64,000 bases of DNA from Algoriphagus halophilus (GTDB lineage: Bacteria > Bacteroidota > Bacteroidia > Cytophagales > Cyclobacteriaceae): assembly GCF_900129785.1 (NCBI RefSeq), contig NZ_FSRC01000001.1, forward strand, positions 1,612,001-1,676,000, given 5' to 3'. The translations under genes were made by a program, and so were the position numbers. The stretch's first letter is position 1, and every line of letters starts with the position of its first letter. Below, piece after piece: positions 1 to 64,000 of this stretch. A model generated the notes under the pieces. That model did not search any database and had not been told where the DNA came from. It was given only the letters and a program-made list of their open reading frames with translations.

Positions 1-112
1 CATAAATCAAGATAATATTTGGAGGTGTTAATTCATTTTCCGAGCTATCTTTTTCATTGCAGGAGATGACTATACAAAGACTTGCGATCAAGGAGATGAC
101 TGATATTTTCAA
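1..112 (-). CDS. Partial sulfatase-like lipoprotein, N-terminus only
   Basis: The minus strand is open from a TTG at 112 to the window edge, giving 37 residues. They form a hydrophobic signal with a lipobox ending VISC, a charged linker (NEKDSSENE) and then TPPNIILIY. The string PNIILIY is how type I sulfatases begin their catalytic domain, just before the metal-binding DD pair, which would lie beyond the edge. Seen: lipoprotein signal and the PNIILIY start. Inferred: sulfatase family. No ATG is available upstream in frame, so TTG is the likely start. The SGNH hydrolase upstream on the same strand may share its transcript. Other alkaline-phosphatase-fold lipoproteins could begin similarly. 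Confidence 0.6.
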   Translation of the reverse strand, partial: MKISVISLIASLCIVISCNEKDSSENELTPPNIILIY

Positions 113-192
113 AATAGGAGGTGATGAAGTTCTTTTTAGATTAGGGCTAACAAGATAGCGACAAGCTTGTTTAAATCAGGGGAACAATAAGC

Positions 193-912
193 TTAATTTG
201 GGAAGGCCAGAAAGGCTACTTGCAAAGCTCCTAATTTTTCATAACCAGCTTCATTCATATGAATGGGATCCCGGTAAAATTGATCCTGATTATAGAGGTT
301 GTATCCCCCCAAGGTAAACTGGTCTAGGTAGGGAATACCATGCAATTCACAGATTTGCTTTTGAATTTCTACATACTTTACCATTCCGTTTTCATCAAAA
401 GGGTCATAGCCACCTCGATTGTTAAATGCCTTGCTTGAAGTGAAAAAATAAATCGTGGCATGGGGATTCAATTCATAGATTTTTTGGATGCAATAATTGA
501 TGCCTCCAGCCTGTGTGACAAGTTTTTCCTCATCGAAATCATCAAATTCTGTATAGTCTGTGTAGCTTCCAATTGCTCTGTTGTTCGTATAATCATTCGT
601 TGATGCCCATAGAATATAAATGTCAAAAACGCCTGCTTCATCAACTTGTTGCTGAAGTGATTTCCCTTGTAAAGAAGAAAAACCAGCTCCTCCTACACCA
701 TAATTGGTCACTGACATTCCCAAACGCTCTTTCCAAAGATCTTTAGCTACTTCACTTGGAGGGATTACGGAAACTGATCCACCAAAAACAGCGACAGACT
801 TTCCGTAATTAAGGGAATTCTTGATGGGAAGATCTTCTTGGTATTGTTGGGCGGACAAGCCTATCGATGTCAAAAGGAATAAGACAAGGAGGGGAGTTTT
901 AATGGAAATCAT
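193..912 (-). CDS. Secreted SGNH/GDSL-type hydrolase
   Basis: A 239-residue protein with an N-terminal signal peptide (hydrophobic LLVLFLLTSIGLSA, cleavage before QQYQ). It carries the four SGNH blocks: GGSVS near residue 45 in place of GDSL (nucleophile Ser), GVGGAG near 75 (oxyanion Gly), WASTNDY near 105 (oxyanion Asn), and DPIHMNEAGY near 217 (catalytic Asp and His). Such enzymes deacetylate or cleave esters on carbohydrates in the periplasm or outside the cell. The sulfatase-like lipoprotein follows on the same strand about 80 bases on, which fits a polysaccharide-processing role. The substrate cannot be told from sequence. Confidence 0.85.
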   Translation of the reverse strand: MISIKTPLLVLFLLTSIGLSAQQYQEDLPIKNSLNYGKSVAVFGGSVSVIPPSEVAKDLWKERLGMSVTNYGVGGAGFSSLQGKSLQQQVDEAGVFDIYILWASTNDYTNNRAIGSYTDYTEFDDFDEEKLVTQAGGINYCIQKIYELNPHATIYFFTSSKAFNNRGGYDPFDENGMVKYVEIQKQICELHGIPYLDQFTLGGYNLYNQDQFYRDPIHMNEAGYEKLGALQVAFLAFPN

Positions 913-1034
913 AGATTTTCGTTTTGATGAGGGTTCTAATTTGTAGTATCAAACTAATTTTTTTTCACTAACTATATGATGATTCAGGTATTTTTTTCTT
1001 ATTGTATTAATTATAAACAATAACCCATACAACC

Positions 1035-1409
1035 ATGAAAATTAGAGTTACTTTTTTAAGCAGTTTGGTCATTCTGCTAATGATGAGTTTCACTTTTGCA
1101 CCGTCCATTTTAAGTCCCAAGTATTACGAGGGTAAGTGGGAAGTGTTAATTAAAGATACTCCTCAAGGGAATGCAACAATTCCCATGCGATTTGAAACAG
1201 TAGATGAGGTCACTACTGGTTATTTTACGGAGGAGGGTGTAGCAGAAGAGAAAAAGATGTCTTCTGTAAAAATTACAGAGGATGCCCTGTATGCTGCATT
1301 TAATATCAGTGGCTATGATGTTACTCTAAACTTGAAAAAAGTGGATGAAGAAACAGCCAAAGGGGATTTGATGGGGATGTTTGATGCGATAGGTACTAAA
1401 ATGAAATAA
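1035..1409 (+). CDS. Small secreted protein of unknown function
   Basis: A 124-residue protein with a clear signal peptide (MKIRVTFLSSLVILLMMSFTFA). The mature part of about 100 residues has alternating polar and aromatic residues (YYEGKWEVLI, PMRFETVDEVTTGYF, ALYAAFNISGYDVTLNL) as in small beta-barrel or lipocalin-like folds that carry the phrase G-K-W near the N-terminus. No catalytic motif is visible. It stands alone, divergent from the SGNH hydrolase, and ends at a strong intrinsic terminator five bases after its stop. I do not recognise a function. Confidence 0.75.
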   Translation: MKIRVTFLSSLVILLMMSFTFAPSILSPKYYEGKWEVLIKDTPQGNATIPMRFETVDEVTTGYFTEEGVAEEKKMSSVKITEDALYAAFNISGYDVTLNLKKVDEETAKGDLMGMFDAIGTKMK

Positions 1410-1413
1410 TAAA

Positions 1414-1445
1414 AGAGAGGCAATTATGGTTGCCTCTCTTTTTGT
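1414..1445 (+). terminator. Intrinsic terminator after the 124-aa secreted protein
   Basis: AGAGAGGCAA (1414-1423) pairs perfectly with TTGCCTCTCT (1430-1439) around a six-base loop and is followed by a T run. It starts five bases after the stop codon at 1409. Confidence 0.9.
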
Positions 1446-1520
1446 TTAATACCCAACAATTAATCGTTGATTCTAATCAACTTGGTAAGTTCCGCATGTT
1501 TGGAATTTACCTGGATCTTT

Positions 1521-1985
1521 TTAACTAAGGCCCAAGATATATCTTACCATGTCCTTGGCATCCTCTTCACTTAGAGTTGGATGTGGTGGCATAGCTGCTT
1601 CCCCCCAAACACCTGCTCCTCCTTCGATGACCTTAGTAGCAAGCTTGCTGACATTGGCATCATTGTTTTCATATTCAGCAGCGATATCCAGAAATGCTGG
1701 ACCTACCACTTGTCTTTCTTTCATATGACAAGAAAGACAATCTGAATTGGCAATTTTATCTTCGCCAGAAATTGTTTTGCTAGCCTCACTTACTACAGCT
1801 TCTTCTTTCACTTCTTCCACTTCTGGTTCAGAAACTGTTGGTTCTGGCTCTTTAGGAGCTTCTTTTACAACTGGAGTTTCTTTTTCCACTACCACTGCCT
1901 TTTCTTCCTTATTTTCCGCACCACAGGCAACTAAAAGTGCAGCGAGCATGATCATTGCTGACTTTGACAAGATTGTAATTTTCAT
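1521..1985 (-). CDS. Monohaem c-type cytochrome lipoprotein
   Basis: A 154-residue protein. Residues 1-21 are a lipoprotein signal (lipobox AALLVAC). Residues about 25-70 are a Glu/Val/Pro/Lys-rich flexible linker. Residues about 72-154 are a cytochrome c domain with the haem attachment site CLSCH and a later MPPHP segment that supplies the Met axial ligand. The short domain with C-terminal DAKDMVRYILGL resembles cytochrome c551/c552-type electron carriers. It probably shuttles electrons in the periplasm while tethered to a membrane. It appears monocistronic. The redox partner is not evident, though the sugar-oxidation operon lies next to it on the same strand. Confidence 0.88.
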   Translation of the reverse strand: MKITILSKSAMIMLAALLVACGAENKEEKAVVVEKETPVVKEAPKEPEPTVSEPEVEEVKEEAVVSEASKTISGEDKIANSDCLSCHMKERQVVGPAFLDIAAEYENNDANVSKLATKVIEGGAGVWGEAAMPPHPTLSEEDAKDMVRYILGLS

Positions 1986-2077
1986 TCTATTATTGTATTA
2001 GCATTCAAATGGTGAATTTGAATAAACTCTCTTCCAATTGATGGATTATTTATATTTAGCTACAGATTTTCTGATAA

Positions 2078-2109
2078 ATGGGAAATAGTATATACAACCT
2101 ATTTCCCAT
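2078..2109 (-). terminator. Hairpin ending the ThuA/isomerase/oxidoreductase operon
   Basis: ATGGGAAATAG (2078-2088) pairs over 11 bases with CTATTTCCCAT (2099-2109), loop of 10. It lies 16 bases past the stop of the oxidoreductase gene. The T tail is weak, so it may be a 3'-end stabilising hairpin rather than a fully intrinsic terminator. Confidence 0.55.
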
Positions 2110-2125
2110 GTAAAAGTTATTTTCC

Positions 2126-3238
2126 TTAGCTCAGTGTAAACTCCGGTAAATGAATGATTTTTCCACCGGCCATTGCTGATTCATGAGCCAAAATACCTAC
2201 GCAGGTTATATTGGCTGACTGTTTTGCATCTGGGTATGGAGCTCTTTCTTCTGCCAAAGCATTTAAGAATTCATTCACTAAATGAGGGTGAGAACCACCA
2301 TGTCCTGAACCTTGAATGAAGGAAAGGTGCTGGTTATCGTCACCATCATATACCCCAGCAGTCGTGAAAGAAGCAATTTCTTCCGGAAGTAAATGGGCAT
2401 AGTCAGGTATTTTTACCCTTTCTGGAGTTTCACCAGTGTGGATGACAGAATCTTCATGTTCGATAAGCGTCCATTCAAAAGATTTCTTGGAACCATAGAC
2501 ATCAAAACTCTCTCTGTATTGCCTTGCCGTATTGAATAGGGATCTGGTTACCTCTGCCGCTAAATCTGAATCTTTAAACTTAATATGACAGGTTTCAATA
2601 GCGAAAGGAGAACCATATTTTGGAATCAAGTTTTCATCAATTCTACCTGAACCCAAACAAGAAACATACTCAGCCTGAGCTTTTGGTAACGCCAATACTG
2701 GTCCCACACAGTGCGTCGCATAGTGCATAGGAGGGAGGCCTTCCCAATAGCCTGGCCAACCAGCCATTTCCTGCTGATGAGAAGCTCTAAGAAACTGAAT
2801 TTTACCCAATTCACCTTTCTCATACATTTCCTTCACAAACAGGAATTCACGACTATAAATCACCGTTTCCATCATCATGTAAGTCAATCCGGTACGTTGA
2901 ACTTCCTCGACAATTGCCTTACATTCCTCTACTGTGGTAGCCATCGGTACGGTACAAGCCACATGCTTTCCAGCTCTAAGTGCCTTTAGGGATTGTTCCG
3001 CATGGTTTTGAATAGGTGTATTGATATGAACCGCATCAATTTCCGGATCTTTTAATAACTCATCATAATCCGTATATACTTTTTCTATCCCAAAAGCTTT
3101 ACCGATCTCTTCAGCCTTTTCTTTATTTCTCTGACAAATGGCATACATGTTGGCCAATTGGTGCTTTTGGTAAATCGGAATAAATTCAGCCCCAAAGCCG
3201 AGTCCGATAATTGCAATGTTAAATTTCTTCTTACTCAT
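2126..3238 (-). CDS. Gfo/Idh/MocA family NAD(P)-dependent oxidoreductase
   Basis: A 370-residue cytoplasmic protein. The N-terminal Rossmann fold starts NIAIIGLGFGAEF (residues about 6-18, the GxGxxG-like dinucleotide loop). It has EIDAVHINTPIQNHAE near 67 and AGKHVACTVPMATT near 89, where family members carry E-K-P; here the lysine is replaced (C-T-V-P), so the usual catalytic Lys of this motif is missing. The C-terminal alpha/beta substrate domain follows. Enzymes of this family interconvert sugar hydroxyls and ketones. It is the last gene of a three-gene operon with a TIM-barrel isomerase and a ThuA-domain lipoprotein, suggesting a step in oxidised-sugar (3-keto-sugar-like) catabolism. Exact substrate unknown. 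Confidence 0.88.
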   Translation of the reverse strand: MSKKKFNIAIIGLGFGAEFIPIYQKHQLANMYAICQRNKEKAEEIGKAFGIEKVYTDYDELLKDPEIDAVHINTPIQNHAEQSLKALRAGKHVACTVPMATTVEECKAIVEEVQRTGLTYMMMETVIYSREFLFVKEMYEKGELGKIQFLRASHQQEMAGWPGYWEGLPPMHYATHCVGPVLALPKAQAEYVSCLGSGRIDENLIPKYGSPFAIETCHIKFKDSDLAAEVTRSLFNTARQYRESFDVYGSKKSFEWTLIEHEDSVIHTGETPERVKIPDYAHLLPEEIASFTTAGVYDGDDNQHLSFIQGSGHGGSHPHLVNEFLNALAEERAPYPDAKQSANITCVGILAHESAMAGGKIIHLPEFTLS

Positions 3239-3272
3239 AATTTTATTAAATGGGTATGGTAATTTGGGTTAA

Positions 3273-4136
3273 TCAGGCTTCAGAAGCCCATTTCTTTAAA
3301 AATTTCAATCCTTCATTGGCAAAGCTATCTTGGCTTGGTGCCAATGGTTTCCAAATACATACGGCTCCGGCCAATTCCTTAACTTCTGGGGTAAAGCTTT
3401 CAATTGAAATAACTCCTTGATAATTGACCGCTTCTAAACCTCTTTTATAGGCTGCCCAAGGAGTTTGTCCGGTTCCAGGTGTTCCTCGGTAATTTTCAGA
3501 AACCTGAAAATGGATCAATTTATCCCCTGCCAATTTGATGGCAGCTTCTGGGTCAGGTTCCTCAATGCTCATATGAAAACCATCTAAAATAACCTTGGCT
3601 TCAGGTTCATTGATGTCTGATATCAACTGCATTAGCTCTTCACAGGTATTGATCAAATCGGTTTCAAAACGATTCAATGTTTCCAATGCGATTTCCAACC
3701 CGAATTTCCGTGCATTTTGACAGACAATCCTCAGATTACTTACTGCTCTGTCCCATTCGATTTTTTTCTGTTCCGGTGAAACCAGTCGGGCTTTTCCTAC
3801 TGCAGAATACATGGGACCTGCCACAAATTTGCAATCCAAAGCTGCGGCAATTTCAAAACAGCTGTTTAAGTAATCAAAACTGGTTTTATGGAAGCTGGGA
3901 TCTTCATTGGTCAAATCCCTACTTGTACCAAAGGCACCGCAAATCACTGCCTTTAGACCATTATCTGCCAAAGCAGCCTTTACTCCATTGATATCTATCA
4001 GCGCTGGATCTTCTACTGGAATCTCCACGTAATCGTAACCAAATCCTTTAATCTTAGGAAATAGTTTTACCGTTTCCTTATTAAAAGGGGAAGTCCATAA
4101 CCAGGTACTTACCCCGAATTTTACTTCAAGAGACAT
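3273..4136 (-). CDS. Xylose-isomerase-like TIM-barrel sugar isomerase/epimerase
   Basis: A 287-residue protein of the AP-endonuclease-2/sugar phosphate isomerase family. Features are the N-terminal FGVSTWLW strand, IALETLNRFETD (residues about 148-159, metal-binding Glu), VILDGFHMSIEEPDP (about 182-196, Asp/His metal ligands), HFQVSENYRGTPGTG (about 214) and VISIESFTP (about 242, second Glu). The pattern is close to D-tagatose/D-allulose 3-epimerases, and some relatives act on 3-keto-glycosides. It sits 34 bases upstream of the oxidoreductase and 7 bases downstream of the ThuA fusion, clearly in one operon. Confidence 0.87.
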   Translation of the reverse strand: MSLEVKFGVSTWLWTSPFNKETVKLFPKIKGFGYDYVEIPVEDPALIDINGVKAALADNGLKAVICGAFGTSRDLTNEDPSFHKTSFDYLNSCFEIAAALDCKFVAGPMYSAVGKARLVSPEQKKIEWDRAVSNLRIVCQNARKFGLEIALETLNRFETDLINTCEELMQLISDINEPEAKVILDGFHMSIEEPDPEAAIKLAGDKLIHFQVSENYRGTPGTGQTPWAAYKRGLEAVNYQGVISIESFTPEVKELAGAVCIWKPLAPSQDSFANEGLKFLKKWASEA

Positions 4137-4143
4137 TCTTTAA

Positions 4144-7100
4144 TTAAATAACTTTCATGATTCCGTTCATTTGCTTCCAATGATCAGGAAGGGTACAAAC
4201 GAATGGATAATCTCCTTTTTGGGAAGGCACATTCATTACTAAGGTCTCCGAATAATTAGGGAAAACCAATTCGGTGGAAGCAAGAACCTCTGGGATATTA
4301 GGAATAAAGCTACGCTCCATTCCAGTCAGGTTTTTTGCCATTTGATCTGCGGCTTCACCGATTTTTTGTAAGGAACCAATGGATCCGATTACCAAATTAT
4401 GTTGAACAAAATCAGGGTTTTTGAAATCAACGATCAACTGGCTGCCTGCATTTACTGCAAACACAGGTTTGTCAAATCTCATTTCATGAGGAACGGCCGT
4501 AAGAGTGACCGTTCCATTTTCTACATATTCAATCGGAGCTTCTATTGATGCCACCCCTTCATTTTCTGCTGAAGAATCAGCCTTTTTCAAATCAAGGTTA
4601 GAACTATTACCAATTCTACCTGAGAATCTCCAGTTACCTTCGTAGTCACCAACTTTATTCCCAGAATCAAATTGTCCTACACGAACATTTTCAGGGGAAA
4701 GTGGAGCAGTAAATAGTCCATTGGTTTTTCCTTTCGCTACTTCTTTGCCATCAATACTTAGGCTCATTTGACCTCCCTCTTTTAAGGTTGCAGTTACCAG
4801 GAATTTTTCAGAAGGTAATCTTCGGGATCTGATAATTTTAACATCTCCATCCCGTGCAACAGCAAAACTCAACGCATCCTTATACACATATAAGCTATAT
4901 CCATTCACATTATTTCCTTGGGCAACCATTACTCCATCCAGAGGATCTCTACCAGGTGTCACTTCCATTGATATCGTGATTTCCTTTCCAGATGGGTCAG
5001 GTGGGAAAAGGAGGGCATTTCTAGGATCTAAGGTATAAACCTCAGAAATTAAACTTTTAGCAATTCTGTCAGCGATTCCCATCGTGGAGTCTGGCTCCGT
5101 AGAAGGAACTGCAGGTCTATTTTCAAAGGCTGAAGGGTTGGTTAAAGCCGCAGCAAAAATTGCCTGTGGTAAATATTCATCCTTCGCATTGTCAGGATCT
5201 TCCGAAATCGCCAACAACTTCTTGGAAACATCTTCACTTGCAGGCATTTCAGAAACCGCCAGGATAGCGAATTTTCTAGCCTGAAGGTTATCGTCCTCCA
5301 TCATATTGGCTGCTATGATCGCATTTAATGCAGATTGGTTTCTAGGGATTACTCGAACTGCATTTTTCCTTACTGCTGCGGAAGGATGATTTAATGCCTT
5401 CTCTACTACTTCTTGAGCTTTTGCATTAGTACCCTCTAATTCACCCAGACCTTTCAAGGTCCAAAGTGCATTAATTGCAGGACCGTTGATGCCAGCACCA
5501 TCCACTTCAGTAGATCCGATGATTTCATATAGCCCTTCCAAAACTTCTTTATTCTGGGTTTCCACAATTAGACGCTGTGCGGTCATTCTCCAGAATAAGT
5601 TGTCACTTTCCAAGGCATCCAATAATTCGCTGGCAGAAGCATCTTTCAGGTCAAATGTTTTGGATGGCTCACCACCTTTATAAGTCAATCTATAAATTCT
5701 ACCATGTTCCTTATCTCTCATTGGGTTGATGTAGGCATTTCCTTCACCATTTTCAAAACCACGTGGAGTAGGGTTGTGCTGGATGATAAAGTTATACCAA
5801 TCTGCTACCCAAAGTGATCCATCAGGACCTACTTCTGCATGAACAGGGCTAAACCACTCATCAGAGCTAGCCAAAATGTTAAATGCATTTTTCTCTCTAT
5901 AGCCCGATCCTTCTTCTAGGATTCTTGCATTGTGCAATACTCGACCGGTAGGTTCAGCTACAAAAGCCATTTTGTTCCAATATTCTTCAGGGAAGCTTCT
6001 CGCTGTATACAAGTTATGACCTGCAGCTGCAGTATAACTTCCATGCCAATCAACCTGTCTTAAGAAAGGAGTAAGGTGAGGCATATCATAGTGAGAATCA
6101 ATTCCTGTAGCCGTATTTGGTGTGCCTTTATAAATCGTTCTCTTGACAAACTTATTGTCCATTGCCAAATACACAGAGTGCTGCCCATTTGCTGTGGAAA
6201 TAAAGGTTTCGAAATCTTCGGAGAATCCAAGCCCCCAGGTGTTATTACTGGTTCTGCCCAAGAATTCCATATTTTCTCCTGATGGATCAAATCGATAGAC
6301 TCCTTGACCAAAGCTGTATTGCTTACCACTTACTTCACCTCTAAATCCAGAATAGCCCAACACTCCCCAGACTTTATTATCAAAGCCATATTTTAGATTG
6401 GATGGACCCGCATGGGTATCGAATTTACCCCAACCTGTCATGATCACTTCTCTTACATCCGCTACGTCGTCTCCGTCAGTATCTTTTAAGAAAACAAAAT
6501 CAGGAGCCATGGAAATCAACATACCCCCATTCACTGCAGTGATAGAAGTAGGGATATTCAAGCCATCTGCGAAAATGGTAACTTTATCTGCTTTGCCATC
6601 GCCGTCAGTATCCTCCAAAATTTTGATTTTGTCATCGCCACCTTCTTTACGAACCTCATTAGGATAATCAGTTGTTTCAATGACAAACAACCTTCCTCTT
6701 TCGTCCCAAGTAAATGCGATCGGGTTAATGATCATAGGCTCAGAAGCAAAAAGCTCCAACTCAAATCCTACTGGCGTCTGTACCAATTTCATGGATTGTT
6801 CAGGAGATAAAGGCAATTGGAATCTTGGAGCTGGATCTCTTCGTTCATAATTGGGGATTTCAGCGTCCTCAAATTGTGGGGTAGGAATATTATAAGCTGC
6901 TAAAAGTTCATTTACTTTTTCACCAACAGCCCAAAGAATTCCATTGGCAACAAGTTCTTGAAATTCTTCTTTTTCCCAAGTCTTTTCATTGTGACCATAG
7001 GCTGTATAAAATACTCTACCTTTTCCTTCTTCACGAGTCCAGGTATATGGCTCTTTTTGATCACCTTCCACACGCTCCATTAAAACATGCATATCTGGAT

Positions 7101-7629
7101 TCAACTGGCTATGAACATAGGTTTCATCCCATGTTTCAAACTCATTGATACCGTCCATGATAGGATGGTCCTGATCAATGATGTCAACCGTAAAATCTCC
7201 TGTACCATGGCTTTTAAATTGACCGCCAACAGCAGAAATGTACCAAGGAGAATTTTGGAAGCAGAATGAGGCCGAATGAATCGGAATCAATGCCTTGCCA
7301 CCTTGAATATAATCCTTCAATGCGGTTTCCTGCTCAGGAGTAATATTTTCATGGTTTGCATAAATCATCAAACCATCGTAATTACTCAATTTAGTCGGAT
7401 TCAGATCGTTGACATCTGTGGTATAAGTTAAATTGATTCCCTTTTGAAATAAGGGAGTTTCTAAATACATCATCAATTTCTCTGAATTGTGATGCTCGCT
7501 TTCATGACCTAGTACAAGGATTTCAACGCGTCTAGGTTCCGTGGAAGACAAAAATGTCTCGCCAGATTTTTGTCCGCAACTTATCAGAAGCGAAACGACC
7601 AATGTGGTCACTAACCAAGAAAGTTTCAT
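4144..7629 (-). CDS. ThuA - PQQ-type propeller - cupredoxin fusion lipoprotein
   Basis: A large protein of about 1160 residues. I take the start at 7629, which gives a clean lipoprotein signal (MKLSWLVTTLVVSLLISC); an in-frame ATG at 7656 adds nine residues. Domains in order, by eye: a ThuA-like domain (about 35-240), a membrane-bound-dehydrogenase-type six-bladed propeller (about 285-650), HEAT-like helices (about 680-850), a LamG-like beta region (about 880-1030) and a C-terminal cupredoxin (about 1040-1161). The last has the azurin-type ligand set: QHN, then C-TLPD-H-WKQ-M, the same Cys-x4-His-x3-Met spacing as azurin. No CxxCH haem site is present. It probably oxidises a sugar at the cell surface and passes electrons to copper. 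Confidence 0.87.
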   Translation of the reverse strand: MKLSWLVTTLVVSLLISCGQKSGETFLSSTEPRRVEILVLGHESEHHNSEKLMMYLETPLFQKGINLTYTTDVNDLNPTKLSNYDGLMIYANHENITPEQETALKDYIQGGKALIPIHSASFCFQNSPWYISAVGGQFKSHGTGDFTVDIIDQDHPIMDGINEFETWDETYVHSQLNPDMHVLMERVEGDQKEPYTWTREEGKGRVFYTAYGHNEKTWEKEEFQELVANGILWAVGEKVNELLAAYNIPTPQFEDAEIPNYERRDPAPRFQLPLSPEQSMKLVQTPVGFELELFASEPMIINPIAFTWDERGRLFVIETTDYPNEVRKEGGDDKIKILEDTDGDGKADKVTIFADGLNIPTSITAVNGGMLISMAPDFVFLKDTDGDDVADVREVIMTGWGKFDTHAGPSNLKYGFDNKVWGVLGYSGFRGEVSGKQYSFGQGVYRFDPSGENMEFLGRTSNNTWGLGFSEDFETFISTANGQHSVYLAMDNKFVKRTIYKGTPNTATGIDSHYDMPHLTPFLRQVDWHGSYTAAAGHNLYTARSFPEEYWNKMAFVAEPTGRVLHNARILEEGSGYREKNAFNILASSDEWFSPVHAEVGPDGSLWVADWYNFIIQHNPTPRGFENGEGNAYINPMRDKEHGRIYRLTYKGGEPSKTFDLKDASASELLDALESDNLFWRMTAQRLIVETQNKEVLEGLYEIIGSTEVDGAGINGPAINALWTLKGLGELEGTNAKAQEVVEKALNHPSAAVRKNAVRVIPRNQSALNAIIAANMMEDDNLQARKFAILAVSEMPASEDVSKKLLAISEDPDNAKDEYLPQAIFAAALTNPSAFENRPAVPSTEPDSTMGIADRIAKSLISEVYTLDPRNALLFPPDPSGKEITISMEVTPGRDPLDGVMVAQGNNVNGYSLYVYKDALSFAVARDGDVKIIRSRRLPSEKFLVTATLKEGGQMSLSIDGKEVAKGKTNGLFTAPLSPENVRVGQFDSGNKVGDYEGNWRFSGRIGNSSNLDLKKADSSAENEGVASIEAPIEYVENGTVTLTAVPHEMRFDKPVFAVNAGSQLIVDFKNPDFVQHNLVIGSIGSLQKIGEAADQMAKNLTGMERSFIPNIPEVLASTELVFPNYSETLVMNVPSQKGDYPFVCTLPDHWKQMNGIMKVI

Positions 7630-7656
7630 GGGGGGGATTTTAATGGATATTCTCAT

Positions 7657-7799
7657 AAAATGGGTTTATGTATCAATTGCAAACCAATATTCTATATAAA
7701 TTTCCCAAATTTCTCACTGTATTGATTTGATTTATGACTGAATTTTGCCCTATTTGTAAATAAATCACTTCAAAATACAGCATAACTCAGCTAAAATTT
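7657..7799. promoter_or_regulatory. Divergent promoter region, sugar operon / AraC regulator
   Basis: AT-rich gap of about 140 bases between the divergently transcribed ThuA-fusion operon and the araC-type gene. It must hold both promoters. AraC-type regulators with a sugar-sensing cupin often act on the adjacent divergent operon, so operator sites are expected here. I do not see a convincing dyad, and no exact box positions can be given. Confidence 0.4.
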
Positions 7800-8675
7800 A
7801 TGAAGAATCCACTCAAAAAATCGCGTATTCCAGACTCAAAAGTCTTTGTAGTCCAAGAATTAATTGCGCCTTATTTTGATAAAAACTGGCATTTTCACCC
7901 TGAGTATCAGTTGGTAGTAATATTAAAAGGAAGAGGTACCCGTTACATTGGTGATCATATTAAACCCTTTAAAGAAGGGGATATGGTCATGACAGGGCCG
8001 AACCTTCCGCATGTTTGGCGCTCGGACAACGCTTATTTTGACCCGGCAAACGAGTTGGATACGCATTTGATTGTTGCCTATTTTCCTGAAAACTTCCTGG
8101 GAGAGGGGATTTTTGAAAAGGAAGAATTCGAGGATATAGGTAGGTTAATGAAAGCCTCCGCAAGAGGTTTGGAAATCGCTGGGAAAACTAATCAGGAAAT
8201 TACTTCCAAAATGAAGAAACTGGTTCAGTTGAAAGGTTCGAGCCAATTGATTCAATTGTTGGATATATTGAATCATCTCTCACATTCTAAAGATATCAGT
8301 CCCATTACCAATGCAGAGTATATCAATCTGAATAAGGAGTCCGAAAAGGATCGGATGGGAGAGGTGTACGAGTATGTCATGAAAAACTACAAAGAGAAAA
8401 TCATGTTGGAAGAAGTAGCTGCTCTGGCCAATTTATCAGTGAGTGCATTCAGTAGGTTTTTTAAATCCCGAGCCAATAAATCCTTCTCGGATTTTATCAG
8501 TGATGTTCGAATCAGCCATGCCTGCAAACTCCTTCATGAAGAAGGGATCAATATTTCCGAAGTCTGTTATGAAAGTGGATTCAACACCCTTTCCAATTTC
8601 AACAAACAGTTCAAGGAACGAATCGGCAAAACTCCTCTGGCCTACAGAAAGGAATATCTGGATAGTTTTGAATAG
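7800..8675 (+). CDS. AraC-family transcriptional regulator
   Basis: A 291-residue cytoplasmic regulator. Residues about 20-110 form a cupin sensor (HFHPEYQLVVILKGRGTRYIG, then FKEGDMVMTGPNLPHVW). The C-terminal 100 residues carry the two helix-turn-helix motifs (EEVAALANLSVSAFSRFFK, and ISEVCYESGFNTLSNFNKQFK) with the family ending IGKTPLAYRK. It is divergent from the ThuA/isomerase/oxidoreductase operon, so it is the likely regulator of that sugar pathway. The inducer is unknown. Confidence 0.9.
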   Translation: MKNPLKKSRIPDSKVFVVQELIAPYFDKNWHFHPEYQLVVILKGRGTRYIGDHIKPFKEGDMVMTGPNLPHVWRSDNAYFDPANELDTHLIVAYFPENFLGEGIFEKEEFEDIGRLMKASARGLEIAGKTNQEITSKMKKLVQLKGSSQLIQLLDILNHLSHSKDISPITNAEYINLNKESEKDRMGEVYEYVMKNYKEKIMLEEVAALANLSVSAFSRFFKSRANKSFSDFISDVRISHACKLLHEEGINISEVCYESGFNTLSNFNKQFKERIGKTPLAYRKEYLDSFE

Positions 8676-8814
8676 AAGTCAATATTCTTTTGGAAGAGAT
8701 CAGAGTTCAGTTGGCAGTGTACAGAGAAGTTAGGGATCTAAAATCATTAATCTGAAAAACCGTGAAAAGTATTCAGTTAACTATCTGAAGGAATGTTAAT
8801 TAATACGTGAACAG

Positions 8815-8848
8815 CTTCCCCTTAAAATGGGGTTGGGGGATTTTTTGT
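8815..8848 (+). terminator. Possible terminator after the AraC gene
   Basis: A CCCC...GGGG stem-like stretch followed by a second G run and TTTTTT lies about 145 bases beyond the AraC stop. The stem is only four to five pairs and imperfect, so this is tentative. Confidence 0.3.
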
Positions 8849-8929
8849 AAGTTATTGATCAGTTTCAGTAATCAGTAATTTTAAATCATAAATCATATTT
8901 TCTAAATCTTAAATCGCTATTTATTACTT

Positions 8930-9607
8930 CTATTGATTAAAAAACTCCAACACCTGATCCATGTAGGATAAACTGACAGGTACGGACCTTTCCCCAAGAT
9001 GCAATACATGTTTTTCTACCTTATCCACCTTCTTGCTGTTGACCAAAAATGAACGGTGAGAACGAATAAAAAAGGAGGGAAGCAGATGCTCTACCTCTGC
9101 CAAAGTCATTCTACTCATGGCTTTTTCGTTTTCCAGCTGGAAAGTCACATAGTTGCCATTCGCTTCACAAAACAATAGTTCCTCAAATACCAACCGAATT
9201 TGGCCTTCGCCAGTTTTGATGAAGGTAAACTCGGGTTCTTTACCAGGCTGTAATTCCAGCCATTCTTGTGCTTTTTGACAGGCTTTGATAAAGCGTGGAA
9301 GGTTGAAGGGTTTTAATAAATAATCCAATGCGTCCAACTCAAATCCTTTCACTGCAAAATCGGAATAAGCTGTGGTAAATACTACCATGGTTTCCTTAGG
9401 AAGTAATTCGGCAAAGTCTATCCCGGATATATCCGGCATATTGATATCCAAAAAAATCAAATCAATGGAATTGGTTTTCATATATTCCAATGCCTGAATT
9501 GCATCCAAAAAGACTTCTTCCAAATGAAGAAAAGGAACTTTGGAAGCATGTGCTTTTATCACTTCCAAAGCCATCTTTTCATCATCTATCGCAATTGCTT
9601 TAATCAT
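8930..9607 (-). CDS. LytTR-family response regulator
   Basis: A 225-residue two-component regulator. The receiver domain (1-120) has the acidic pocket IDDE, the phosphoacceptor in LIFLDINMPDISG (Asp near 54), and TTAYSDFAVKGFELDALDYLLKPF with the conserved Thr and Lys. The LytTR DNA-binding domain (about 130-225) contains FIRSHRSFLVN and the final VPVSLSYMDQVLEFF. It is the partner of the LytS-type kinase directly upstream (one base between the genes). Target promoters are unknown. Confidence 0.93.
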   Translation of the reverse strand: MIKAIAIDDEKMALEVIKAHASKVPFLHLEEVFLDAIQALEYMKTNSIDLIFLDINMPDISGIDFAELLPKETMVVFTTAYSDFAVKGFELDALDYLLKPFNLPRFIKACQKAQEWLELQPGKEPEFTFIKTGEGQIRLVFEELLFCEANGNYVTFQLENEKAMSRMTLAEVEHLLPSFFIRSHRSFLVNSKKVDKVEKHVLHLGERSVPVSLSYMDQVLEFFNQ

Positions 9608-9608
9608 A

Positions 9609-11012
9609 TTATAATAGTTGAACAGATAAGTGAACGAAATGCTCTGTGTCGTTCGCCACGATGGTCAAGTTATGTTTTTGTGGGTAAAAATGCTCCAAAC
9701 GACTTTTGACATTCTCCAAACCAATGCCTGATTCGTCCTTTGGATCTTCTGTGGCTTTTTTGGGGTGCATGCTGTTGACCACGTCCAGATGCACGGAACC
9801 TTGTAAGCAGCGCAAGTTGATTTTGATCCAGGACTTGCTTTTAGTGCTGATGCCATGCTTAAAGGCATTTTCCACAAAAGGAATCAACAGCATGGGAGAG
9901 ATGTCCCCGTGACAATGCTCCTCATTGATCTGAATGGTTACATCCAAGTGATCCTCTTTGGCAAAACGTAGCATTTGCAGGTCCAAGTAGTTTCTTAAGT
10001 AATCTATTTCTCTGGAAAGAGGGATTCTGTCCATTTGATTTTCATGCAGCATGAAGCGCATCATGTCTCCCAGCTTCTGAATCCCATCGGAAGTTTTCTC
10101 TGCATTTTCCATCAATGCGGATCCATAGAGTGTATTCAAGGCATTGAATAGAAAATGTGGGTTGATTTGGGACCGTAGGAAACTCAAGTTGGCGGAACTT
10201 TGATTGACCTGTACTGAAAGAGTATCTATTTTACCGATATAATCCTCATATTTTCTGAAAACCAAATTGGAAAGTGGAAAGATGACAAAGAAAAGCAATA
10301 ATACCATCCCAACTCCCAAAAGCATGATTTCTGGGACGTTCTCATCCACGGAAATCAAAAAGAACACAAAAGCGATGATGCTGATCAGTCCCCAAAGAAA
10401 CCAACGATAGGCCTTGATCTTGCCAGCTTCTTTGTTTCGGTAAAGCAGAAAATAATTATAGAAGATGAAAAAGCTAATCCCGGGAATAATCACCAGAATA
10501 ATGATTAGGATGACTTCATTTACAAAAATCCGTGCAACGAATAAAAATATGCCTACAAAGAGAAAGATCATAAACAAGCGTACTCCATTGTACAATTGAA
10601 AATCTTTGAACACCGGTGGCAAGAACATCTTCTTCAGAAGATTCGAAGTGACCAGGTAAACAATATATAATAGAAGAGTACTGAAATAGAAGCGGAAGTA
10701 ACCTTCAGCATCCACATTGTTAATCCCGGCACATGCTCCCGATAATGCCCCCATGACTGCCGCTGTCAGCAGACTATAGAGAATAAATTGAAGGACATTT
10801 TTATCCTTTAAATACTTTGGAATAACTACCAAATGCATCACATAAAATCCTATGTAAATGACTATGGGCTGAATGACAATCCCAAAAAATTTCTCCATGG
10901 GGTAATGATTGGAGGATACTGCAATCATTAAGTTGGTCAGTACAATAATCAAAAACACCAAGGTGGTAATCCACCATTCTATGGAGCGAAAGTCAAATTG
11001 TTTTGATTTCAT
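9609..11012 (-). CDS. LytS-type membrane sensor histidine kinase
   Basis: A 467-residue protein. About eight hydrophobic segments fill residues 15-255. A short coiled linker leads to a His_kinase domain with INPHFLFNALNTL (phospho-His near 283), LIPFVENAFKHG (N box near 377) and GIGLENVKSRL (G box near 435). There is no extracytoplasmic sensor domain, so the signal is probably membrane-borne or comes through a partner. It is co-transcribed with the LytTR regulator. A 47-codon membrane peptide gene sits immediately upstream. Confidence 0.93.
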   Translation of the reverse strand: MKSKQFDFRSIEWWITTLVFLIIVLTNLMIAVSSNHYPMEKFFGIVIQPIVIYIGFYVMHLVVIPKYLKDKNVLQFILYSLLTAAVMGALSGACAGINNVDAEGYFRFYFSTLLLYIVYLVTSNLLKKMFLPPVFKDFQLYNGVRLFMIFLFVGIFLFVARIFVNEVILIIILVIIPGISFFIFYNYFLLYRNKEAGKIKAYRWFLWGLISIIAFVFFLISVDENVPEIMLLGVGMVLLLFFVIFPLSNLVFRKYEDYIGKIDTLSVQVNQSSANLSFLRSQINPHFLFNALNTLYGSALMENAEKTSDGIQKLGDMMRFMLHENQMDRIPLSREIDYLRNYLDLQMLRFAKEDHLDVTIQINEEHCHGDISPMLLIPFVENAFKHGISTKSKSWIKINLRCLQGSVHLDVVNSMHPKKATEDPKDESGIGLENVKSRLEHFYPQKHNLTIVANDTEHFVHLSVQLL

Positions 11013-11038
11013 AAAGTATTGAAAATAAATAGGTTGAA

Positions 11039-11182
11039 CTACTTTGTTTTAACTGGATTTGAATTAGAACTTACAATAGTCTCTTGCCTATTTTCTGAAA
11101 TGCCGGTACATGATTTAATCATCAGCAAATTGTAAATAAATGCCAGAATAATCAGCAAATAAAAGACTTTCTTGGTGTTCAT
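11039..11182 (-). CDS. Small single-pass membrane peptide, 47 aa
   Basis: A short open frame from ATG (11182) to TAG (11039) encodes 47 residues: a start MNTKK, one strongly hydrophobic helix (VFYLLIILAFIYNLLMI), a KSC site and a polar tail rich in Ser and Asn. It lies 26 bases upstream of the LytS-type kinase on the same strand. Seen: intact frame, membrane helix and operon position. Inferred: a small membrane protein that may affect the kinase. It could also be a chance frame; conservation upstream of orthologous kinases would settle it. Confidence 0.5.
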   Translation of the reverse strand: MNTKKVFYLLIILAFIYNLLMIKSCTGISENRQETIVSSNSNPVKTK

Positions 11183-11440
11183 GAATTCTCTTTCTAATTG
11201 ATGGTTCAAGAATACATGGACTAAAAAGCCTTTACAAAAGAATGTGACGGAATGGGGAAAATGAGGGACGGAAATGGAAAGGATAATGAAAAAAGCCGGA
11301 AATGAGAAGTAGGTTGAAAAGTGAAAAGTGAAAAGTTTAAAATTAAAAACCTGAAAGTTTGTGGTTATAGTTAGTCTTAGGATTCAGTTAATCCAAAACC
11401 TTATATCACTGTTCATAGATCTAATATTCTATATCTTCGA

Positions 11441-12907
11441 TTAAAATGGGTTTCCAATCAAGTCAATTCCCCACATCCATGGCAATACAAAGTAGACCAT
11501 CAAGGTGACCAAAACAATGGAGATGAGGTTCAGCCAAAAACCAGCACTTACCATATCTTTCATCCGTAAATAACCCGAGCCGAACACGACCGCATTCGGA
11601 GGGGTGGCAACAGGTAGCATAAAGGCGCAGGAAGCAGCCAGAGTGGCACCCACCATTAATCCAAAGGGATGTAAATCGAGCTTAAAAGCAACAGAAGCTA
11701 ATATGGGCAACAACATGGACGCAGTGGCCACATTGGAGGTGACTTCGGTGAGGAAGTTGACCGAAGCAATGATGATGAATAATAAGAAGAAGAAAGAAAT
11801 TCCCTCTATTAAAGTAAATCGTTGGCCTATCCATTCTGCTAAGCCTGTTTCTTTGAACCCGGCAGCCAAGGCCAATCCACCACCAAATAAAATTAGAACA
11901 CCCCATGGAATACGTTCGGCGGTTTTCCAGTCCAAAATCCGATCTTCTCCAGAGGAGGAAGGAAGGATAAACAATAAAACCACCCCGATCAATACTATGA
12001 TGGTATCGTCTATGCCAGGAAGCAGCTTGACTAACACAAAACTTCTTAAAATCCAGGCCAAACATACCGTTCCAAAGACTATCATCACGGATTTTTCTTC
12101 GTAACTGATCTTTCCCAAAGCTTTTAATTGAGTGCCTATGATGTTTTTGCCATCAGGAAGGCTAAAACTTTTAGGGAGGGGATTGGCGGAACTTACCAGG
12201 TAATACCAGCAAATCATCAATAAAACTGCTACTAAGGGCAATCCAAATGCCATCCATTCATTGAATCCGATGGAATAGCCGTATAAATCATTGATTACCG
12301 CAGCCATAATGGCATTGGTAGGGGTCCCGATAAGGGTTGCCAAACCACCAATTGAAGCACTATAGGCGATTCCCAACATGATGTTTTTTCCCAATCGATC
12401 TGCGATGGAGGTGTTGGATTCACCCAATTGACTTTTAAACTGATTGACTACGGCCAAACCAATGGGAAGCATCATCAAAGAAGTTGCAGAATTGGAGATC
12501 CACATGGATAAAATGCCCGTGGCCAGGATAAATCCCAAAACAATGCGGCGTAAATCAGTACCTAATAAATTGATGATGTTCAATGCAATCCTGCGGTGCA
12601 AATTCCATTTTTCGATTCCAGTGGCCAACAAAAATCCTCCCATATATAACAGGACTGTGGGATGCATGTAATTTTCGGATACGTCTGCTATTGGAAGTAT
12701 TTCCAACAATGGCATCAAGATCAAAGGAAGAAAGGCAGTAGCTGCAATAGGCAAAGCTTCAGAAATCCACCAAATGGCCATCCATGCAGCAAGCGCCAAC
12801 ATGGATTGAGCAGCAGGATTTAAGCCATTAAAAACCGCAAAAAAATTAATTAAAACGAAAGCTAAAGGCCCCAAGTACAGCCCTAATGATTTGATCTTGA
12901 TTTCCAT
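11441..12907 (-). CDS. DASS/SLC13-family sodium:dicarboxylate or sulfate symporter
   Basis: A 488-residue integral membrane protein with about 11-12 hydrophobic segments. The two SNT-type signatures of the family are present: SNSATSLMMLPIG (about 160) and TEVTSNVATASMLLPI (about 384). GTPTNAIMAAV (about 208) and ATPPNAVVFGSG (about 428) form the substrate and sodium site loops. It imports C4-dicarboxylates, citrate or sulfate with sodium. It lies on the same strand 80 bases below the synthetase gene, but nothing links it to that pathway. It is probably an independent transporter. Confidence 0.92.
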   Translation of the reverse strand: MEIKIKSLGLYLGPLAFVLINFFAVFNGLNPAAQSMLALAAWMAIWWISEALPIAATAFLPLILMPLLEILPIADVSENYMHPTVLLYMGGFLLATGIEKWNLHRRIALNIINLLGTDLRRIVLGFILATGILSMWISNSATSLMMLPIGLAVVNQFKSQLGESNTSIADRLGKNIMLGIAYSASIGGLATLIGTPTNAIMAAVINDLYGYSIGFNEWMAFGLPLVAVLLMICWYYLVSSANPLPKSFSLPDGKNIIGTQLKALGKISYEEKSVMIVFGTVCLAWILRSFVLVKLLPGIDDTIIVLIGVVLLFILPSSSGEDRILDWKTAERIPWGVLILFGGGLALAAGFKETGLAEWIGQRFTLIEGISFFFLLFIIIASVNFLTEVTSNVATASMLLPILASVAFKLDLHPFGLMVGATLAASCAFMLPVATPPNAVVFGSGYLRMKDMVSAGFWLNLISIVLVTLMVYFVLPWMWGIDLIGNPF

Positions 12908-12987
12908 AAAGCTTCAAAGCTAAAACTTTTCAACACATATTCTTTGACAGGGGAAAAAATGAAATCTCAAAATTCAAAATTAGTCGC

Positions 12988-15900
12988 TTAAGCAACACCC
13001 ATTCGTTTCTTGATTTCCGCTTCTATTAATGCAGAAAGTTTACGTATGGTATCCTGTTCAAAAAAGTCTTGAATGGATATTTCCAGGTTTAGCCTTTTGC
13101 TCAAAAGAGAAACGATCCGAATCGCTGATAGGGAATTTCCACCCAATGGAATAAAGGAATCTGTCACATCAATACTGTCCATTTTTAATACCGAACACCA
13201 AGTTCCATGTACAAGCTCCTCAATTTTATTTTTAGGTTTTATAATAGCTTGGTTCTTTGTAGGAGTACTTTTAGTCTGACTTCTTAATAATGCCTGTTTA
13301 TCTACTTTTCCATTGGAGGTGAGAGGGAAGGAGTCAACTTGGATAAAAGTAGATGGAATCATGTTCGTTGGAAGAAAAGACTTCAGGTAGTCCATCAATT
13401 CAGTTTTGTCTACCTGAGAAGAAGCTTTGAAGTAGGCCCTGATTTCTTTTGAATGAATGGTCTGTTCCTGCATGCCGATTTCATGCATGAGTTTTGTAAT
13501 TTCCTCAGTACTGAGCTCATCATTTAACTCATCTATGGTTTCCTCTCGCTTTTTATGACCAACGCGCACATCCCAGCTATATGGAAATGCATAGTTGTGG
13601 TATCCTTTTTTTCGCTTGTGAACAAAAATTCCCAAATCATTTATGATGCAATTGGTGCTTCGGCCAGTATCCTTAGGTCTTCTCCATCCAATTTTTTCTT
13701 CCAGATAAGCATACATTTCCGAAAGGCTTACATCACTGAATCTATAAAAATCAACAAAGGAGACCTTGGTAAATACTTCGTCTGTTTCAAACATCGATAC
13801 ATCCAAATACTCACTCACAGCATCTTTGCTTCTGTGATAGGATTTTCGAGTCTCTAGGATGATTTGATCTATATCCGCTGGATCAAAGTGATCTTTTAAG
13901 AAAAGTTCTTCAGTCAACCTTGTTTCAAAAAATTGTCCTCTTGAAAGACCTGTCACAATCACTGGAATATTTTTTTCGAGGGCTAGTTTAGTGCTGAGGG
14001 TGTAAACAGTTTTAAAACAGCCATTACACACGTTTTGATGTCTTTCTAAACTATCTCTGAAAATGGCGTTCATGGCATCTGTACTACCATATATATGATC
14101 AACCCCAAGTTTATTTACCGTATTATTGATATTCTCTTTGGCATTTTCAGATATAAACCCATTGTCAAGTGTCCAAGCCAGCACATGAAGTCCAAGTTCT
14201 ACCAATTTAGCCAACGCATAACTACTGTCTTTTCCTCCACTTAATAGCATCAGACAATCGTATTCTTTTTCTTTGTTTTCTCCCAAACCTAAAATCTCCG
14301 ATTTCAGGTTATCCATGGATTTAAAGTAGGAGGCCACATTTTTCTGATATTCTTCAAAGGATTCACACAAATTGCAGACTCCTTCTTCATTAAAGGAAGC
14401 ATCAGGATAATTAGATGGAATCCCACAATTCTTACAGTAAAAATCAGGTGCTTGATATAAATTCTCATTTGAATCAGCGACGACGATATGTGCTTCCTCC
14501 ATTTTAGGGAATTTGGAAATCAATATCTCCAATTCAGCTGATTCTATCCTAACACCATTCAATTTTATCTGTTCATCTATCCTACCATAATATTCGAGTA
14601 TACCTGAGGCATTCAAACGAACCAGATCACCGGTTTTATAAATCCTTTGATCTAACTGATATGGATTCTTAATAAAGGATTCGGCTGTGCGCTGGGGATT
14701 ATTAAAATATCCTTTGGCAAGTACTTCCCCTCCCAGAAATAAGGTTCCCTTAACGCCCTGCGGAACCGGGTTTAATTTCTCATCCAAAATGTAATAATTA
14801 CATCCCGAGATAGGTTTTCCTATAGGAACTGAAGGTGCTGTTTCTTTCGGATCATATTTGTGGACAATGCAGCCTACCGTCGCTTCTGTAGGACCATATT
14901 CATTAATTATTTCTGCTCCTTCCGGTAGTAGTTTTTGGAAGCTGGAAGCGAGTTTAGTTTCAAGATTCTCCCCTCCAAAAATCACAGTATTGAGCGTCGA
15001 ACCTTTCAAGGAAGTTTCCTGGATTATTCTCGCATGGGAGGGGGTAAGTTTAATGGTGTTTATACTTCTGTTCTTAATAACCTCCAAAATAGATACGTCA
15101 GGACCACTTTTCTTTTCTGGAAAAATATGGATGGATCCTCCAGAAATCAATGGTAGAAATAGGGATGTAATGGTCAAATCAAAACCTATGGAAGTAAAGA
15201 AAGGCATATGTACTTCCTGACCTCTGCTGTATAAATTTTTTGCCTCTGTTAAATAATTTGCCAAAGAACTGACCGAAACTTCAACACCTTTTGGTTTTCC
15301 TGTAGATCCGGAAGTGAAAAGAATATACCCGGTTCGATTTGGATCATGTGATAAGTCTATAACTTGGTTCTTAAGTTCATAAGAAAGAAGATCATCTAGC
15401 TTGATATCCATTACTGAATAGGATTCAAATTCTAGCGAAGTACTAATTAGTAACCTAGGGTTCAAATCTGCCAAAATTCCTTCCATTCTTCTTTGTGGAA
15501 GATCCACAGGCATAGGGACAAATATGGCTCCAAGCCTTAAAATAGAAAGAACAGAGATGATATATTCGAAGGATCTTTCTTTGTGTACAACCACAATGTC
15601 CTGTTCCTTAACTCCCTGGTGATTAAGTATTTCTACGGCCTTATTTACCAATGACCTTAGTTCTTGGTAAGAAAGGGTTTTATCTCCCAATAGTAAAGCT
15701 GGTTCATTTGAATTCCATTCAAAAACAGGTTTGATAAGCTCATCAAAAGTTATCGGATTACCCTTATCACTTATATCCTTTTCGATTAGCTCCTTTTCCT
15801 CCTTATCTGAAACAAGTTTTACCTCCGCGATTTTTGATTGGTCATCTATGATAAAAGCCCGAATCATTTTTTCAAAGTGGAAGGGGAGAAGTTCTATTTG

Positions 15901-17136
15901 TTTTGGTGTAAAATAGGCTTCATTGATATCGATATAATAATCAAGGTTGGATTGATCATTAAAATCGAAGGCCTGAAATCGAATTCGATGACCTGCGTCC
16001 ATCTGCCCTGGAAAAAGCCATTTAGTTCTGGTCGGAATTTCCCCAAAATCACCAAAATAAAGGGGGATGTAATTTACTACTGTTTGAATTCCTCTAACGC
16101 TCTCTAAAGTTTGGGCACCAGGATAGCCATTTTTAAAAAAATCGAAGAGCTCTTGCCTTACTTTCCCAAAAAGACTCAGAAAGGAGTCTTCCATGTCTAC
16201 CTGAATATCAACGGGCAATACCTCAATGAGCAGGCCTGCGGTGTTTTTGAATTTACTGAGGTTACGGTTGGGAAAGGGACTTCCTAGCCGTAAGGCAGAT
16301 TCGCCTGAAATTCTGGAGATAAAGGCAGCAAAAATAGTAGACCAAATCGTGAATTTTGTAAGGTCAGGATTGAAGGATCTATAGGCTTCTGTAGTTAGCT
16401 TTTCCTCTAAAAGCCCTTTGATTTCTGTACTTATAGGGATTTTTACCCTTCTGGCCTTGGTTCGGGTTTCAGATTTAAGATTTCCATAAAAGGATAACTC
16501 CTTAACGGGAAATTGTCCCTTTGACTTCCAATATTCAGCAGCAGAGGTATTTTTGTTTTCTCGTTTTTGCTGCTCAAACTCCCGATAAACGTTAAAACTG
16601 ACTTGACTTCCGGAATCATTTTCAATTTTCTTTAATTCCGATTCATAGCCCTTCCCTAATGCCTCAAACAGAACTTTAAAGGTCGTTGCATCAGCAAGTA
16701 TGTGGTGAATATTCAAATACCAAATAAACACTCCCTCTTCTACTTTTAGTAGAATGGAATCGAAGCATCTCTGAGTAAGGTCTATTGGAGTATGAATTCG
16801 AGATTTGATGAAAGAATCAAGCGATGCATTGGAAATCTTTTCAAACGGAAGATTAAATTCTAATTGGGGTAATACAATTTGTTCAACAACTGAATCCTCA
16901 TTTTCATGAAAAACTGTTCTCAGGCAATCATGATTTGCAATTAGGCGTTTAAATGCTAATTGAAAAGTATAGGGATCTATTTCACCATTTAATTCAAATG
17001 TATGGGGAAGGTAGTTTGAATTGGAGCTAGGATCGAGCTTTTGACTAGCCCAAATACTTTGCTGACTTCCAGTAAGGCTGGAAATAGAGTCTGGTGATAC
17101 TTGCAATCTTTTTCTATTTTTTCTGCTGCTGGGCAA
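12988..17136 (-). CDS. NRPS, C - A (interrupted by PP-loop ATPase) - PCP
   Basis: A 1382-residue synthetase. The condensation domain is at about 20-440 (HHILADA at 144-150). The adenylation domain starts near 465: A3 TSGSTGKPKG (608-617), A5 NEYGPTE (745-751), A7 YKTGDLVR (833-840), A8 GRIDEQIKLNGVRIE (851-865). After about 30 more residues the domain is broken by a foreign module (about 897-1215). This has CKNC and CNLC zinc-ribbon-like pairs (901-924), SGGKDS (966-971), CNGC (1037-1040) and PYSWDVRVGHK (1185-1195), the layout of WbpG/PseA-type PP-loop amidotransferases. Adenylation resumes with A9 FLPTNMIP and A10 NGKVDK (1275-1280). The PCP has its Ser at 1335 in LGGNSLSAI. Aligned to GrsA the specificity residues read D-L-T-K-I-G-E-V-G, near the asparagine code. 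Its start overlaps the carrier gene by 23 bases. Confidence 0.95.
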   Translation of the reverse strand: MPSSRKNRKRLQVSPDSISSLTGSQQSIWASQKLDPSSNSNYLPHTFELNGEIDPYTFQLAFKRLIANHDCLRTVFHENEDSVVEQIVLPQLEFNLPFEKISNASLDSFIKSRIHTPIDLTQRCFDSILLKVEEGVFIWYLNIHHILADATTFKVLFEALGKGYESELKKIENDSGSQVSFNVYREFEQQKRENKNTSAAEYWKSKGQFPVKELSFYGNLKSETRTKARRVKIPISTEIKGLLEEKLTTEAYRSFNPDLTKFTIWSTIFAAFISRISGESALRLGSPFPNRNLSKFKNTAGLLIEVLPVDIQVDMEDSFLSLFGKVRQELFDFFKNGYPGAQTLESVRGIQTVVNYIPLYFGDFGEIPTRTKWLFPGQMDAGHRIRFQAFDFNDQSNLDYYIDINEAYFTPKQIELLPFHFEKMIRAFIIDDQSKIAEVKLVSDKEEKELIEKDISDKGNPITFDELIKPVFEWNSNEPALLLGDKTLSYQELRSLVNKAVEILNHQGVKEQDIVVVHKERSFEYIISVLSILRLGAIFVPMPVDLPQRRMEGILADLNPRLLISTSLEFESYSVMDIKLDDLLSYELKNQVIDLSHDPNRTGYILFTSGSTGKPKGVEVSVSSLANYLTEAKNLYSRGQEVHMPFFTSIGFDLTITSLFLPLISGGSIHIFPEKKSGPDVSILEVIKNRSINTIKLTPSHARIIQETSLKGSTLNTVIFGGENLETKLASSFQKLLPEGAEIINEYGPTEATVGCIVHKYDPKETAPSVPIGKPISGCNYYILDEKLNPVPQGVKGTLFLGGEVLAKGYFNNPQRTAESFIKNPYQLDQRIYKTGDLVRLNASGILEYYGRIDEQIKLNGVRIESAELEILISKFPKMEEAHIVVADSNENLYQAPDFYCKNCGIPSNYPDASFNEEGVCNLCESFEEYQKNVASYFKSMDNLKSEILGLGENKEKEYDCLMLLSGGKDSSYALAKLVELGLHVLAWTLDNGFISENAKENINNTVNKLGVDHIYGSTDAMNAIFRDSLERHQNVCNGCFKTVYTLSTKLALEKNIPVIVTGLSRGQFFETRLTEELFLKDHFDPADIDQIILETRKSYHRSKDAVSEYLDVSMFETDEVFTKVSFVDFYRFSDVSLSEMYAYLEEKIGWRRPKDTGRSTNCIINDLGIFVHKRKKGYHNYAFPYSWDVRVGHKKREETIDELNDELSTEEITKLMHEIGMQEQTIHSKEIRAYFKASSQVDKTELMDYLKSFLPTNMIPSTFIQVDSFPLTSNGKVDKQALLRSQTKSTPTKNQAIIKPKNKIEELVHGTWCSVLKMDSIDVTDSFIPLGGNSLSAIRIVSLLSKRLNLEISIQDFFEQDTIRKLSALIEAEIKKRMGVA

Positions 17137-17341
17137 TATATTCTGTAATGGAAAGGACTGAATTAAAATTTTCTATCACCATATCCTGAGGTGGTACTTT
17201 AATTTTATACCTCTCTTCCAAATGGGCAATGAGTTTCATAATCGTAATGCTATCAATCAAACCACTGCTCAATAGTTCTTCTTCTTGGTTGACAAGTACA
17301 TCGATTTCCTCATGTATATAATTTGTAATTTCTTCTACCAT
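17114..17341 (-). CDS. Free-standing acyl/peptidyl carrier protein
   Basis: A 75-residue acidic protein with the carrier fold: ELLSSGLIDSITIMKLIAHLEE places the phosphopantetheine Ser after Asp in GLIDSI (near 32), followed by the usual helix II. It overlaps the dioxygenase stop by one base and the synthetase start by 23 bases, so it is translationally coupled to both. It probably carries the amino acid loaded by the free-standing adenylation enzyme while it is oxidised, then donates it to the N-terminal condensation domain of the C-A-PCP synthetase. The Sfp-type transferase at the other end of the cluster should activate it. Confidence 0.9.
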   Translation of the reverse strand: MVEEITNYIHEEIDVLVNQEEELLSSGLIDSITIMKLIAHLEERYKIKVPPQDMVIENFNSVLSITEYIAQQQKK

Positions 17342-18114
17342 TACTTTGGATTTAAGGCTGTGTGGTTCCTTTTGACCATATATTCAGGTCTTGGATCTGA
17401 AACTTCTTTAATATTATCAGTTGGGTTGAACGTGAACATTAATAGCTTTCTGTCAATTACTCCCATGTTTTGATAAGAGCTATGGAGTAAATTACAATGG
17501 AAAATATGAATGTCTCCTGCATTTCCGGTAAATGGAATTATGGGACTGTATTTTTTCACCATTTCCGATAAGGTACTTTGAGTAATCATATATTTCAGAT
17601 TCTCATCATGTACTCCATCAGGATTATTCAGGTACGATTCCACTTCTCCTTCTTTTTGAGAAGAGGGTATAGCTAATATGGGGCCATTTGCTACCTCTAC
17701 ATCGGATAGCAAAATTGCAACCGTCAGAGCATTTGGAGCAATCATTCCATCCTCTTTCCAAAATTTAAAATCTTGATGCCAACTCCATACACCTGATTCA
17801 AGGCTACTTTTAGTGTTAAGTTTTGACTGAAATAAGTAAAAATCTGTATTCAAAAGCTGCTCAATAATTTTCGGTAATGAGGAATTCTCAAGTAGTGCAA
17901 GAATAGAAGAATCGAACTTTTCAGGCGCAAAAATGGTACGGATTTTTCCAGAGGATTTTTCTCTGAAAAATTCAGGTCCGTCCAGTTGTTCAATTTTTTC
18001 AATTGCCTGAATGATCTGATCCAATTCTTTTCCCTTCAGCCAATTACTTATCTGTAAATAGCCTTGTTGATGATATGTATTGATTTGCTCTTGATTAAGC
18101 ATAGTTTCTATCAC
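17341..18114 (-). CDS. PhyH-type Fe(II)/2-oxoglutarate dioxygenase
   Basis: A 257-residue enzyme of the phytanoyl-CoA dioxygenase family. It has an N-terminal INTYHQQGYLQI helix. The iron-binding triad is SWHQDFKFW (H-x-D, near residues 118-120) and GDIHIFHCNLLHSS (distal His near 209), followed by a DRKLLMFTFNP strand that carries the 2-oxoglutarate Arg. Relatives in peptide pathways (SyrP-like, ectoine hydroxylase) hydroxylate amino acids, some on a carrier protein. Gene order between the adenylation enzyme and the carrier suggests it acts on the carrier-bound starter. Chlorination is unlikely because the Asp ligand is present. An alternative start lies four codons on. Confidence 0.9.
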   Translation of the reverse strand: MIETMLNQEQINTYHQQGYLQISNWLKGKELDQIIQAIEKIEQLDGPEFFREKSSGKIRTIFAPEKFDSSILALLENSSLPKIIEQLLNTDFYLFQSKLNTKSSLESGVWSWHQDFKFWKEDGMIAPNALTVAILLSDVEVANGPILAIPSSQKEGEVESYLNNPDGVHDENLKYMITQSTLSEMVKKYSPIIPFTGNAGDIHIFHCNLLHSSYQNMGVIDRKLLMFTFNPTDNIKEVSDPRPEYMVKRNHTALNPK

Positions 18115-18123
18115 TTCTCTATT

Positions 18124-19656
18124 TTAATTAGAAAACTGTTTTTCCAACTTCCGATAATGAACTTTTCCATTGACGGAATGGGGTAGGGATTGTACTTCAA
18201 AGAAGTGTTTTGGAATACTTGTCTTTGGGAGAAGTTTTATTAATCTCTTTCTCAATGAATTATTGTCCAACGGTTTCTCCTTTGGTACGATTGCCGCACA
18301 TAATTCTCTCATGCCATTTGATTTACATGTGAAAACAGCTACATCCTTTACTTCAGGGCATTGAATTAAAACCTGTTCAATAGCTCCAAGTTCAATCCTG
18401 TAGCCATTAATCTTCACTTGACGGTCCATTCTCCCTACAAAAACCAACTCATTATTTTTGTTCAAATAGACATAATCGCCAGTTCTATAATAGTTAACTT
18501 CTTTTCCTTCTTTTCTGTCGATATAAAAAGACTTTTGGTTCAAGGTTTCATTATTCCAATAGCCTGACATCATGGTTACAGAATGAACTAGAAATTCTCC
18601 CTGTTCACCGGGAGCAACTTGCTGGCCTTCCGAATTCAAAATGAGATAGCTGGTATTCTCCCAAACCTGACCTATTGGTACTTCTTTATCTGCTTCTATA
18701 GGCTTTGAAATAGTAAAATAAGTACATTGATTTACTTCGGCAGGCCCATAAACATTTGAAATCTTCGAGTTTGGAGCTTTTTTTAGTAACTCGTTTAATT
18801 TGATAGGCGGAAAGGATTCGCCTCCATATTTTATCCATCTCAACGAAGGAAAATCTAAATCAAATCCTCCTTCAATCAATGAAATGAAGAGGGAAGGGAC
18901 AGAATACAAAATGGTAATTCCATTTGCTCTAACCGCCTCACAAAAACTCCCAAGCATGACTAATTCGCTGGTATTGAAAATATAGGTTGTACAACCGGCA
19001 TACATTGCTGAAAAGTATCCAAAGGTACTTTGATCAAAATGTAAAGAAGCTACATTTCCAATGGTATCATTTTCAGAAACTTCATATAGTAAGGTAGATT
19101 GTCTAGCATAAGCCATTCCGCTTGAATGGGTATGGACAATTCCTTTTGGTTCTCCAGTTGAGCCCGAAGTATACAGGATATAAGCAAGGTCGCTAGGCTC
19201 AATATCTAAATCCAAAGGGGGATTACTTGCTAATTGAAAGATGGTATCCCAAGAAACGCCTTGATGTGATCCTACCACTAGTAAATTTTGGGTATCAATC
19301 TGATCTATAATGCGTTGGTGAGAGGGGATGGTGAGAACTATTTTGATATTACAATCTGCAATAATTGTATTAAGCCTTTCGCTAGGTTGGCTTGGGTCCA
19401 AAGCCACCAAAACAGCTCCCGCTTTTAAGATACCATAGATTGCATAGGCTGTAAACACATTTTTCTCAATTAGAATCCCAACACGGTCTCCTTTTTTTAC
19501 TTGGTTCTCTACAAGCCAATTTGCTAGTTGATTGCTTCTCGATTCTAATTCCTGATAGCTGATCTGGGATTCAGCGCTTTTAAAAGCTATTTTGTTCGGA
19601 GTCTCTTTTGCTCCAATTGCGATGAGTTCACTTAACAGTTGACTAGTAGAATTCAT
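18124..19656 (-). CDS. Free-standing adenylation enzyme, PltF-like amino acid:carrier ligase
   Basis: A 510-residue adenylate-forming enzyme without a fused carrier. Motifs: YILYTSGSTGEPKG (A3, about 161-174), HFDQSTFGYFSA (A4), NVYGPAEVNQCTYF (A5), YYRTGDYVY (A7), GRMDRQVKINGYRIE (A8) and NGKVHYRKL (A10). The A5 form NVYGP-x-E-V-N-x-C-T-Y is typical of prolyl-carrier ligases such as PltF and RedM. The pocket read against GrsA is D-Q-F-Y-K-G-V-Q-C; compared with my recollection of the proline code (D-L-L-Y-L-A-L-V-C) several greasy positions are polar, so a more polar amino acid is possible. It overlaps the acyl-CoA dehydrogenase stop by four bases. Confidence 0.92.
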   Translation of the reverse strand: MNSTSQLLSELIAIGAKETPNKIAFKSAESQISYQELESRSNQLANWLVENQVKKGDRVGILIEKNVFTAYAIYGILKAGAVLVALDPSQPSERLNTIIADCNIKIVLTIPSHQRIIDQIDTQNLLVVGSHQGVSWDTIFQLASNPPLDLDIEPSDLAYILYTSGSTGEPKGIVHTHSSGMAYARQSTLLYEVSENDTIGNVASLHFDQSTFGYFSAMYAGCTTYIFNTSELVMLGSFCEAVRANGITILYSVPSLFISLIEGGFDLDFPSLRWIKYGGESFPPIKLNELLKKAPNSKISNVYGPAEVNQCTYFTISKPIEADKEVPIGQVWENTSYLILNSEGQQVAPGEQGEFLVHSVTMMSGYWNNETLNQKSFYIDRKEGKEVNYYRTGDYVYLNKNNELVFVGRMDRQVKINGYRIELGAIEQVLIQCPEVKDVAVFTCKSNGMRELCAAIVPKEKPLDNNSLRKRLIKLLPKTSIPKHFFEVQSLPHSVNGKVHYRKLEKQFSN

Positions 19657-20798
19657 AGTAATCCATCCAATTTAGCAATAATATTCCTTTGAATATCTGA
19701 TGTACCAGAGTATATCAATCCTCCCAATCCATCTCGAAGATCACGTTCTACTTCATATTCTGTAACCACTCCTTTGGCCCCAAAAATTCTAATGAAATCC
19801 AGACTGGATTCTACAAAAGCTTCACTGATGTATAGTTTAGCCATGGCAGCTTCCCGAATTAAAGGCAAATCATTTTTATCCAAATAAGCGACTTTATAAA
19901 GATGCATTTTTGAGGTTTCAAGCCTCAATCTCATATTGGCAATTCGGTTGGAAATGGATTGATATTTACCAATGCTTTGCCCAAATGATTTGCGTTCGTT
20001 GGCGTAAGCAATTGATAATTCCAATTGCTTTTCCATTCTTCCTATTTGGCTCGCAAAAATATAACCCCGCTCTGATTCCATGGCCGAACTAAAGAGGCTT
20101 AATCCTGAGCCTTCTCTTCCCAATCGGTTTTCATCCGGAACAAAACAGTTTTTTAAATAGAGATTTCCCATCGGTGTGGTTCGCATTCCTACTTTATCCC
20201 GAACCTCACTACTAGTGAAGCCCTCCATGGTTTTGTCCACAATGAAAGCCGTAATACCCCACTTGCCTAACTTTACATTGGTGGTAGCAAAAACAACTGC
20301 TATTTCACAAATAGGGGCCAAGGTGATGTAATGCTTTTCCCCATTTAGGATATATCCGCCCTCCACTTTCTCAGCAGTCATTTCCAGGGCATAGGTATCG
20401 GAACCTGAGCCTTCCTCGGTTATTCCAAAAGCTCCAATCGTACCTGAAATCAATCTTGTCAAATACTTTTGCTTTTGTTCCTCTGTTCCAAATGCATTGA
20501 TTGCTACCTGGGTGCTCCAAATTTGGGAATTGAGAGAAAAGGGTAGACCATTGTCTTTACTTCCATAGCCTAGTCCTTCGAGCATTAACACCGTGGTAAG
20601 AGGATCAAAACCACCTCCTCCGTATTCCTTTTTAAAAGGCCAACCCAACACTCCAAAATCGGCACATTTCTTCCACTCTTCCTCCGGAAATATATTGTTA
20701 CGGTCTTTTTGAGAAATATCTTTATTCAGATTTTTCTCTGAGAAAACCTTGGCTTTCTCCCTTAATTCTATTTGTTCTTTGCTCCAGCTAAAATCCAT
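19653..20798 (-). CDS. Acyl-CoA dehydrogenase-family flavoenzyme, PltE/RedW-like role
   Basis: A 381-residue FAD enzyme of the acyl-CoA dehydrogenase fold: N-terminal helices, GAFGITEEGSGSDTYAL (flavin and substrate loop, about 122-138), GQSIGKYQSISNRIANM (about 266), and YSGTSDIQRNIIAKL at the C-terminus. In medium-chain enzymes the last motif is YEGT with the catalytic Glu; here Ser replaces it, so the base must lie elsewhere, as in isovaleryl-CoA dehydrogenase. Next to a free-standing adenylation enzyme and a carrier, it most likely desaturates a carrier-bound aminoacyl group. Prolyl to pyrrolyl conversion is the best-known precedent. Confidence 0.9.
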   Translation of the reverse strand: MDFSWSKEQIELREKAKVFSEKNLNKDISQKDRNNIFPEEEWKKCADFGVLGWPFKKEYGGGGFDPLTTVLMLEGLGYGSKDNGLPFSLNSQIWSTQVAINAFGTEEQKQKYLTRLISGTIGAFGITEEGSGSDTYALEMTAEKVEGGYILNGEKHYITLAPICEIAVVFATTNVKLGKWGITAFIVDKTMEGFTSSEVRDKVGMRTTPMGNLYLKNCFVPDENRLGREGSGLSLFSSAMESERGYIFASQIGRMEKQLELSIAYANERKSFGQSIGKYQSISNRIANMRLRLETSKMHLYKVAYLDKNDLPLIREAAMAKLYISEAFVESSLDFIRIFGAKGVVTEYEVERDLRDGLGGLIYSGTSDIQRNIIAKLDGLL

Positions 20799-20802
20799 TT
20801 AA

Positions 20803-23043
20803 TTAAAATGTGAATTTCACAAAACCTCTAAAATTGAATGGAGTACCAGGAGTAAAATGAATTTCATTAACCGGACTTGGTTCGAGGTTTCCATTTGCAA
20901 GTCGTATTCTAGATTCTGTATCAAATTGAGTTTCTTTCCAATCTGTATTAAGCAGGTTTTCTATGAAAAAACCAAACGTGAATGCATTGAAAGTATAGCT
21001 AGCGTTCATATCCAATACGGTATAACCTTCTGCGACAACACTATTGTCTTCATTAGCAGGACGATCCTGTAAATATCTGGCTCGTAGGGCTCCTGCAAAA
21101 CCATCCTTTTCAAAACTCAATCCTCCTGTGGTAGTAATTCTTGGTGCCAATGGGATGAAATTATTTCCTTCAGGGTCATCTATGCTTCTAGCATAAGAAT
21201 AGGTAAAATCGCCATCAAAGTAGATCCATTTGTTTGCTTGCCATCGTAATCCCAAGTCTATTCCTCTTCTTGCTGTTCTTCCACTCGCTTCCACTATGCC
21301 GGCATCACCTACATAAACAAATTCCTGTTCAAGCCTTAAATACCAAAGCGCCCCATTTACTATCAATCTTGGCCATAACTTAAAGTTACCCCCTAAATCA
21401 GCCCCAAATGCTCTGGGAAGTATGGATTCATTATTAGGCCTTTCCAATACCAAACGAGTGTCGTTTGAGTGAAAGCCAATGCCAGATTTTAAAAATACTT
21501 GTACGTCTTCATTGACCGTATAAATGAAGTTAAGTTTCGGACTTACTACGGCAGCTGATAAAGATTGGGGATCATATTCAGGAGTGAGATCATCTTGGTA
21601 TAAATAATTAAAATAATCAACTCTAACTCCTGGGTTGATCCGTAGCTTTTTCAAGTAAAGATCAAAATTTACATAACTGTAATAATTCGACTCAGTAATG
21701 TCACCTCTTTGAGTGACAAACCGAACACTATCTCTGTTTTTTGTTCCGGCTAATTCATTATCACGGATATCATCATTTCTAAGTCCTACACCAACTTGAA
21801 GTGCATATTCACCCCCACTGAATGTATTGCTATAAGTAAGCTGACTTTCTGCTCCAAAAATCGCCCGGTTTTCGCGCTGTCGGATTTGATCACCATTTAC
21901 AGAATCTTCCAAGAAGAATGTAAAGTTTGAAAATAGCTCAAAATCATAAGTAGAATAGTAGGCGTTGTTCTTAATAAATAATCGATCATTAATTAGCTTG
22001 GTATGATTGAGAGCAATGTTTGTTCTACTCGTATAACCTCCCTCTGTATCATCTAAAGCTCCAAAATTGGTGATCTGTCCACTTTGTACCGCACGAACCG
22101 GTATCTGACCTGAAGCATCCCACTTACTGGTAAAATGTGATGCAATTAAGCTGATATCACTTCCGTCTTCCAATGTTAGACCATATCGCCCCATTAGGTT
22201 TAATCGGTTGAAATTCTGACTGGACTCAAATGGACCATCACTTGCCAAGTATTCTGCCGCGACATAGGCATTGTTTTTCTTGTCATTGATTAGGTTAAAA
22301 AGCCCAACCGTACGGACACTGTTGAAGCTTCCTCCTTGTACCGAAACAGAACTTTTATCCAAACCTCTTTTGGTTTGGAAGTTTACGTAGCCTGCAGTAG
22401 CAAAATTCCCTTTATCGGCATTATAGGGGCCTTTGTCAAAATCTACTCGCTCCACTGTTTCCGGTATTAAGAAGTGTAGATCTGAATATCCTTGCCCGTG
22501 CGCATGTGAAACCATGTTGACCGGCATTCCATCGACCGTGATATTTATATCAGTTCCATGGTCAATATCAAATCCACGCAAGAAAATTTGTTCAGCTTTA
22601 CCACCTCCGGCATGTTGTCCTATAAATAACCCAGGTACTTTTCTCAATATATCCTGAGATGTGTTTACCGGATTTGTTTTAAGATCAATTCGGGAAAGGG
22701 TATTAACTGGATTCACTTCTTGACTAAAGACTACCTCTCCAAGTTCAATAGCGGTTTCATCCATCCGCACAGTAACCTCTCTTGAAAGATTACTTACTAC
22801 TATTATCTGAGGTTCGTATCCTATATGACTTACTTGAAGGGAATCTCCATCTTTAACTCCCGGGAGCACAAAATAACCAGATTCGTTGGTGTGAGCGTGA
22901 TGTTCAGAGGCAATATGAATAATATAGGCTCCGATTATTGGGGAACTTGCTCGGTCTAAAACTCGGCCTTTAAGCGCTTGGGCGTTTACAAAAATTACTG
23001 TAAAAGTAAATAGGACAACGGTGGAGAGTACTATTTTAATCAT
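20803..23043 (-). CDS. TonB-dependent outer-membrane receptor
   Basis: A 746-residue receptor. Signal peptide 1-21; carboxypeptidase-regulatory-like beta domain (about 22-100, LKGRVLDRASSPIIGAYI); plug (about 110-230, LRGFDIDHGTDINITVDGMPVN); 22-strand-type barrel to the terminal aromatic residue (KFTF). His-rich stretches stand out: SEHHAHTNESG in the first domain and MVSHAHGQGYSDLHF in the plug, possibly metal-related. It lies inside the peptide operon, four bases before the acyl-CoA dehydrogenase and downstream of the cyclodeaminase-like gene. The likely role is uptake of the metal-loaded peptide product. No FecR/sigma pair is nearby. Confidence 0.95.
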   Translation of the reverse strand: MIKIVLSTVVLFTFTVIFVNAQALKGRVLDRASSPIIGAYIIHIASEHHAHTNESGYFVLPGVKDGDSLQVSHIGYEPQIIVVSNLSREVTVRMDETAIELGEVVFSQEVNPVNTLSRIDLKTNPVNTSQDILRKVPGLFIGQHAGGGKAEQIFLRGFDIDHGTDINITVDGMPVNMVSHAHGQGYSDLHFLIPETVERVDFDKGPYNADKGNFATAGYVNFQTKRGLDKSSVSVQGGSFNSVRTVGLFNLINDKKNNAYVAAEYLASDGPFESSQNFNRLNLMGRYGLTLEDGSDISLIASHFTSKWDASGQIPVRAVQSGQITNFGALDDTEGGYTSRTNIALNHTKLINDRLFIKNNAYYSTYDFELFSNFTFFLEDSVNGDQIRQRENRAIFGAESQLTYSNTFSGGEYALQVGVGLRNDDIRDNELAGTKNRDSVRFVTQRGDITESNYYSYVNFDLYLKKLRINPGVRVDYFNYLYQDDLTPEYDPQSLSAAVVSPKLNFIYTVNEDVQVFLKSGIGFHSNDTRLVLERPNNESILPRAFGADLGGNFKLWPRLIVNGALWYLRLEQEFVYVGDAGIVEASGRTARRGIDLGLRWQANKWIYFDGDFTYSYARSIDDPEGNNFIPLAPRITTTGGLSFEKDGFAGALRARYLQDRPANEDNSVVAEGYTVLDMNASYTFNAFTFGFFIENLLNTDWKETQFDTESRIRLANGNLEPSPVNEIHFTPGTPFNFRGFVKFTF

Positions 23044-23170
23044 AGAAATTTATTTAAAGCTGGCTTGAAAATCAATTCACAAGGGGAAATGAAATATTTT
23101 CTGAAACCTTACTTCATTAAAGGAGATTTTGTTTTAAAAAATTAATAATTAGTTCAATAAAATTGAATAC

Positions 23171-24244
23171 CTATTGAGCTACATTAATTAGATGATGAAT
23201 CATTCCATATGGATTTTTTTCATCGGAACTGTAAGACTCAATATTCATTTTGGTTCCTAGGTTTAATTCATGGGCATATTTGGCAAATAAATTTGCCACC
23301 ACCTGGTCCTCCAATGCCCATCCTGTGGAATCAAATATGCTAATTCCAGATTGGTACTTTTCTATCAAAACTTGATTATGGATTAATTCAATCCAAGAGG
23401 GACCAATATCAGAGGGTTCCAATTGCTGACATTCGCCTTCGACAACTGCTTGATCGAGAAAATCAGGACAAACAAAAGATTTCTTCAAAAGTGACTTTGG
23501 GAGTTCAAACTTTCCTGGGAAATCCGCTCCCACAGCATTAATATGAAGGTGTGGTTTTGAATTAAACTCTATAAAAAGTGGGCCTTTTTCTGGAGCTATA
23601 GAGGTAGCAGTGCACACAATATCCGATTTTTCCAAAATTTCAGAAATGCTAGAGAGTTTAGGTGAGATTCTGAGATTGATGGGAGCCAGTCGATCTTCTA
23701 AGCTATGCATGCAGCTTTGATCGGTATCATATATTAAAATCTCCTCAATTGGAAACAATCTGGAAATAGCGTGAATCTGGGTGATCGATTGAGCTCCACA
23801 TCCAATAATGCCAAGTGTCTTTGAATTTTGATTTGCCATCATTTTACTGGCAACTGCACTAGAGGCACCAGTTCGCAAAGCTGTAAGCAAAACACCGTCT
23901 ACTAAAAAATTTAAATGACCCGTGTGAGCATCATAGGAAGAAATAGTAGATAATATAGTAGGCAGTTTAAAAATGTCTGGGTTTTCAGGATGATACCCCA
24001 CCACTTTAATCAAAACTTCTTCCCCTTTCTTCATGATTGGCATCCATTCTACTAAACCTAAAAAGGGTTTTTTATAATTAAATCCTGATCGAATGGGTAC
24101 TTCAGTTTCTTCTTCACTGTAATTTTTAAGTGATTTTTCTAATTCAGAAATCAGGTCATCCATTACTCTGTCTAACCCAATTTTTGTTATAATCTTATTG
24201 ACAGCATTACTGTCTATGATGATACTTTCTTGATTTTTCTTCAT
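23171..24244 (-). CDS. Ornithine cyclodeaminase/mu-crystallin family enzyme
   Basis: A 357-residue NAD-dependent enzyme. LTALRTGASSAVASKMMA (about 127-144) and LGIIGCGAQSITQIHAI (about 151-167) form the substrate and Rossmann sites. NAVGADFPGKFEL (about 233-245) keeps the Asp that is catalytic in ornithine cyclodeaminase. Members make proline from ornithine, or build or break N-carboxyalkyl amino acids (SbnB-type). As first gene of the minus-strand peptide operon it probably supplies a building block. Proline from ornithine would fit a pyrrole-forming trio, but the product cannot be fixed from sequence. Confidence 0.88.
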   Translation of the reverse strand: MKKNQESIIIDSNAVNKIITKIGLDRVMDDLISELEKSLKNYSEEETEVPIRSGFNYKKPFLGLVEWMPIMKKGEEVLIKVVGYHPENPDIFKLPTILSTISSYDAHTGHLNFLVDGVLLTALRTGASSAVASKMMANQNSKTLGIIGCGAQSITQIHAISRLFPIEEILIYDTDQSCMHSLEDRLAPINLRISPKLSSISEILEKSDIVCTATSIAPEKGPLFIEFNSKPHLHINAVGADFPGKFELPKSLLKKSFVCPDFLDQAVVEGECQQLEPSDIGPSWIELIHNQVLIEKYQSGISIFDSTGWALEDQVVANLFAKYAHELNLGTKMNIESYSSDEKNPYGMIHHLINVAQ

Positions 24245-24329
24245 TATTTAAGTTAATCAATACCCAATATACTATTTTGAATTAAGGTGTCAATTCATTT
24301 TTTTGCCTATCTAAATGCACAAGTTTGAT

Positions 24330-24348
24330 AACTTTTAAATTAAAAGTT
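24330..24348. promoter_or_regulatory. Palindrome in the divergent promoter of the peptide cluster
   Basis: AACTTTTAA, one base, TTAAAAGTT: a perfect 9-1-9 inverted repeat in the gap of about 140 bases between the two divergent operons. Its position suits an operator that could control both, for example for a metal-responsive repressor. AT-richness makes chance dyads easier. Confidence 0.4.
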
Positions 24349-24384
24349 TGTTTAACCCAAATAATCCTTAATTCTCTTCGATAC

Positions 24385-25614
24385 ATGTCAACAACCAAAT
24401 TAATCAGAACAAGTTTTTTATTCTTTCTATTATTTACACTAGCTGCTAGGGTAGAGGCCCATAAACCCAATCAAAATTTTATTTATCTAAGTATTTACGA
24501 AGGTAAAATGGATTGTAGGGTTGAGCTGAGGAAAAGCGATATCGCAAAAGTATTTGGTTTTGAAATCGGACCAGGAGTAGTTCCTGATGAGAATGACCCA
24601 AAAGTTCTAAGGATGCGGGAATACATACTCAGTCACCTCAAATTTACATCTTCCCAAGGAGATCATGCTATGGTTTTCACAGACTTAGGTTTGTTGGAAT
24701 TAAAAGACGGTGATGATTACCTGTTATTTAATTTTTCGATGGAAAATATGAATCCTGTTCCTTCCAATTTAGATGTTTATGATCAGATTTTTGTAGAAGA
24801 GTTGAGCAATCATGAATCATTACTTCATATTGAGCGAAACTGGAAAACGGGTGTGTTAGCCAATGAATCTTTGCCATCTTTAATCTTTGGTACTTCCTCT
24901 CCAAATCAAACTCTTGATATTGAGGAAGGATCAGTTCTAACTGGTTTTTTGGCAATGGTAAAATCCGGGATTTACCATATTTGGATCGGATTGGACCATA
25001 TCTTGTTTTTGATAGCCCTACTGATTCCCTCGGTGATTGTATATAAACCAAAAAATGCTCCTAAAAAGAAATGGTTTGGGATCACTTACAATGATTTTGA
25101 TCCTCAGCCAAGTTTTAAGACTGCTTTTATATCTGTAGTAAAAATCATTACAATTTTTACTCTTGCTCATTCTGTGACTTTAAGCTTAGCAGCTTTAGAA
25201 TTGATCAACCTACCTTCAAGGTTAGTGGAATCCATTATTGCCATTTCCATTGCCATGGCGGCTTTTCATAATATCGTCCCATTTTTAAATAAAAGAGAGT
25301 GGCTTATTATTTTAGTATTTGGTCTCTTTCATGGATTTGGATTTGCTTCGGTTTTGGCGGAACAATCAAGAGGAGGGGAGTACCTGGTCTATTCATTGGT
25401 TGGATTCAACCTGGGTGTAGAGATTGGTCAGTTGGGTATTATTGTTGTTGCTTTTCCTCTGCTTTTCTTACTTAGTAGACTGAAACAATACTATATCATC
25501 GTGGTCGGTTTCTCCCTTTTATTGATGGCCATATCGGCTTATTGGATCATCGAAAGAGCCTTTGGATATGATTTGAAACTTCATACTTGGTTGCTCGAAA
25601 AAGGAATCCTTTAG
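24385..25614 (+). CDS. HupE/UreJ-type membrane protein with periplasmic N-domain
   Basis: A 409-residue protein when started at 24385, which gives a good signal peptide (MSTTKLIRTSFLFFLLF, cleavage near VEA-HKP); the frame opens 20 codons earlier. Residues about 25-190 form a periplasmic beta-rich domain and about 195-400 hold six to seven membrane helices. HIWIGLDH matches the HupE/UreJ signature H-x5-D-H, with FTLAHSVTLS, FHNIVPF and LFHGFGFAS adding membrane His residues. HupE and UreJ proteins move or handle nickel/cobalt. It heads the plus-strand operon, 11 bases before the second synthetase. I infer metal handling linked to the peptide; which metal is unknown. Confidence 0.85.
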   Translation: MSTTKLIRTSFLFFLLFTLAARVEAHKPNQNFIYLSIYEGKMDCRVELRKSDIAKVFGFEIGPGVVPDENDPKVLRMREYILSHLKFTSSQGDHAMVFTDLGLLELKDGDDYLLFNFSMENMNPVPSNLDVYDQIFVEELSNHESLLHIERNWKTGVLANESLPSLIFGTSSPNQTLDIEEGSVLTGFLAMVKSGIYHIWIGLDHILFLIALLIPSVIVYKPKNAPKKKWFGITYNDFDPQPSFKTAFISVVKIITIFTLAHSVTLSLAALELINLPSRLVESIIAISIAMAAFHNIVPFLNKREWLIILVFGLFHGFGFASVLAEQSRGGEYLVYSLVGFNLGVEIGQLGIIVVAFPLLFLLSRLKQYYIIVVGFSLLLMAISAYWIIERAFGYDLKLHTWLLEKGIL

Positions 25615-25625
25615 TAGATTAGAGT

Positions 25626-28600
25626 ATGGAAGGAAATTCGGATGATCTTCTTGATCAGTGGCTTAATTTTAACGAGCAGGAGCAGGGATCTGAAAATTTA
25701 GCAGAGGAACGAATTCCAAAAGCTAGCCTATCAGATCACTATCCACTTTCAGTCGCTCAACAGCGCCTTTGGTTCGTCTATCAAAAGAATCCTGAAAGTC
25801 CTGTATATAATTATTCAGAGATCTGGAATTTTCATGGATCCTCTTTTGATCAGGGAGTTTTTAGTAAAGCCCTGGAAAGTTTAGTTGCCAAGCATCAGAT
25901 TTTAGCAAGCAATTATGTTGTATTCCAAGAGGAGCCTGTGATGGTTTTTCGACGGGGAAAAAGTTTTGATCTTCATTTTGCAAAGGATAATCAGGACGAA
26001 TCGGATGCCAGAAACTGGCTTAAAAATCTGGCTAGTGAAGCTTTTAGGCTAGAAACAGATCCTTTGATTCGAGTGGGAGTTTGCCACCTCAATGACCAAT
26101 ATTTGATAGGCATTACCTTCCATCACATTATTATCGATGCCTGGTCCATGGGCATATTGAGAGAAGATTTTGCTGATTTCTATGTTGAGATTTCCAATAA
26201 TAATCAACAATCAAACTTCTCGGTACCTGAAAATGATCTTCAATATCAGGATTATACGTCCTGGCAAAGAGAATTGCCTGAATCAGAGTCCAAATCCAAG
26301 TCAATTCCTACGCCTTCGGACTCATTTTTAGATCTGCCGCTGGACTTTCCAAGGCCGGCCAGTCCAAGTTACCAAGGCAGTATCATCCGGTTTTCCCTGC
26401 CAAAAAATTTCACTGATAAAGTAGGGAAGCTCGTCAAAGATTTTCAAACTACGGACTTTAACCTTTTCCTTGCATGCTTTCAGATTTTGCTTGGTAGGTA
26501 TGCAAAAAGTGAACAGGTAACAGTAGGAATACCAGTGTTCAATCGAGATAAAGAAGAGTTTAAATCCATGGTTGGGTATTTTGTAGATACCCAGGTAATT
26601 GAAGCAAGCCTGGAAAAGCAGAAATTGTTTTCCGAGCTGCTTAAAGAAATCAAAAATGATGTTTTGGCGGCCATATCTACCCAAAAACCGAGCTATGAGG
26701 AACTGGTTAGTAATTCACAAACAGCAAAAGATCAAAGCTACAATCCTTTATTTCAAGCCATGTTTGTGGGACATTCCGCAGGAGAGAATCCATTTCAAAA
26801 CCATGGTCTATCGGTAGATTTTGAAGTGTTGGATTTAGAAGTCTCCAAATTTGATCTGACGCTACATCATTTTGGTCTAAAAGCTGGTGCATATCAAATT
26901 GGAATAGAAATTAGTAGGGATTTATTCAGTCCTGTTTTTGCAGAACGCTTGTGCCAACATTTTACAACGCTGTTGGAGGGTGTTTGCGAGAATCCTAACC
27001 TGGAAATAGAGTCTTATTCCCTGATTTCTGAAGAAGAGAACCAATTTCTGGTTTCTGGACTTAGTCATGGTTTTTTACCAGAAGGTAATGGAACTGTGCT
27101 CACTGAGATCCTAGATAGTTTAATCCAAAAAAAGGATCAGATTGCCGTGGTTTGCGGCTCTGAACGACTAAGTTATGGAGAACTTGATCTAAAAAGCCAA
27201 GTAATTGCTTATGAGCTAGGAGAGAAATCTGCTGATCCAAACTATCCCATAGGAATCTTTATGGAAAGGTCTGTGGATTATTTGGTTTCTATTCTTGCCA
27301 TCTTAAGATTTGGTGGGGTCTATTTGCCTTTAGACCCGGATTATCCAGACCAAAGAACGCTCCAATACCTAAAAGAATCCGGAGCAAATTTTGTCCTGAC
27401 TCACCGTAATTGTATTGATTCAAAAGACTCTGTCAAAGATAATTTTGAAATAATAAATATTGATTTAATAGAATACAATCAAAGTATTGAAAATCAGGTA
27501 AATAAGGGTTTTAAATTTAGTAATAATGCCTACCTGATATTTACCTCTGGGAGTACCAATAAACCCAAGGGTGTTTTGGTTAGCCATAACAACTTATACT
27601 CTTCTGTGGCAGCAAGAAAGTCGTATTACCAGGAATCTCCCACCTCATTCTTGTTGGCTTCCTCTTTTTCTTTTGACAGCTCAGTTGCCGGAATCTTTTG
27701 GTCTTTATGCACAGGAGGTAAACTCATCATTACGCAACAAAATGAAACCTTGGACACTGCTGCACTTTCTGCAATCATTGCTCGAGAAGATGTCAGCCAT
27801 ACCTTGATGCTGCCTTCGCTGTATCAAGCCTTGCTGCAGGAAAATGACAGAACTTGGGATGCACTGAAGGGAGTGATTTTGGCTGGAGAGGAATTTCCAA
27901 ATGATTTGATAAAAATGCACTTTGAAAAGCATCCAACAACACGGCTTTTTAATGAATATGGTCCAACGGAAGGAACGGTTTGGTGTACGGTTCAGGAACT
28001 TCATGCTGGAGATTCTTTTCATAGGGTTCCTATAGGTTTGGCAACATCGAATACCTTGGCTTATGTACTGGATTCAAATCAGAAATTAAGTCCCATCGGA
28101 ATTCCGGGAGAACTTTGCATTGCAGGGGCGGGGCTTACGAATGGGTATTTATCCGAGGAAGATACTGCATCTAAGTTTTTGAAAAACCCATATTCCGAGG
28201 AATGGAATAGGGTTTATAGGACTGGAGACTTGGTTCGAATCCAGAAGGATGGATTGTTGGAATACCTTGGAAGAGAGGATAATCAAGTTAAAATCCGAGG
28301 ACATCGAGTGGAATTGACCGAGATTCAAGATTTAGCTCTACGTGATCCAAAAGTTAAATCTGCATTAGCAATTGTTGGGGGAGCATCTGATACCCAAATA
28401 ATCGTGGCCATTAAATCGGATGCCAATATAAATGAGGGGGAATTAGATGGTTTTTTCCGTCAAAATTTGCCACGATACATGGTGCCGGATATAATTCTCA
28501 TTTTGAAGGAATTTCCTTTGCTTCCAAATGGAAAAGTGGATTTGAATGCATTAAATGACATTGCCATTGCTAAACCAAACGCTTCAACCGTTTCTTCAAA

Positions 28601-29825
28601 AATACCATCTACGTATTTGGAACGGCAGGTTGCTGGAATTTGGGCTGATGTAATGGGAGAGGAGGAAGTTCCTGTCAATAAAGATTTTTACGAGATGGGT
28701 GGAAATTCACTCCAAAGTATTCGAATCATCGCAAGATGCAGAGACATTGGGATAAAGGTTACTCCAGCTCAATTTTTACGCTATTCCACAGTGGAATCGC
28801 TGGTGAAGTCTATCCATCATGAAGCCTATCAGAGACCCGAAAACACGCTTGAATTGGAGGTTTTAAAGGTTTGGGAAACCTTTCTCAAACAAAAATTGAT
28901 TGGGGTGAAGGACAGTTTCCAAAAAAATGGAGGATCCGATTTTGAGTGGAAGCAGGTGGAAAATGAGTTAAATTCCATTTTTACATTTAAGGATCCAATC
29001 CATATAAATGACTCAATTCAAGATATTTCAAAGAAAATTCTTGCTAATAATCATTTAGTTGAATTTGAGTCAATAAATATTAGAAGGGTCATTCCTATAA
29101 AAACAACCGGTCAAAAATCGCCTCTATTTTGTATTCATAGCGAATTCTATTATGAAACAGTGTATAGTCAATTGACTAGGCATATGCCTGCCGAGTATCC
29201 GGTTTACGGTATATTATCGGTAAGTCCTGAATTGATCAAGAATTCCGTCCCAAGGAATATTGAAGAGATCGCCAGTTTGTGTTTGGAAGAAATCCGATTG
29301 ATTCAACCCAAAGGACCTTACCGAATTTTATCCTATTCTATCGGGAATGTAGTTGCCTTCGAGATTGCTAAACAAATGCTAGAGGCAGGGGAGCAGGTAA
29401 ATCTGATCATGATTGATCCGCCGCTGTTTTTTGATAAATCCAGGACATTTGGAAAAGGAGGTTATAAAAAGCTATTTACCTATTTGGACTACTGGAAGAA
29501 TCCGGGGCAATTGCTGGAAAAAGTTCGTAAAAAGGTAAGAAAAGATCCTAAACCTCCTGTATTGATTCAAGATACAGGCTTATTGAAAAAGTATTTACTC
29601 TCTTATAAGCCTGAAAAAATAGCCTGTGATACCTTACTTATAACCACACCCAGGGAATTTAAACATACTTATGAATGGGATCCCTTATTGAATATCGTGG
29701 ATCGTGAGAAAATTCAAGGACCACATCTTAAATTGATGCGAGAACCTTATGCGGGCCAACTAAATGAGGCAATTGTACGGAATCTCAAAAAATGGGATGA
29801 AGAAAAGAAAACGATGGATTCATGA
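25626..29825 (+). CDS. NRPS, C - A - PCP - degenerate PCP - thioesterase
   Basis: A 1399-residue terminating synthetase. Condensation domain about 37-460 (HHIIIDAW from 166). Adenylation about 490-975: A3 TSGSTNKPKG, A4 FDSSVAGIFW, A5 NEYGPTEGT, A8 GREDNQVKIRGHRVE, A10 NGKVD. Pocket residues against GrsA read D-S-A-M-I-A-E-V-W, which I cannot assign. The first carrier is intact (GGNSLQ, Ser 1028). A second carrier-like segment (about 1075-1140) has GGSDF where GGxS is needed, so it lacks the Ser at the usual position. The thioesterase (about 1160-1390) has nucleophile SYSIG (Ser 1238), Asp 1264 in MIDPP and His 1367 in GPHLKLMREP. It probably adds the last residue and releases the product. 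Confidence 0.95.
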   Translation: MEGNSDDLLDQWLNFNEQEQGSENLAEERIPKASLSDHYPLSVAQQRLWFVYQKNPESPVYNYSEIWNFHGSSFDQGVFSKALESLVAKHQILASNYVVFQEEPVMVFRRGKSFDLHFAKDNQDESDARNWLKNLASEAFRLETDPLIRVGVCHLNDQYLIGITFHHIIIDAWSMGILREDFADFYVEISNNNQQSNFSVPENDLQYQDYTSWQRELPESESKSKSIPTPSDSFLDLPLDFPRPASPSYQGSIIRFSLPKNFTDKVGKLVKDFQTTDFNLFLACFQILLGRYAKSEQVTVGIPVFNRDKEEFKSMVGYFVDTQVIEASLEKQKLFSELLKEIKNDVLAAISTQKPSYEELVSNSQTAKDQSYNPLFQAMFVGHSAGENPFQNHGLSVDFEVLDLEVSKFDLTLHHFGLKAGAYQIGIEISRDLFSPVFAERLCQHFTTLLEGVCENPNLEIESYSLISEEENQFLVSGLSHGFLPEGNGTVLTEILDSLIQKKDQIAVVCGSERLSYGELDLKSQVIAYELGEKSADPNYPIGIFMERSVDYLVSILAILRFGGVYLPLDPDYPDQRTLQYLKESGANFVLTHRNCIDSKDSVKDNFEIINIDLIEYNQSIENQVNKGFKFSNNAYLIFTSGSTNKPKGVLVSHNNLYSSVAARKSYYQESPTSFLLASSFSFDSSVAGIFWSLCTGGKLIITQQNETLDTAALSAIIAREDVSHTLMLPSLYQALLQENDRTWDALKGVILAGEEFPNDLIKMHFEKHPTTRLFNEYGPTEGTVWCTVQELHAGDSFHRVPIGLATSNTLAYVLDSNQKLSPIGIPGELCIAGAGLTNGYLSEEDTASKFLKNPYSEEWNRVYRTGDLVRIQKDGLLEYLGREDNQVKIRGHRVELTEIQDLALRDPKVKSALAIVGGASDTQIIVAIKSDANINEGELDGFFRQNLPRYMVPDIILILKEFPLLPNGKVDLNALNDIAIAKPNASTVSSKIPSTYLERQVAGIWADVMGEEEVPVNKDFYEMGGNSLQSIRIIARCRDIGIKVTPAQFLRYSTVESLVKSIHHEAYQRPENTLELEVLKVWETFLKQKLIGVKDSFQKNGGSDFEWKQVENELNSIFTFKDPIHINDSIQDISKKILANNHLVEFESINIRRVIPIKTTGQKSPLFCIHSEFYYETVYSQLTRHMPAEYPVYGILSVSPELIKNSVPRNIEEIASLCLEEIRLIQPKGPYRILSYSIGNVVAFEIAKQMLEAGEQVNLIMIDPPLFFDKSRTFGKGGYKKLFTYLDYWKNPGQLLEKVRKKVRKDPKPPVLIQDTGLLKKYLLSYKPEKIACDTLLITTPREFKHTYEWDPLLNIVDREKIQGPHLKLMREPYAGQLNEAIVRNLKKWDEEKKTMDS

Positions 29826-30499
29826 AAGTTGATTTATGGCTTGCCAAACTGGATGAGGTGCCCGAAGAGGATGGGAGGGATCTTGCAAGAGAAGAAATGG
29901 AGCGTGCAGATCGTTTTGTTCGGCCTGAGTTAAAAATGCGGTTCCTCAAACGAAGAAGCATTTTGAGAAAATTACTATCCGAGTATCTTGACATAAAACC
30001 TAATGAAATAGTTATTAATCAAACGATTCTTGGAAAGCCATATGTAGAAAATCCTAAAGCTCAAATTTTTTTTAACATATCACATTCCAAAGACTGCGTG
30101 CTGTATGGTTTCTCGAATGAATCAGAAGTTGGTGTAGATATAGAATTCTTGGATGAGGAGATTGAAGCAGAGCTCATCTCAAACCATTTTTTTGCTTCTG
30201 AGGAAATCTCATTGATTCAAAATTCCAAGGGCAAATTAAAATCCGAAGCTTTTTTCAGGTTATGGTGTATCAAGGAGGCATACATCAAATTAGTTGGGAA
30301 AGGTTTGACATTTCCACTAGATCAAGTGTTGGTAAAAGATACCATGGAGAAACCAAGGCTGGAGATTCCGGCAGTTACCAATGATCAACCATTTGAATCG
30401 TTGAGCTGTATTTATAGCAATTGGCTTCCCAATTTTGGAATTGGGGTGGTGGTACAGGGAAACCACTTGGAAATAGAGTATAAGCAGTACAGAGGCTAA
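29822..30499 (+). CDS. Sfp-type 4'-phosphopantetheinyl transferase
   Basis: A 225-residue enzyme that moves phosphopantetheine from CoA to carrier serines. Motifs: FNISHSKDCVLYG (about 80), GVDIEFLDEE (about 103-112, Mg-binding Asp/Glu) and FFRLWCIKEAYIKLVGKGL (about 143-161, with the W-x-x-K-E-A motif). It overlaps the stop of the second synthetase by four bases, so it is the coupled activator of the three or four carrier domains in this cluster. Confidence 0.95.
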   Translation: MKVDLWLAKLDEVPEEDGRDLAREEMERADRFVRPELKMRFLKRRSILRKLLSEYLDIKPNEIVINQTILGKPYVENPKAQIFFNISHSKDCVLYGFSNESEVGVDIEFLDEEIEAELISNHFFASEEISLIQNSKGKLKSEAFFRLWCIKEAYIKLVGKGLTFPLDQVLVKDTMEKPRLEIPAVTNDQPFESLSCIYSNWLPNFGIGVVVQGNHLEIEYKQYRG

Positions 30500-31066
30500 T
30501 GGAAATGGTATTTCATTTTCTATTTAACATAATATAAATTATATAACAAATTTAATTTTTATTACTGCTGCGCTGTTTGACAAATTTCTGTCAGCTTAGA
30601 ATATATATTGATATTTTGTTAACCAGCAGAGCTGGACTTTGACGTGCACATTTATGATTGATGATTTTTTGGTGCAGTGCTTCTAATTATGTTGTTATAT
30701 AATTAGACGTTATATTAAGTAGCCGCTCAGGCCAGCGCCTCAACCAGCATGGACAAGTTTATCCCAAATATTGAATTCTCAACGTTTAGGAACCTCCTGT
30801 CAATAAATTTATGAAACTTATGTTTTCCGGATCCATCCAATCGTAGATTGATTTTCGTTTGATGTTCGCTTGACGCCCTCAAGCCGTTTGGCTAATACTA
30901 TTTTGATTGATAAAAGTATATAAAAGATCTTGAGAGAATAAAGCTTCTAGCTACTACCCAACGTATGGCTTGCTATTCAGTCAGACTAGCTTGCTTGAAA
31001 GTCCATTAGATTCTACTTGGTATAATATTACTGAATTCATAGCAGTTTAGAATTAATAATAACTAA
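30500..31066. other. Gene-free junction between peptide cluster and DGQHR locus
   Basis: About 570 bases with no open frame of useful length on either strand. Composition changes along it: very AT-rich at both ends, with a patch near 30720-30760 and 30860-30890 that is richer in GC. A nine-base inverted repeat lies at 30682-30707. No transposase or tRNA is seen. It may be the left boundary of the accessory island, holding unrecognisable relics. Confidence 0.4.
30682..30707. repeat. Short inverted repeat in the gene-free junction
   Basis: TCTAATTAT (30682-30690) and ATAATTAGA (30699-30707) are exact reverse complements around an eight-base loop. It could be an island relic or only a chance AT-rich dyad. 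Confidence 0.3.
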
Positions 31067-31102
31067 ATGGTTATTATATTGCATATACTGAATTATGTTG
31101 CT

Positions 31103-31660
31103 ATGAAAAATATATATAACCAGTTTATTCTACCCTTTGTAACAATCTCTGAAGACAGGTGGAAGTTTATCTCATGGCTAATTCTTCTAGTAACTTTTGG
31201 TTTACTTGGAATTTGGATGCCTCTTATTGACAACCTATTTGTCAATGAGTGTCGAAAAATACCATTTAACAATATCATTTTGAGTGGCTCACTCTCAACC
31301 TTTTCAATCGTTATTTTGGTAGAAGGATTAAGTAATCTCTTTAATGTAAAACCTAAGGGTAAATCGAAGCTTTCAAAAGGTTTGAAATCAATCACATTTG
31401 GATTTACAATTTTAATCTTTACAATAAATGTCTATTTATATGGTAAATCTTTGGATATAAATAGCATAGATACTCCAAAACTCCTTGTTTACTCAATAAT
31501 TTTATTTGGAGTAATTTCGATTGGATTAGCAACCTATCTTTTTTGCTTTAGAGAGACTAATTGGGAATTATCTGCTGATGAATATGTAAATAGGCAAAAT
31601 AGTGAAATTGAAGAAAGTAGTGATTCTGATGATGATAACCCTTTGCCAACTGATAACTAA
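31103..31660 (+). CDS. Four-helix membrane protein of unknown function in DGQHR locus
   Basis: A 185-residue protein from ATG 31103; an in-frame ATG at 31067 would add 12 residues. It has four predicted membrane helices: WKFISWLILLVTFGLLGIW, NNIILSGSLSTFSIVILVEGL, SITFGFTILIFTINVYLYG and LLVYSIILFGVISIGLATYL. The acidic Ser/Asp-rich C-terminus includes SSDSDDDN. I do not recognise the family. Eight bases separate it from the DGQHR gene, so the two are co-transcribed. In defence loci such small membrane proteins are sometimes effectors, but that is inference here. Confidence 0.7.
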   Translation: MKNIYNQFILPFVTISEDRWKFISWLILLVTFGLLGIWMPLIDNLFVNECRKIPFNNIILSGSLSTFSIVILVEGLSNLFNVKPKGKSKLSKGLKSITFGFTILIFTINVYLYGKSLDINSIDTPKLLVYSIILFGVISIGLATYLFCFRETNWELSADEYVNRQNSEIEESSDSDDDNPLPTDN

Positions 31661-31668
31661 AAAGAACT

Positions 31669-32751
31669 ATGATTTATAAATTTATATCAGTCGAGCAACC
31701 AATTGGTGAATTCTTACTTTGCGTAATTCCTGCAATAGATTTGCTTAATATCTATTCCATTAATAGAAGAGAATATACGGGAGATAAAGGGGAAGGAAAT
31801 CAACGGCAATTTAGCAGTCTAAGAGTGAAGGAAATTGCAGAATTTGTTAATACTTCAGATAGTAGTTTCCCCACCTCAATTGTAATAGCTCTTGATGAAT
31901 CTGACTATAAAATTCAAAACAATGAAATCGAGTTAGTTGGAAGAGCTGAAATAATTGATGGTCAGCATAGGATTTTAGGGCTTGATTTGGCTAAGGATAA
32001 ATATGGTGTTGATGTTATTAATCAATTCAACTTGCCTTGTTTAGTTATGTTGGAACCAACTGAGGAACAAAAAGCTTTTGTTTTCGCAACAATAAATGGA
32101 AAGCAGCAAAAGGTGAATTCATCGGTGATTTATGATCTTTTTGGTGTTTCAGATTCAAAAGATCCGTTTACCCTGCTGCATTCCTTAGCTCGAACGTTAA
32201 ACTTTGATAACTCTCCTTTTGAGGGCCGTATAAAAATGTTAGGTACAAAGACAAACGATAGTGAGAGTTTATCACAAGGGACTTTTATAAAAACACTCAT
32301 ACCTCATTTTTCCAAAAATCCATTAAGAGATAGAGATATTATGAGGAAAAAATCATATTCTGAATTTTTACTAAATTATGATAAGGATTGTATCTTAAGA
32401 CCATATCTAATTGACTACAATCTAAAGGGATTAGTAACACTTTTTAAAAATATTTTTGGTGCAATTGAGGAAGTATGGCCTGATGAATGGGTGAATCATA
32501 ATGAATTTATTTTGTCAAAAACTACTGGTTACATTGGCCTAATGAAAAAAGCAATTATTCCAATCTTAAAGCATGGTTTTGAAACCAAAAATCTAAGAAA
32601 AGATTATTTCAAAGTCATTTTTAATCAGATGAAGATTGACTTAAATGATACTCCTCTTACTAAGGAAGTATTTAATCCTGGAAGTATTGGTGAGAAGAAA
32701 ATTGAGGACTTTGTATTGGGAGCATTTAATAAGGTTAAGAATTCTGTTTAA
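31669..32751 (+). CDS. DGQHR-domain protein, DndB-like
   Basis: A 360-residue protein with IIDGQHRILGLDLA (DGQHR at 97-101), the signature of the DndB-related DGQHR family, preceded by RREYTGD, RVKEIAEFV and FPTSIVIALD as in ParB/Srx-like folds. FVFATINGKQQKVNSS (about 134) is also typical. DndB proteins are regulators of the Dnd phosphorothioation system, and other DGQHR proteins sit in defence islands with unknown roles. No dndC, D or E is present here. The 3' end overlaps by 17 bases the 3' end of the larger DGQHR gene on the other strand, a tight convergent layout. Confidence 0.88.
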   Translation: MIYKFISVEQPIGEFLLCVIPAIDLLNIYSINRREYTGDKGEGNQRQFSSLRVKEIAEFVNTSDSSFPTSIVIALDESDYKIQNNEIELVGRAEIIDGQHRILGLDLAKDKYGVDVINQFNLPCLVMLEPTEEQKAFVFATINGKQQKVNSSVIYDLFGVSDSKDPFTLLHSLARTLNFDNSPFEGRIKMLGTKTNDSESLSQGTFIKTLIPHFSKNPLRDRDIMRKKSYSEFLLNYDKDCILRPYLIDYNLKGLVTLFKNIFGAIEEVWPDEWVNHNEFILSKTTGYIGLMKKAIIPILKHGFETKNLRKDYFKVIFNQMKIDLNDTPLTKEVFNPGSIGEKKIEDFVLGAFNKVKNSV

Positions 32752-35092
32752 CTACAATGGAGTCAAATAAATTCTCTAAGAACTGAACCTCTTCCCTATT
32801 CAATCCTTTTTCCTTTGTACCTTCATGAGCTGACAGGTTTCTTAATGAATTAAAGTGAGATATCCATTTAGTTTTTTCAGACTTGCTATTGAAACCGGTT
32901 CCTATATCAAATGAAAATTCTTCCTCGAAAGTTTTGAAGGCCGGATCTGTTTCATCTTTTTTTGTCCAATATTTCAAAATAATTGATTTGTAATCATTAA
33001 TATGAAACATTTCAGTCCAATGATTATTTGTATTCTTTAATCCCTCTTTATAATTCTTCTCATTCTCTTCTTCAGCTCTTTTCAAACATTCTCTTTTAAT
33101 GCTATTGATTTCAAGCTCCCAATTATCCCCAAATAACTGGTGAGTTTTTCCCAACACAGTATGCTTCATATACTTCTCTATTTCAATTACGAATTCTCTT
33201 CCTCTATCTTGAAGATCCTTGTCTTGACGTTCCTTCCAGTCTATTAGAGCAGGTGGTTCATAATCATGGACGGAGTTATTAATAATTGTTTGAAAGGTCC
33301 TAAACCAAAGAACATCAGCTCCTGTACCATATTTGCTTAAAAGTTGATCCTCTTCTCCCTCTGGCAAATTCCGTAATCCATTAATCAAAATATCAAAATA
33401 GGGCTTCAAGGTCCCAAACCTTTCTGCTGGCGTTGATTTTAAATTAAGGTTTTTTGTCTCAACAGTTTCGTAATAATTAAGACTTCCGATTAAGTTAATA
33501 AAAGCATAAGATCCTCTATTGGAAAGAATGAAATACTGTTCACGTTCAAAGATATCTGGATACTCTTCTTCAATGTATGAATAACATAAGTTTAGAAATT
33601 GCACAACATTCTTCTTTGCCCGCCTCATCTCAACACCATGTGAATGATTATGAATATCATATAAGCAAGCCTGAGATGTTTCAGCATTATATTTATTTCC
33701 TCTAGCAGAGGGCAACAAACCAGACTTCAAAAGTGCGGTTGCTATTGGTTTTGATGAAAGCATACCTTTGTCTTCACCAATACTTACTTTGTTGTATAGT
33801 GGTGCATTTACCGAATTGGATAACTCATTAATTATAGCTGATCTTAATGCTTTAATCCTTGAATCAGCCCTATCGGAATCCCAGTATAAATCTTCTTCCA
33901 GTGTTAATCTTAAGTCAGCACTAACTGCTTTTTGATTTTCATTAATATCCATGAAGATCTCAAGTTGCTCAGTTGAATCTAACTTGCTGAAGGCTACTAC
34001 AGGAATTGTATTGCTTAGCTTAAAATCAGAGTTTGCATATCCGTATAACCTGTGTTGTCCATCAATTATATAAGCTATAGCATAGGCATTTGGAATTTTA
34101 AGCATACCATACCTTGATCGAGAATCCCCAGATCTAGAAGACCCTTCAAAGTGTATTTTATGCTTTCTTTCTGTAAAATTGACTATGACGGAATTGGGAA
34201 AATATCCGCCTTCATTGATGAATTTAGTTATATCCTTTAACCTATTTGGTACTAAGAGCCTCTGATAAGTAGGCATTTCAGATTCATTAGCTCTTGTTCT
34301 GTGAAGAACAAAACCCATTTTCAAAAGAATGTGTGGTTCGAGCGAAAACATAAAATAGGTCTTTTTACCCATTGTTCCTTCTATTGCAGGAACTTCAATC
34401 TTCTCAGAACTAATTAATTGATCCTTATAAAGCATTCCAAGAAACTGATAATGAGCAGCATCCTTATAATTCTTGATTAAGCTATTTATATAACCAAAGG
34501 TATTATCGTTATAATAATATGAGTTGGTTTTCAACAATCTTCCAATCTCTATACTTTCTTCGTCGATCCTTATTTTCCTTGTGGCGTAAATGTATTTTAC
34601 CTTTAAACCCCTGCCAAAAATTTGATCAATTGATTTTCTGAAACCATCTAATCTTTTCTCTAGTCCTTCGAACTCTGTTTTTAAGGATGTACTCTTTCGT
34701 GGTTTTTCACTTGACTTACACTCAATTAGGATAACTGTTTCCTTGTCAATGGCTATAACGTCGATTTGCTTAAGGTCTTCAGGTTCTTTTCCATAAGGTA
34801 GTTTGAAGCTATCATCATAATTAAGATATCTATAACCAAGCTCATACAGTTGACACCAAACATCATCTTCGAATTTCTTCGAGTGTGACTTAGGTTTAAT
34901 TAACCTTGTCTTAGTCTTTAATTCCTTTTGAATCTCCCAACCTTCTTTTAGATAGCCATCAACCAAATTGTGATCGACTGAAAGGGTAAGGTTGGCATTT
35001 CTTTTTGACTTATAAATCTTCCCTAACTGAGACAAATCATCAGTAAGTTTAGATTTTACTTGATCAATATCTATTTGCTTCAATAAACTCAT
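32735..35092 (-). CDS. PD-(D/E)XK nuclease-like + DGQHR + HEPN multidomain protein
   Basis: A 785-residue protein if started at ATG 35092; the open frame reaches 35152. Residues about 75-180 look like a restriction-type nuclease: QIDVIAID, then ILIECKSSEK, the spacing of D-x(n)-E-x-K with Asp 111, Glu 124 and Lys 126. Residues about 250-430 hold the DGQHR core (IIDGQHRLYGY, 344-348) with YQRLLVPNRLKDITKFI before it and IFMDINENQKAVS after it. The last 110 residues are charged and end with LRNLSAHEG, an R-x4-H HEPN-type motif (Arg 751, His 756) as in Swt1-like HEPN domains. It overlaps the Dam gene by 29 bases, so the pair is coupled. It is a likely restriction or abortive effector that works with the methylase. 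Confidence 0.85.
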   Translation of the reverse strand: MSLLKQIDIDQVKSKLTDDLSQLGKIYKSKRNANLTLSVDHNLVDGYLKEGWEIQKELKTKTRLIKPKSHSKKFEDDVWCQLYELGYRYLNYDDSFKLPYGKEPEDLKQIDVIAIDKETVILIECKSSEKPRKSTSLKTEFEGLEKRLDGFRKSIDQIFGRGLKVKYIYATRKIRIDEESIEIGRLLKTNSYYYNDNTFGYINSLIKNYKDAAHYQFLGMLYKDQLISSEKIEVPAIEGTMGKKTYFMFSLEPHILLKMGFVLHRTRANESEMPTYQRLLVPNRLKDITKFINEGGYFPNSVIVNFTERKHKIHFEGSSRSGDSRSRYGMLKIPNAYAIAYIIDGQHRLYGYANSDFKLSNTIPVVAFSKLDSTEQLEIFMDINENQKAVSADLRLTLEEDLYWDSDRADSRIKALRSAIINELSNSVNAPLYNKVSIGEDKGMLSSKPIATALLKSGLLPSARGNKYNAETSQACLYDIHNHSHGVEMRRAKKNVVQFLNLCYSYIEEEYPDIFEREQYFILSNRGSYAFINLIGSLNYYETVETKNLNLKSTPAERFGTLKPYFDILINGLRNLPEGEEDQLLSKYGTGADVLWFRTFQTIINNSVHDYEPPALIDWKERQDKDLQDRGREFVIEIEKYMKHTVLGKTHQLFGDNWELEINSIKRECLKRAEEENEKNYKEGLKNTNNHWTEMFHINDYKSIILKYWTKKDETDPAFKTFEEEFSFDIGTGFNSKSEKTKWISHFNSLRNLSAHEGTKEKGLNREEVQFLENLFDSIVVKQNS

Positions 35093-35885
35093 TTTCAATG
35101 TTGGTGAACAAAAACTCTTCGTATCTACCTCTTTTTGCCTGTTTTCCCCCAATCAAACTTGCTCGAGATAGAGTTATAGGTGGGTTATGGTGGAATATTG
35201 TCTGTATATCGTGATGGGCAGCGTTAGTCAGAATATAATATGCTCCCGCATCAATTATCTGTTGTATGAATGTCGACAATCCTCTTTGATCTTCTTCCGA
35301 AAATAGATGTTCATTGTATTTAATAAAGCCATTATTATTGTGCGTGATCGTATATGGTGGATCAAGAAACACAAGATCTCCTTCTGTAATTTCATCAGCA
35401 AAATCATAGAATGGTCCAGTCGCAAGTTGAACACCTTGAAGTTTTAGAGATGCGTCTCGCAATAAATCTGCTTGGATGAAATCTTTAGTTCTTCGACCAT
35501 ATGGAACATTATATACTCCATTAAGATTTACCCTATAAATCCCATTGAATGACGTTTGATTTAAATAAATAAACTGAGCAGCTTGTTCAATTGGATCATT
35601 AAATTGAATCGGTCTTATTTGGTAGTAGAATTCCTCGCTATTTGTAAATGTATTAAGGTGATTAATGACGTCCTCAACATTATCTCTTACCTGTAAATAG
35701 GTATTAATCAAGTCGCCATTTAAATCTGATAAGAAAACCTGATTGGTATGATTTAGGTGAAAAAAGATTGATCCACCGCCAAGAAATAATTCATGGTAAT
35801 TTTTAAAATGATTCAAATTAATGATTGAATCGATATGTTTTACCAGCCATTTTTTTCCGCCGGCCCATCTTAAAAATGGTTTCAT
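35064..35885 (-). CDS. Dam-type DNA N6-adenine methyltransferase (D12 class)
   Basis: A 273-residue enzyme. FLRWAGGKKWL (4-14) and HELFLGGGSIFFHL (31-44) bind S-adenosylmethionine. LVFLDPPYTITHNNNGF contains the DPPY catalytic motif (175-178). QTSFNGIYRVN (110-120) and GRRTKDF are typical of the GATC-recognising Dam group, though the recognition site is not certain. The coupled downstream gene encodes a nuclease-like protein, so this may be the protective half of a modification system rather than a housekeeping Dam. Confidence 0.92.
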   Translation of the reverse strand: MKPFLRWAGGKKWLVKHIDSIINLNHFKNYHELFLGGGSIFFHLNHTNQVFLSDLNGDLINTYLQVRDNVEDVINHLNTFTNSEEFYYQIRPIQFNDPIEQAAQFIYLNQTSFNGIYRVNLNGVYNVPYGRRTKDFIQADLLRDASLKLQGVQLATGPFYDFADEITEGDLVFLDPPYTITHNNNGFIKYNEHLFSEEDQRGLSTFIQQIIDAGAYYILTNAAHHDIQTIFHHNPPITLSRASLIGGKQAKRGRYEEFLFTNIENEFIEANRY

Positions 35886-35975
35886 TTATCCTCTTTAGAA
35901 TTATTATAAGATTAAAGCTCTAATGTAACAACTAAAATTAGAATATTGAGCCATTTTATATTTCTAACATCTAAT

Positions 35976-36260
35976 AAATCATTCCTCAATTTTTTCTAAG
36001 TTATGTTAACCGCAGAAGTATACAGTATTACCACGATTACCACTCATTTGAGAATATCTAAAGGTAAGGACTTCACTACCAAAGCGGCTATTAGTACCGC
36101 TACAATGCCTGGAATTGCCATGGCAATACCGGCCTTTTTATTAAAAGCACCCTCACGTATAAATCGAATTGATGCTGCTGGCATATGGTAAGCACAGGAT
36201 CCCATCATAAATGGAAATGCCATTTACGGGGACGTCCCTAAAGCAAAAAACATGGTTTAA
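35976..36260 (-). pseudogene. Decayed 3' fragment of a TauE/SafE gene (copy A)
   Basis: This stretch aligns without large gaps to the last 280 bases of the intact TauE/SafE gene at 40977-41897, in the same orientation. The aligned block 36018-36137 against 41041-41160 is about 74 percent identical by my count, including the codons for KSLPLDVLKW, AIPGIVAV and FIRED-like sequence. It has no start, and small deletions near 35990-36005 break the end. It lies between the Dam/DGQHR locus and the S41 cassette, as a displaced attachment-like scar would. Confidence 0.75.
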
Positions 36261-36340
36261 ATTATAAAAGCAGACATTAAATAACCAATATGATTTTCCA
36301 TAATTTCAAGAGTCTTCAAGGTATTTAACAATAAAAATTC

Positions 36341-37351
36341 CTAAAATTCTTCTAAAGCCCTCTCCAAGGTTTTGTCCTGGCCGGCAGCCATTTCAGAATT
36401 TGTATTCTTAACATAAATCTCCGGAGGTATTCCAACACCTTCAAATGTTTTCCCATCTTTAAAATACGTTTTTTGTGTCACCAGAGAGTAGAACCATCCA
36501 TTCGCCAGTTCCTTGCCAATTTTTGTGGCAATTGCACCATTGGTGGTGTCTCCAACATGGGTAACATTCGGAAGCGCTTTAAAAGCCATGGTTGCCCTTT
36601 CACTAGCGCTAATTGTATATCTGTCTGTAATTAAAACAATGGGTTTATTAAAATATTTTCCTTTTGGATACACACTCCACTCGTATAATTCAGTATAGTC
36701 ATTTTTACCTGGGCCATTTTTTGTTTTTGAACTAAAAACTAGACGCTCCTCATCTGTAAGTCTTCCAAATTCAGAAAATGCATAGGTGAAATTTCCACCT
36801 GAACTGTGTCTCATATCTACAATTAACCCATCAGCAGAAGCGAAATAATCAAGGATGCTATTAATGTCAAACATATTTATGCCAATTGCTTTGATATGCC
36901 AATACCCTACATTTCCAAGCCAACCATAAGTATTTAGGCCGTTTCCACTTTTCAAGAAATCGTTTTGCAAGTAATTGCTCTTAATTAGGTCTAGATCAAA
37001 TAAACCATCATCTATTCTTTGATCAATTATACGGTTGGAATAAAAGACGTCAGAATTTGGGGTGGTAAATGATACGTGACCATCATCCAGTGACCGGAGC
37101 ATGCTTTTAATGATGTTTATCAATTCTTCATTCGTCGTGGACGATTTAACCTGAGGACGATGTATATCATATTGTTGGTCCCAATCCACTCCCCTTTCCT
37201 CAAATGGTGCATATTCCGAATTAAAAGTGCTCCATAAATTTTCAAATATATCTTCTGGATTATTGGCTGGCTCTGGTTCGAAAAATGCATTTTCACAACC
37301 CATTGCTGAGAGAATTAGTAAAGCAAAAAGGACTTTATAATAATTTTTCAT
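36341..37351 (-). CDS. S41-family (C-terminal processing-like) peptidase lipoprotein
   Basis: A 336-residue protein from the start at 37351, which gives a lipoprotein signal (MKNYYKVLFALLILSAMGC); the frame opens 15 codons earlier from a TTG. Catalytic core: GLIVDMRHSSGGNF (about 179), VLITDRYTISASERATMAF (nucleophile Ser in SASE, about 249) and GVGIPPEI near the end. An N-terminal helical cap is present but no clear PDZ domain, as in Bacteroidota S41 lipoproteins of this size. It starts 4 bases after the outer-membrane gene stop. Confidence 0.9.
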   Translation of the reverse strand: MKNYYKVLFALLILSAMGCENAFFEPEPANNPEDIFENLWSTFNSEYAPFEERGVDWDQQYDIHRPQVKSSTTNEELINIIKSMLRSLDDGHVSFTTPNSDVFYSNRIIDQRIDDGLFDLDLIKSNYLQNDFLKSGNGLNTYGWLGNVGYWHIKAIGINMFDINSILDYFASADGLIVDMRHSSGGNFTYAFSEFGRLTDEERLVFSSKTKNGPGKNDYTELYEWSVYPKGKYFNKPIVLITDRYTISASERATMAFKALPNVTHVGDTTNGAIATKIGKELANGWFYSLVTQKTYFKDGKTFEGVGIPPEIYVKNTNSEMAAGQDKTLERALEEF

Positions 37352-37355
37352 TTTT

Positions 37356-38180
37356 CTAGAATTTAAATTTTCCATTGATAAAAAATACATTCTCAATTTG
37401 GGTATAATGAGTGGGTGACTGGTTGAAATTCAGTGCCAAAAGATATGTTAATCCGATATCCCATTTTTCATTGAGGACGTAACCATACCTTACATCAAAG
37501 TCAAAACGTTGGGAATTTCCCCATGATTCTAATTCTCCATCCTTTACCCTATTTGTAAATTCTTTAATTCCTTTGTGAGAATAGATGTTTTCAAAATAAT
37601 CATCATTCTGCGCTGCATAGGGTGCGCGGTAGATGTAGGAAAATAAAGGGAGTCCAAGGTTGGATTTGAAATAGTGTTTTTCATTGAGTGTATACCTAAG
37701 ATTTAGCCATAGGTCAAGCCCAAATGAGATAAACATCGGTGAAGGGGTCAATGTGGGGCCAAAATTGTAGTCTGAGGAATAAATTTGATTCCTTGATTTT
37801 CCTCCTACTACGAGCCTCCATTGATTTTTGTCAAGAATAGACTTGCCTAGGGCATAGTTAAAATCTATAAGTTTAAAACTATGCGCTATACCAGTTTCAT
37901 TCCCGTTATAAAATGAGTTGAAACTGTAAGGTTCAACGATACTTGGGTTGTATAAACTAAACTTAATCTCAGCTAGCTGATCTAACTTTTTTGATCGACT
38001 ATAAGTCAACAATACATTAATGGGTGCCCACTGTTGGTGGATAAAAGGCGACACAGTTTGGTCTTGCCGCATGATTTGACCCATTCCCCAATTCAAGGAG
38101 AACTCATTATGCTTTTCATCTTGGGCTATCAGGCTTGACGTAAAGAAAAATGCGATGAATAAAAAAGTATACTTTTTCAT
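37356..38180 (-). CDS. Outer-membrane beta-barrel-like protein, function unknown
   Basis: A 274-residue protein from ATG 38180, chosen because it begins a clean signal peptide (MKKYTFLFIAFFFTSSLIAQ). The rest is rich in alternating aromatic and polar strands (FSLNWGMGQIM, INVLLTYSRS, RFDFDVRYGYVLNEKWDIGLTYLLALNF) and ends in an aromatic residue (KFKF), as outer-membrane barrels do. I do not recognise a specific family. It belongs to the four-gene cassette with the S41 peptidase, head-GIN lipoprotein and LytTR regulator. Confidence 0.75.
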   Translation of the reverse strand: MKKYTFLFIAFFFTSSLIAQDEKHNEFSLNWGMGQIMRQDQTVSPFIHQQWAPINVLLTYSRSKKLDQLAEIKFSLYNPSIVEPYSFNSFYNGNETGIAHSFKLIDFNYALGKSILDKNQWRLVVGGKSRNQIYSSDYNFGPTLTPSPMFISFGLDLWLNLRYTLNEKHYFKSNLGLPLFSYIYRAPYAAQNDDYFENIYSHKGIKEFTNRVKDGELESWGNSQRFDFDVRYGYVLNEKWDIGLTYLLALNFNQSPTHYTQIENVFFINGKFKF

Positions 38181-38287
38181 ATTTTGAACAATGTGGGTTA
38201 CGATTCGAATTTGCGATTGTTCAAACCACGAATTCCAATGAAAACAGGTTAGTGTGATAGGCCTTTTCATGATTCTTTCGATAGTTA

Positions 38288-38977
38288 TTAATTGGCATCA
38301 ATAAGATTCAGTGACCCAGTTACCTTTTGTGTGATGGTAGGATTTCCCTTGTAGGAAATTGTGGCAAGTCCGTCAACCTCAATATCTAGTTCTGTTTCGC
38401 AGGAAACTTCTAAGGTTCCTTCACCGGAAATATCTAGAATGGTCGATTGCGTTAAGAGATTAAAATTATTCACTACTGTTTGGCCTGAACTGAATATAGA
38501 TTGGGAGGTTACCTTACCTGTAAGATTCATCATTGACTTTCCTGAGGTAATGATGTAAAGGTCATTAAGGTCAAGATCACCATCTGATTCTATGATGTTA
38601 TCGCCATTGGCAATAATATCTTTAAGATCGGGTACTGTAATGGCGATCCAAACACCAAAATTGGTATTGAAACAAGTAATATTGTCTTCATACCCTATTT
38701 CTAGTTCTCCATTGGATACTTTATATTTTATGGGTTGCATTAATTCCGGTTCTGCAAACACCGTAACATTTTGAATAGGCCCCTGTTTTATTCTTAGATT
38801 AACTGGACCTGAAATTGAAATTTTATCAAACTGGTTTACTGATAGGTCATATTCATTTACTCTTCCCGAACCATTTAAACATAAGTCTTCGTTTTCCTTA
38901 CACGATAGAAGAATAGTTGTACTGGCTAATGCAAAAAGCAGCCATTTTTGAATGGAGGTTTTCATAGTAGTTTTCAT
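38288..38977 (-). CDS. Head-GIN (DUF2807) lipoprotein
   Basis: A 229-residue protein from ATG 38977 (another ATG at 38965). Lipoprotein signal ends LLSC. The body matches the putative auto-transporter adhesin head-GIN domain: VNQFDKISISGPVNLRIKQG, NVTVFAEPELMQPIKYKV, ELEIGYED, then repeating short beta strands with N/D/S turns, as in a right-handed beta-helix. Such lipoproteins are common in Bacteroidota. Function is unknown; envelope or adhesion roles are proposed for the family. Confidence 0.85.
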   Translation of the reverse strand: MKTTMKTSIQKWLLFALASTTILLSCKENEDLCLNGSGRVNEYDLSVNQFDKISISGPVNLRIKQGPIQNVTVFAEPELMQPIKYKVSNGELEIGYEDNITCFNTNFGVWIAITVPDLKDIIANGDNIIESDGDLDLNDLYIITSGKSMMNLTGKVTSQSIFSSGQTVVNNFNLLTQSTILDISGEGTLEVSCETELDIEVDGLATISYKGNPTITQKVTGSLNLIDAN

Positions 38978-39082
38978 AATGTTGGGTTTTAAATTAAAGA
39001 TCGATAAAAAACCTCTTAGGTTTGCTTTAATCAATGATTTGTCACCGAAGTCGATAAAAAATATGCTGAAGTCGATGAAGTA

Positions 39083-39892
39083 TTAGGTACTAATCCAACT
39101 TCTGAAATTGGCAGCTCTTTTCTGACTAACTTGAATAGTTGCTAAAGCAGGAAAAATTGTCACATCTACTTTCCCATTAGTGCCTGAGGCAAATGATTTA
39201 CAAGCCTCTCTCCTAATGATAAATTGTCTGTTCGCTCGAAAAAAATGACTGGGAGGTAAGATTTTCTCGAAATGATCCAGATTTTCTGAGAGAAAAAATT
39301 CCTCTCCCTCAAAAGTGATTAAGTAAACAATTCCTTGCTTTAATTGGATATAAGAAATTTCAGACACCTGAACAGGTATTTTTTTCCCCCCTTTTCTACC
39401 TATAATTGATGGTGTCTTCGATAAATTCACTTCATTGTCCCTTGGAACTCTTACTTTAAAAAGATGAATTACAACAAAAAATAAATTGATAATTAGAATC
39501 AGTAAAACCTGAGGGAAAAATTCGTATTTGAAATAATTATCTTTAAAAAGATCCTGATGCCATATAAATTCCCATTGGATAAAAGTGATTAGAATGGATA
39601 GAATTACAGGTACTATAATGGCAAATAAAAGTTGATAGATCACCCTCTTAAAAGTCTCCTTAGTCCATTCAAATTTCTTATTTAAAAAAAAGTTTACTCG
39701 ATCAATAATTTCTAAAATTATATAAACGCTAAGAAACGTCACGAGCATATCCAAATAATGCAAGGGGTTCTTAAACCGTCCAATCCAATCATCCTTACCT
39801 ATAAGAATAAGGATATTTGCTATAAATAGAGAAATAATCGAATTACGAACCCAACGGTAGCTTGAGGCAGCTTTCTTTATCAAATCAGGCAT
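39083..39892 (-). CDS. Membrane-anchored LytTR DNA-binding regulator
   Basis: A 269-residue protein with four membrane helices in the first 150 residues (NSIISLFIANILILIG, MLVTFLSVYIILEII, LLFAIIVPVILSILITFI, FPQVLLILIINLFFVVI) and a C-terminal LytTR domain (about 165-265: KIPVQVSEISYIQLKQG, FFRANRQFIIRREA). There is no receiver or kinase domain, so sensing is probably through the membrane part. It is first in the cassette with the GIN, outer-membrane and S41 genes and probably regulates them. Confidence 0.88.
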   Translation of the reverse strand: MPDLIKKAASSYRWVRNSIISLFIANILILIGKDDWIGRFKNPLHYLDMLVTFLSVYIILEIIDRVNFFLNKKFEWTKETFKRVIYQLLFAIIVPVILSILITFIQWEFIWHQDLFKDNYFKYEFFPQVLLILIINLFFVVIHLFKVRVPRDNEVNLSKTPSIIGRKGGKKIPVQVSEISYIQLKQGIVYLITFEGEEFFLSENLDHFEKILPPSHFFRANRQFIIRREACKSFASGTNGKVDVTIFPALATIQVSQKRAANFRSWIST

Positions 39893-39937
39893 TTCATGAC
39901 TAATTTAAAAAAAATATTTTGGTTATATATGGCCTTT

Positions 39938-40300
39938 TTAGAATAGGCCAACATCACTTTTCCTCCCAATTCCTACTCATTTCCATTGGAACCAACTCAG
40001 CTCTGAGCATCACTCCGGAGGTGTATAATGTAACAACGAGTACTACCCATTTAAGAAGATCCAATGGCAAGGATTTGAATACCAAAGCTTCGATTAAAAC
40101 AACTATATTTCTAGGTATATCCATGACAATGGCTGCTTTTTTATTGTATGTATCCTCACGGATAAAAACCGAATGTAAGGGTGTAATGCACAGGAGCCCA
40201 TCCATCCTTATTGGTAAAGCAAGATTAGGTGACATCCCCAAGGAAAAACCAAGGCCTTACATGGAGCATATAAAACCTATCCCATCATTATATTATCTTG
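39938..40300 (-). pseudogene. Decayed 3' fragment of a TauE/SafE gene (copy B)
   Basis: This aligns to the last 300-odd bases of the intact TauE/SafE gene with a constant offset of 1023 bases from its stop up to about 40177. A seven-base deletion near 40180 then shifts the frame. Identity over 40018-40137 is about 77 percent by my count. The similarity runs about 20 bases past the stop codon. A 95-codon frame survives (39954-40241) but has a scrambled N-terminus and lacks two thirds of the protein. It is a remnant, not a gene. Confidence 0.78.
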
Positions 40301-40329
40301 CAAAAATTTTCTAAACAAGATCATTTATC

Positions 40330-40845
40330 ATGAGGCGAAAAATTCCAGAATCAACGCTGCCAAAACTCAATCGCTCACAATTAATTACTCCTGAAGGCTT
40401 TCAAAAATTAAAGGAAGAACATGATCATTTGTGGCGAGTTGAAAGGCCAGACGTTACCGCTAAAGTTGCATGGGCCGCAAGTTTGGGAGATCGTTCAGAA
40501 AATGCCGATTACCATTACAACAAAAAACGTCTTCGAGAAATTGATAATCGCCTACGTTACTTGCGTAAGTGTATTGATGACTTTAAAGTCATTGACTACC
40601 ACCCCAACCAAGAAGGAAAAGTGAATTTTGGGGCTTGGGTAGAAATTAAAAACGAAAAGAAAGGTCTTCAAAATCGTTTTCGTATTGTGGGTTACGAAGA
40701 GTTAATAGGTAACAAAAATTATATCTCTATGGACTCCCCAATGGCAAAATCGCTTCTTGGTAAAACTGTGGGAGATGAGGTGATAGTTAAAACCAAAATG
40801 GGTGATTTTGTATGGAAGATTCTTAAAATAGAGTACCAAAAGTAG
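40330..40845 (+). CDS. greB: GreB transcript-cleavage factor
   Basis: A 171-residue factor that binds the RNA polymerase secondary channel and stimulates cleavage of backtracked RNA. ITPEGFQKLKEEHDHLWRVE starts the coiled-coil, and WAASLGDRSENADYHYNKKR includes the tip with the acidic Asp/Glu pair. LRYLRKCIDDFKVIDY and NFGAWVEIKNEKKG follow, then FRIVGYEEL and ISMDSPMAKSLLGKTVGDEV. The match to gammaproteobacterial GreB is unusually strong for a Bacteroidota genome, so lateral transfer is likely. It is on the strand opposite its neighbours and is bracketed by the intact TauE gene and TauE copy B. Confidence 0.95.
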   Translation: MRRKIPESTLPKLNRSQLITPEGFQKLKEEHDHLWRVERPDVTAKVAWAASLGDRSENADYHYNKKRLREIDNRLRYLRKCIDDFKVIDYHPNQEGKVNFGAWVEIKNEKKGLQNRFRIVGYEELIGNKNYISMDSPMAKSLLGKTVGDEVIVKTKMGDFVWKILKIEYQK

Positions 40846-40976
40846 TTTTGCTTATCATAGCAATAAGGAATTGCTTAGAATTAGGTAATGTATAATACAC
40901 CATTTTTTCTTCGTGTAGATAGATTGGAGTTCTTCTAATACCGTTTTCCTGATTGTAATTTCAGAATAATTCCAAA

Positions 40977-41897
40977 TCACTTTTCCTCCAAATCCATACT
41001 CAATTCCTTTTGAACTAATCCTGCTCTCAGCATTACTGCGGAAGTGTATAATATAACCCCTATCACGACCCATTTAAGAACATCCAAAGGCAGGGACTTG
41101 ACCAGTAAGGCTGCGATTAATACTGCTACAATTCCCGGTATCGCCATGGCAATGGCTGCTTTTTTATTGTAAGCGTCCTCACGGATAAATCGGATGGAAG
41201 CAGGTGGCATCAGAAATGCACAGGAACCCATCATGATGGGAAAGGCAACTTGAGGAGACATCCCCAAGGCAAAAACCAAGGCCATACAGGGGGCATACAA
41301 TCCAATTCCCGCTGTCATCAAAGCTCCTAGGAAAAAGTTACCGATAATTGCGATCGCTAATTTACCTCCCCGAAGACCAATGGCATCTCCCCCACCCTGA
41401 ATCCAATCCAAGTTTCTTGCAATCATAAACACTGCTGTAATCAACAAGGCAATCCCCATAGTCAATCGAATCTTACGTTCCGAAAGTTTGGAGACCACGC
41501 CTGCTCCAATAATGGCTCCTAAGGCTGCAGATACTAGCATTAATATGAGGGTCCAAGCATCTACTTCTATAATAGTAATGAAGATCAAGGCCTGAAAGAG
41601 CACAGGAAGGGTATTGGCCACATTCAAAGTCCCTGGCATTACCTTATCTTCTGTTTGTTTGGTGAATTTCAATAAGGCTGTCTGTGGGGCAAAAGCGCCA
41701 ATGCCCAGCACATCAAAAAAGTTAACCACAAATCCAATGATGGAAGTCTTGGTCCAGCTTACGGGTTCTAACTGATTTTTATGTTTTAAAAAATCCCTTA
41801 CTAATGCAATGCAAAACCAGCAAGTTAATATGGCAAGGGCAATCCAAATGAATGTGATCATTGTCAGTAAGTTAGAAGTAATTTCATACGACAGCAA
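40977..41897 (-). CDS. TauE/SafE-family membrane transporter (intact copy)
   Basis: A 306-residue permease with about eight membrane helices. The family halves are recognisable: GFVVNFFDVLGIGAFAPQT near 50-68 and GNFFLGALMTAGIGLYAPCM near 190-209. Members export sulfite, sulfoacetate or other small organosulfur anions. The last 100 codons are duplicated, in decayed form, at 35976-36260 and 39938-40300. That makes the 3' end of this gene look like a repeatedly used insertion site. Confidence 0.9.
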   Translation of the reverse strand: MLSYEITSNLLTMITFIWIALAILTCWFCIALVRDFLKHKNQLEPVSWTKTSIIGFVVNFFDVLGIGAFAPQTALLKFTKQTEDKVMPGTLNVANTLPVLFQALIFITIIEVDAWTLILMLVSAALGAIIGAGVVSKLSERKIRLTMGIALLITAVFMIARNLDWIQGGGDAIGLRGGKLAIAIIGNFFLGALMTAGIGLYAPCMALVFALGMSPQVAFPIMMGSCAFLMPPASIRFIREDAYNKKAAIAMAIPGIVAVLIAALLVKSLPLDVLKWVVIGVILYTSAVMLRAGLVQKELSMDLEEK

Positions 41898-42070
41898 TAG
41901 TTTAATTCAAACTATGAGATTTGAAAAAGATAATACATTTTCCTCTAATTCAGGGATATAGATTTATGATGTTCAATAAAAAAAGTTAATATTCCTCTTA
42001 CAAAGAGTTTTGGTATTCTAACACTCCAAAGAATTTTCCTATGCCCTATTTTGACTATTTAAGCAATAAA

Positions 42071-44704
42071 ATGAGGATCCTACCTGTGAAATTCATTCTC
42101 CTGCTTTTTATGATGCTTTATTCCTCTGGAATTTTTGCTCAACAGCCCTCTTCTCCTTTGGTAGCTTCTTTTGAATCCTACCGGCAAATGAAGGAGGAAA
42201 CGACCTTTAAATTAGACTGGATTTCCTTAGGCCCCACAGTTAATTCGGCACGGGCAGATATCGTTCAGGTAGATGAAACGAATCCAGGTACCATGTATGT
42301 GGGCTTTGGTTCGGGTGGTATATGGAAAACTACCAATCACGGAGTTACATGGAGTTCAATTTTTGATGAGCAATCCTCCATCGGTATTGGGGATATGGAA
42401 TTAGCTCCCTCGGATCCCAATATCATCTATTTGGGTACAGGAGAAAATTTAAAAAAGCCAAGAAATTTCACCTTACCCGGAACAGGGATGTTTCGTTCGG
42501 ATGATGCCGGCGAGACCTGGGAACATATCGGTTTGGAGGATTCTTGGTCCATTTCTGAGATAGAGATTCATCCTACCAATCCGGACATCGTATTTGTTGC
42601 AGTCTTGGGACATCTATGGACCAAAAATGAAAACCGGGGGCTCTACCGAACCATGGATGGAGGGAAAACTTGGGAGCAGGTGCTGTACAAGGATGAGTTG
42701 ACCGGTGCCAATGAGGTGCAATTCTCTCCTTCCGATCCTCAAGTCATGTATGCATCCCTGTGGGAAGTGTATCCTGGAATTAGTGGAGAAAATAGTGGGG
42801 TGTATCGTAGCAAGGACGGTGGTACTACTTGGGAGCTTTGTACCAATGGATTACCCAATGGTCCAAAAATTGGTCGTATCGGTCTTACAGTTTCCAATTC
42901 CAATCCTGATAAAGCCTATGCACTGATTGACAACTTGAACAATGCACGTAACGAAGCCGCAGAATTATATAAGACTATAGATGGAGGGCTAACATGGACG
43001 AAAACCCATTCAGGACCTTTCAAAATCTTTCCTGGAATCGGTTGGTATTTCACCGATGTGTATGTGAATCCTGAAAATGACGAAGAAGTTTTTTGCTTGG
43101 GAGTGCGTCTGGCGCATAGCATGGATGGTGGTAAGACTTTTTCCTACATCGGAGGTCAAGTAAGCAGGATGAATCCAAGTTTGGCCCAAGGGCTCCACTT
43201 AGATCAATGTGAATTATGGATTAACCCAACGAATCCCAATCATCTGGCCTTGGGAAATGATGGAGGGTTTTATGTGAGCTATGACAAGGGATTGACTTGG
43301 GTTCATTATAACAATATTCCAACGGGTGAATTTTATGATATTACGATTGATCAGGCAAATTATACCATTTATGGAGGTACTCAGGATGACGCCACAGTAT
43401 ATGGTCCTGCAAAGGAACTTAACACTCGATTCCCTGACCCTTGGAAGTATGTTTGGATTGATCCTTGGGATGGAGGAGATGGCTGTGTAACTCAAATTGA
43501 CCCGGTAGACCCATCCATTATCTATTATAGCAGGCAACATGGAGATGCCATGCGTTTGGATAAATCAGTTGATGAAGCAGTATCCATCATGCCTAGGCTT
43601 CCTGAGGATATAAATGATACCTTGGTATTTAATTATATGACCCCTTATTTTCTATCGAAATATGATCATCAAACCTTGTATCATGGTGGAAATTATTTGA
43701 TGAAAAGTACAGATCGAGGAGATACATGGGATGCGATAAGTCCGAACTTTGCTGTTTCTTCCGATCCTGGAAAACAATCTTTTGCTACAGGTGATATTGC
43801 CCAATCACCCATCAAAAAAGAAGTGCTGTATGCAGGTACTGACCATGGGGCTTTTTGGGTATCAAAAGATGAAGGTGCCACATGGGAAGAAAATTCCATC
43901 GGAATTGCCAATAACTACATTCGAAGCATCTCCCCTTCCCATCATCAAGTTTCTCGTGTATATATGGCGATGACCGGAATCAATTACGATGATTTGAAAG
44001 CCTATGTTTATGCTTCTGAAGATGATGGGAAAACCTGGAAAAGTATCGCATCTGGTCTTCCGGATGAGCCAGTCAATGTAATCAAAGAAGACCCTAGAAA
44101 TGAAAATATTCTGTATTTGGGTGGAATGCGAGGAGTCTATGTTTCTATTGACCGCGGACAAAACTGGTCTTATTTAGGAGTAGGGATGCCTGCGGCAGCG
44201 GTAGCAGATTTGGAATTTTATGAACCAACCATGGATTTGGTTGTGGCCACTCATGGACGAGGTATTTATAAAACTAACCTTCAACCCATTCATGAAATGC
44301 TCAGTCAAAATCTTTCAACTTCTACAGACCATTTCTTTGAGATCCATCCTACTCCTAGACCTTGGTTCAATTCCTCCAGTGGAGACCCTGATTATCGAAC
44401 AGTTGAAAAAGCTACCTTTTCATTCTGGCTCAATCAACCAAAACGGGTGAATATTTCAATTTTCGATGAGTCAAATAATAAAATCTGGGGGGAAGATTTG
44501 ACCGGAAGTAAAGGATTTAACCAACTTAGATGGGATTTGGTCGTGAAAAAGCAAAGCAGCGATGCTCCTTACTTTGTTCACTACGAAAGGTTTATTCAAA
44601 CAGGAAAATATACCGTAAAGCTTTCTTCAGGAGATCAAACTTTGGAACAGACATTTGATGTGGTAGAGCCATCATCTCCTTATTTAGTACGGGATGGATT
44701 CTGA
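42071..44704 (+). CDS. Secreted BNR/VPS10-like propeller protein
   Basis: About 877 residues when started at 42071, just before a signal peptide (MRILPVKFILLLFMMLYSSGIFA); the frame opens ten codons earlier. Many Asp-box-type turns repeat through the chain: FGSGGIWKTTNHGVTWSSI, GMFRSDDAGETWEHI, GLYRTMDGGKTWEQV, GVYRSKDGGTTWEL, YVSIDRGQNWSYLG. These build one or two large beta-propellers of the sortilin/xyloglucanase class. The C-terminal 130 residues resemble a beta-sandwich with a secretion-type end. Glycosidase activity is possible, but no catalytic residues can be assigned. It stands alone, convergent with the LOV phosphatase. Confidence 0.85.
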   Translation: MRILPVKFILLLFMMLYSSGIFAQQPSSPLVASFESYRQMKEETTFKLDWISLGPTVNSARADIVQVDETNPGTMYVGFGSGGIWKTTNHGVTWSSIFDEQSSIGIGDMELAPSDPNIIYLGTGENLKKPRNFTLPGTGMFRSDDAGETWEHIGLEDSWSISEIEIHPTNPDIVFVAVLGHLWTKNENRGLYRTMDGGKTWEQVLYKDELTGANEVQFSPSDPQVMYASLWEVYPGISGENSGVYRSKDGGTTWELCTNGLPNGPKIGRIGLTVSNSNPDKAYALIDNLNNARNEAAELYKTIDGGLTWTKTHSGPFKIFPGIGWYFTDVYVNPENDEEVFCLGVRLAHSMDGGKTFSYIGGQVSRMNPSLAQGLHLDQCELWINPTNPNHLALGNDGGFYVSYDKGLTWVHYNNIPTGEFYDITIDQANYTIYGGTQDDATVYGPAKELNTRFPDPWKYVWIDPWDGGDGCVTQIDPVDPSIIYYSRQHGDAMRLDKSVDEAVSIMPRLPEDINDTLVFNYMTPYFLSKYDHQTLYHGGNYLMKSTDRGDTWDAISPNFAVSSDPGKQSFATGDIAQSPIKKEVLYAGTDHGAFWVSKDEGATWEENSIGIANNYIRSISPSHHQVSRVYMAMTGINYDDLKAYVYASEDDGKTWKSIASGLPDEPVNVIKEDPRNENILYLGGMRGVYVSIDRGQNWSYLGVGMPAAAVADLEFYEPTMDLVVATHGRGIYKTNLQPIHEMLSQNLSTSTDHFFEIHPTPRPWFNSSSGDPDYRTVEKATFSFWLNQPKRVNISIFDESNNKIWGEDLTGSKGFNQLRWDLVVKKQSSDAPYFVHYERFIQTGKYTVKLSSGDQTLEQTFDVVEPSSPYLVRDGF

Positions 44705-44741
44705 TTCTTATGATCAATAAAGAATAGTCAGATTTTAAAAG

Positions 44742-44770
44742 ATGGCCCTTAATAAGGGCTATTTTTATTT
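44742..44770. terminator. Intrinsic terminator between convergent genes
   Basis: GCCCT-TAATA-AGGGC (44745-44759, with A/T closing pairs inside) is followed by ATTTTTATTT. It lies about 40 bases after the propeller gene stop and just before the LOV phosphatase stop on the other strand, so it can serve the plus strand directly and perhaps both. Confidence 0.75.
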
Positions 44771-44777
44771 AAAATCT

Positions 44778-45971
44778 CTATTCAAGGATTTCAAATCCTA
44801 ACATGGTGAAATCGTCTTTAAAAGATTTCTGGCCGCTGTAGTTAAGACCAAAGGATTTAATTCTTCCCAAAAGATCATGTATTGGTTGATTCGAATTTTC
44901 AATTAAAAATGAAATGAAATCATCCTTGCTCAACATGACATGATCACTATTCCATACCTCAAGAATCGCATCCGTATATAAAATAATTTTGTCCCCGACT
45001 TCCAGCCGAATTTTTGATTCTCTATAGTTTACTGAATCACCGCTAAAAGCACCTACAAGAGGACTTTCAGAAGTCAATGGAATCACTGACTTTGAGCTGG
45101 GTCTAAGCAAATATCCTTCTGGATGTCCCGCTTGGGTATATGTAAGAGATTTGTCATTTGAATTATAGACCGCATAAAACATCGTAATAAAAGACCCTCT
45201 AGGCATTTTATCGTACAGCTTTTCATTTGTTGCTGAGACTACTTTGGCTGTTGAGCTAGTTTGCAGGGCTGCATTTTTAAAAGCAAATGAGGTCATAAAA
45301 GTTAATAATGCTGCCTGTATCCCATGCCCAGTTACATCAGCAATTAAAATTCCATAGACTCCTTTCTCAATCTCAATCACATCATAAAAGTCTCCGCCAA
45401 TTTGATCCATTGGTTCAAAAACTGAGGAAAATCTGATTTTTTCAGTTTCAGGTAATGCCGATGGAAGAATGAAATTCTGAACTCTCCTAGCCTCTTCCAA
45501 TTCAAAGTTGATTCTATCCTGAAATAGGGCTAAATCCTTATTTGCTGCCTTAAGATTTTTTTGTGTTTCCCTTAATTCAGTAATATCTGATTGTACACCT
45601 ACATAATGGGTCGTTACGCCATTTTTATCTTTGAGTGGAGTAATGGATAACCTGTTCCAAAAAGGTGTTCCATCCTTCTTGTAGTTGAGTAATTCTACGG
45701 TAGTCCGTTCTCCATTTTTGATTGCTTGTCGAATGGCTTCTACTGGTGCTTCATCTGTATCCTTACCTTGAAGGAATCGGCAATTCTTCCCAATAACGTC
45801 CTTCTTTGAGTATCCTGTCAATCGTTCAAAACCATCATTTACAAAAACAAGAGGTCTGTCAGGTTGGTCCATGGAGCTAATAGTAATTCCTTCATTTGCC
45901 GTATTTGTTGCTTTAATCAACAAATCTTCAAATTCCTTAAATGAAACTAGTTCTTTAGCGCTCATTCCCAT
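44778..45971 (-). CDS. LOV-domain blue-light receptor with SpoIIE/PP2C phosphatase
   Basis: A 397-residue cytoplasmic protein. Residues about 12-135 are a PAS domain of the LOV type: GKNCRFLQGKDTDE holds the photoactive Cys that binds flavin on illumination, with VFVNDGFERLTGYSKKDV before it and THYVGVQSDITEL after it. A coiled-coil (about 135-165) leads to a SpoIIE phosphatase (about 170-397: FEPMDQIGGDFYDV, GILIADVTGHGIQAAL, DDFTMLGF) with the metal-binding Asp residues. It likely dephosphorylates an anti-sigma-antagonist under blue light. The target pair is not in this window. Confidence 0.93.
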   Translation of the reverse strand: MGMSAKELVSFKEFEDLLIKATNTANEGITISSMDQPDRPLVFVNDGFERLTGYSKKDVIGKNCRFLQGKDTDEAPVEAIRQAIKNGERTTVELLNYKKDGTPFWNRLSITPLKDKNGVTTHYVGVQSDITELRETQKNLKAANKDLALFQDRINFELEEARRVQNFILPSALPETEKIRFSSVFEPMDQIGGDFYDVIEIEKGVYGILIADVTGHGIQAALLTFMTSFAFKNAALQTSSTAKVVSATNEKLYDKMPRGSFITMFYAVYNSNDKSLTYTQAGHPEGYLLRPSSKSVIPLTSESPLVGAFSGDSVNYRESKIRLEVGDKIILYTDAILEVWNSDHVMLSKDDFISFLIENSNQPIHDLLGRIKSFGLNYSGQKSFKDDFTMLGFEILE

Positions 45972-46119
45972 CTGTGAACCTAGGTATACCTATTTATTTT
46001 ATGGATGTACTTCTTAATTCTAAACTAATAATCCCTTTGCTCAATCCAAAATATTCTAATTATAAGGCATAATGACATTGAATAAATAAGAGTGGAATAG
46101 TTTAATATTATTTATTGGC

Positions 46120-46137
46120 AACTGACAATTGTCAGTT
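46120..46137. promoter_or_regulatory. Perfect 18-bp palindrome, candidate operator
   Basis: AACTGACAATTGTCAGTT is fully self-complementary and lies in the 233-base gap between the divergent LOV-phosphatase and phospholipase-C-like genes, about 70 bases before the latter. The length and symmetry suit a dimeric regulator. Confidence 0.5.
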
Positions 46138-46204
46138 AATTAGCTCTTCAATTATATTAAATTGGGTATAATAAATTGGATATAGATAATAACCCATTTT
46201 TATT

Positions 46205-48109
46205 ATGAGAAAATTATGTTTTCGAAGTACTCTTCTAATTTTAATATTTCTCATTTGCCAACCAGCTACTGCATGGATTTTTCCGGAGCATCGATTGATC
46301 ACTTTTCTTGCGATCCAAAAATTAAGCAATGAAAGGAGGATTTCTTTAAATAAGCTATGGTTTGAAGCTAGAAAAGGTAATTCAGACAGACTTACAGAAT
46401 CAATCATAGATCCAAGTCAAGGGCTTGAACCAACCCAAATTGATTTTGCTACTTGGGCTGGAATAGCAGGAGATCATAGCTGCTCGCCTATAGACATGAT
46501 GGAAATAATTTTGAATTCAGATTGGATACTAAATGTGGTATCTATTGCTGCAAAATTGGAGGTTAAGATCAATGAATCTAGAAATCTTAGTGAAAGAATC
46601 AATTCTTTGCGAGATTCAGATATTAGGTTTCAACGTGCTGATGAGGAATATGCACTTCGGGCTAGCTCAAATAATGTACACTTTCTCTTGGCTCGTAGAG
46701 ATGTGGATATGGGTGTAGAAGAGTATCTAGAGGATTGTTTGAGTAAAGATGAACCAATGAATGCTTTAGGAGCCTATTCTTGGTTTCATATGTCTGCCAT
46801 GAATAAAGCCGCTCGATATGCATCCGAAAAACTCTCTGAACAGGAGAAGTCCCAACTTATACTTGCTGCTTTTGCAGACGAAGCTTTCGCCATACACTTT
46901 TTAGAAGATTCTTATGCATCTGGACATGTTGCGGGAACTTGGGGTCCTTCTGCAGTTCGAAAAGGAACTCATGATTACTATAATGAGAAAGGACTTGAGG
47001 TTCAAACCTGGGATGGAAAGCGTTTCATTTCATTGGGAGATGCTTTTATGCGTCAAGAAGATGTAGAATTTGCGGCAGAAAGTATTAAACTGAGCATTGA
47101 ACAATTAATTATGGCTGCTACAGGTGAATGGGAATTAGACTATCAAACTGATGTTCTATCTTCTTATAATACTCCTGATACATTGAATGTCTGCACTAAT
47201 TTTTTGATTCCACAAAGAGTCAATAAGACAGAGTTGGTCGCCACATCCAAAAAAGACTGGAATGATTATCTGCCAGAAGTTTTGATGAAAACACCAGTCC
47301 CAGGTTTGGCGGAGGGTTTAGGTGAAATTCCTCGATACAGAACCGAAATGGGAGTTTTTTATGGTGTTTCATCTTCTTTAAATGCTGGTTGGGTCCATGG
47401 TGGGTTTGGTGAAAATCAGAATTCCTCTGGTGCTTCTGGAGGTTTAGAGATCAATCTAAGACTGGGGCTTGGTCTTGATGGTGTATTGAATAGATCTGGG
47501 GATGGCTTGATTTTTATTCAGGGAGGTTTTAGACAAGATGCATCAACTTCAAATAAGTTTTCTGAAAATGTAGGAACTATTCCCCAAGGCTCTGTTCCAT
47601 CGGCAATCCCGGGCAGGTCTGCTTATGCATTTAGGCTTAGATTGCCATTTTGGTTAATTCCGGGAGACATGTTGGTTTTGGCTCCAATACTCGCCCTGAC
47701 ATCTCCTAAGACCTTAACGAAAATGGCTGTTACCTCAGCAAATGGAGGTTTAATTCCATGGCAATCTGGAATAGCATCACCCATAGGAAGATTTCAATTT
47801 GTCTTGGGAAGAGAGATTGGTGTTTCTTTTTATGGGGCCAAAGAAACAGGTATTTTAATTCCAACTCCTGATGGTATTGTTTACATGTCATATTCATCCA
47901 CAAAACTTGATTTTCCTGTTTTGGAATACAATCCTTTTCATACATTTTCCAAGAATCAAAGTTCAAGTATGAATATTCAATTTACGGTAGGTGTTGATTT
48001 ACCTCGAAAAACTTCGGTTATTTTACCGGAGGGTGTGCAGAAACCGAATTTAATACCTGTTTGGAATATAGGGATGCGGATGATCTTTGATTGGAGACGA
48101 TATTTCTAA
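46205..48109 (+). CDS. Secreted zinc phospholipase C/S1-P1-nuclease-like protein
   Basis: A 634-residue exported protein. The signal peptide ends ATA, leaving a mature N-terminal Trp (WIFPEHRL). In zinc phospholipase C and P1 nuclease the mature chain also begins with Trp, whose amino group binds zinc. Other ligand-like sites: PEHRLITFLAI, FATWAGIAGDHS, AFAIHFLEDSYASGHVAG (H-x3-D and His, about 231-248) and KGTHDYYNEKG. Residues about 370-634 are Gly-rich beta strands, possibly an outer-membrane barrel, which is not usual for the family. Substrate unknown. Confidence 0.75.
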   Translation: MRKLCFRSTLLILIFLICQPATAWIFPEHRLITFLAIQKLSNERRISLNKLWFEARKGNSDRLTESIIDPSQGLEPTQIDFATWAGIAGDHSCSPIDMMEIILNSDWILNVVSIAAKLEVKINESRNLSERINSLRDSDIRFQRADEEYALRASSNNVHFLLARRDVDMGVEEYLEDCLSKDEPMNALGAYSWFHMSAMNKAARYASEKLSEQEKSQLILAAFADEAFAIHFLEDSYASGHVAGTWGPSAVRKGTHDYYNEKGLEVQTWDGKRFISLGDAFMRQEDVEFAAESIKLSIEQLIMAATGEWELDYQTDVLSSYNTPDTLNVCTNFLIPQRVNKTELVATSKKDWNDYLPEVLMKTPVPGLAEGLGEIPRYRTEMGVFYGVSSSLNAGWVHGGFGENQNSSGASGGLEINLRLGLGLDGVLNRSGDGLIFIQGGFRQDASTSNKFSENVGTIPQGSVPSAIPGRSAYAFRLRLPFWLIPGDMLVLAPILALTSPKTLTKMAVTSANGGLIPWQSGIASPIGRFQFVLGREIGVSFYGAKETGILIPTPDGIVYMSYSSTKLDFPVLEYNPFHTFSKNQSSSMNIQFTVGVDLPRKTSVILPEGVQKPNLIPVWNIGMRMIFDWRRYF

Positions 48110-48209
48110 TAAATTTTTAGTCATTATTTGTCCCAAAAGCTGATATTTCTACCACTCTTTATTTTCAATTAAGAACTAAGAATTATAAATACCTTGGTAT
48201 TTGAAATAG

Positions 48210-48255
48210 AGCAGGTATCCTAATCGGGTATTAAACCTGCTAATTTTATTTTATT
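48210..48255 (+). terminator. Terminator after the phospholipase-C-like gene
   Basis: AGCAGG pairs with CCTGCT, and the inner TATCC pairs with GGGTA (one wobble), forming an interrupted hairpin at 48210-48241 followed by AATTTTATTTTATT. It is 100 bases past the stop. Confidence 0.6.
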
Positions 48256-48340
48256 GATCTTCAAGATTTTCCAGTTTTCAAATGATTTCTATCTGTAAGA
48301 TTAATATGTCAGACTAAGGATCGAATGTGAAGTTGGTATA

Positions 48341-50326
48341 CTAGTTAAAACACTTCACCCCTAAGGAGCTATAAAGCTCTTTGCTATAATATAGATTTCC
48401 ACCCTTCATAGTCCATTCGATTTTTCGGATATCGCTAATCTCAGCTAGCGGATTTCCATCTATTAGAATAAGGTCAGCCTGTTTACCAACTTCAATAGCC
48501 CCTACTTTATCTGCCAGACCAGTAATTTCGGCTGATTTAATAGTCGCCATTTTCAATACTTCAAAAGCTGGAATACCAGCTTTCACATAAAGTTCGAGCT
48601 CTCTATGATATAAAAAGCCTGGTAATCCATCTGTTCCAGGAACAATCGCTACGCCTTGCCTAAATAAATCAGCAACTACTGCGAGCATCTTTTCAAAACT
48701 CTCCTTGTATCTGGATACTTGTGCTCCCGCTTTCGGAATCCCTCCTGAATAAAAACTTCGCTGTTCAATGATTGGAAACCTATTTGCAATGGCTTGATAG
48801 GTGGGACTAAGTTCACCTAATTGAGAAACGAACATATTTTCAAAAATGGCTACAGTAGGGTCTACCAGAATATTTTTGGATGTAAGTAGTTTTATAAAAT
48901 CATGATATTCCTGCGACTGAAGGTCAAGATCTGCTCCATATTGGGCAGGCATGGTGAATCGCAAAGGTGTTCGAGTATCTATCGTGTCAGATAAAAAATT
49001 AAGAAACAACATATTGATGTGCTGAATCTCATTATAACCTTGATTTATTGCCTGAGTTGCCGTCATATAAGCAGGTATATGACCGCTGACTCGCATTCCA
49101 AGTTGATGGGCTTTATCTGCTAAAGGAAGCACCCATTCCGGCTTTATGGAACTGTACAATTTAATTTGCTGGTACCCTAAGTCTTTGTAGCCTTGAATCT
49201 CTGCTAAGCCTTCCTCTAAGTTTTCGATGACATTTCTTTGATTGGCAAAAGGCCCAGGACCATCAATTATTCCCGAGTATATGACAATGTTAGGACCGAT
49301 AATTTCATTCCTTTCGAATTGCGCTGCCAGGCTTTTCAACTGTTTGTTGTTGGCTAAATCCCTTACAGAAGTCACTCCGCCGGCTAAGTGCATGATGCCT
49401 CTGAATTTATCATTGTGGGTATGCATGTCAAACATGCCGGGCAAAAGGGTTTTCCCTGTTCCATCAATTATTGTTACCCCCTGTTCGATTGCCTCGCCCC
49501 CAGTTTTGAGAATAGCCTTTATTTTTCCCGCCTCAACAATAACATCTTGATTTGAAAGTAATGTGCCTGCTCGCGTAAACACATTCACATTTTGAATGAC
49601 CGCTTGATCCAACTTATGGGTTAGATTTTGAGCAACCTCTTTGAGACTTTCATCTTCAATATTGTCTTGTATTGCCTTCATCTCAAGGCGCATTCCACTC
49701 AAATCTTGTCTTATGATATGTAGATTTCCCGAAATCATACAAACCATTTTGTCACCCATCATCCATATATAAGTGGGGTCAAGTTCTAGTCCTTTTATTA
49801 CCAACAATTCTACAGATGTGCCATTGGAGAGGGTAAAAGGAATTTTTTTAATTAGTTCAGTGGTACCTTGAGGATAGAGATCAACCTGACCTGTTTCAGA
49901 TTTCAATATCAGTTGGGCCAGTACTTCATATGTTGCAGGCGAGCCATCATAACGAAAATAGAGTTGATCCCCATTGAAGTTGCCTTGAGTAGTGCCCATC
50001 ATGTTTTTACTGAGTCCAGTTGATTCCTTACTGGAGAAACTTTCATCGATGGGTACATTTAAATAGTTGAAACCTTTTATACGCTGATTTATTATAAAAT
50101 TCTCACTGTTCAGGGAAATCTCTTCCTTGTATTTAGGACCTCGACCTCTATCAGTGTAGGTATAGTAATATCCAAAACTCCGATCAGTAGTTTGCCATTT
50201 TTTATAAGAACCTGCATTGTTTTCCCTAAAAACCACATCGTAAATGGTCGTGTCGGATTGAATTGATTGACTGTATCCTGAGGATATGCTGACTAGCAGA
50301 AAAATCAGTAAGATGGAATAGTTCAT
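48341..50326 (-). CDS. Secreted amidohydrolase-family protein
   Basis: About 661 residues from ATG 50326, which starts a signal peptide (MNYSILLIFLLVSISSGYS); the frame opens 20 codons earlier. An N-terminal beta region (about 25-230) is followed by an imidazolonepropionase-like amidohydrolase: GMFDMHTHNDKFRG (metal H-x-H), GGVTSVRDLANN, MRVSGHIPAYM, EIQHINMLFL, VPGTDGLPGFLYHREL (Asp) and GAIEVGKQADLILIDGNPL. It hydrolyses C-N bonds of cyclic amides or peptides in the periplasm; substrate unknown. It follows the dipeptidase-like gene on the same strand, an apparent two-gene operon. Confidence 0.88.
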   Translation of the reverse strand: MNYSILLIFLLVSISSGYSQSIQSDTTIYDVVFRENNAGSYKKWQTTDRSFGYYYTYTDRGRGPKYKEEISLNSENFIINQRIKGFNYLNVPIDESFSSKESTGLSKNMMGTTQGNFNGDQLYFRYDGSPATYEVLAQLILKSETGQVDLYPQGTTELIKKIPFTLSNGTSVELLVIKGLELDPTYIWMMGDKMVCMISGNLHIIRQDLSGMRLEMKAIQDNIEDESLKEVAQNLTHKLDQAVIQNVNVFTRAGTLLSNQDVIVEAGKIKAILKTGGEAIEQGVTIIDGTGKTLLPGMFDMHTHNDKFRGIMHLAGGVTSVRDLANNKQLKSLAAQFERNEIIGPNIVIYSGIIDGPGPFANQRNVIENLEEGLAEIQGYKDLGYQQIKLYSSIKPEWVLPLADKAHQLGMRVSGHIPAYMTATQAINQGYNEIQHINMLFLNFLSDTIDTRTPLRFTMPAQYGADLDLQSQEYHDFIKLLTSKNILVDPTVAIFENMFVSQLGELSPTYQAIANRFPIIEQRSFYSGGIPKAGAQVSRYKESFEKMLAVVADLFRQGVAIVPGTDGLPGFLYHRELELYVKAGIPAFEVLKMATIKSAEITGLADKVGAIEVGKQADLILIDGNPLAEISDIRKIEWTMKGGNLYYSKELYSSLGVKCFN

Positions 50327-50382
50327 ATGAAATGGAGAAGGAATAAAGTTCAGGGATAGATTGGAATGAATGCAGGAGGATA

Positions 50383-51531
50383 TCAAGTCTTTAATGTTTC
50401 CCGAAAATAGCGAAGCCAGTTTTGCCCAAGAATTTTTTCAATATCTCCTGTGCTAAAACCTCTTTTATCTAACGAACTTGCCACGTTGCGATATCGGTCT
50501 GTCGTATCCAGTTCGGGAATCCAAGGTGGCCATTGAACTTTATAAGATGATTTGAATCGAGTCAGGCGTGGAACATACCAATTTTCGCGTGTTGCTCCAG
50601 AAGCCTGTAACCCTTGGATGGGGAAGTCTGAAGCCAATCCCACATGATCAATTCCCCCTATTTTTACAGCATGCTCTATATGATCCACATAAGTCTCCAT
50701 GGTAGTGTTTACGCCTAAATTCGGTCCGATCATATAGCCTAAACAAATAATCCCAATGACCCCGCCTTTATCGGCCATAGCACGAATTTGAGCATCTGTT
50801 TTGGCACGCGGATGATCTTTGTGTAATGCCTCGCACATAGAATGGTTGATTGAAGCTCCATTTTTACTGAATTTAATGCCATCATTGGTGGTTTGTGAAC
50901 CACAATGCGAGAGATCTATTATAATCCCAAGCTCATTCATTCGTTCTACTACCTCTATCCCATAATCGGATAGACCTGCATTGGTCCGCTCAGTACAGCC
51001 ATCTCCGATTAAATTACGTTCGTTGTAGGTTAATTGCATCCATCGAGTTCCGGCTTGATAAAGGGTATCTAAATTAGCAATGGAGTCTCCAATGATGGAA
51101 GAATTCTGAAAACCCAACATGACAGCTACCTTTTTCTCTTTCTTTGCTTTAATGAAATCTTCTGCGCTGGTGGCCAGCATCAATCGATCTGGGTTTTCTT
51201 TGACACGACGTTGCCAATCCTCCAAGTTTTTGAGCGCATTGGCTAAATTCCCTGTATCTAAAGAGGCGTTGAAACCGGTATAACCGGATTTTTGAAGGGC
51301 CTCAAATGAAGCTTCATTCCAGTTGCGGGCAATGACCAATCCATCATAAACAATTGCTTCGTCATATACTTTGTCAATACTGTCAGCAAGTCTCATCGAT
51401 TTAGATAGGTCAGATGATGGATTGGCAGCTGCAACAGAATTTAACCCAGTGGTCTGTCCAATTAAAAATTGTTCTGACAAAACTCCACCCAGGGTTAAAA
51501 TCTTAAAAAAATCCCTCCGTTTGATAGGCAT
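50383..51531 (-). CDS. Membrane-dipeptidase (M19)-family protein, Tat-exported, altered metal site
   Basis: A 382-residue protein with a twin-arginine-type signal (KRRDFFKILTLGG). Family landmarks are LSHCGSQTT and INHSMCEALHKDHPRAKTD (the two beta-metal His), GLASDFPIQG and the ending ILGQNWLRYF. The other metal site is gone: where renal dipeptidase has D-G-H-x-D this has DGLVIARNW, and the bridging Glu (E-G-G) is replaced in MLGFQNSS. It may bind one metal, act on a different substrate or be inactive. It precedes the amidohydrolase gene. Confidence 0.87.
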   Translation of the reverse strand: MPIKRRDFFKILTLGGVLSEQFLIGQTTGLNSVAAANPSSDLSKSMRLADSIDKVYDEAIVYDGLVIARNWNEASFEALQKSGYTGFNASLDTGNLANALKNLEDWQRRVKENPDRLMLATSAEDFIKAKKEKKVAVMLGFQNSSIIGDSIANLDTLYQAGTRWMQLTYNERNLIGDGCTERTNAGLSDYGIEVVERMNELGIIIDLSHCGSQTTNDGIKFSKNGASINHSMCEALHKDHPRAKTDAQIRAMADKGGVIGIICLGYMIGPNLGVNTTMETYVDHIEHAVKIGGIDHVGLASDFPIQGLQASGATRENWYVPRLTRFKSSYKVQWPPWIPELDTTDRYRNVASSLDKRGFSTGDIEKILGQNWLRYFRETLKT

Positions 51532-51706
51532 GATTGATAAATGGTTGGGTGATGATTTTATTACCTAAAGCAAACTACAATTTTTATCCATATTTACCTT
51601 TTCAAAAAGATGTAAAATAATAGCTTCCAATTAGTTAGTGATTGCTTTTTGCTTATTAAACAAGGGACTCTCCCCTAGAAATCCACCTAACTTGCCCAGG
51701 GCTCTA

Positions 51707-53038
51707 TTAAGAAACCTTCTTTAACTTAATTTTCCCTTCTGCTGTCCAAACAATCAACATGGCATCGCCTTGATCTGTGCTGATGGTTTTTGAGTAGGCC
51801 CCCTTTGCCAGGACTTGCGCACTGGTACTATTAGGGCCAAGAAACATGATGTTTTCCCCTTCAGACCAAGTGATGTAATCCCCTTTATTTCCTGCGTCAA
51901 TACTAGGGGATCTACCCGTACCAATCTTAATTTCTTGTTCCTCTGGTTGTGCTATAAAAATCTGCCCATCACGCTGCCAAACTGTCGCAATATTGTCTTG
52001 GTTGATCACCCGAAAACCTCCCCCGTCCATGGGACAGCCATTGAGTTGCCAAGTGTCCTGACCGAGTTTTATTGGACTGCTAAAGCTATTTCCATGATCT
52101 TTTGAAATGGCTAAATGTAAGTCTCTTGAACCCTTTAGGTTATTGCGAAACATGATATACAATTGATTATCTTTATCCGCCTGAATAGTGGGCATGCAAC
52201 ATTCACAAACGGATCCATCGGGCGAGGCATAAACCAATTGGCTATTACTCCAGCTTTTTCCTCCATCTGTTGATTTCGCTATATATATTTTCCCTTCCGG
52301 TGCTTTTCTTTTGGAATTCTTGGCTCTAAACGCCCGGTAAGATTCCATGTCTTTTGCTTTGATGGCTTTTCCATCCTTATCCAAAACTACCCAATACATG
52401 TTTCCATCTTCTCCAGGATATTGTCTAATGGATTCTCCTCCTTCTGGCATTTCCCCTAGCTCAGCCATGATTTCTTCTTTACTGAGCTCTTTTGGGATGC
52501 TTTTATCTTTGGAGGCTTCAAGTTCTGTTTTGCCTTTGCTGTGATCCATTTCAGGCATAACCGATCTAGTGTCTATCCAGGTAGCAAAAAGATTTCCTTG
52601 AGTATCTGCGGTGATATCTGCAAGGCTTTCTCCCGCAGATCCCTTGATATCATTAACTTGGAAGGGACCTTCCCAAGTACCATTCCCCTTTGCTTTCCTG
52701 TAGGCAAGTAAATCTCCTTTTTTCGTCGGAGCTACAATTGAATAATAGTCAGTACCCATCGCCAACTTAGGTCCACATGACATACCAAGAAACATATTTT
52801 CCAAGGTCCCTACTTTGTCTGTGTTAAATGTGTTGCCCTCATCCGAAGAGAATGCAAAATAGATGTCTTTTCCATTTCCATAAGTGATTCCAAGATTTCC
52901 ATCAAGATCTTTAGACATAGCAGGTTGATCTCCTTCTTCAGCTAACGTAACAATGGGTTTGTCTTCTGGGCTCTTGCAAGAAGCCAATAGACCGAATAGG
53001 ATAAATGGTAATATAAGTTTGTAGTGATTCCAATTCAT
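51707..53038 (-). CDS. Sialidase-like BNR propeller lipoprotein
   Basis: A 443-residue lipoprotein (signal LPFILFGLLASC). Asp-box repeats STDGGKSW, SKDHGNSF and SSDEGNTF point to a six-bladed sialidase-type propeller. A CECCMP cluster (about 270) is a notable Cys-rich motif, possibly for metal or disulfides. The classic arginine triad of sialidases is not obvious, so enzymatic sialidase activity is doubtful. The gene stands alone, divergent from the second TauE/SafE gene. Confidence 0.8.
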   Translation of the reverse strand: MNWNHYKLILPFILFGLLASCKSPEDKPIVTLAEEGDQPAMSKDLDGNLGITYGNGKDIYFAFSSDEGNTFNTDKVGTLENMFLGMSCGPKLAMGTDYYSIVAPTKKGDLLAYRKAKGNGTWEGPFQVNDIKGSAGESLADITADTQGNLFATWIDTRSVMPEMDHSKGKTELEASKDKSIPKELSKEEIMAELGEMPEGGESIRQYPGEDGNMYWVVLDKDGKAIKAKDMESYRAFRAKNSKRKAPEGKIYIAKSTDGGKSWSNSQLVYASPDGSVCECCMPTIQADKDNQLYIMFRNNLKGSRDLHLAISKDHGNSFSSPIKLGQDTWQLNGCPMDGGGFRVINQDNIATVWQRDGQIFIAQPEEQEIKIGTGRSPSIDAGNKGDYITWSEGENIMFLGPNSTSAQVLAKGAYSKTISTDQGDAMLIVWTAEGKIKLKKVS

Positions 53039-53285
53039 GGGAATTAAGTTATCAATATTTATTAATTATTGGAGCGACTGATACCTCCATTTGTGAATTC
53101 CTTTTTTCGAACTTAAGCGATGCCTTCAATGCCTTCCGAACTTCAGGTAGGTGGAGTAGCTTTTGGAGCCTTGATAAAAGGGATAAAGTTTCTATTTCTT
53201 AGACTGAATGATTGTTGTCCATCCATTGATTTTTATAAGTTTGAAAAAATAGAAATATCTTAGCCCCTGCTTTTGACCCCAATCC

Positions 53286-54041
53286 ATGTTTCTAGCCGTC
53301 CTTTCTGAAATCAGTACCACTTCGTGGATTCTTAGTTTTTTAGCCGCTTTTGTAATTGGAATGTCCAAAGCCGGCATCAAAGGAATTGCCATTATCAATG
53401 TGACTTTTATGGCCATTGCCTTTGAAACAAAACAATCTACAGGGATTGTATTGCCACTTCTGGTTGTTGCGGATGTCTTTGCTGTCATCTATTACAATCG
53501 GCATACGCAATGGAGCTACATAGCCAAGTTCCTTCCTTGGATGATTTTAGGAATATTTCTGGGAAGCTGGGTGGGAATGGATCTCCCAGAGAAAGCCTTT
53601 AAATATGGAATGGTACTACTCATTTTCCTGATCTTGGCTATTATTATTTGGTGGGATCAAAAAAAAGAGAAAACAGTGCCTACCCACTGGGCTTTTGCCA
53701 GTGGAATTGGAACTTTAGCTGGATTTACAACGATGGTGGGAAATTTGGCTGGACCAATTTCCAATATCTATTTTCTAGCCATGAGACTGCCTAAAAATCA
53801 CTTTATAGGTACTGCTGCCTGGTTGTTCCTGATTATTAATGTATTCAAATTACCTTTTCACTTTTTTGTCTGGGAAACCATTTCCAAAGAAACCCTGCTA
53901 TTGGATCTAAAGTTGATTCCGGGCATTATACTGGGTTTTATTCTTGGAATCAACATTGTTAAAAGGATCAATGAGGCATTTTTTAGAAAAATGATCTTGG
54001 TATTGACTGCTTTAGGGGCAATAATCATCCTGTTTAAATAA
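53286..54041 (+). CDS. TauE/SafE-family membrane transporter (second, short)
   Basis: A 251-residue permease with about eight membrane helices: FLAAFVIGMSKAGIKGIAI near the N-terminus and ASGIGTLAGFTTMVGNLAGPI (about 138-158) are the repeated TauE core motifs. It is not closely related to the longer copy at 40977-41897 and is not part of the 3'-end duplications. Probably exports a small sulfonate or sulfite; substrate not predictable. Confidence 0.88.
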   Translation: MFLAVLSEISTTSWILSFLAAFVIGMSKAGIKGIAIINVTFMAIAFETKQSTGIVLPLLVVADVFAVIYYNRHTQWSYIAKFLPWMILGIFLGSWVGMDLPEKAFKYGMVLLIFLILAIIIWWDQKKEKTVPTHWAFASGIGTLAGFTTMVGNLAGPISNIYFLAMRLPKNHFIGTAAWLFLIINVFKLPFHFFVWETISKETLLLDLKLIPGIILGFILGINIVKRINEAFFRKMILVLTALGAIIILFK

Positions 54042-54128
54042 ATAACATATAGGAAGGTTATTCAATAGGGAAATTCACACAATTCAATTCCTTTTCACAT
54101 GCAGGGAATCTTAAGGATTAATTGGAAT

Positions 54129-55754
54129 TTACCTTTCAAAACGCTTAAAAAACGAATCCTCATTCCAAGTTGGCCTGGTTTCCGAGGTATTAATCAGATA
54201 ACTATTCATAAACTGAAGTTCAACATAAGTTTTGGCCCCTTCGAAATTAAAGCTGGCTCCAAGTTCGTCAGAGGGTTTATGATAAATCTGGCTCATCATA
54301 TGGGTGATTGCCGAGTCCAATCCTGTCGGAGAATCTTTCGTCTGAATACCGAATTTCATCCTTAAAGCTGGAATGCCTGCTTTTACAAAACTGTAATTAT
54401 CACTTCTGACGAAACGAACCTCCTCTGGCAAATGATCCTCATCGATTTTTAATCCTAGCAAACTCGTAGATCGCTCCACTATTTTCATAATGCTGCTTTG
54501 CTCTGCTCCTAAAGGTTCCACGGAAACCAAGGGACCGACCATTGTCGGCATATCAGTATTAACATTGGCGATAATGCTTTCAGCAGGCACTACCGGATTT
54601 TCTGCCAGGTACAATGATCCCAACAAGCCCATTTCTTCTGCGGTTACTGCAGCAAAGATGACCGAACGCTTAGGTTTAGAAGGTAACTCGCTGTAGAGCC
54701 GGGCAATCTCTAGCATAGCACTGATCCCCGACGCATTATCATGAGCTCCATTGTAAATCGAATCACCATTCACAGGAGTTCCCACTCCTACATGATCCAA
54801 ATGTGCCGTATGAATGACGTATTCATTTTTTAATTCAGCTCCTTCCAAAACTCCAACAACATTGGAACTTTCAAATTCTGAAAAATTATTTACAATTTTT
54901 CCTTTTAAGAAAATAGTATTGTTTGGCTGCGTGACTTCACCTTGAAGGTATTTTTCCAAAATAAGATCTACATCATTAGCTGTGATTTTTCGGATAAATT
55001 CCCAATCGAAATAACCTCCGAATTTCATGTTTCCATAGTTGGATCGACCGGCAAATTCACCATCAGGCATTTTTACACTGACAATACCACCTTTTGAATA
55101 GCGATCATAACTTCCCTTAAAACTACCTCTCCCTTCTGGGAAAGTGGTAAAAATGATTCCTAATGCCCCCTTTTCACTTAAGGTATTAATCTTCGTATTG
55201 GTATTGCTAAAATGTGCACGTTCTGTGGCAGGCAATACATCTGGCCCTCCGTTATAAATGACTACAATTTTGTCCTTTACTTCTAGGTTTTCAAAATCAT
55301 TATAACCAAACTGTGCAGCATCTATACCATATCCAGCAATCACCAATTCTCCTTCAAATTCTAGTTCGGGTGAACTCGAGTTTCCAAGGAAAAAGTAATC
55401 CATTCCTACTTTCGCAGTATCCTGATTATTCAGGATAAGGTAAGAGGAGCTTTCATCGATGATGGATTTCCTGAAAGTCATAGGTTGTAAATAGCTACTT
55501 CCCTCCTTATTTCCCAGCGGCTTGATACCCAAAGATTGATACTGATCAATCACATATTGCATAGCTTCTTCATATTCAGGAGTTCCTGGCAATCTCCCTC
55601 TTAAACTATCGTCGGAAAGTACTGCTATATGTCTCTTGATCAGATCTGCATCCGCCATATCTGCATAAGAAAGCAATGCCTGGTCATCTAGGATAGCAGG
55701 TTTACAATTAACGAGTAGTGTTATTAGGAAAAGAAAAATTAGGGAGTTTTTCAT
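54129..55754 (-). CDS. M28-family zinc metallopeptidase lipoprotein with PA domain
   Basis: A 541-residue protein. Lipoprotein signal MKNSLIFLFLITLLVNC. A protease-associated domain (about 125-270) is inserted before the catalytic core. Zinc ligands: HTAHLDHVG (His near 315), NGAHDNASGISAMLE (Asp near 337), AVTAEEMGLLGS (catalytic Glu-Glu near 370), NVNTDMP (Asp near 395) and SAITHMMSQIYHKPSDE (distal His). It is an exported aminopeptidase that probably trims peptides for nutrition. Confidence 0.92.
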   Translation of the reverse strand: MKNSLIFLFLITLLVNCKPAILDDQALLSYADMADADLIKRHIAVLSDDSLRGRLPGTPEYEEAMQYVIDQYQSLGIKPLGNKEGSSYLQPMTFRKSIIDESSSYLILNNQDTAKVGMDYFFLGNSSSPELEFEGELVIAGYGIDAAQFGYNDFENLEVKDKIVVIYNGGPDVLPATERAHFSNTNTKINTLSEKGALGIIFTTFPEGRGSFKGSYDRYSKGGIVSVKMPDGEFAGRSNYGNMKFGGYFDWEFIRKITANDVDLILEKYLQGEVTQPNNTIFLKGKIVNNFSEFESSNVVGVLEGAELKNEYVIHTAHLDHVGVGTPVNGDSIYNGAHDNASGISAMLEIARLYSELPSKPKRSVIFAAVTAEEMGLLGSLYLAENPVVPAESIIANVNTDMPTMVGPLVSVEPLGAEQSSIMKIVERSTSLLGLKIDEDHLPEEVRFVRSDNYSFVKAGIPALRMKFGIQTKDSPTGLDSAITHMMSQIYHKPSDELGASFNFEGAKTYVELQFMNSYLINTSETRPTWNEDSFFKRFER

Positions 55755-55844
55755 AGTAAGGGGATAAACAGTTAATCTTCAAATTTACAGTCACTTAAGA
55801 TAAAGCAAAAAGTCAAATGATTTCATAAGATGGGGTATTGGAAA

Positions 55845-55880
55845 TCCTTAAAAAGAAAGGCGTAATTACAATTTACGCCT
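55845..55880 (-). terminator. Intrinsic terminator for the 91-aa gene
   Basis: Read on the minus strand, AGGCGTAA and TTACGCCT (55858-55880) form an eight-pair stem with a seven-base loop followed by TTCTTTTT. It lies about 45 bases beyond the 91-residue gene stop at 55924. Confidence 0.8.
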
Positions 55881-55923
55881 CCCCAACAATCTATTTGATA
55901 ATGGTAGAAATTTATTGAATATC

Positions 55924-56199
55924 CTATAAATGAAACTCTTTGTCCATTACAAAAATCTTCACGGTCTCCCTGATCACTCCATCATTTGCCATCGCAGCTG
56001 GGCCTTCAGTTTCAAGGATTTTCATGTAGGTATCTAGATTTTCTACTTCAAATATTAGTGCTACTTCATTTCCCTCCTGGATGGAGATATGAATGGGACT
56101 TGCACATGTTTGGCGCTTAAACAATTCGCCATGAGTTCGAAAACCTTCTTCCCACTTTGCGGAATCTTCCACTTTTGCGGTAATAATTACTTTTTTCAT
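55924..56199 (-). CDS. Small ABM-like ferredoxin-fold protein
   Basis: A 91-residue cytoplasmic protein: KKVIITAKVEDSAKWEEGF at the N-terminus, HISIQEGNEVALIFEVEN in the middle and a final VMDKEF. The beta-alpha-beta pattern is that of antibiotic-biosynthesis-monooxygenase-like dimeric ferredoxin folds. No active-site residue is clear. It stands alone with its own terminator. Function unknown. Confidence 0.7.
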   Translation of the reverse strand: MKKVIITAKVEDSAKWEEGFRTHGELFKRQTCASPIHISIQEGNEVALIFEVENLDTYMKILETEGPAAMANDGVIRETVKIFVMDKEFHL

Positions 56200-56498
56200 G
56201 ATTTTGTAGTTTGATCCTATGTTAAGTTATCAAAAAATATTCATTTCGGAGTATGTTTTGTTCTGATAACCAGTAATTTATATTGATGTGGTAAGTCGCC
56301 CTCTTCGGAATGGCTCTATTGCTTAGATTTATTTTTTGAAAGGACTCAATTCAAATCAAAGACCGAGAAATCTATATTTTGAGATTTCATTTAAAAGACA
56401 TTGTTAATCCTTGATTTGTGCGAGTAGGAATCTTTAAAATTTTATTATTTTAAATTCACAATGTTCTTTTTTTCAACCCCTAGTTTTTATCTGCTCTC

Positions 56499-59435
56499 AT
56501 GAAACAAAAGTTTCCTATTTCTATTCAGTATTTAATTTTAGCCTTTTGTTTTCTCTTTTCCTGTAAAGAGGATTTAGTGCTGGAGGAGTTTCAAATTGAA
56601 CCTGGATTTTCCTTAGATAGAGTTGCTGCTGAACCATTAATTAAGGACCCAGTAGATTTGGAGTTTAATGAATTAGGAGATGCTCTGGTGCTAGAAATGC
56701 CGGGATATCCTTTTGAAGATCAGCAAAGTAGAATCTTGGTCTTAAAAGATAGGAACAAGGATGGAGTATATGATGATAGGATTGTTTTCATAGAAAACTT
56801 GCAGCTAGCCAACTCATTTATGCCCTATAAAAAAGGCGTTTTAGTGGCAGCTCCCCCCTATTTATTATTTGTCCGTGATGAAAATCAAGATTATATCCCT
56901 GAAAAAGTGGATACCTTGATGGGTGGATTTTCTACTGGAAATTTACAACACAATTACAATGCCCTGACTTTTGGGCTAGATAACTGGATTTATGCAGCCA
57001 ATGGTGGAAATGATGGAAAGCCATTTTGGTGGGGTGAACCAGATAGTCAGTTGGATTTACGAGGTCAGGATTTCCGATTTAATCTGGAGACAAAAACCTT
57101 GGAACGCTTGGGTGAATCTTCTGGCGGATTCGGACTCGCAATGGATGATTTTGGGCGGGTATTTGAAACGCATAACCTGGAACATATCTCTCAGCTTGTT
57201 TTTCCAGACCGATATAAAAATGGTCATCAAATCTTGAAAAACCATACCCTTCATAATATTTCAAATCATGAAGAAAATGGCTTAGCTCGTATTTTTCCAA
57301 TTGGAGAGCAAGAATCCCGTGTGAATCATCCTGAGCAATCTGGTTATTTTTCTGGAGCTTGTGGGATAACCTATTATGGAGGAGGCTCTCTAGGGGTTGA
57401 ATACGAAAATACCATATGGGTCGCAGATGTGGTTTTAAATCTAATTCATGTAGATAAAATACAATCCAATGGTTCTGCTTTTATAGCTTCTAGAGCCTTG
57501 GAAAATCGTGATTTCCTTGCAAGTTCCGACCGTTCCTTTCGTCCTGTAAATATGAATTTAGGGCCAGATGGCAGCATGTATGTGGTTGATATGTATCGTA
57601 AAGTGATAGAACATCCTGAATGGATTCCAGATGAAATTGAAAAAACATTGGATCTGGAGGCTGGAAAAGATCAGGGTCGAATTTATAAAATCACAAAAAA
57701 AGACGTAAATATTCCTTTCGATTTGGATCAATTTAAGAGCCAAAAAGGATTAGTAAAGAGTTTAAATCATTCCAATCAATGGGTTAGAAAAACCGCACAC
57801 CGACTTTTGATCGATCAAGTCCTCACAGATGAAACAATTAAGGAATTAAACAGGAACTTGGTAACTGGTAATGATTTCGCCAAACTTCATGCTTTATGGA
57901 TTTTAGGTACAAAGAAAAAATTTAAAGAAGGAGCCTTGCTTGGAGCACTTCAGGATCCGTCTCGCGATATCCGAGAAAATGCTTTACTAGTTGCAGAACA
58001 AGAGTTAGATGCTCACCCAGATATCCTTGCAGCAGTCTTAGCTAGCCTAGGTGATCCTGATAACCGGGTTCGCATGCAAGCAGCGCTCTCTATTTCTACC
58101 TTGGGTATAGAAAGATTATCTGAGCTCAAACAGGAGGTTATGGTTGGAGTTCAAAATGCCATTACCCTACCTTATGACGACTGGAATATTGCAGCATATA
58201 CTTTAGCTACCGGACCTTTCGCACCAGAATTACTTTCTACTCTTTTAGTAAGTCCCTCGATACAAATTCCTGAGCAGTTTCTTAGTTCCCTTGCTTTAAA
58301 TGCTGGAAAAGATGGGAATGATGCCAAATCTATTCTTCAAGCTTTGAATAATTCGGATGTCCAAATGAGTGTCAAACAACAAATAATTAGACAGTTTTCC
58401 TTTGGTCTGGATGAGAAAAGTGGAAGCGCTCTTGAACCCTATATTTTGGCATTAGAACAATCTGGGGACCCAGGTTTGATTTCAGAATTAGCCCAATTGC
58501 GAAGTAAACTTCATTTGAACACTTCTCCTGAATTCTTACAATTAAGCCAAGCGGCATTGAGGAAAGTAAATGATAAATCCATGTCTGAAAGTTTTAGGCT
58601 CCAACAATTGTCTTTAATAGAACTACTTCCCTATGAAGTCAAATCAGATGTGCTATTTCAGTGTTTAAGTAATACAGAACCTCTCAAACTTCAAGAGAAT
58701 GCATTAAGGCAATTATCTAAATACAATGAACAGGAAATCGGGAAAAAAATCGTAGATATTTGGAACGAGTTAAGCCCCCAAACCAGAAGGTATGCCAGCG
58801 ACCTTCTGCTCTATGTTGAAACCCATCATGATGCTTTATTGACTGGATTGGAAAATGGACAAATTAATATAGGCGAAATGAATTTTGATTTAGAGCGGAG
58901 AAGAACATTGCTTTGGTGGACGGACAATGAAGAAACAAAGCGTAGGGCTGAAAAATTATTTACTGATTCTGGTGTTTCAAATCGGAAAGAGGCAATTGAT
59001 CAAATGAAGCCTGCTTTGGCGCTAAATGGGTCTGTTTTAGATGGAGCGAACGTGTTTGAAAATATCTGTGCAAACTGCCATATCTTTGGAAAGACCGGAA
59101 ATGAAGTAGGTCCTGCATTGACTGAAATAGGACGAAAAAGCAAAGAAACCAACCTGCATGATATACTTGATCCCAACGCAGGAGTGGATACCAAATATAT
59201 CAACCATAGGCTTGAGACTAATGATGGAGTGGTTCATCTTGGAATAGTTTCTAATGAAACTGATGAGAATATCACTATCAAAAAGCCAGGGGGAGAAAGT
59301 GTTACTATTTACAAATCGAATATTAAAGAATTTCGTTCTTTAGGAACTTCTCTGATGATGGAAGGTCTTGAAAATAGCATGACCCACCAAGAAATGGCTG
59401 ACTTGTTAGCGTTTTTACAAAGTGGGGTTGAATGA
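56499..59435 (+). CDS. PVC-type propeller / HEAT / cytochrome c lipoprotein
   Basis: A 978-residue protein. Lipoprotein signal (lipobox LFSC). Residues about 30-400 form a membrane-bound-dehydrogenase propeller (LEMPGYPF, LTFGLDNWIYAANGGNDG, VVDMYRKVIEHPEW). Residues about 405-830 are HEAT-like helical repeats. The C-terminal domain (about 850-978) has haem site CANCH (near 857), then GPALTEIGRKSKETNLHDILDP and DGVVHLGIVSNE, the usual PVC-type cytochrome tail. It probably oxidises a carbohydrate outside the cytoplasm. It is a haem counterpart to the copper-ended fusion at 4144-7629. Confidence 0.93.
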   Translation: MKQKFPISIQYLILAFCFLFSCKEDLVLEEFQIEPGFSLDRVAAEPLIKDPVDLEFNELGDALVLEMPGYPFEDQQSRILVLKDRNKDGVYDDRIVFIENLQLANSFMPYKKGVLVAAPPYLLFVRDENQDYIPEKVDTLMGGFSTGNLQHNYNALTFGLDNWIYAANGGNDGKPFWWGEPDSQLDLRGQDFRFNLETKTLERLGESSGGFGLAMDDFGRVFETHNLEHISQLVFPDRYKNGHQILKNHTLHNISNHEENGLARIFPIGEQESRVNHPEQSGYFSGACGITYYGGGSLGVEYENTIWVADVVLNLIHVDKIQSNGSAFIASRALENRDFLASSDRSFRPVNMNLGPDGSMYVVDMYRKVIEHPEWIPDEIEKTLDLEAGKDQGRIYKITKKDVNIPFDLDQFKSQKGLVKSLNHSNQWVRKTAHRLLIDQVLTDETIKELNRNLVTGNDFAKLHALWILGTKKKFKEGALLGALQDPSRDIRENALLVAEQELDAHPDILAAVLASLGDPDNRVRMQAALSISTLGIERLSELKQEVMVGVQNAITLPYDDWNIAAYTLATGPFAPELLSTLLVSPSIQIPEQFLSSLALNAGKDGNDAKSILQALNNSDVQMSVKQQIIRQFSFGLDEKSGSALEPYILALEQSGDPGLISELAQLRSKLHLNTSPEFLQLSQAALRKVNDKSMSESFRLQQLSLIELLPYEVKSDVLFQCLSNTEPLKLQENALRQLSKYNEQEIGKKIVDIWNELSPQTRRYASDLLLYVETHHDALLTGLENGQINIGEMNFDLERRRTLLWWTDNEETKRRAEKLFTDSGVSNRKEAIDQMKPALALNGSVLDGANVFENICANCHIFGKTGNEVGPALTEIGRKSKETNLHDILDPNAGVDTKYINHRLETNDGVVHLGIVSNETDENITIKKPGGESVTIYKSNIKEFRSLGTSLMMEGLENSMTHQEMADLLAFLQSGVE

Positions 59436-59451
59436 AGTTTAAGGGACTCCT

Positions 59452-60921
59452 TTACAAAAAGGAGGAAATTAATCTAGCAGTGGCAAAGGTCAACTTTTTG
59501 AAAGTGCTCAAATTATGAAACTGCTCTTTGGTCATTTCCACACTTTCTTGAAGGTCCTTGAAAAACATATTTTCCATTTTAAGCCCAAATTCTGAACCGT
59601 AGATCACAGACATCAATTCGAAATTCAAATCAAAACTCCTAATATCCATATTTGCAGTTCCGATGATACTAATCTTTTGATCTGCTACGACTGTCTTTGC
59701 ATGAATGAACCCTTTTTTATAGAGAAAGATTCGAACTCCTGCCTCTAATAATTCAGCAAAGTAGAATTTGGAAGCTGCTCCAACGATTGCAGAATCTGAT
59801 TTTTCAGGTAACAATATCCTGACATCTACTCCGCTTAAAGCTGCTTGTTTTAGGGAGTTTAGAATTCCTTCATTTGGAATAAAATAGGGGTTTGTAATAT
59901 ACAGACTGCGGCGTGCTATTGTAAATGACTTAAAATAAGTCATCATAATATTTGATTGGGGATACACAGGACCTCCAGCCATGAGTTGTGCGAGCCCCTT
60001 GGTTCCTACCCCATCCAGTTGTTCACTTTCAGGAAATAATTCTTTTTGGAACTCGATCTTTTTTTCTTGAGCCATATTCCAACTCACGATAAAATGCCTT
60101 TGCAAGCTGTGGACAAGAGGTCCAGAAAATTTCACATGAGTGTCCCGCCAATAAAGACCCGTATCTATGGAGTTATCATATCGATCTGAAATATTAATTC
60201 CTCCAAGAAAGCCAATCTTCCCATCGATGATAATCACTTTTCTATGATCTCGATGATTTAATCTATTCGCAAATTGCCGCAATTTTACTTTGATATTGGG
60301 GTAAATTGCCACCCCGTTTTCCTTTAATTCTTTTACTATATTTTTATGAATTCCTCTACTGGCATAATCATCATAGAGTACTTTGATTGACAATCCTGCC
60401 TTTGATTTATTAATTAAAATTTCTTTGATTTGATTACCTCGAATATCATTTTCCCAGGCATAATATTCCATATGGATAAAATGCTCTGCCTGCTCTAAAG
60501 ACTTTAATACTTCAGGAAATTTTTCCTCTCCATTTACCAATAATTCAAATGAATTTTCACTGAGGTACTCTCCCATCATATTAAGTTGAAACTTGACTAA
60601 TCCTTCATAATGGCCAAATTCCTCCTTATACTTTTCTAACAAATGATTTGTGTTATTGGGAATCACTTGAAAATAATCTTGATCTAAATCTTTTTGTACA
60701 GAAACTGCACGATGGTTATGTCGCTTATGTCTATAATTGATGCCCACAGAATAATAAATAATCATTCCCAGTATGGGTAGTACGATAACCAGCAATAAAT
60801 AAGCTAGTGTTTTTGAGGTTGAATGGGTGTCAAGTAAAATTCTGAAAATTGTAAAGATCAATGCGAATAAGTATACCAAAGAAAAAATATGATTGATCGT
60901 AAAAAACTGGCCTATATTCAT
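59452..60921 (-). CDS. cls: Cardiolipin synthase (phospholipase D family)
   Basis: A 489-residue membrane enzyme with two N-terminal helices (about 10-60) and two HKD motifs: LNHRDHRKVIIIDGKIGFLGG (about 214-234) and FIHAKTVVADQKISIIGTAN (about 396-415). It joins two phosphatidylglycerol molecules, or a related pair, to make cardiolipin at the inner membrane. Its length and order match the bacterial Cls family. Monocistronic by position. Confidence 0.94.
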   Translation of the reverse strand: MNIGQFFTINHIFSLVYLFALIFTIFRILLDTHSTSKTLAYLLLVIVLPILGMIIYYSVGINYRHKRHNHRAVSVQKDLDQDYFQVIPNNTNHLLEKYKEEFGHYEGLVKFQLNMMGEYLSENSFELLVNGEEKFPEVLKSLEQAEHFIHMEYYAWENDIRGNQIKEILINKSKAGLSIKVLYDDYASRGIHKNIVKELKENGVAIYPNIKVKLRQFANRLNHRDHRKVIIIDGKIGFLGGINISDRYDNSIDTGLYWRDTHVKFSGPLVHSLQRHFIVSWNMAQEKKIEFQKELFPESEQLDGVGTKGLAQLMAGGPVYPQSNIMMTYFKSFTIARRSLYITNPYFIPNEGILNSLKQAALSGVDVRILLPEKSDSAIVGAASKFYFAELLEAGVRIFLYKKGFIHAKTVVADQKISIIGTANMDIRSFDLNFELMSVIYGSEFGLKMENMFFKDLQESVEMTKEQFHNLSTFKKLTFATARLISSFL

Positions 60922-61015
60922 TGAACTTTAGATTTATAAAGAAAATCGGGAAACTGCATGCAGCTTTATTAATGTACTTCTATTAGAGAGTTTTTCATTT
61001 TAAATAATAATCATC

Positions 61016-62104
61016 TCATTTTGCCGACTCAGGGTCATTTTCAGAGTTTATAATATCCTTGGGAATGGATACAAATAGTGCGACTAAAGGTTTTGTTCTG
61101 TCATTGTATTGCATCATTACTTTGAGGATTCCAGCAAATGGCATAAATAGAATCATTCCAGAAATACCCCAAATTAACCCACCCAAAATCACGGATAGAA
61201 ATATTACGAATGCATTTAGGTTAATTTTATTTCCAATGATAATAGGCTTAAAAACATAACTTTTTAATGCGTTCCCTACTAAGATACTGCCTAAAGCCAA
61301 AGCTGGAAGTGTCAAATCATCACTGGAAATAATCGCGAAGATCACTACGATAATCATCCCTATGGGATTTCCGATATAAGGAATTAGAGTTAATAGAGAA
61401 ACAAGAAGTGCAAAAAACAATGCATACTTTAATCCAATTGCAAGGAATAAAACCAGTAACAGAATGGTCAAAATGAAGGTGATGGAAAATAGACCAAATA
61501 GAAAATTACTTATCACATCTGAAATTTCAGTTACTTGCTTTTTCTTAACACTAAACGTTTCAATTCCTTTTGTCTTTAGCTTCAAATAATAAAGGTAATT
61601 GTCTCGATAATAGAGTATAAAGAATAGATAAAGCCCTACAAGAAAAATTTCTCCAAATGACTTACCCAAGGATTTCAAAACATTAGAAATGGTTTCGGAA
61701 TGATTGGAGATCCAAATATGTATCTGATTTTGGTCTATGAGCGGTAAATGAATCCCATAGTCCTCAAGTAAGAGGATGGTTTGTTGAATGGATTCAATCA
61801 GAAGTATGCTGAAATCAGGGATTCCTTTGATAATAGAGACGATCTCTATATAAAAAAAATAGAAAAGCATTAAAATAATCAGAAGTATGAGGATCACGTA
61901 AACGAGGGAAGAAATCATCCTATTGATCCTATATCTATTTTCGATTTTGTTCAACATGCGGAAGGAAGCCAGTGCAATCAACAAACTCCAAGCAAGTGGA
62001 ATCAAAAATGATTTGGCTAGGATGAGAATTAAAACAATTAATACAAAACAGATTAATAGAGCTGTGATACCAAAAAGTCTTGAATTAATCGAGCTAGATT
62101 GCAT
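61016..62104 (-). CDS. AI-2E (PerM/TqsA)-family membrane protein
   Basis: A 362-residue protein with about eight membrane helices. It has the family signatures FLIPLAWSLLIALA near the start, a long soluble stretch after helix 3, and ALFFALLVSLLTLIPYIGNPIG (about 221-242). Members export autoinducer-2-like molecules or act as ion-coupled permeases; most have no proven substrate. It lies 94 bases upstream of the cardiolipin synthase on the same strand. Confidence 0.9.
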   Translation of the reverse strand: MQSSSINSRLFGITALLICFVLIVLILILAKSFLIPLAWSLLIALASFRMLNKIENRYRINRMISSLVYVILILLIILMLFYFFYIEIVSIIKGIPDFSILLIESIQQTILLLEDYGIHLPLIDQNQIHIWISNHSETISNVLKSLGKSFGEIFLVGLYLFFILYYRDNYLYYLKLKTKGIETFSVKKKQVTEISDVISNFLFGLFSITFILTILLLVLFLAIGLKYALFFALLVSLLTLIPYIGNPIGMIIVVIFAIISSDDLTLPALALGSILVGNALKSYVFKPIIIGNKINLNAFVIFLSVILGGLIWGISGMILFMPFAGILKVMMQYNDRTKPLVALFVSIPKDIINSENDPESAK

Positions 62105-62316
62105 TTATTGAATTTTAAAATCAAAATAACATTTTGTTCCAATATTTCATATTTAGCAAGACCCCTATCTTCCTTTGGTTTAGATAGGATTATAGTTAAC
62201 TAATTTTAATTGAAAGCTCCAGTCCTCCTCATTTTTATCTTCAGTTTTCAACTTTAAGTCTTCTAACTTGGTAGAATACCGATCACTGAACCCTGAATAA
62301 CTATTTACTCAACACC

Positions 62317-63948
62317 TTATTTCTGTTCCCATTTCGCATCCATCAACACCCAGGTATTAGGGTCAAGAATAACTTCTTCGGGAGCGGTTTCCAATGGAAT
62401 TTCAATGCTATTTTTCATCTCTTTTATCCAAATGGTTTTCAACTCAGTTTTGTCTTTCGACTTTATAGCGAGCTCAATAGGCATCAGGAACTCACTTCCA
62501 TCGTTTTGAACTTGGTTTAAAGTGATTTTCACTAGTTTTTTACCTGTATCATATGACCAATTACCTTCCACTCTTAAAGCTCCAGGTTGATATAACCATT
62601 GCTCAAAAAACCGTTCCAGATCTTTTCCAGAGGCCTTTTCCATTTCTTTTCTAAAATCTGCAGTGGTTGCGTTTCCATTTTGATACTTGGCATAATAAGC
62701 TTGGATGCCTTTCCAGAAGTTCTCCGTTCCGATGACTCCCCGAAGCATGTGTAATATCCAACTTCCTTTTTGATAGGTATGGGAACTCACCACCTTGCTC
62801 ATATCACTCAGGTTATCATGGACGATTCGATAGTCGGGATTTTTTTCATGAAAAGCGTCAACCGTCTTTTTACTATTGGCCAGTCCTTCCAAAAAATCAT
62901 CTCTTCCGTACGCATGCTCTCTGAACAACAAAGTAAAATAAGTTGCAAAACCCTCACTCAACCAAACATCGTCCCAGTCGTATTCCGTTACTGCATTTCC
63001 AAACCATTGGTGGGCAATCTCATGAATGATCACATTTCTCCAGCGGGTATTTCTATCCCCCACAACCGAATTTTCGCTATATAAAATGGCTGATGCTGCT
63101 TCCATTCCACCGCTGACACTATTGGATTGGATATTGGCAAGTTTCTCATAGGAAAATGGACCTACGTAATCGCTGTAGAATTCAAGAACCTGTTTTGTGG
63201 GAACTGCGAAGTCATAAAAGCCCTTTTCTCGATCTTGATAGTAAACCCAAGTCTGAATTGACTTGTGGTCAAACTGATCTACTTCCTGCATAGCAAAACG
63301 AGCAACTCCCAAAACATACAACCAAGAAGCGATTGGAACAGACTGTTTCCAATGGGTCAATCGGTTTCCATTCCCCAGATCTGTTTCTTCTATCTTTAAT
63401 CCATTTGATACCACCTGGTAATGTGATGGAGCAGTAACAATAAATTCACAAGTAGCTTTGTCATAGGGATGGTCTACCATAGCTAGCCAGTTTCTTCCTT
63501 TATCAGGCCAATTGTCACTGAAAAAGGTTCGATCCCCATATTTGTTTTTGGCAATTTTTAACCCGGAAGCTGGTACTCCTGAATAAACAATTTGGTATTG
63601 CTTTTCTTGATCTTTTTTGGAGCTAGATGGTAGTTTGATTTTTAATTCTTCTCCTTCGTGTGTAAATGCAAGTTCCTGTCCTTCAGATTGAATGGATGAA
63701 ACGGTCATTCCTTTATTTTCCAATGCTTTTGAAGCTTTTACCAAGTCTAAACGAAGGCTATCCTCCCCTTCTCCCAGATATCGAACATCAAGGATTAATT
63801 CACAGGTAATTTCATCAGTATCATCAGATAACTTGATGTTAAACTGGTAGTTCAGGACATCTACTTTAGGATTTTTGGGATATGAATCCGTCCGGGCGAA
63901 TGCGGAGGAGGAAAATAAGATAAATAGTAGGATATAGTAATTCTTCAT
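62317..63948 (-). CDS. M1-family zinc aminopeptidase
   Basis: About 543 residues from ATG 63948, which begins a signal peptide (MKNYYILLFILFSSSAFA); the frame opens ten codons earlier. The N-terminal beta domain is followed by the exopeptidase motif SGGMEAAS (GAMEN-like) and the zinc site HEIAHQWFGN...WLSEGFATYF (H-E-x2-H then Glu 18 residues on). The C-terminal helical domain is short and the chain ends with QK, so it is the compact form seen in Bacteroidota. It cleaves N-terminal residues of peptides in the periplasm. Confidence 0.93.
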   Translation of the reverse strand: MKNYYILLFILFSSSAFARTDSYPKNPKVDVLNYQFNIKLSDDTDEITCELILDVRYLGEGEDSLRLDLVKASKALENKGMTVSSIQSEGQELAFTHEGEELKIKLPSSSKKDQEKQYQIVYSGVPASGLKIAKNKYGDRTFFSDNWPDKGRNWLAMVDHPYDKATCEFIVTAPSHYQVVSNGLKIEETDLGNGNRLTHWKQSVPIASWLYVLGVARFAMQEVDQFDHKSIQTWVYYQDREKGFYDFAVPTKQVLEFYSDYVGPFSYEKLANIQSNSVSGGMEAASAILYSENSVVGDRNTRWRNVIIHEIAHQWFGNAVTEYDWDDVWLSEGFATYFTLLFREHAYGRDDFLEGLANSKKTVDAFHEKNPDYRIVHDNLSDMSKVVSSHTYQKGSWILHMLRGVIGTENFWKGIQAYYAKYQNGNATTADFRKEMEKASGKDLERFFEQWLYQPGALRVEGNWSYDTGKKLVKITLNQVQNDGSEFLMPIELAIKSKDKTELKTIWIKEMKNSIEIPLETAPEEVILDPNTWVLMDAKWEQK

Positions 63949-64000
63949 GGTATTGGGAATAGGACAAAATGAAGACATGTGTCTATTTTAATGTAGAAAG

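What the first reader, a model, noticed from the sequence alone, without database searches (positions are those of the whole stretch)
13492..14448. PP-loop ATPase inserted between A8 and A9 of an NRPS adenylation domain
Seen: the adenylation domain of the 1382-aa synthetase runs A3-A8 normally, then is broken by about 320 residues with CKNC, CNLC, SGGKDS, CNGC and YSWDVRVGHK, and resumes with A9, A10 and a PCP. Known: this motif set marks WbpG/PseA-type N-acetyl sugar amidotransferases, which turn an amide into an amidine using ATP and ammonia; other PP-loop enzymes transfer sulfur. A8-A9 is where methyltransferases interrupt adenylation domains. Inferred: on-line conversion of an amide on the activated residue to an amidine or thioamide. 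I do not know of a described adenylation domain interrupted by this module.
Basis: partly seen in the sequence, partly recalled or inferred. Interest (0 to 1): 0.95.

Follow-up and report, generated by a model that had tools for sequence, protein, structure and literature searches.

The report
Asparagine-dehydrating domain inside peptide synthetase
A bacterial peptide-building enzyme has a second domain with an ATP-binding motif inserted in the part that selects its amino acid, an arrangement already described for two antibiotic pathways; it likely converts asparagine to cyano-alanine during assembly of a small peptide predicted to bind metal.

Summary
In detail: a PP-loop domain of about 320 residues sits between A8 and A9 of an adenylation domain and is intact in orthologues, so it is no assembly join. 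The novelty claim fails: the arrangement matches the AMDH domain reported in CysH (cystobactamid) and AlbIV (albicidin), which turns carrier-bound Asn into beta-cyano-alanine or iso-Asn. The host code, DLTKIGEVGK, is the one published for Asn/cyano-alanine; the window and 120 of 120 listed relatives carry it or a close variant. Amidine formation is disfavoured: a HisH glutaminase paralogue lay near stand-alone amidotransferase-like genes in 15 of 15 genomes picked, near embedded domains in 0 of 5. Two things look new: a nearly invariant CxxC...C triad like that of [4Fe-4S] enzymes of this fold, which could explain why CysH is brown; and a recurring gene set, also in cyanobacteria and Proteobacteria, that predicts proline-derived acyl, modified Asn, His, often with HupE and, in Bacteroidota, TonB genes: a predicted metallophore for which searches listed no description. 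The nitrile here, the Fe-S cluster and the metal role are inferred. CysH could not be aligned.

The parts
12988..17106 (-). NRPS gene, C - A(interrupted) - T, 1372 aa from TTG 17106 (1382 aa if from TTG 17136)
   Evidence: orthologue open frames 1367-1377 aa, close relatives mostly 1372 aa
15790..17082 (-). Condensation domain (residues 19-449)
   Evidence: Pfam PF00668, E 2.5e-48
14485..15711 (-). Adenylation domain up to A8 (residues 476-884), code DLTKIGEVG(K): Asn / beta-cyano-Ala
   Evidence: code assignment from PMC12283262
13462..14448 (-). Inserted PP-loop domain, AMDH-like (residues 897-1225)
14365..14436 (-). Tetracysteine C901, C904, C921, C924, likely zinc site
   Evidence: invariant in 121 of 121 and 81 of 81 rows; matches the zinc site of 8WEX by motif
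14224..14241 (-). PP-loop SGGKDS 966-971 (ATP site)
14017..14028 (-). C1037xxC1040, first two cysteines of the predicted [4Fe-4S] triad
   Evidence: 239 of 240 proteins
13648..13650 (-). C1163, third cysteine of the predicted triad
   Evidence: 238 of 240; the other two records end before that place
13267..13461 (-). Rest of the small A subdomain with A9 and A10 (residues 1226-1290)
13027..13218 (-). Carrier (T) domain, residues 1307-1370
   Evidence: Pfam PF00550, E 9.4e-14
17114..17341 (-). Stand-alone carrier protein (75 aa), predicted carrier of the starter
   Evidence: PF00550 E 4.8e-8; a stand-alone ORF of this kind in 54 of 80 related loci
17341..18114 (-). PhyH-type oxygenase; possible counterpart of the hydroxylase CysJ, or a proline hydroxylase (inferred)
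   Evidence: PF05721, TIGR02408 110.8 bits below cut-off; in 5 of 80 loci
18124..19656 (-). Stand-alone A domain, predicted to load proline on the carrier
   Evidence: in 54 of 80 loci
19653..20798 (-). Prolyl-carrier dehydrogenase homologue
   Evidence: best PDB 4irn prolyl-ACP dehydrogenase, 391 bits; NCBIfam PigA 375 bits, below cut-off 500; in 39 of 80 loci
20803..23043 (-). TonB-dependent receptor
   Evidence: PF07715; in 59 of 80 loci
23171..24244 (-). Amino-acid cyclodeaminase homologue
   Evidence: PDB lysine cyclodeaminase 277 bits, ornithine cyclodeaminase 123 bits; NCBIfam best is an ornithine cyclodeaminase model, 182.6 bits, below cut-off 350; in 28 of 80 loci
24325..25614 (+). 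HupE/UreJ_2 membrane protein
   Evidence: PF13795 E 1.3e-44; in 54 of 80 loci
25626..29825 (+). Partner NRPS C-A-T-TE, A code DSALIAEVW: His
   Evidence: code, code assignment PMC12283262
29822..30499 (+). Phosphopantetheinyl transferase
   Evidence: PF01648

Best explanation
The inserted PP-loop domain is likely an AMDH (aminomutase/amide dehydratase) domain that would use ATP to remove water from the side-chain amide of asparagine on the same enzyme, giving beta-cyano-alanine. Shown by sequence: an A domain with an Asn-type code, interrupted between A8 and A9 by a domain with an ATP-site motif (SGGKDS), four cysteines matching a zinc site, and three further, nearly invariant cysteines. Inferred: the A domain loads L-Asn on the T domain; the PP-loop domain adenylates the amide oxygen; loss of AMP gives the nitrile. 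If the neighbouring PhyH oxygenase hydroxylates Asn first, the domain may instead isomerise it to an iso-Asn, as CysH does after CysJ. Also inferred: C1037, C1040 and C1163 hold a [4Fe-4S] cluster at the active site. The upstream C domain would accept a proline-derived (pyrroline or pyrrole) acyl group from the 75-aa carrier, and the partner NRPS would add His and release a short peptide, predicted to be a metallophore.
Against: The sequence of CysH was not in hand, so homology to AMDH rests on published features, not on an alignment made here. The best family and fold match is a sugar amidotransferase. The triad is also found in the thioamide synthetase CtaC and in 3 of 27 stand-alone amidotransferase-like rows. 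A nitrile could be a shunt product when another nucleophile is absent. The prolyl starter is uncertain: the cyclodeaminase scores best in the PDB to lysine cyclodeaminase and the A-alone codes vary. Within the fetched flanks no TonB gene was found in the 15 loci outside Bacteroidota and Balneolaceae, and a His-code A domain in only 39 of 80 loci.
Confidence: 0.65

Rival explanations
1. Thioamide synthetase: the triad holds a [4Fe-4S] cluster that hands sulfide to the adenylated Asn amide, as CtaC does on carrier-bound substrates.
For: CxxC...C with ATP site as in CtaC (C154, C157, C284; PMC6772006); second and third cysteine 123 positions apart here against 127 in CtaC; in 11 of the 16 rows titled 'LarE, a sulfur transferase' the ends of the aligned ranges differ by 91, which would put C1163 opposite LarE Cys176, the sulfur donor (PMC9283937); best PDB sequence hit is 8cnz (E 6.1e-7), titled mmLarE-[4Fe-4S].
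Against: The published domains of this kind give nitrile or iso-Asn. No sulfur-donor gene was recognised in the window's cluster, though closthioamide's cluster encodes none either. The LarE placement rests on range ends, not on residue pairs.
Confidence: 0.15
2. Amidine synthetase: the domain works like WbpG, replacing the amide oxygen of Asn by ammonia, possibly followed by ring closure on the upstream acyl carbonyl to an aminopyrimidine next to His.
For: TIGR03573 is the best family (142.2 bits) and 8WEX the best fold; Asn followed by His recalls the metal site of bleomycin (recalled).
Against: Below the family cut-off; HisH paralogue within 3.4 kb of the stand-alone gene in 15 of 15 picked genomes, none near the embedded domain in 5 of 5 (that these enzymes use such a partner is recalled); 24 of 27 stand-alone rows lack the triad.
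Confidence: 0.1
3. Two genes fused by an assembly error, or an inactive relic.
For: None found.
Against: Same architecture in three other genomes complete and one partial and in 71 of 80 named loci with C, A core, insert, small A subdomain and T in one ORF; of the other nine, five are cut by contig ends and four lack C. Motifs nearly invariant.
Confidence: 0.01

Closest known systems
AMDH domain of CysH (cystobactamid) and of AlbIV (albicidin)
   Same: AANH-like domain of about 38 kDa or 342 aa with SGGKD inserted in an Asn-type A domain; the code published for the cyano-Ala domain, found only in albicidin, is DLTKIGEVGK
   Different: There the module is a stand-alone A-AMDH-T feeding an assembly line in trans; here it is a full C-A-T elongation module. 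No sequence alignment to CysH could be made.
N-acetyl sugar amidotransferase (TIGR03573; WbpG, WbuX, LpNASAT 8WEX)
   Same: Fold, SGGKDS, tetracysteine
   Different: Stand-alone, HisH paralogue nearby in 15 of 15 picked genomes, mostly without the CxxC...C triad (24 of 27 rows); this domain scores below the family cut-off
CtaC thioamide synthetase and the [4Fe-4S] sulfurtransferases TtuA, NcsA, LarE
   Same: PP-loop fold with CxxC...C triad; CtaC acts on carrier-bound substrate
   Different: CtaC is stand-alone; the reported products of AMDH domains are nitrile or iso-Asn, not thioamide
Methyltransferase-interrupted A domain (TioS AMA4, 5wmm)
   Same: Insertion of a tailoring domain between A8 and A9
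   Different: Inserted domain is a methyltransferase

Membership tests
AMDH domain (CysH/AlbIV) | Inserted in an A domain with Asn specificity code | tested here: met
   code table PMC12283262
AMDH domain (CysH/AlbIV) | SGGKD ATP-binding motif in an AANH-like domain of about 340 aa | tested here: met
   SGGKDS at 966; about 320-330 aa; PP-loop fold
AMDH domain (CysH/AlbIV) | Clear sequence identity to CysH over the domain | not tested
AMDH domain (CysH/AlbIV) | Dehydrates or isomerises T-bound Asn | not testable with these tools
   Needs protein mass spectrometry
N-acetyl sugar amidotransferase TIGR03573 | Score over the curated cut-off (203.2 bits) | tested here: not met
   142.2 bits
N-acetyl sugar amidotransferase TIGR03573 | Tetracysteine zinc motif and SGGXDS | tested here: met
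   motif definition
N-acetyl sugar amidotransferase TIGR03573 | HisH-type glutaminase nearby (recalled as the ammonia partner) | tested here: not met
   0 of 5 genomes with the embedded domain; 15 of 15 picked genomes with the stand-alone gene
[4Fe-4S] AANH enzymes (CtaC, TtuA, LarE) | CxxC...C triad after the PP-loop | tested here: met
   237 of 240, 81 of 81
[4Fe-4S] AANH enzymes (CtaC, TtuA, LarE) | Bound cluster | not testable with these tools
   Needs spectroscopy; CysH is reported dark brown
[4Fe-4S] AANH enzymes (CtaC, TtuA, LarE) | Sulfur transfer | not testable with these tools
   No donor gene recognised, which decides nothing
Nitrile synthetases of the PP-loop fold (ArtA, QueC) | Shared fold | tested here: inconclusive

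The most novel reading that the evidence does not exclude
AMDH domains are [4Fe-4S] PP-loop enzymes: a three-cysteine cluster with one free iron site, together with ATP, dehydrates or isomerises asparagine on a carrier. In a gene cluster shared by Bacteroidota, cyanobacteria and Proteobacteria they build the middle residue of an apparently undescribed metallophore: proline-derived acyl, modified Asn, His.
Probability: 0.35. Interest if true: 0.75.

Novelty: new member of a known kind. Interest (0 to 1): 0.5.

Why it matters
The paper that named the AMDH domain calls its mechanism unknown, had no structural template, saw a brown protein and found no radical-SAM type motif. The fold and the nearly invariant CxxC...C triad give a direct, testable account of that. 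The same paper could link none of its homologues to a known product; the recurring gene set described here, with an Asn code followed by a His code, narrows the product to a short His-containing peptide, and the HupE and (in Bacteroidota) TonB neighbours suggest metal uptake.

Tried and rejected
Amidine and thioamide were the first two ideas; the search of specificity codes led to the AMDH literature and lowered both. The CxxC...C triad was first taken as a sign of sulfur transfer; the control showed it in 3 of 27 stand-alone amidotransferase-like rows (26 distinct genes, as L022 and L058 are one place; 7 of 34 loci were dropped for length or for lack of the motif), so it only suggests a cluster. 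Code positions were off by one for three residues and were redone. The tblastn count of carrier proteins (70 of 80) may include T domains of NRPSs, so the ORF count of 54 is used. Pfam found nothing above its cut-off for the His-rich small protein beside TonB. For the HisH control I gave 15 genomes with a stand-alone match, picked from those (63 of the 65 genomes with a match show only the stand-alone form), and 5 with the embedded form. Ten paper searches were made; their listings showed AMDH-related papers in 71 and 77 only and no description of this gene cluster; the papers listed were mostly not opened, and the library lacks most subscription papers. The coordinates of the models were not available, so the distance between the three cysteines was not measured.

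Full report

It is not an artefact. Orthologues with the same architecture are in three other relatives at 58 to 74% identity and, cut by a contig end, in a fourth, of 58 genomes searched, the window's own included; the flanking genes keep their order in the three complete ones. The protein search with the insert gave 1890 hits among 4699 candidates; the 120 listed all carry an AMP-binding domain. A GTDB scan gave 316 stretches, 294 confirmed, 80 of them kept. In 71 of the 80 the domain order C, A core, insert, small A subdomain, T holds in one ORF; five are cut by contig ends and four lack C. In a spread sample of 395 genomes of the phylum, the window's own included, two carry the embedded form by score and open-frame length, so it is scattered rather than universal.

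Substrate. The ten-letter code of the host A domain, read by position from recalled PheA numbering, is DLTKIGEVGK; 105 of 121 proteins have it exactly and 121 of 121 have DL[TS]K.GE[VI]G. In the 80 named loci plus the window, 77 of 81 rows give complete codes of this kind and the other four are cut. [quoted passage not shown]

Known kind. PMC7966384 (passages and the whole section on the linker read) shows that CysH, loaded with Asn, gives a mass shift 18 lower, that this needs the inserted domain, and that deletion of the domain abolishes cyano-Ala and iso-Asn products. It reports 69% identity of the CysH and AlbIV inserts, homologues all inserted in Asn-type A domains, a conserved SGGKD motif, a dark brown protein, and an unknown mechanism. 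PMC8949500 (passages) describes the same for alb04. I could not obtain CysH, so identity was not measured.

Cysteines. Beside the tetracysteine (901, 904, 921, 924), which matches by motif the zinc site of 8WEX (PMC10607449, abstract and two sections read), C1037, C1040 and C1163 are present in 237 of 240 proteins; two exceptions end before C1163 and one has Ser in place of C1040. In the 80 loci they are in all rows, but one scan pattern itself contained the CxxC, so those are not independent. CtaC has C154, C157, C284 and needs its Fe-S cluster (PMC6772006, two of three parts of the text read); LarE of Thermotoga binds its cluster by three cysteines (PMC9283937, passages). Among stand-alone relatives in the phylum 3 of 27 rows have the triad and 24 do not. 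So an Fe-S cluster is likely but not shown, and the triad does not fix the product.

Ammonia control. HisH (TIGR01855) was sought in 20 genomes: 15 with a stand-alone amidotransferase-like gene, picked from the matches, and 5 with the embedded domain. In all 15 a HisH match over the cut-off lies within about 3.4 kb of such a gene; in the 5 none is near. This speaks against an ammonia-dependent amidine.

The cluster. Tested by tblastn in the 80 loci, misses and cut flanks included: TonB receptor 59, HupE 54, stand-alone A 54, prolyl-type dehydrogenase 39, cyclodeaminase 28, PhyH 5, an A domain with the His code 39; a stand-alone PCP ORF 54. Of 42 partner A domains, the window's included, 40 have complete codes, all DSAL[IMV]AEVW, and two are cut; further variants are DSATIAEVW in L121 and DSACIAEVW in L141. 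DSALIAEVWK is a His code in PMC12283262. The dehydrogenase is closest in the PDB to prolyl-ACP dehydrogenase 4irn (391 bits). HupE, the dehydrogenase, the stand-alone A and an Asn module followed on the same strand by a His module are also in cyanobacteria (L103, L111, L121, L130, with the cyclodeaminase) and in a gammaproteobacterium (L135, without it); in a Thermoanaerobaculia bin (L108) the His module is on the other strand, as in the window. In a Roseovarius plasmid both modules lie in one NRPS, Asn module first. In four Microvirga and Mesorhizobium loci the protein is a shorter A-insert-T without C, and of the genes counted only the dehydrogenase recurs (a phosphopantetheinyl transferase is there too), so more than one product family probably uses the domain. 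A proline-derived acyl, modified Asn, His peptide with a TonB receptor in Bacteroidota and a HupE-type protein in many clusters suggests a metallophore; this is inference, and the module order in the window is inferred from the loci where both lie in line.

Verdict. New member of a known kind. What is new, as far as the papers I saw go, is the fold with its triad for a domain of unknown mechanism and the recurring Asn-His cluster.

Noticed in passing
31669-35885: Two DGQHR/DndB-like proteins (31669-32751 +, 32735-35152 -) and a Dam-type DNA methyltransferase (35064-35885 -) lie next to the cluster.
   Followed up: no
L068 4956-5390 and 37 other loci of the 80: A small His-rich protein of about 155 aa without Pfam family recurs in 38 of 80 loci, next to the TonB receptor in 37 of them; it was not among the ORFs of the window's close relatives L061-L065.
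   Followed up: partly
L026, L053, L056, L057: 607 to 680-aa proteins matched by the PP-loop searches; L026 has MCGIFG near its start like a class II glutaminase, so ammonia donor and PP-loop may be fused there.
   Followed up: no
L142 8202-14894: A Streptomyces plasmid has an insert homologue (39.6% identity) one gene away from an asparagine synthase gene and beside a racemase gene: a different cluster using the domain.
   Followed up: partly
L037, L038, L041: Stand-alone amidotransferase-like proteins fall in two sorts, with CWHC plus a third Cys or without both; the triad may mark a functional split in that family.
   Followed up: partly
17341-18114: Among the 80 named loci the PhyH oxygenase is found only in L061-L065 (Algoriphagus, Cyclobacterium and an uncultured Cyclobacteriaceae) and could switch the product from nitrile to iso-Asn as CysJ does for CysH.
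   Followed up: no
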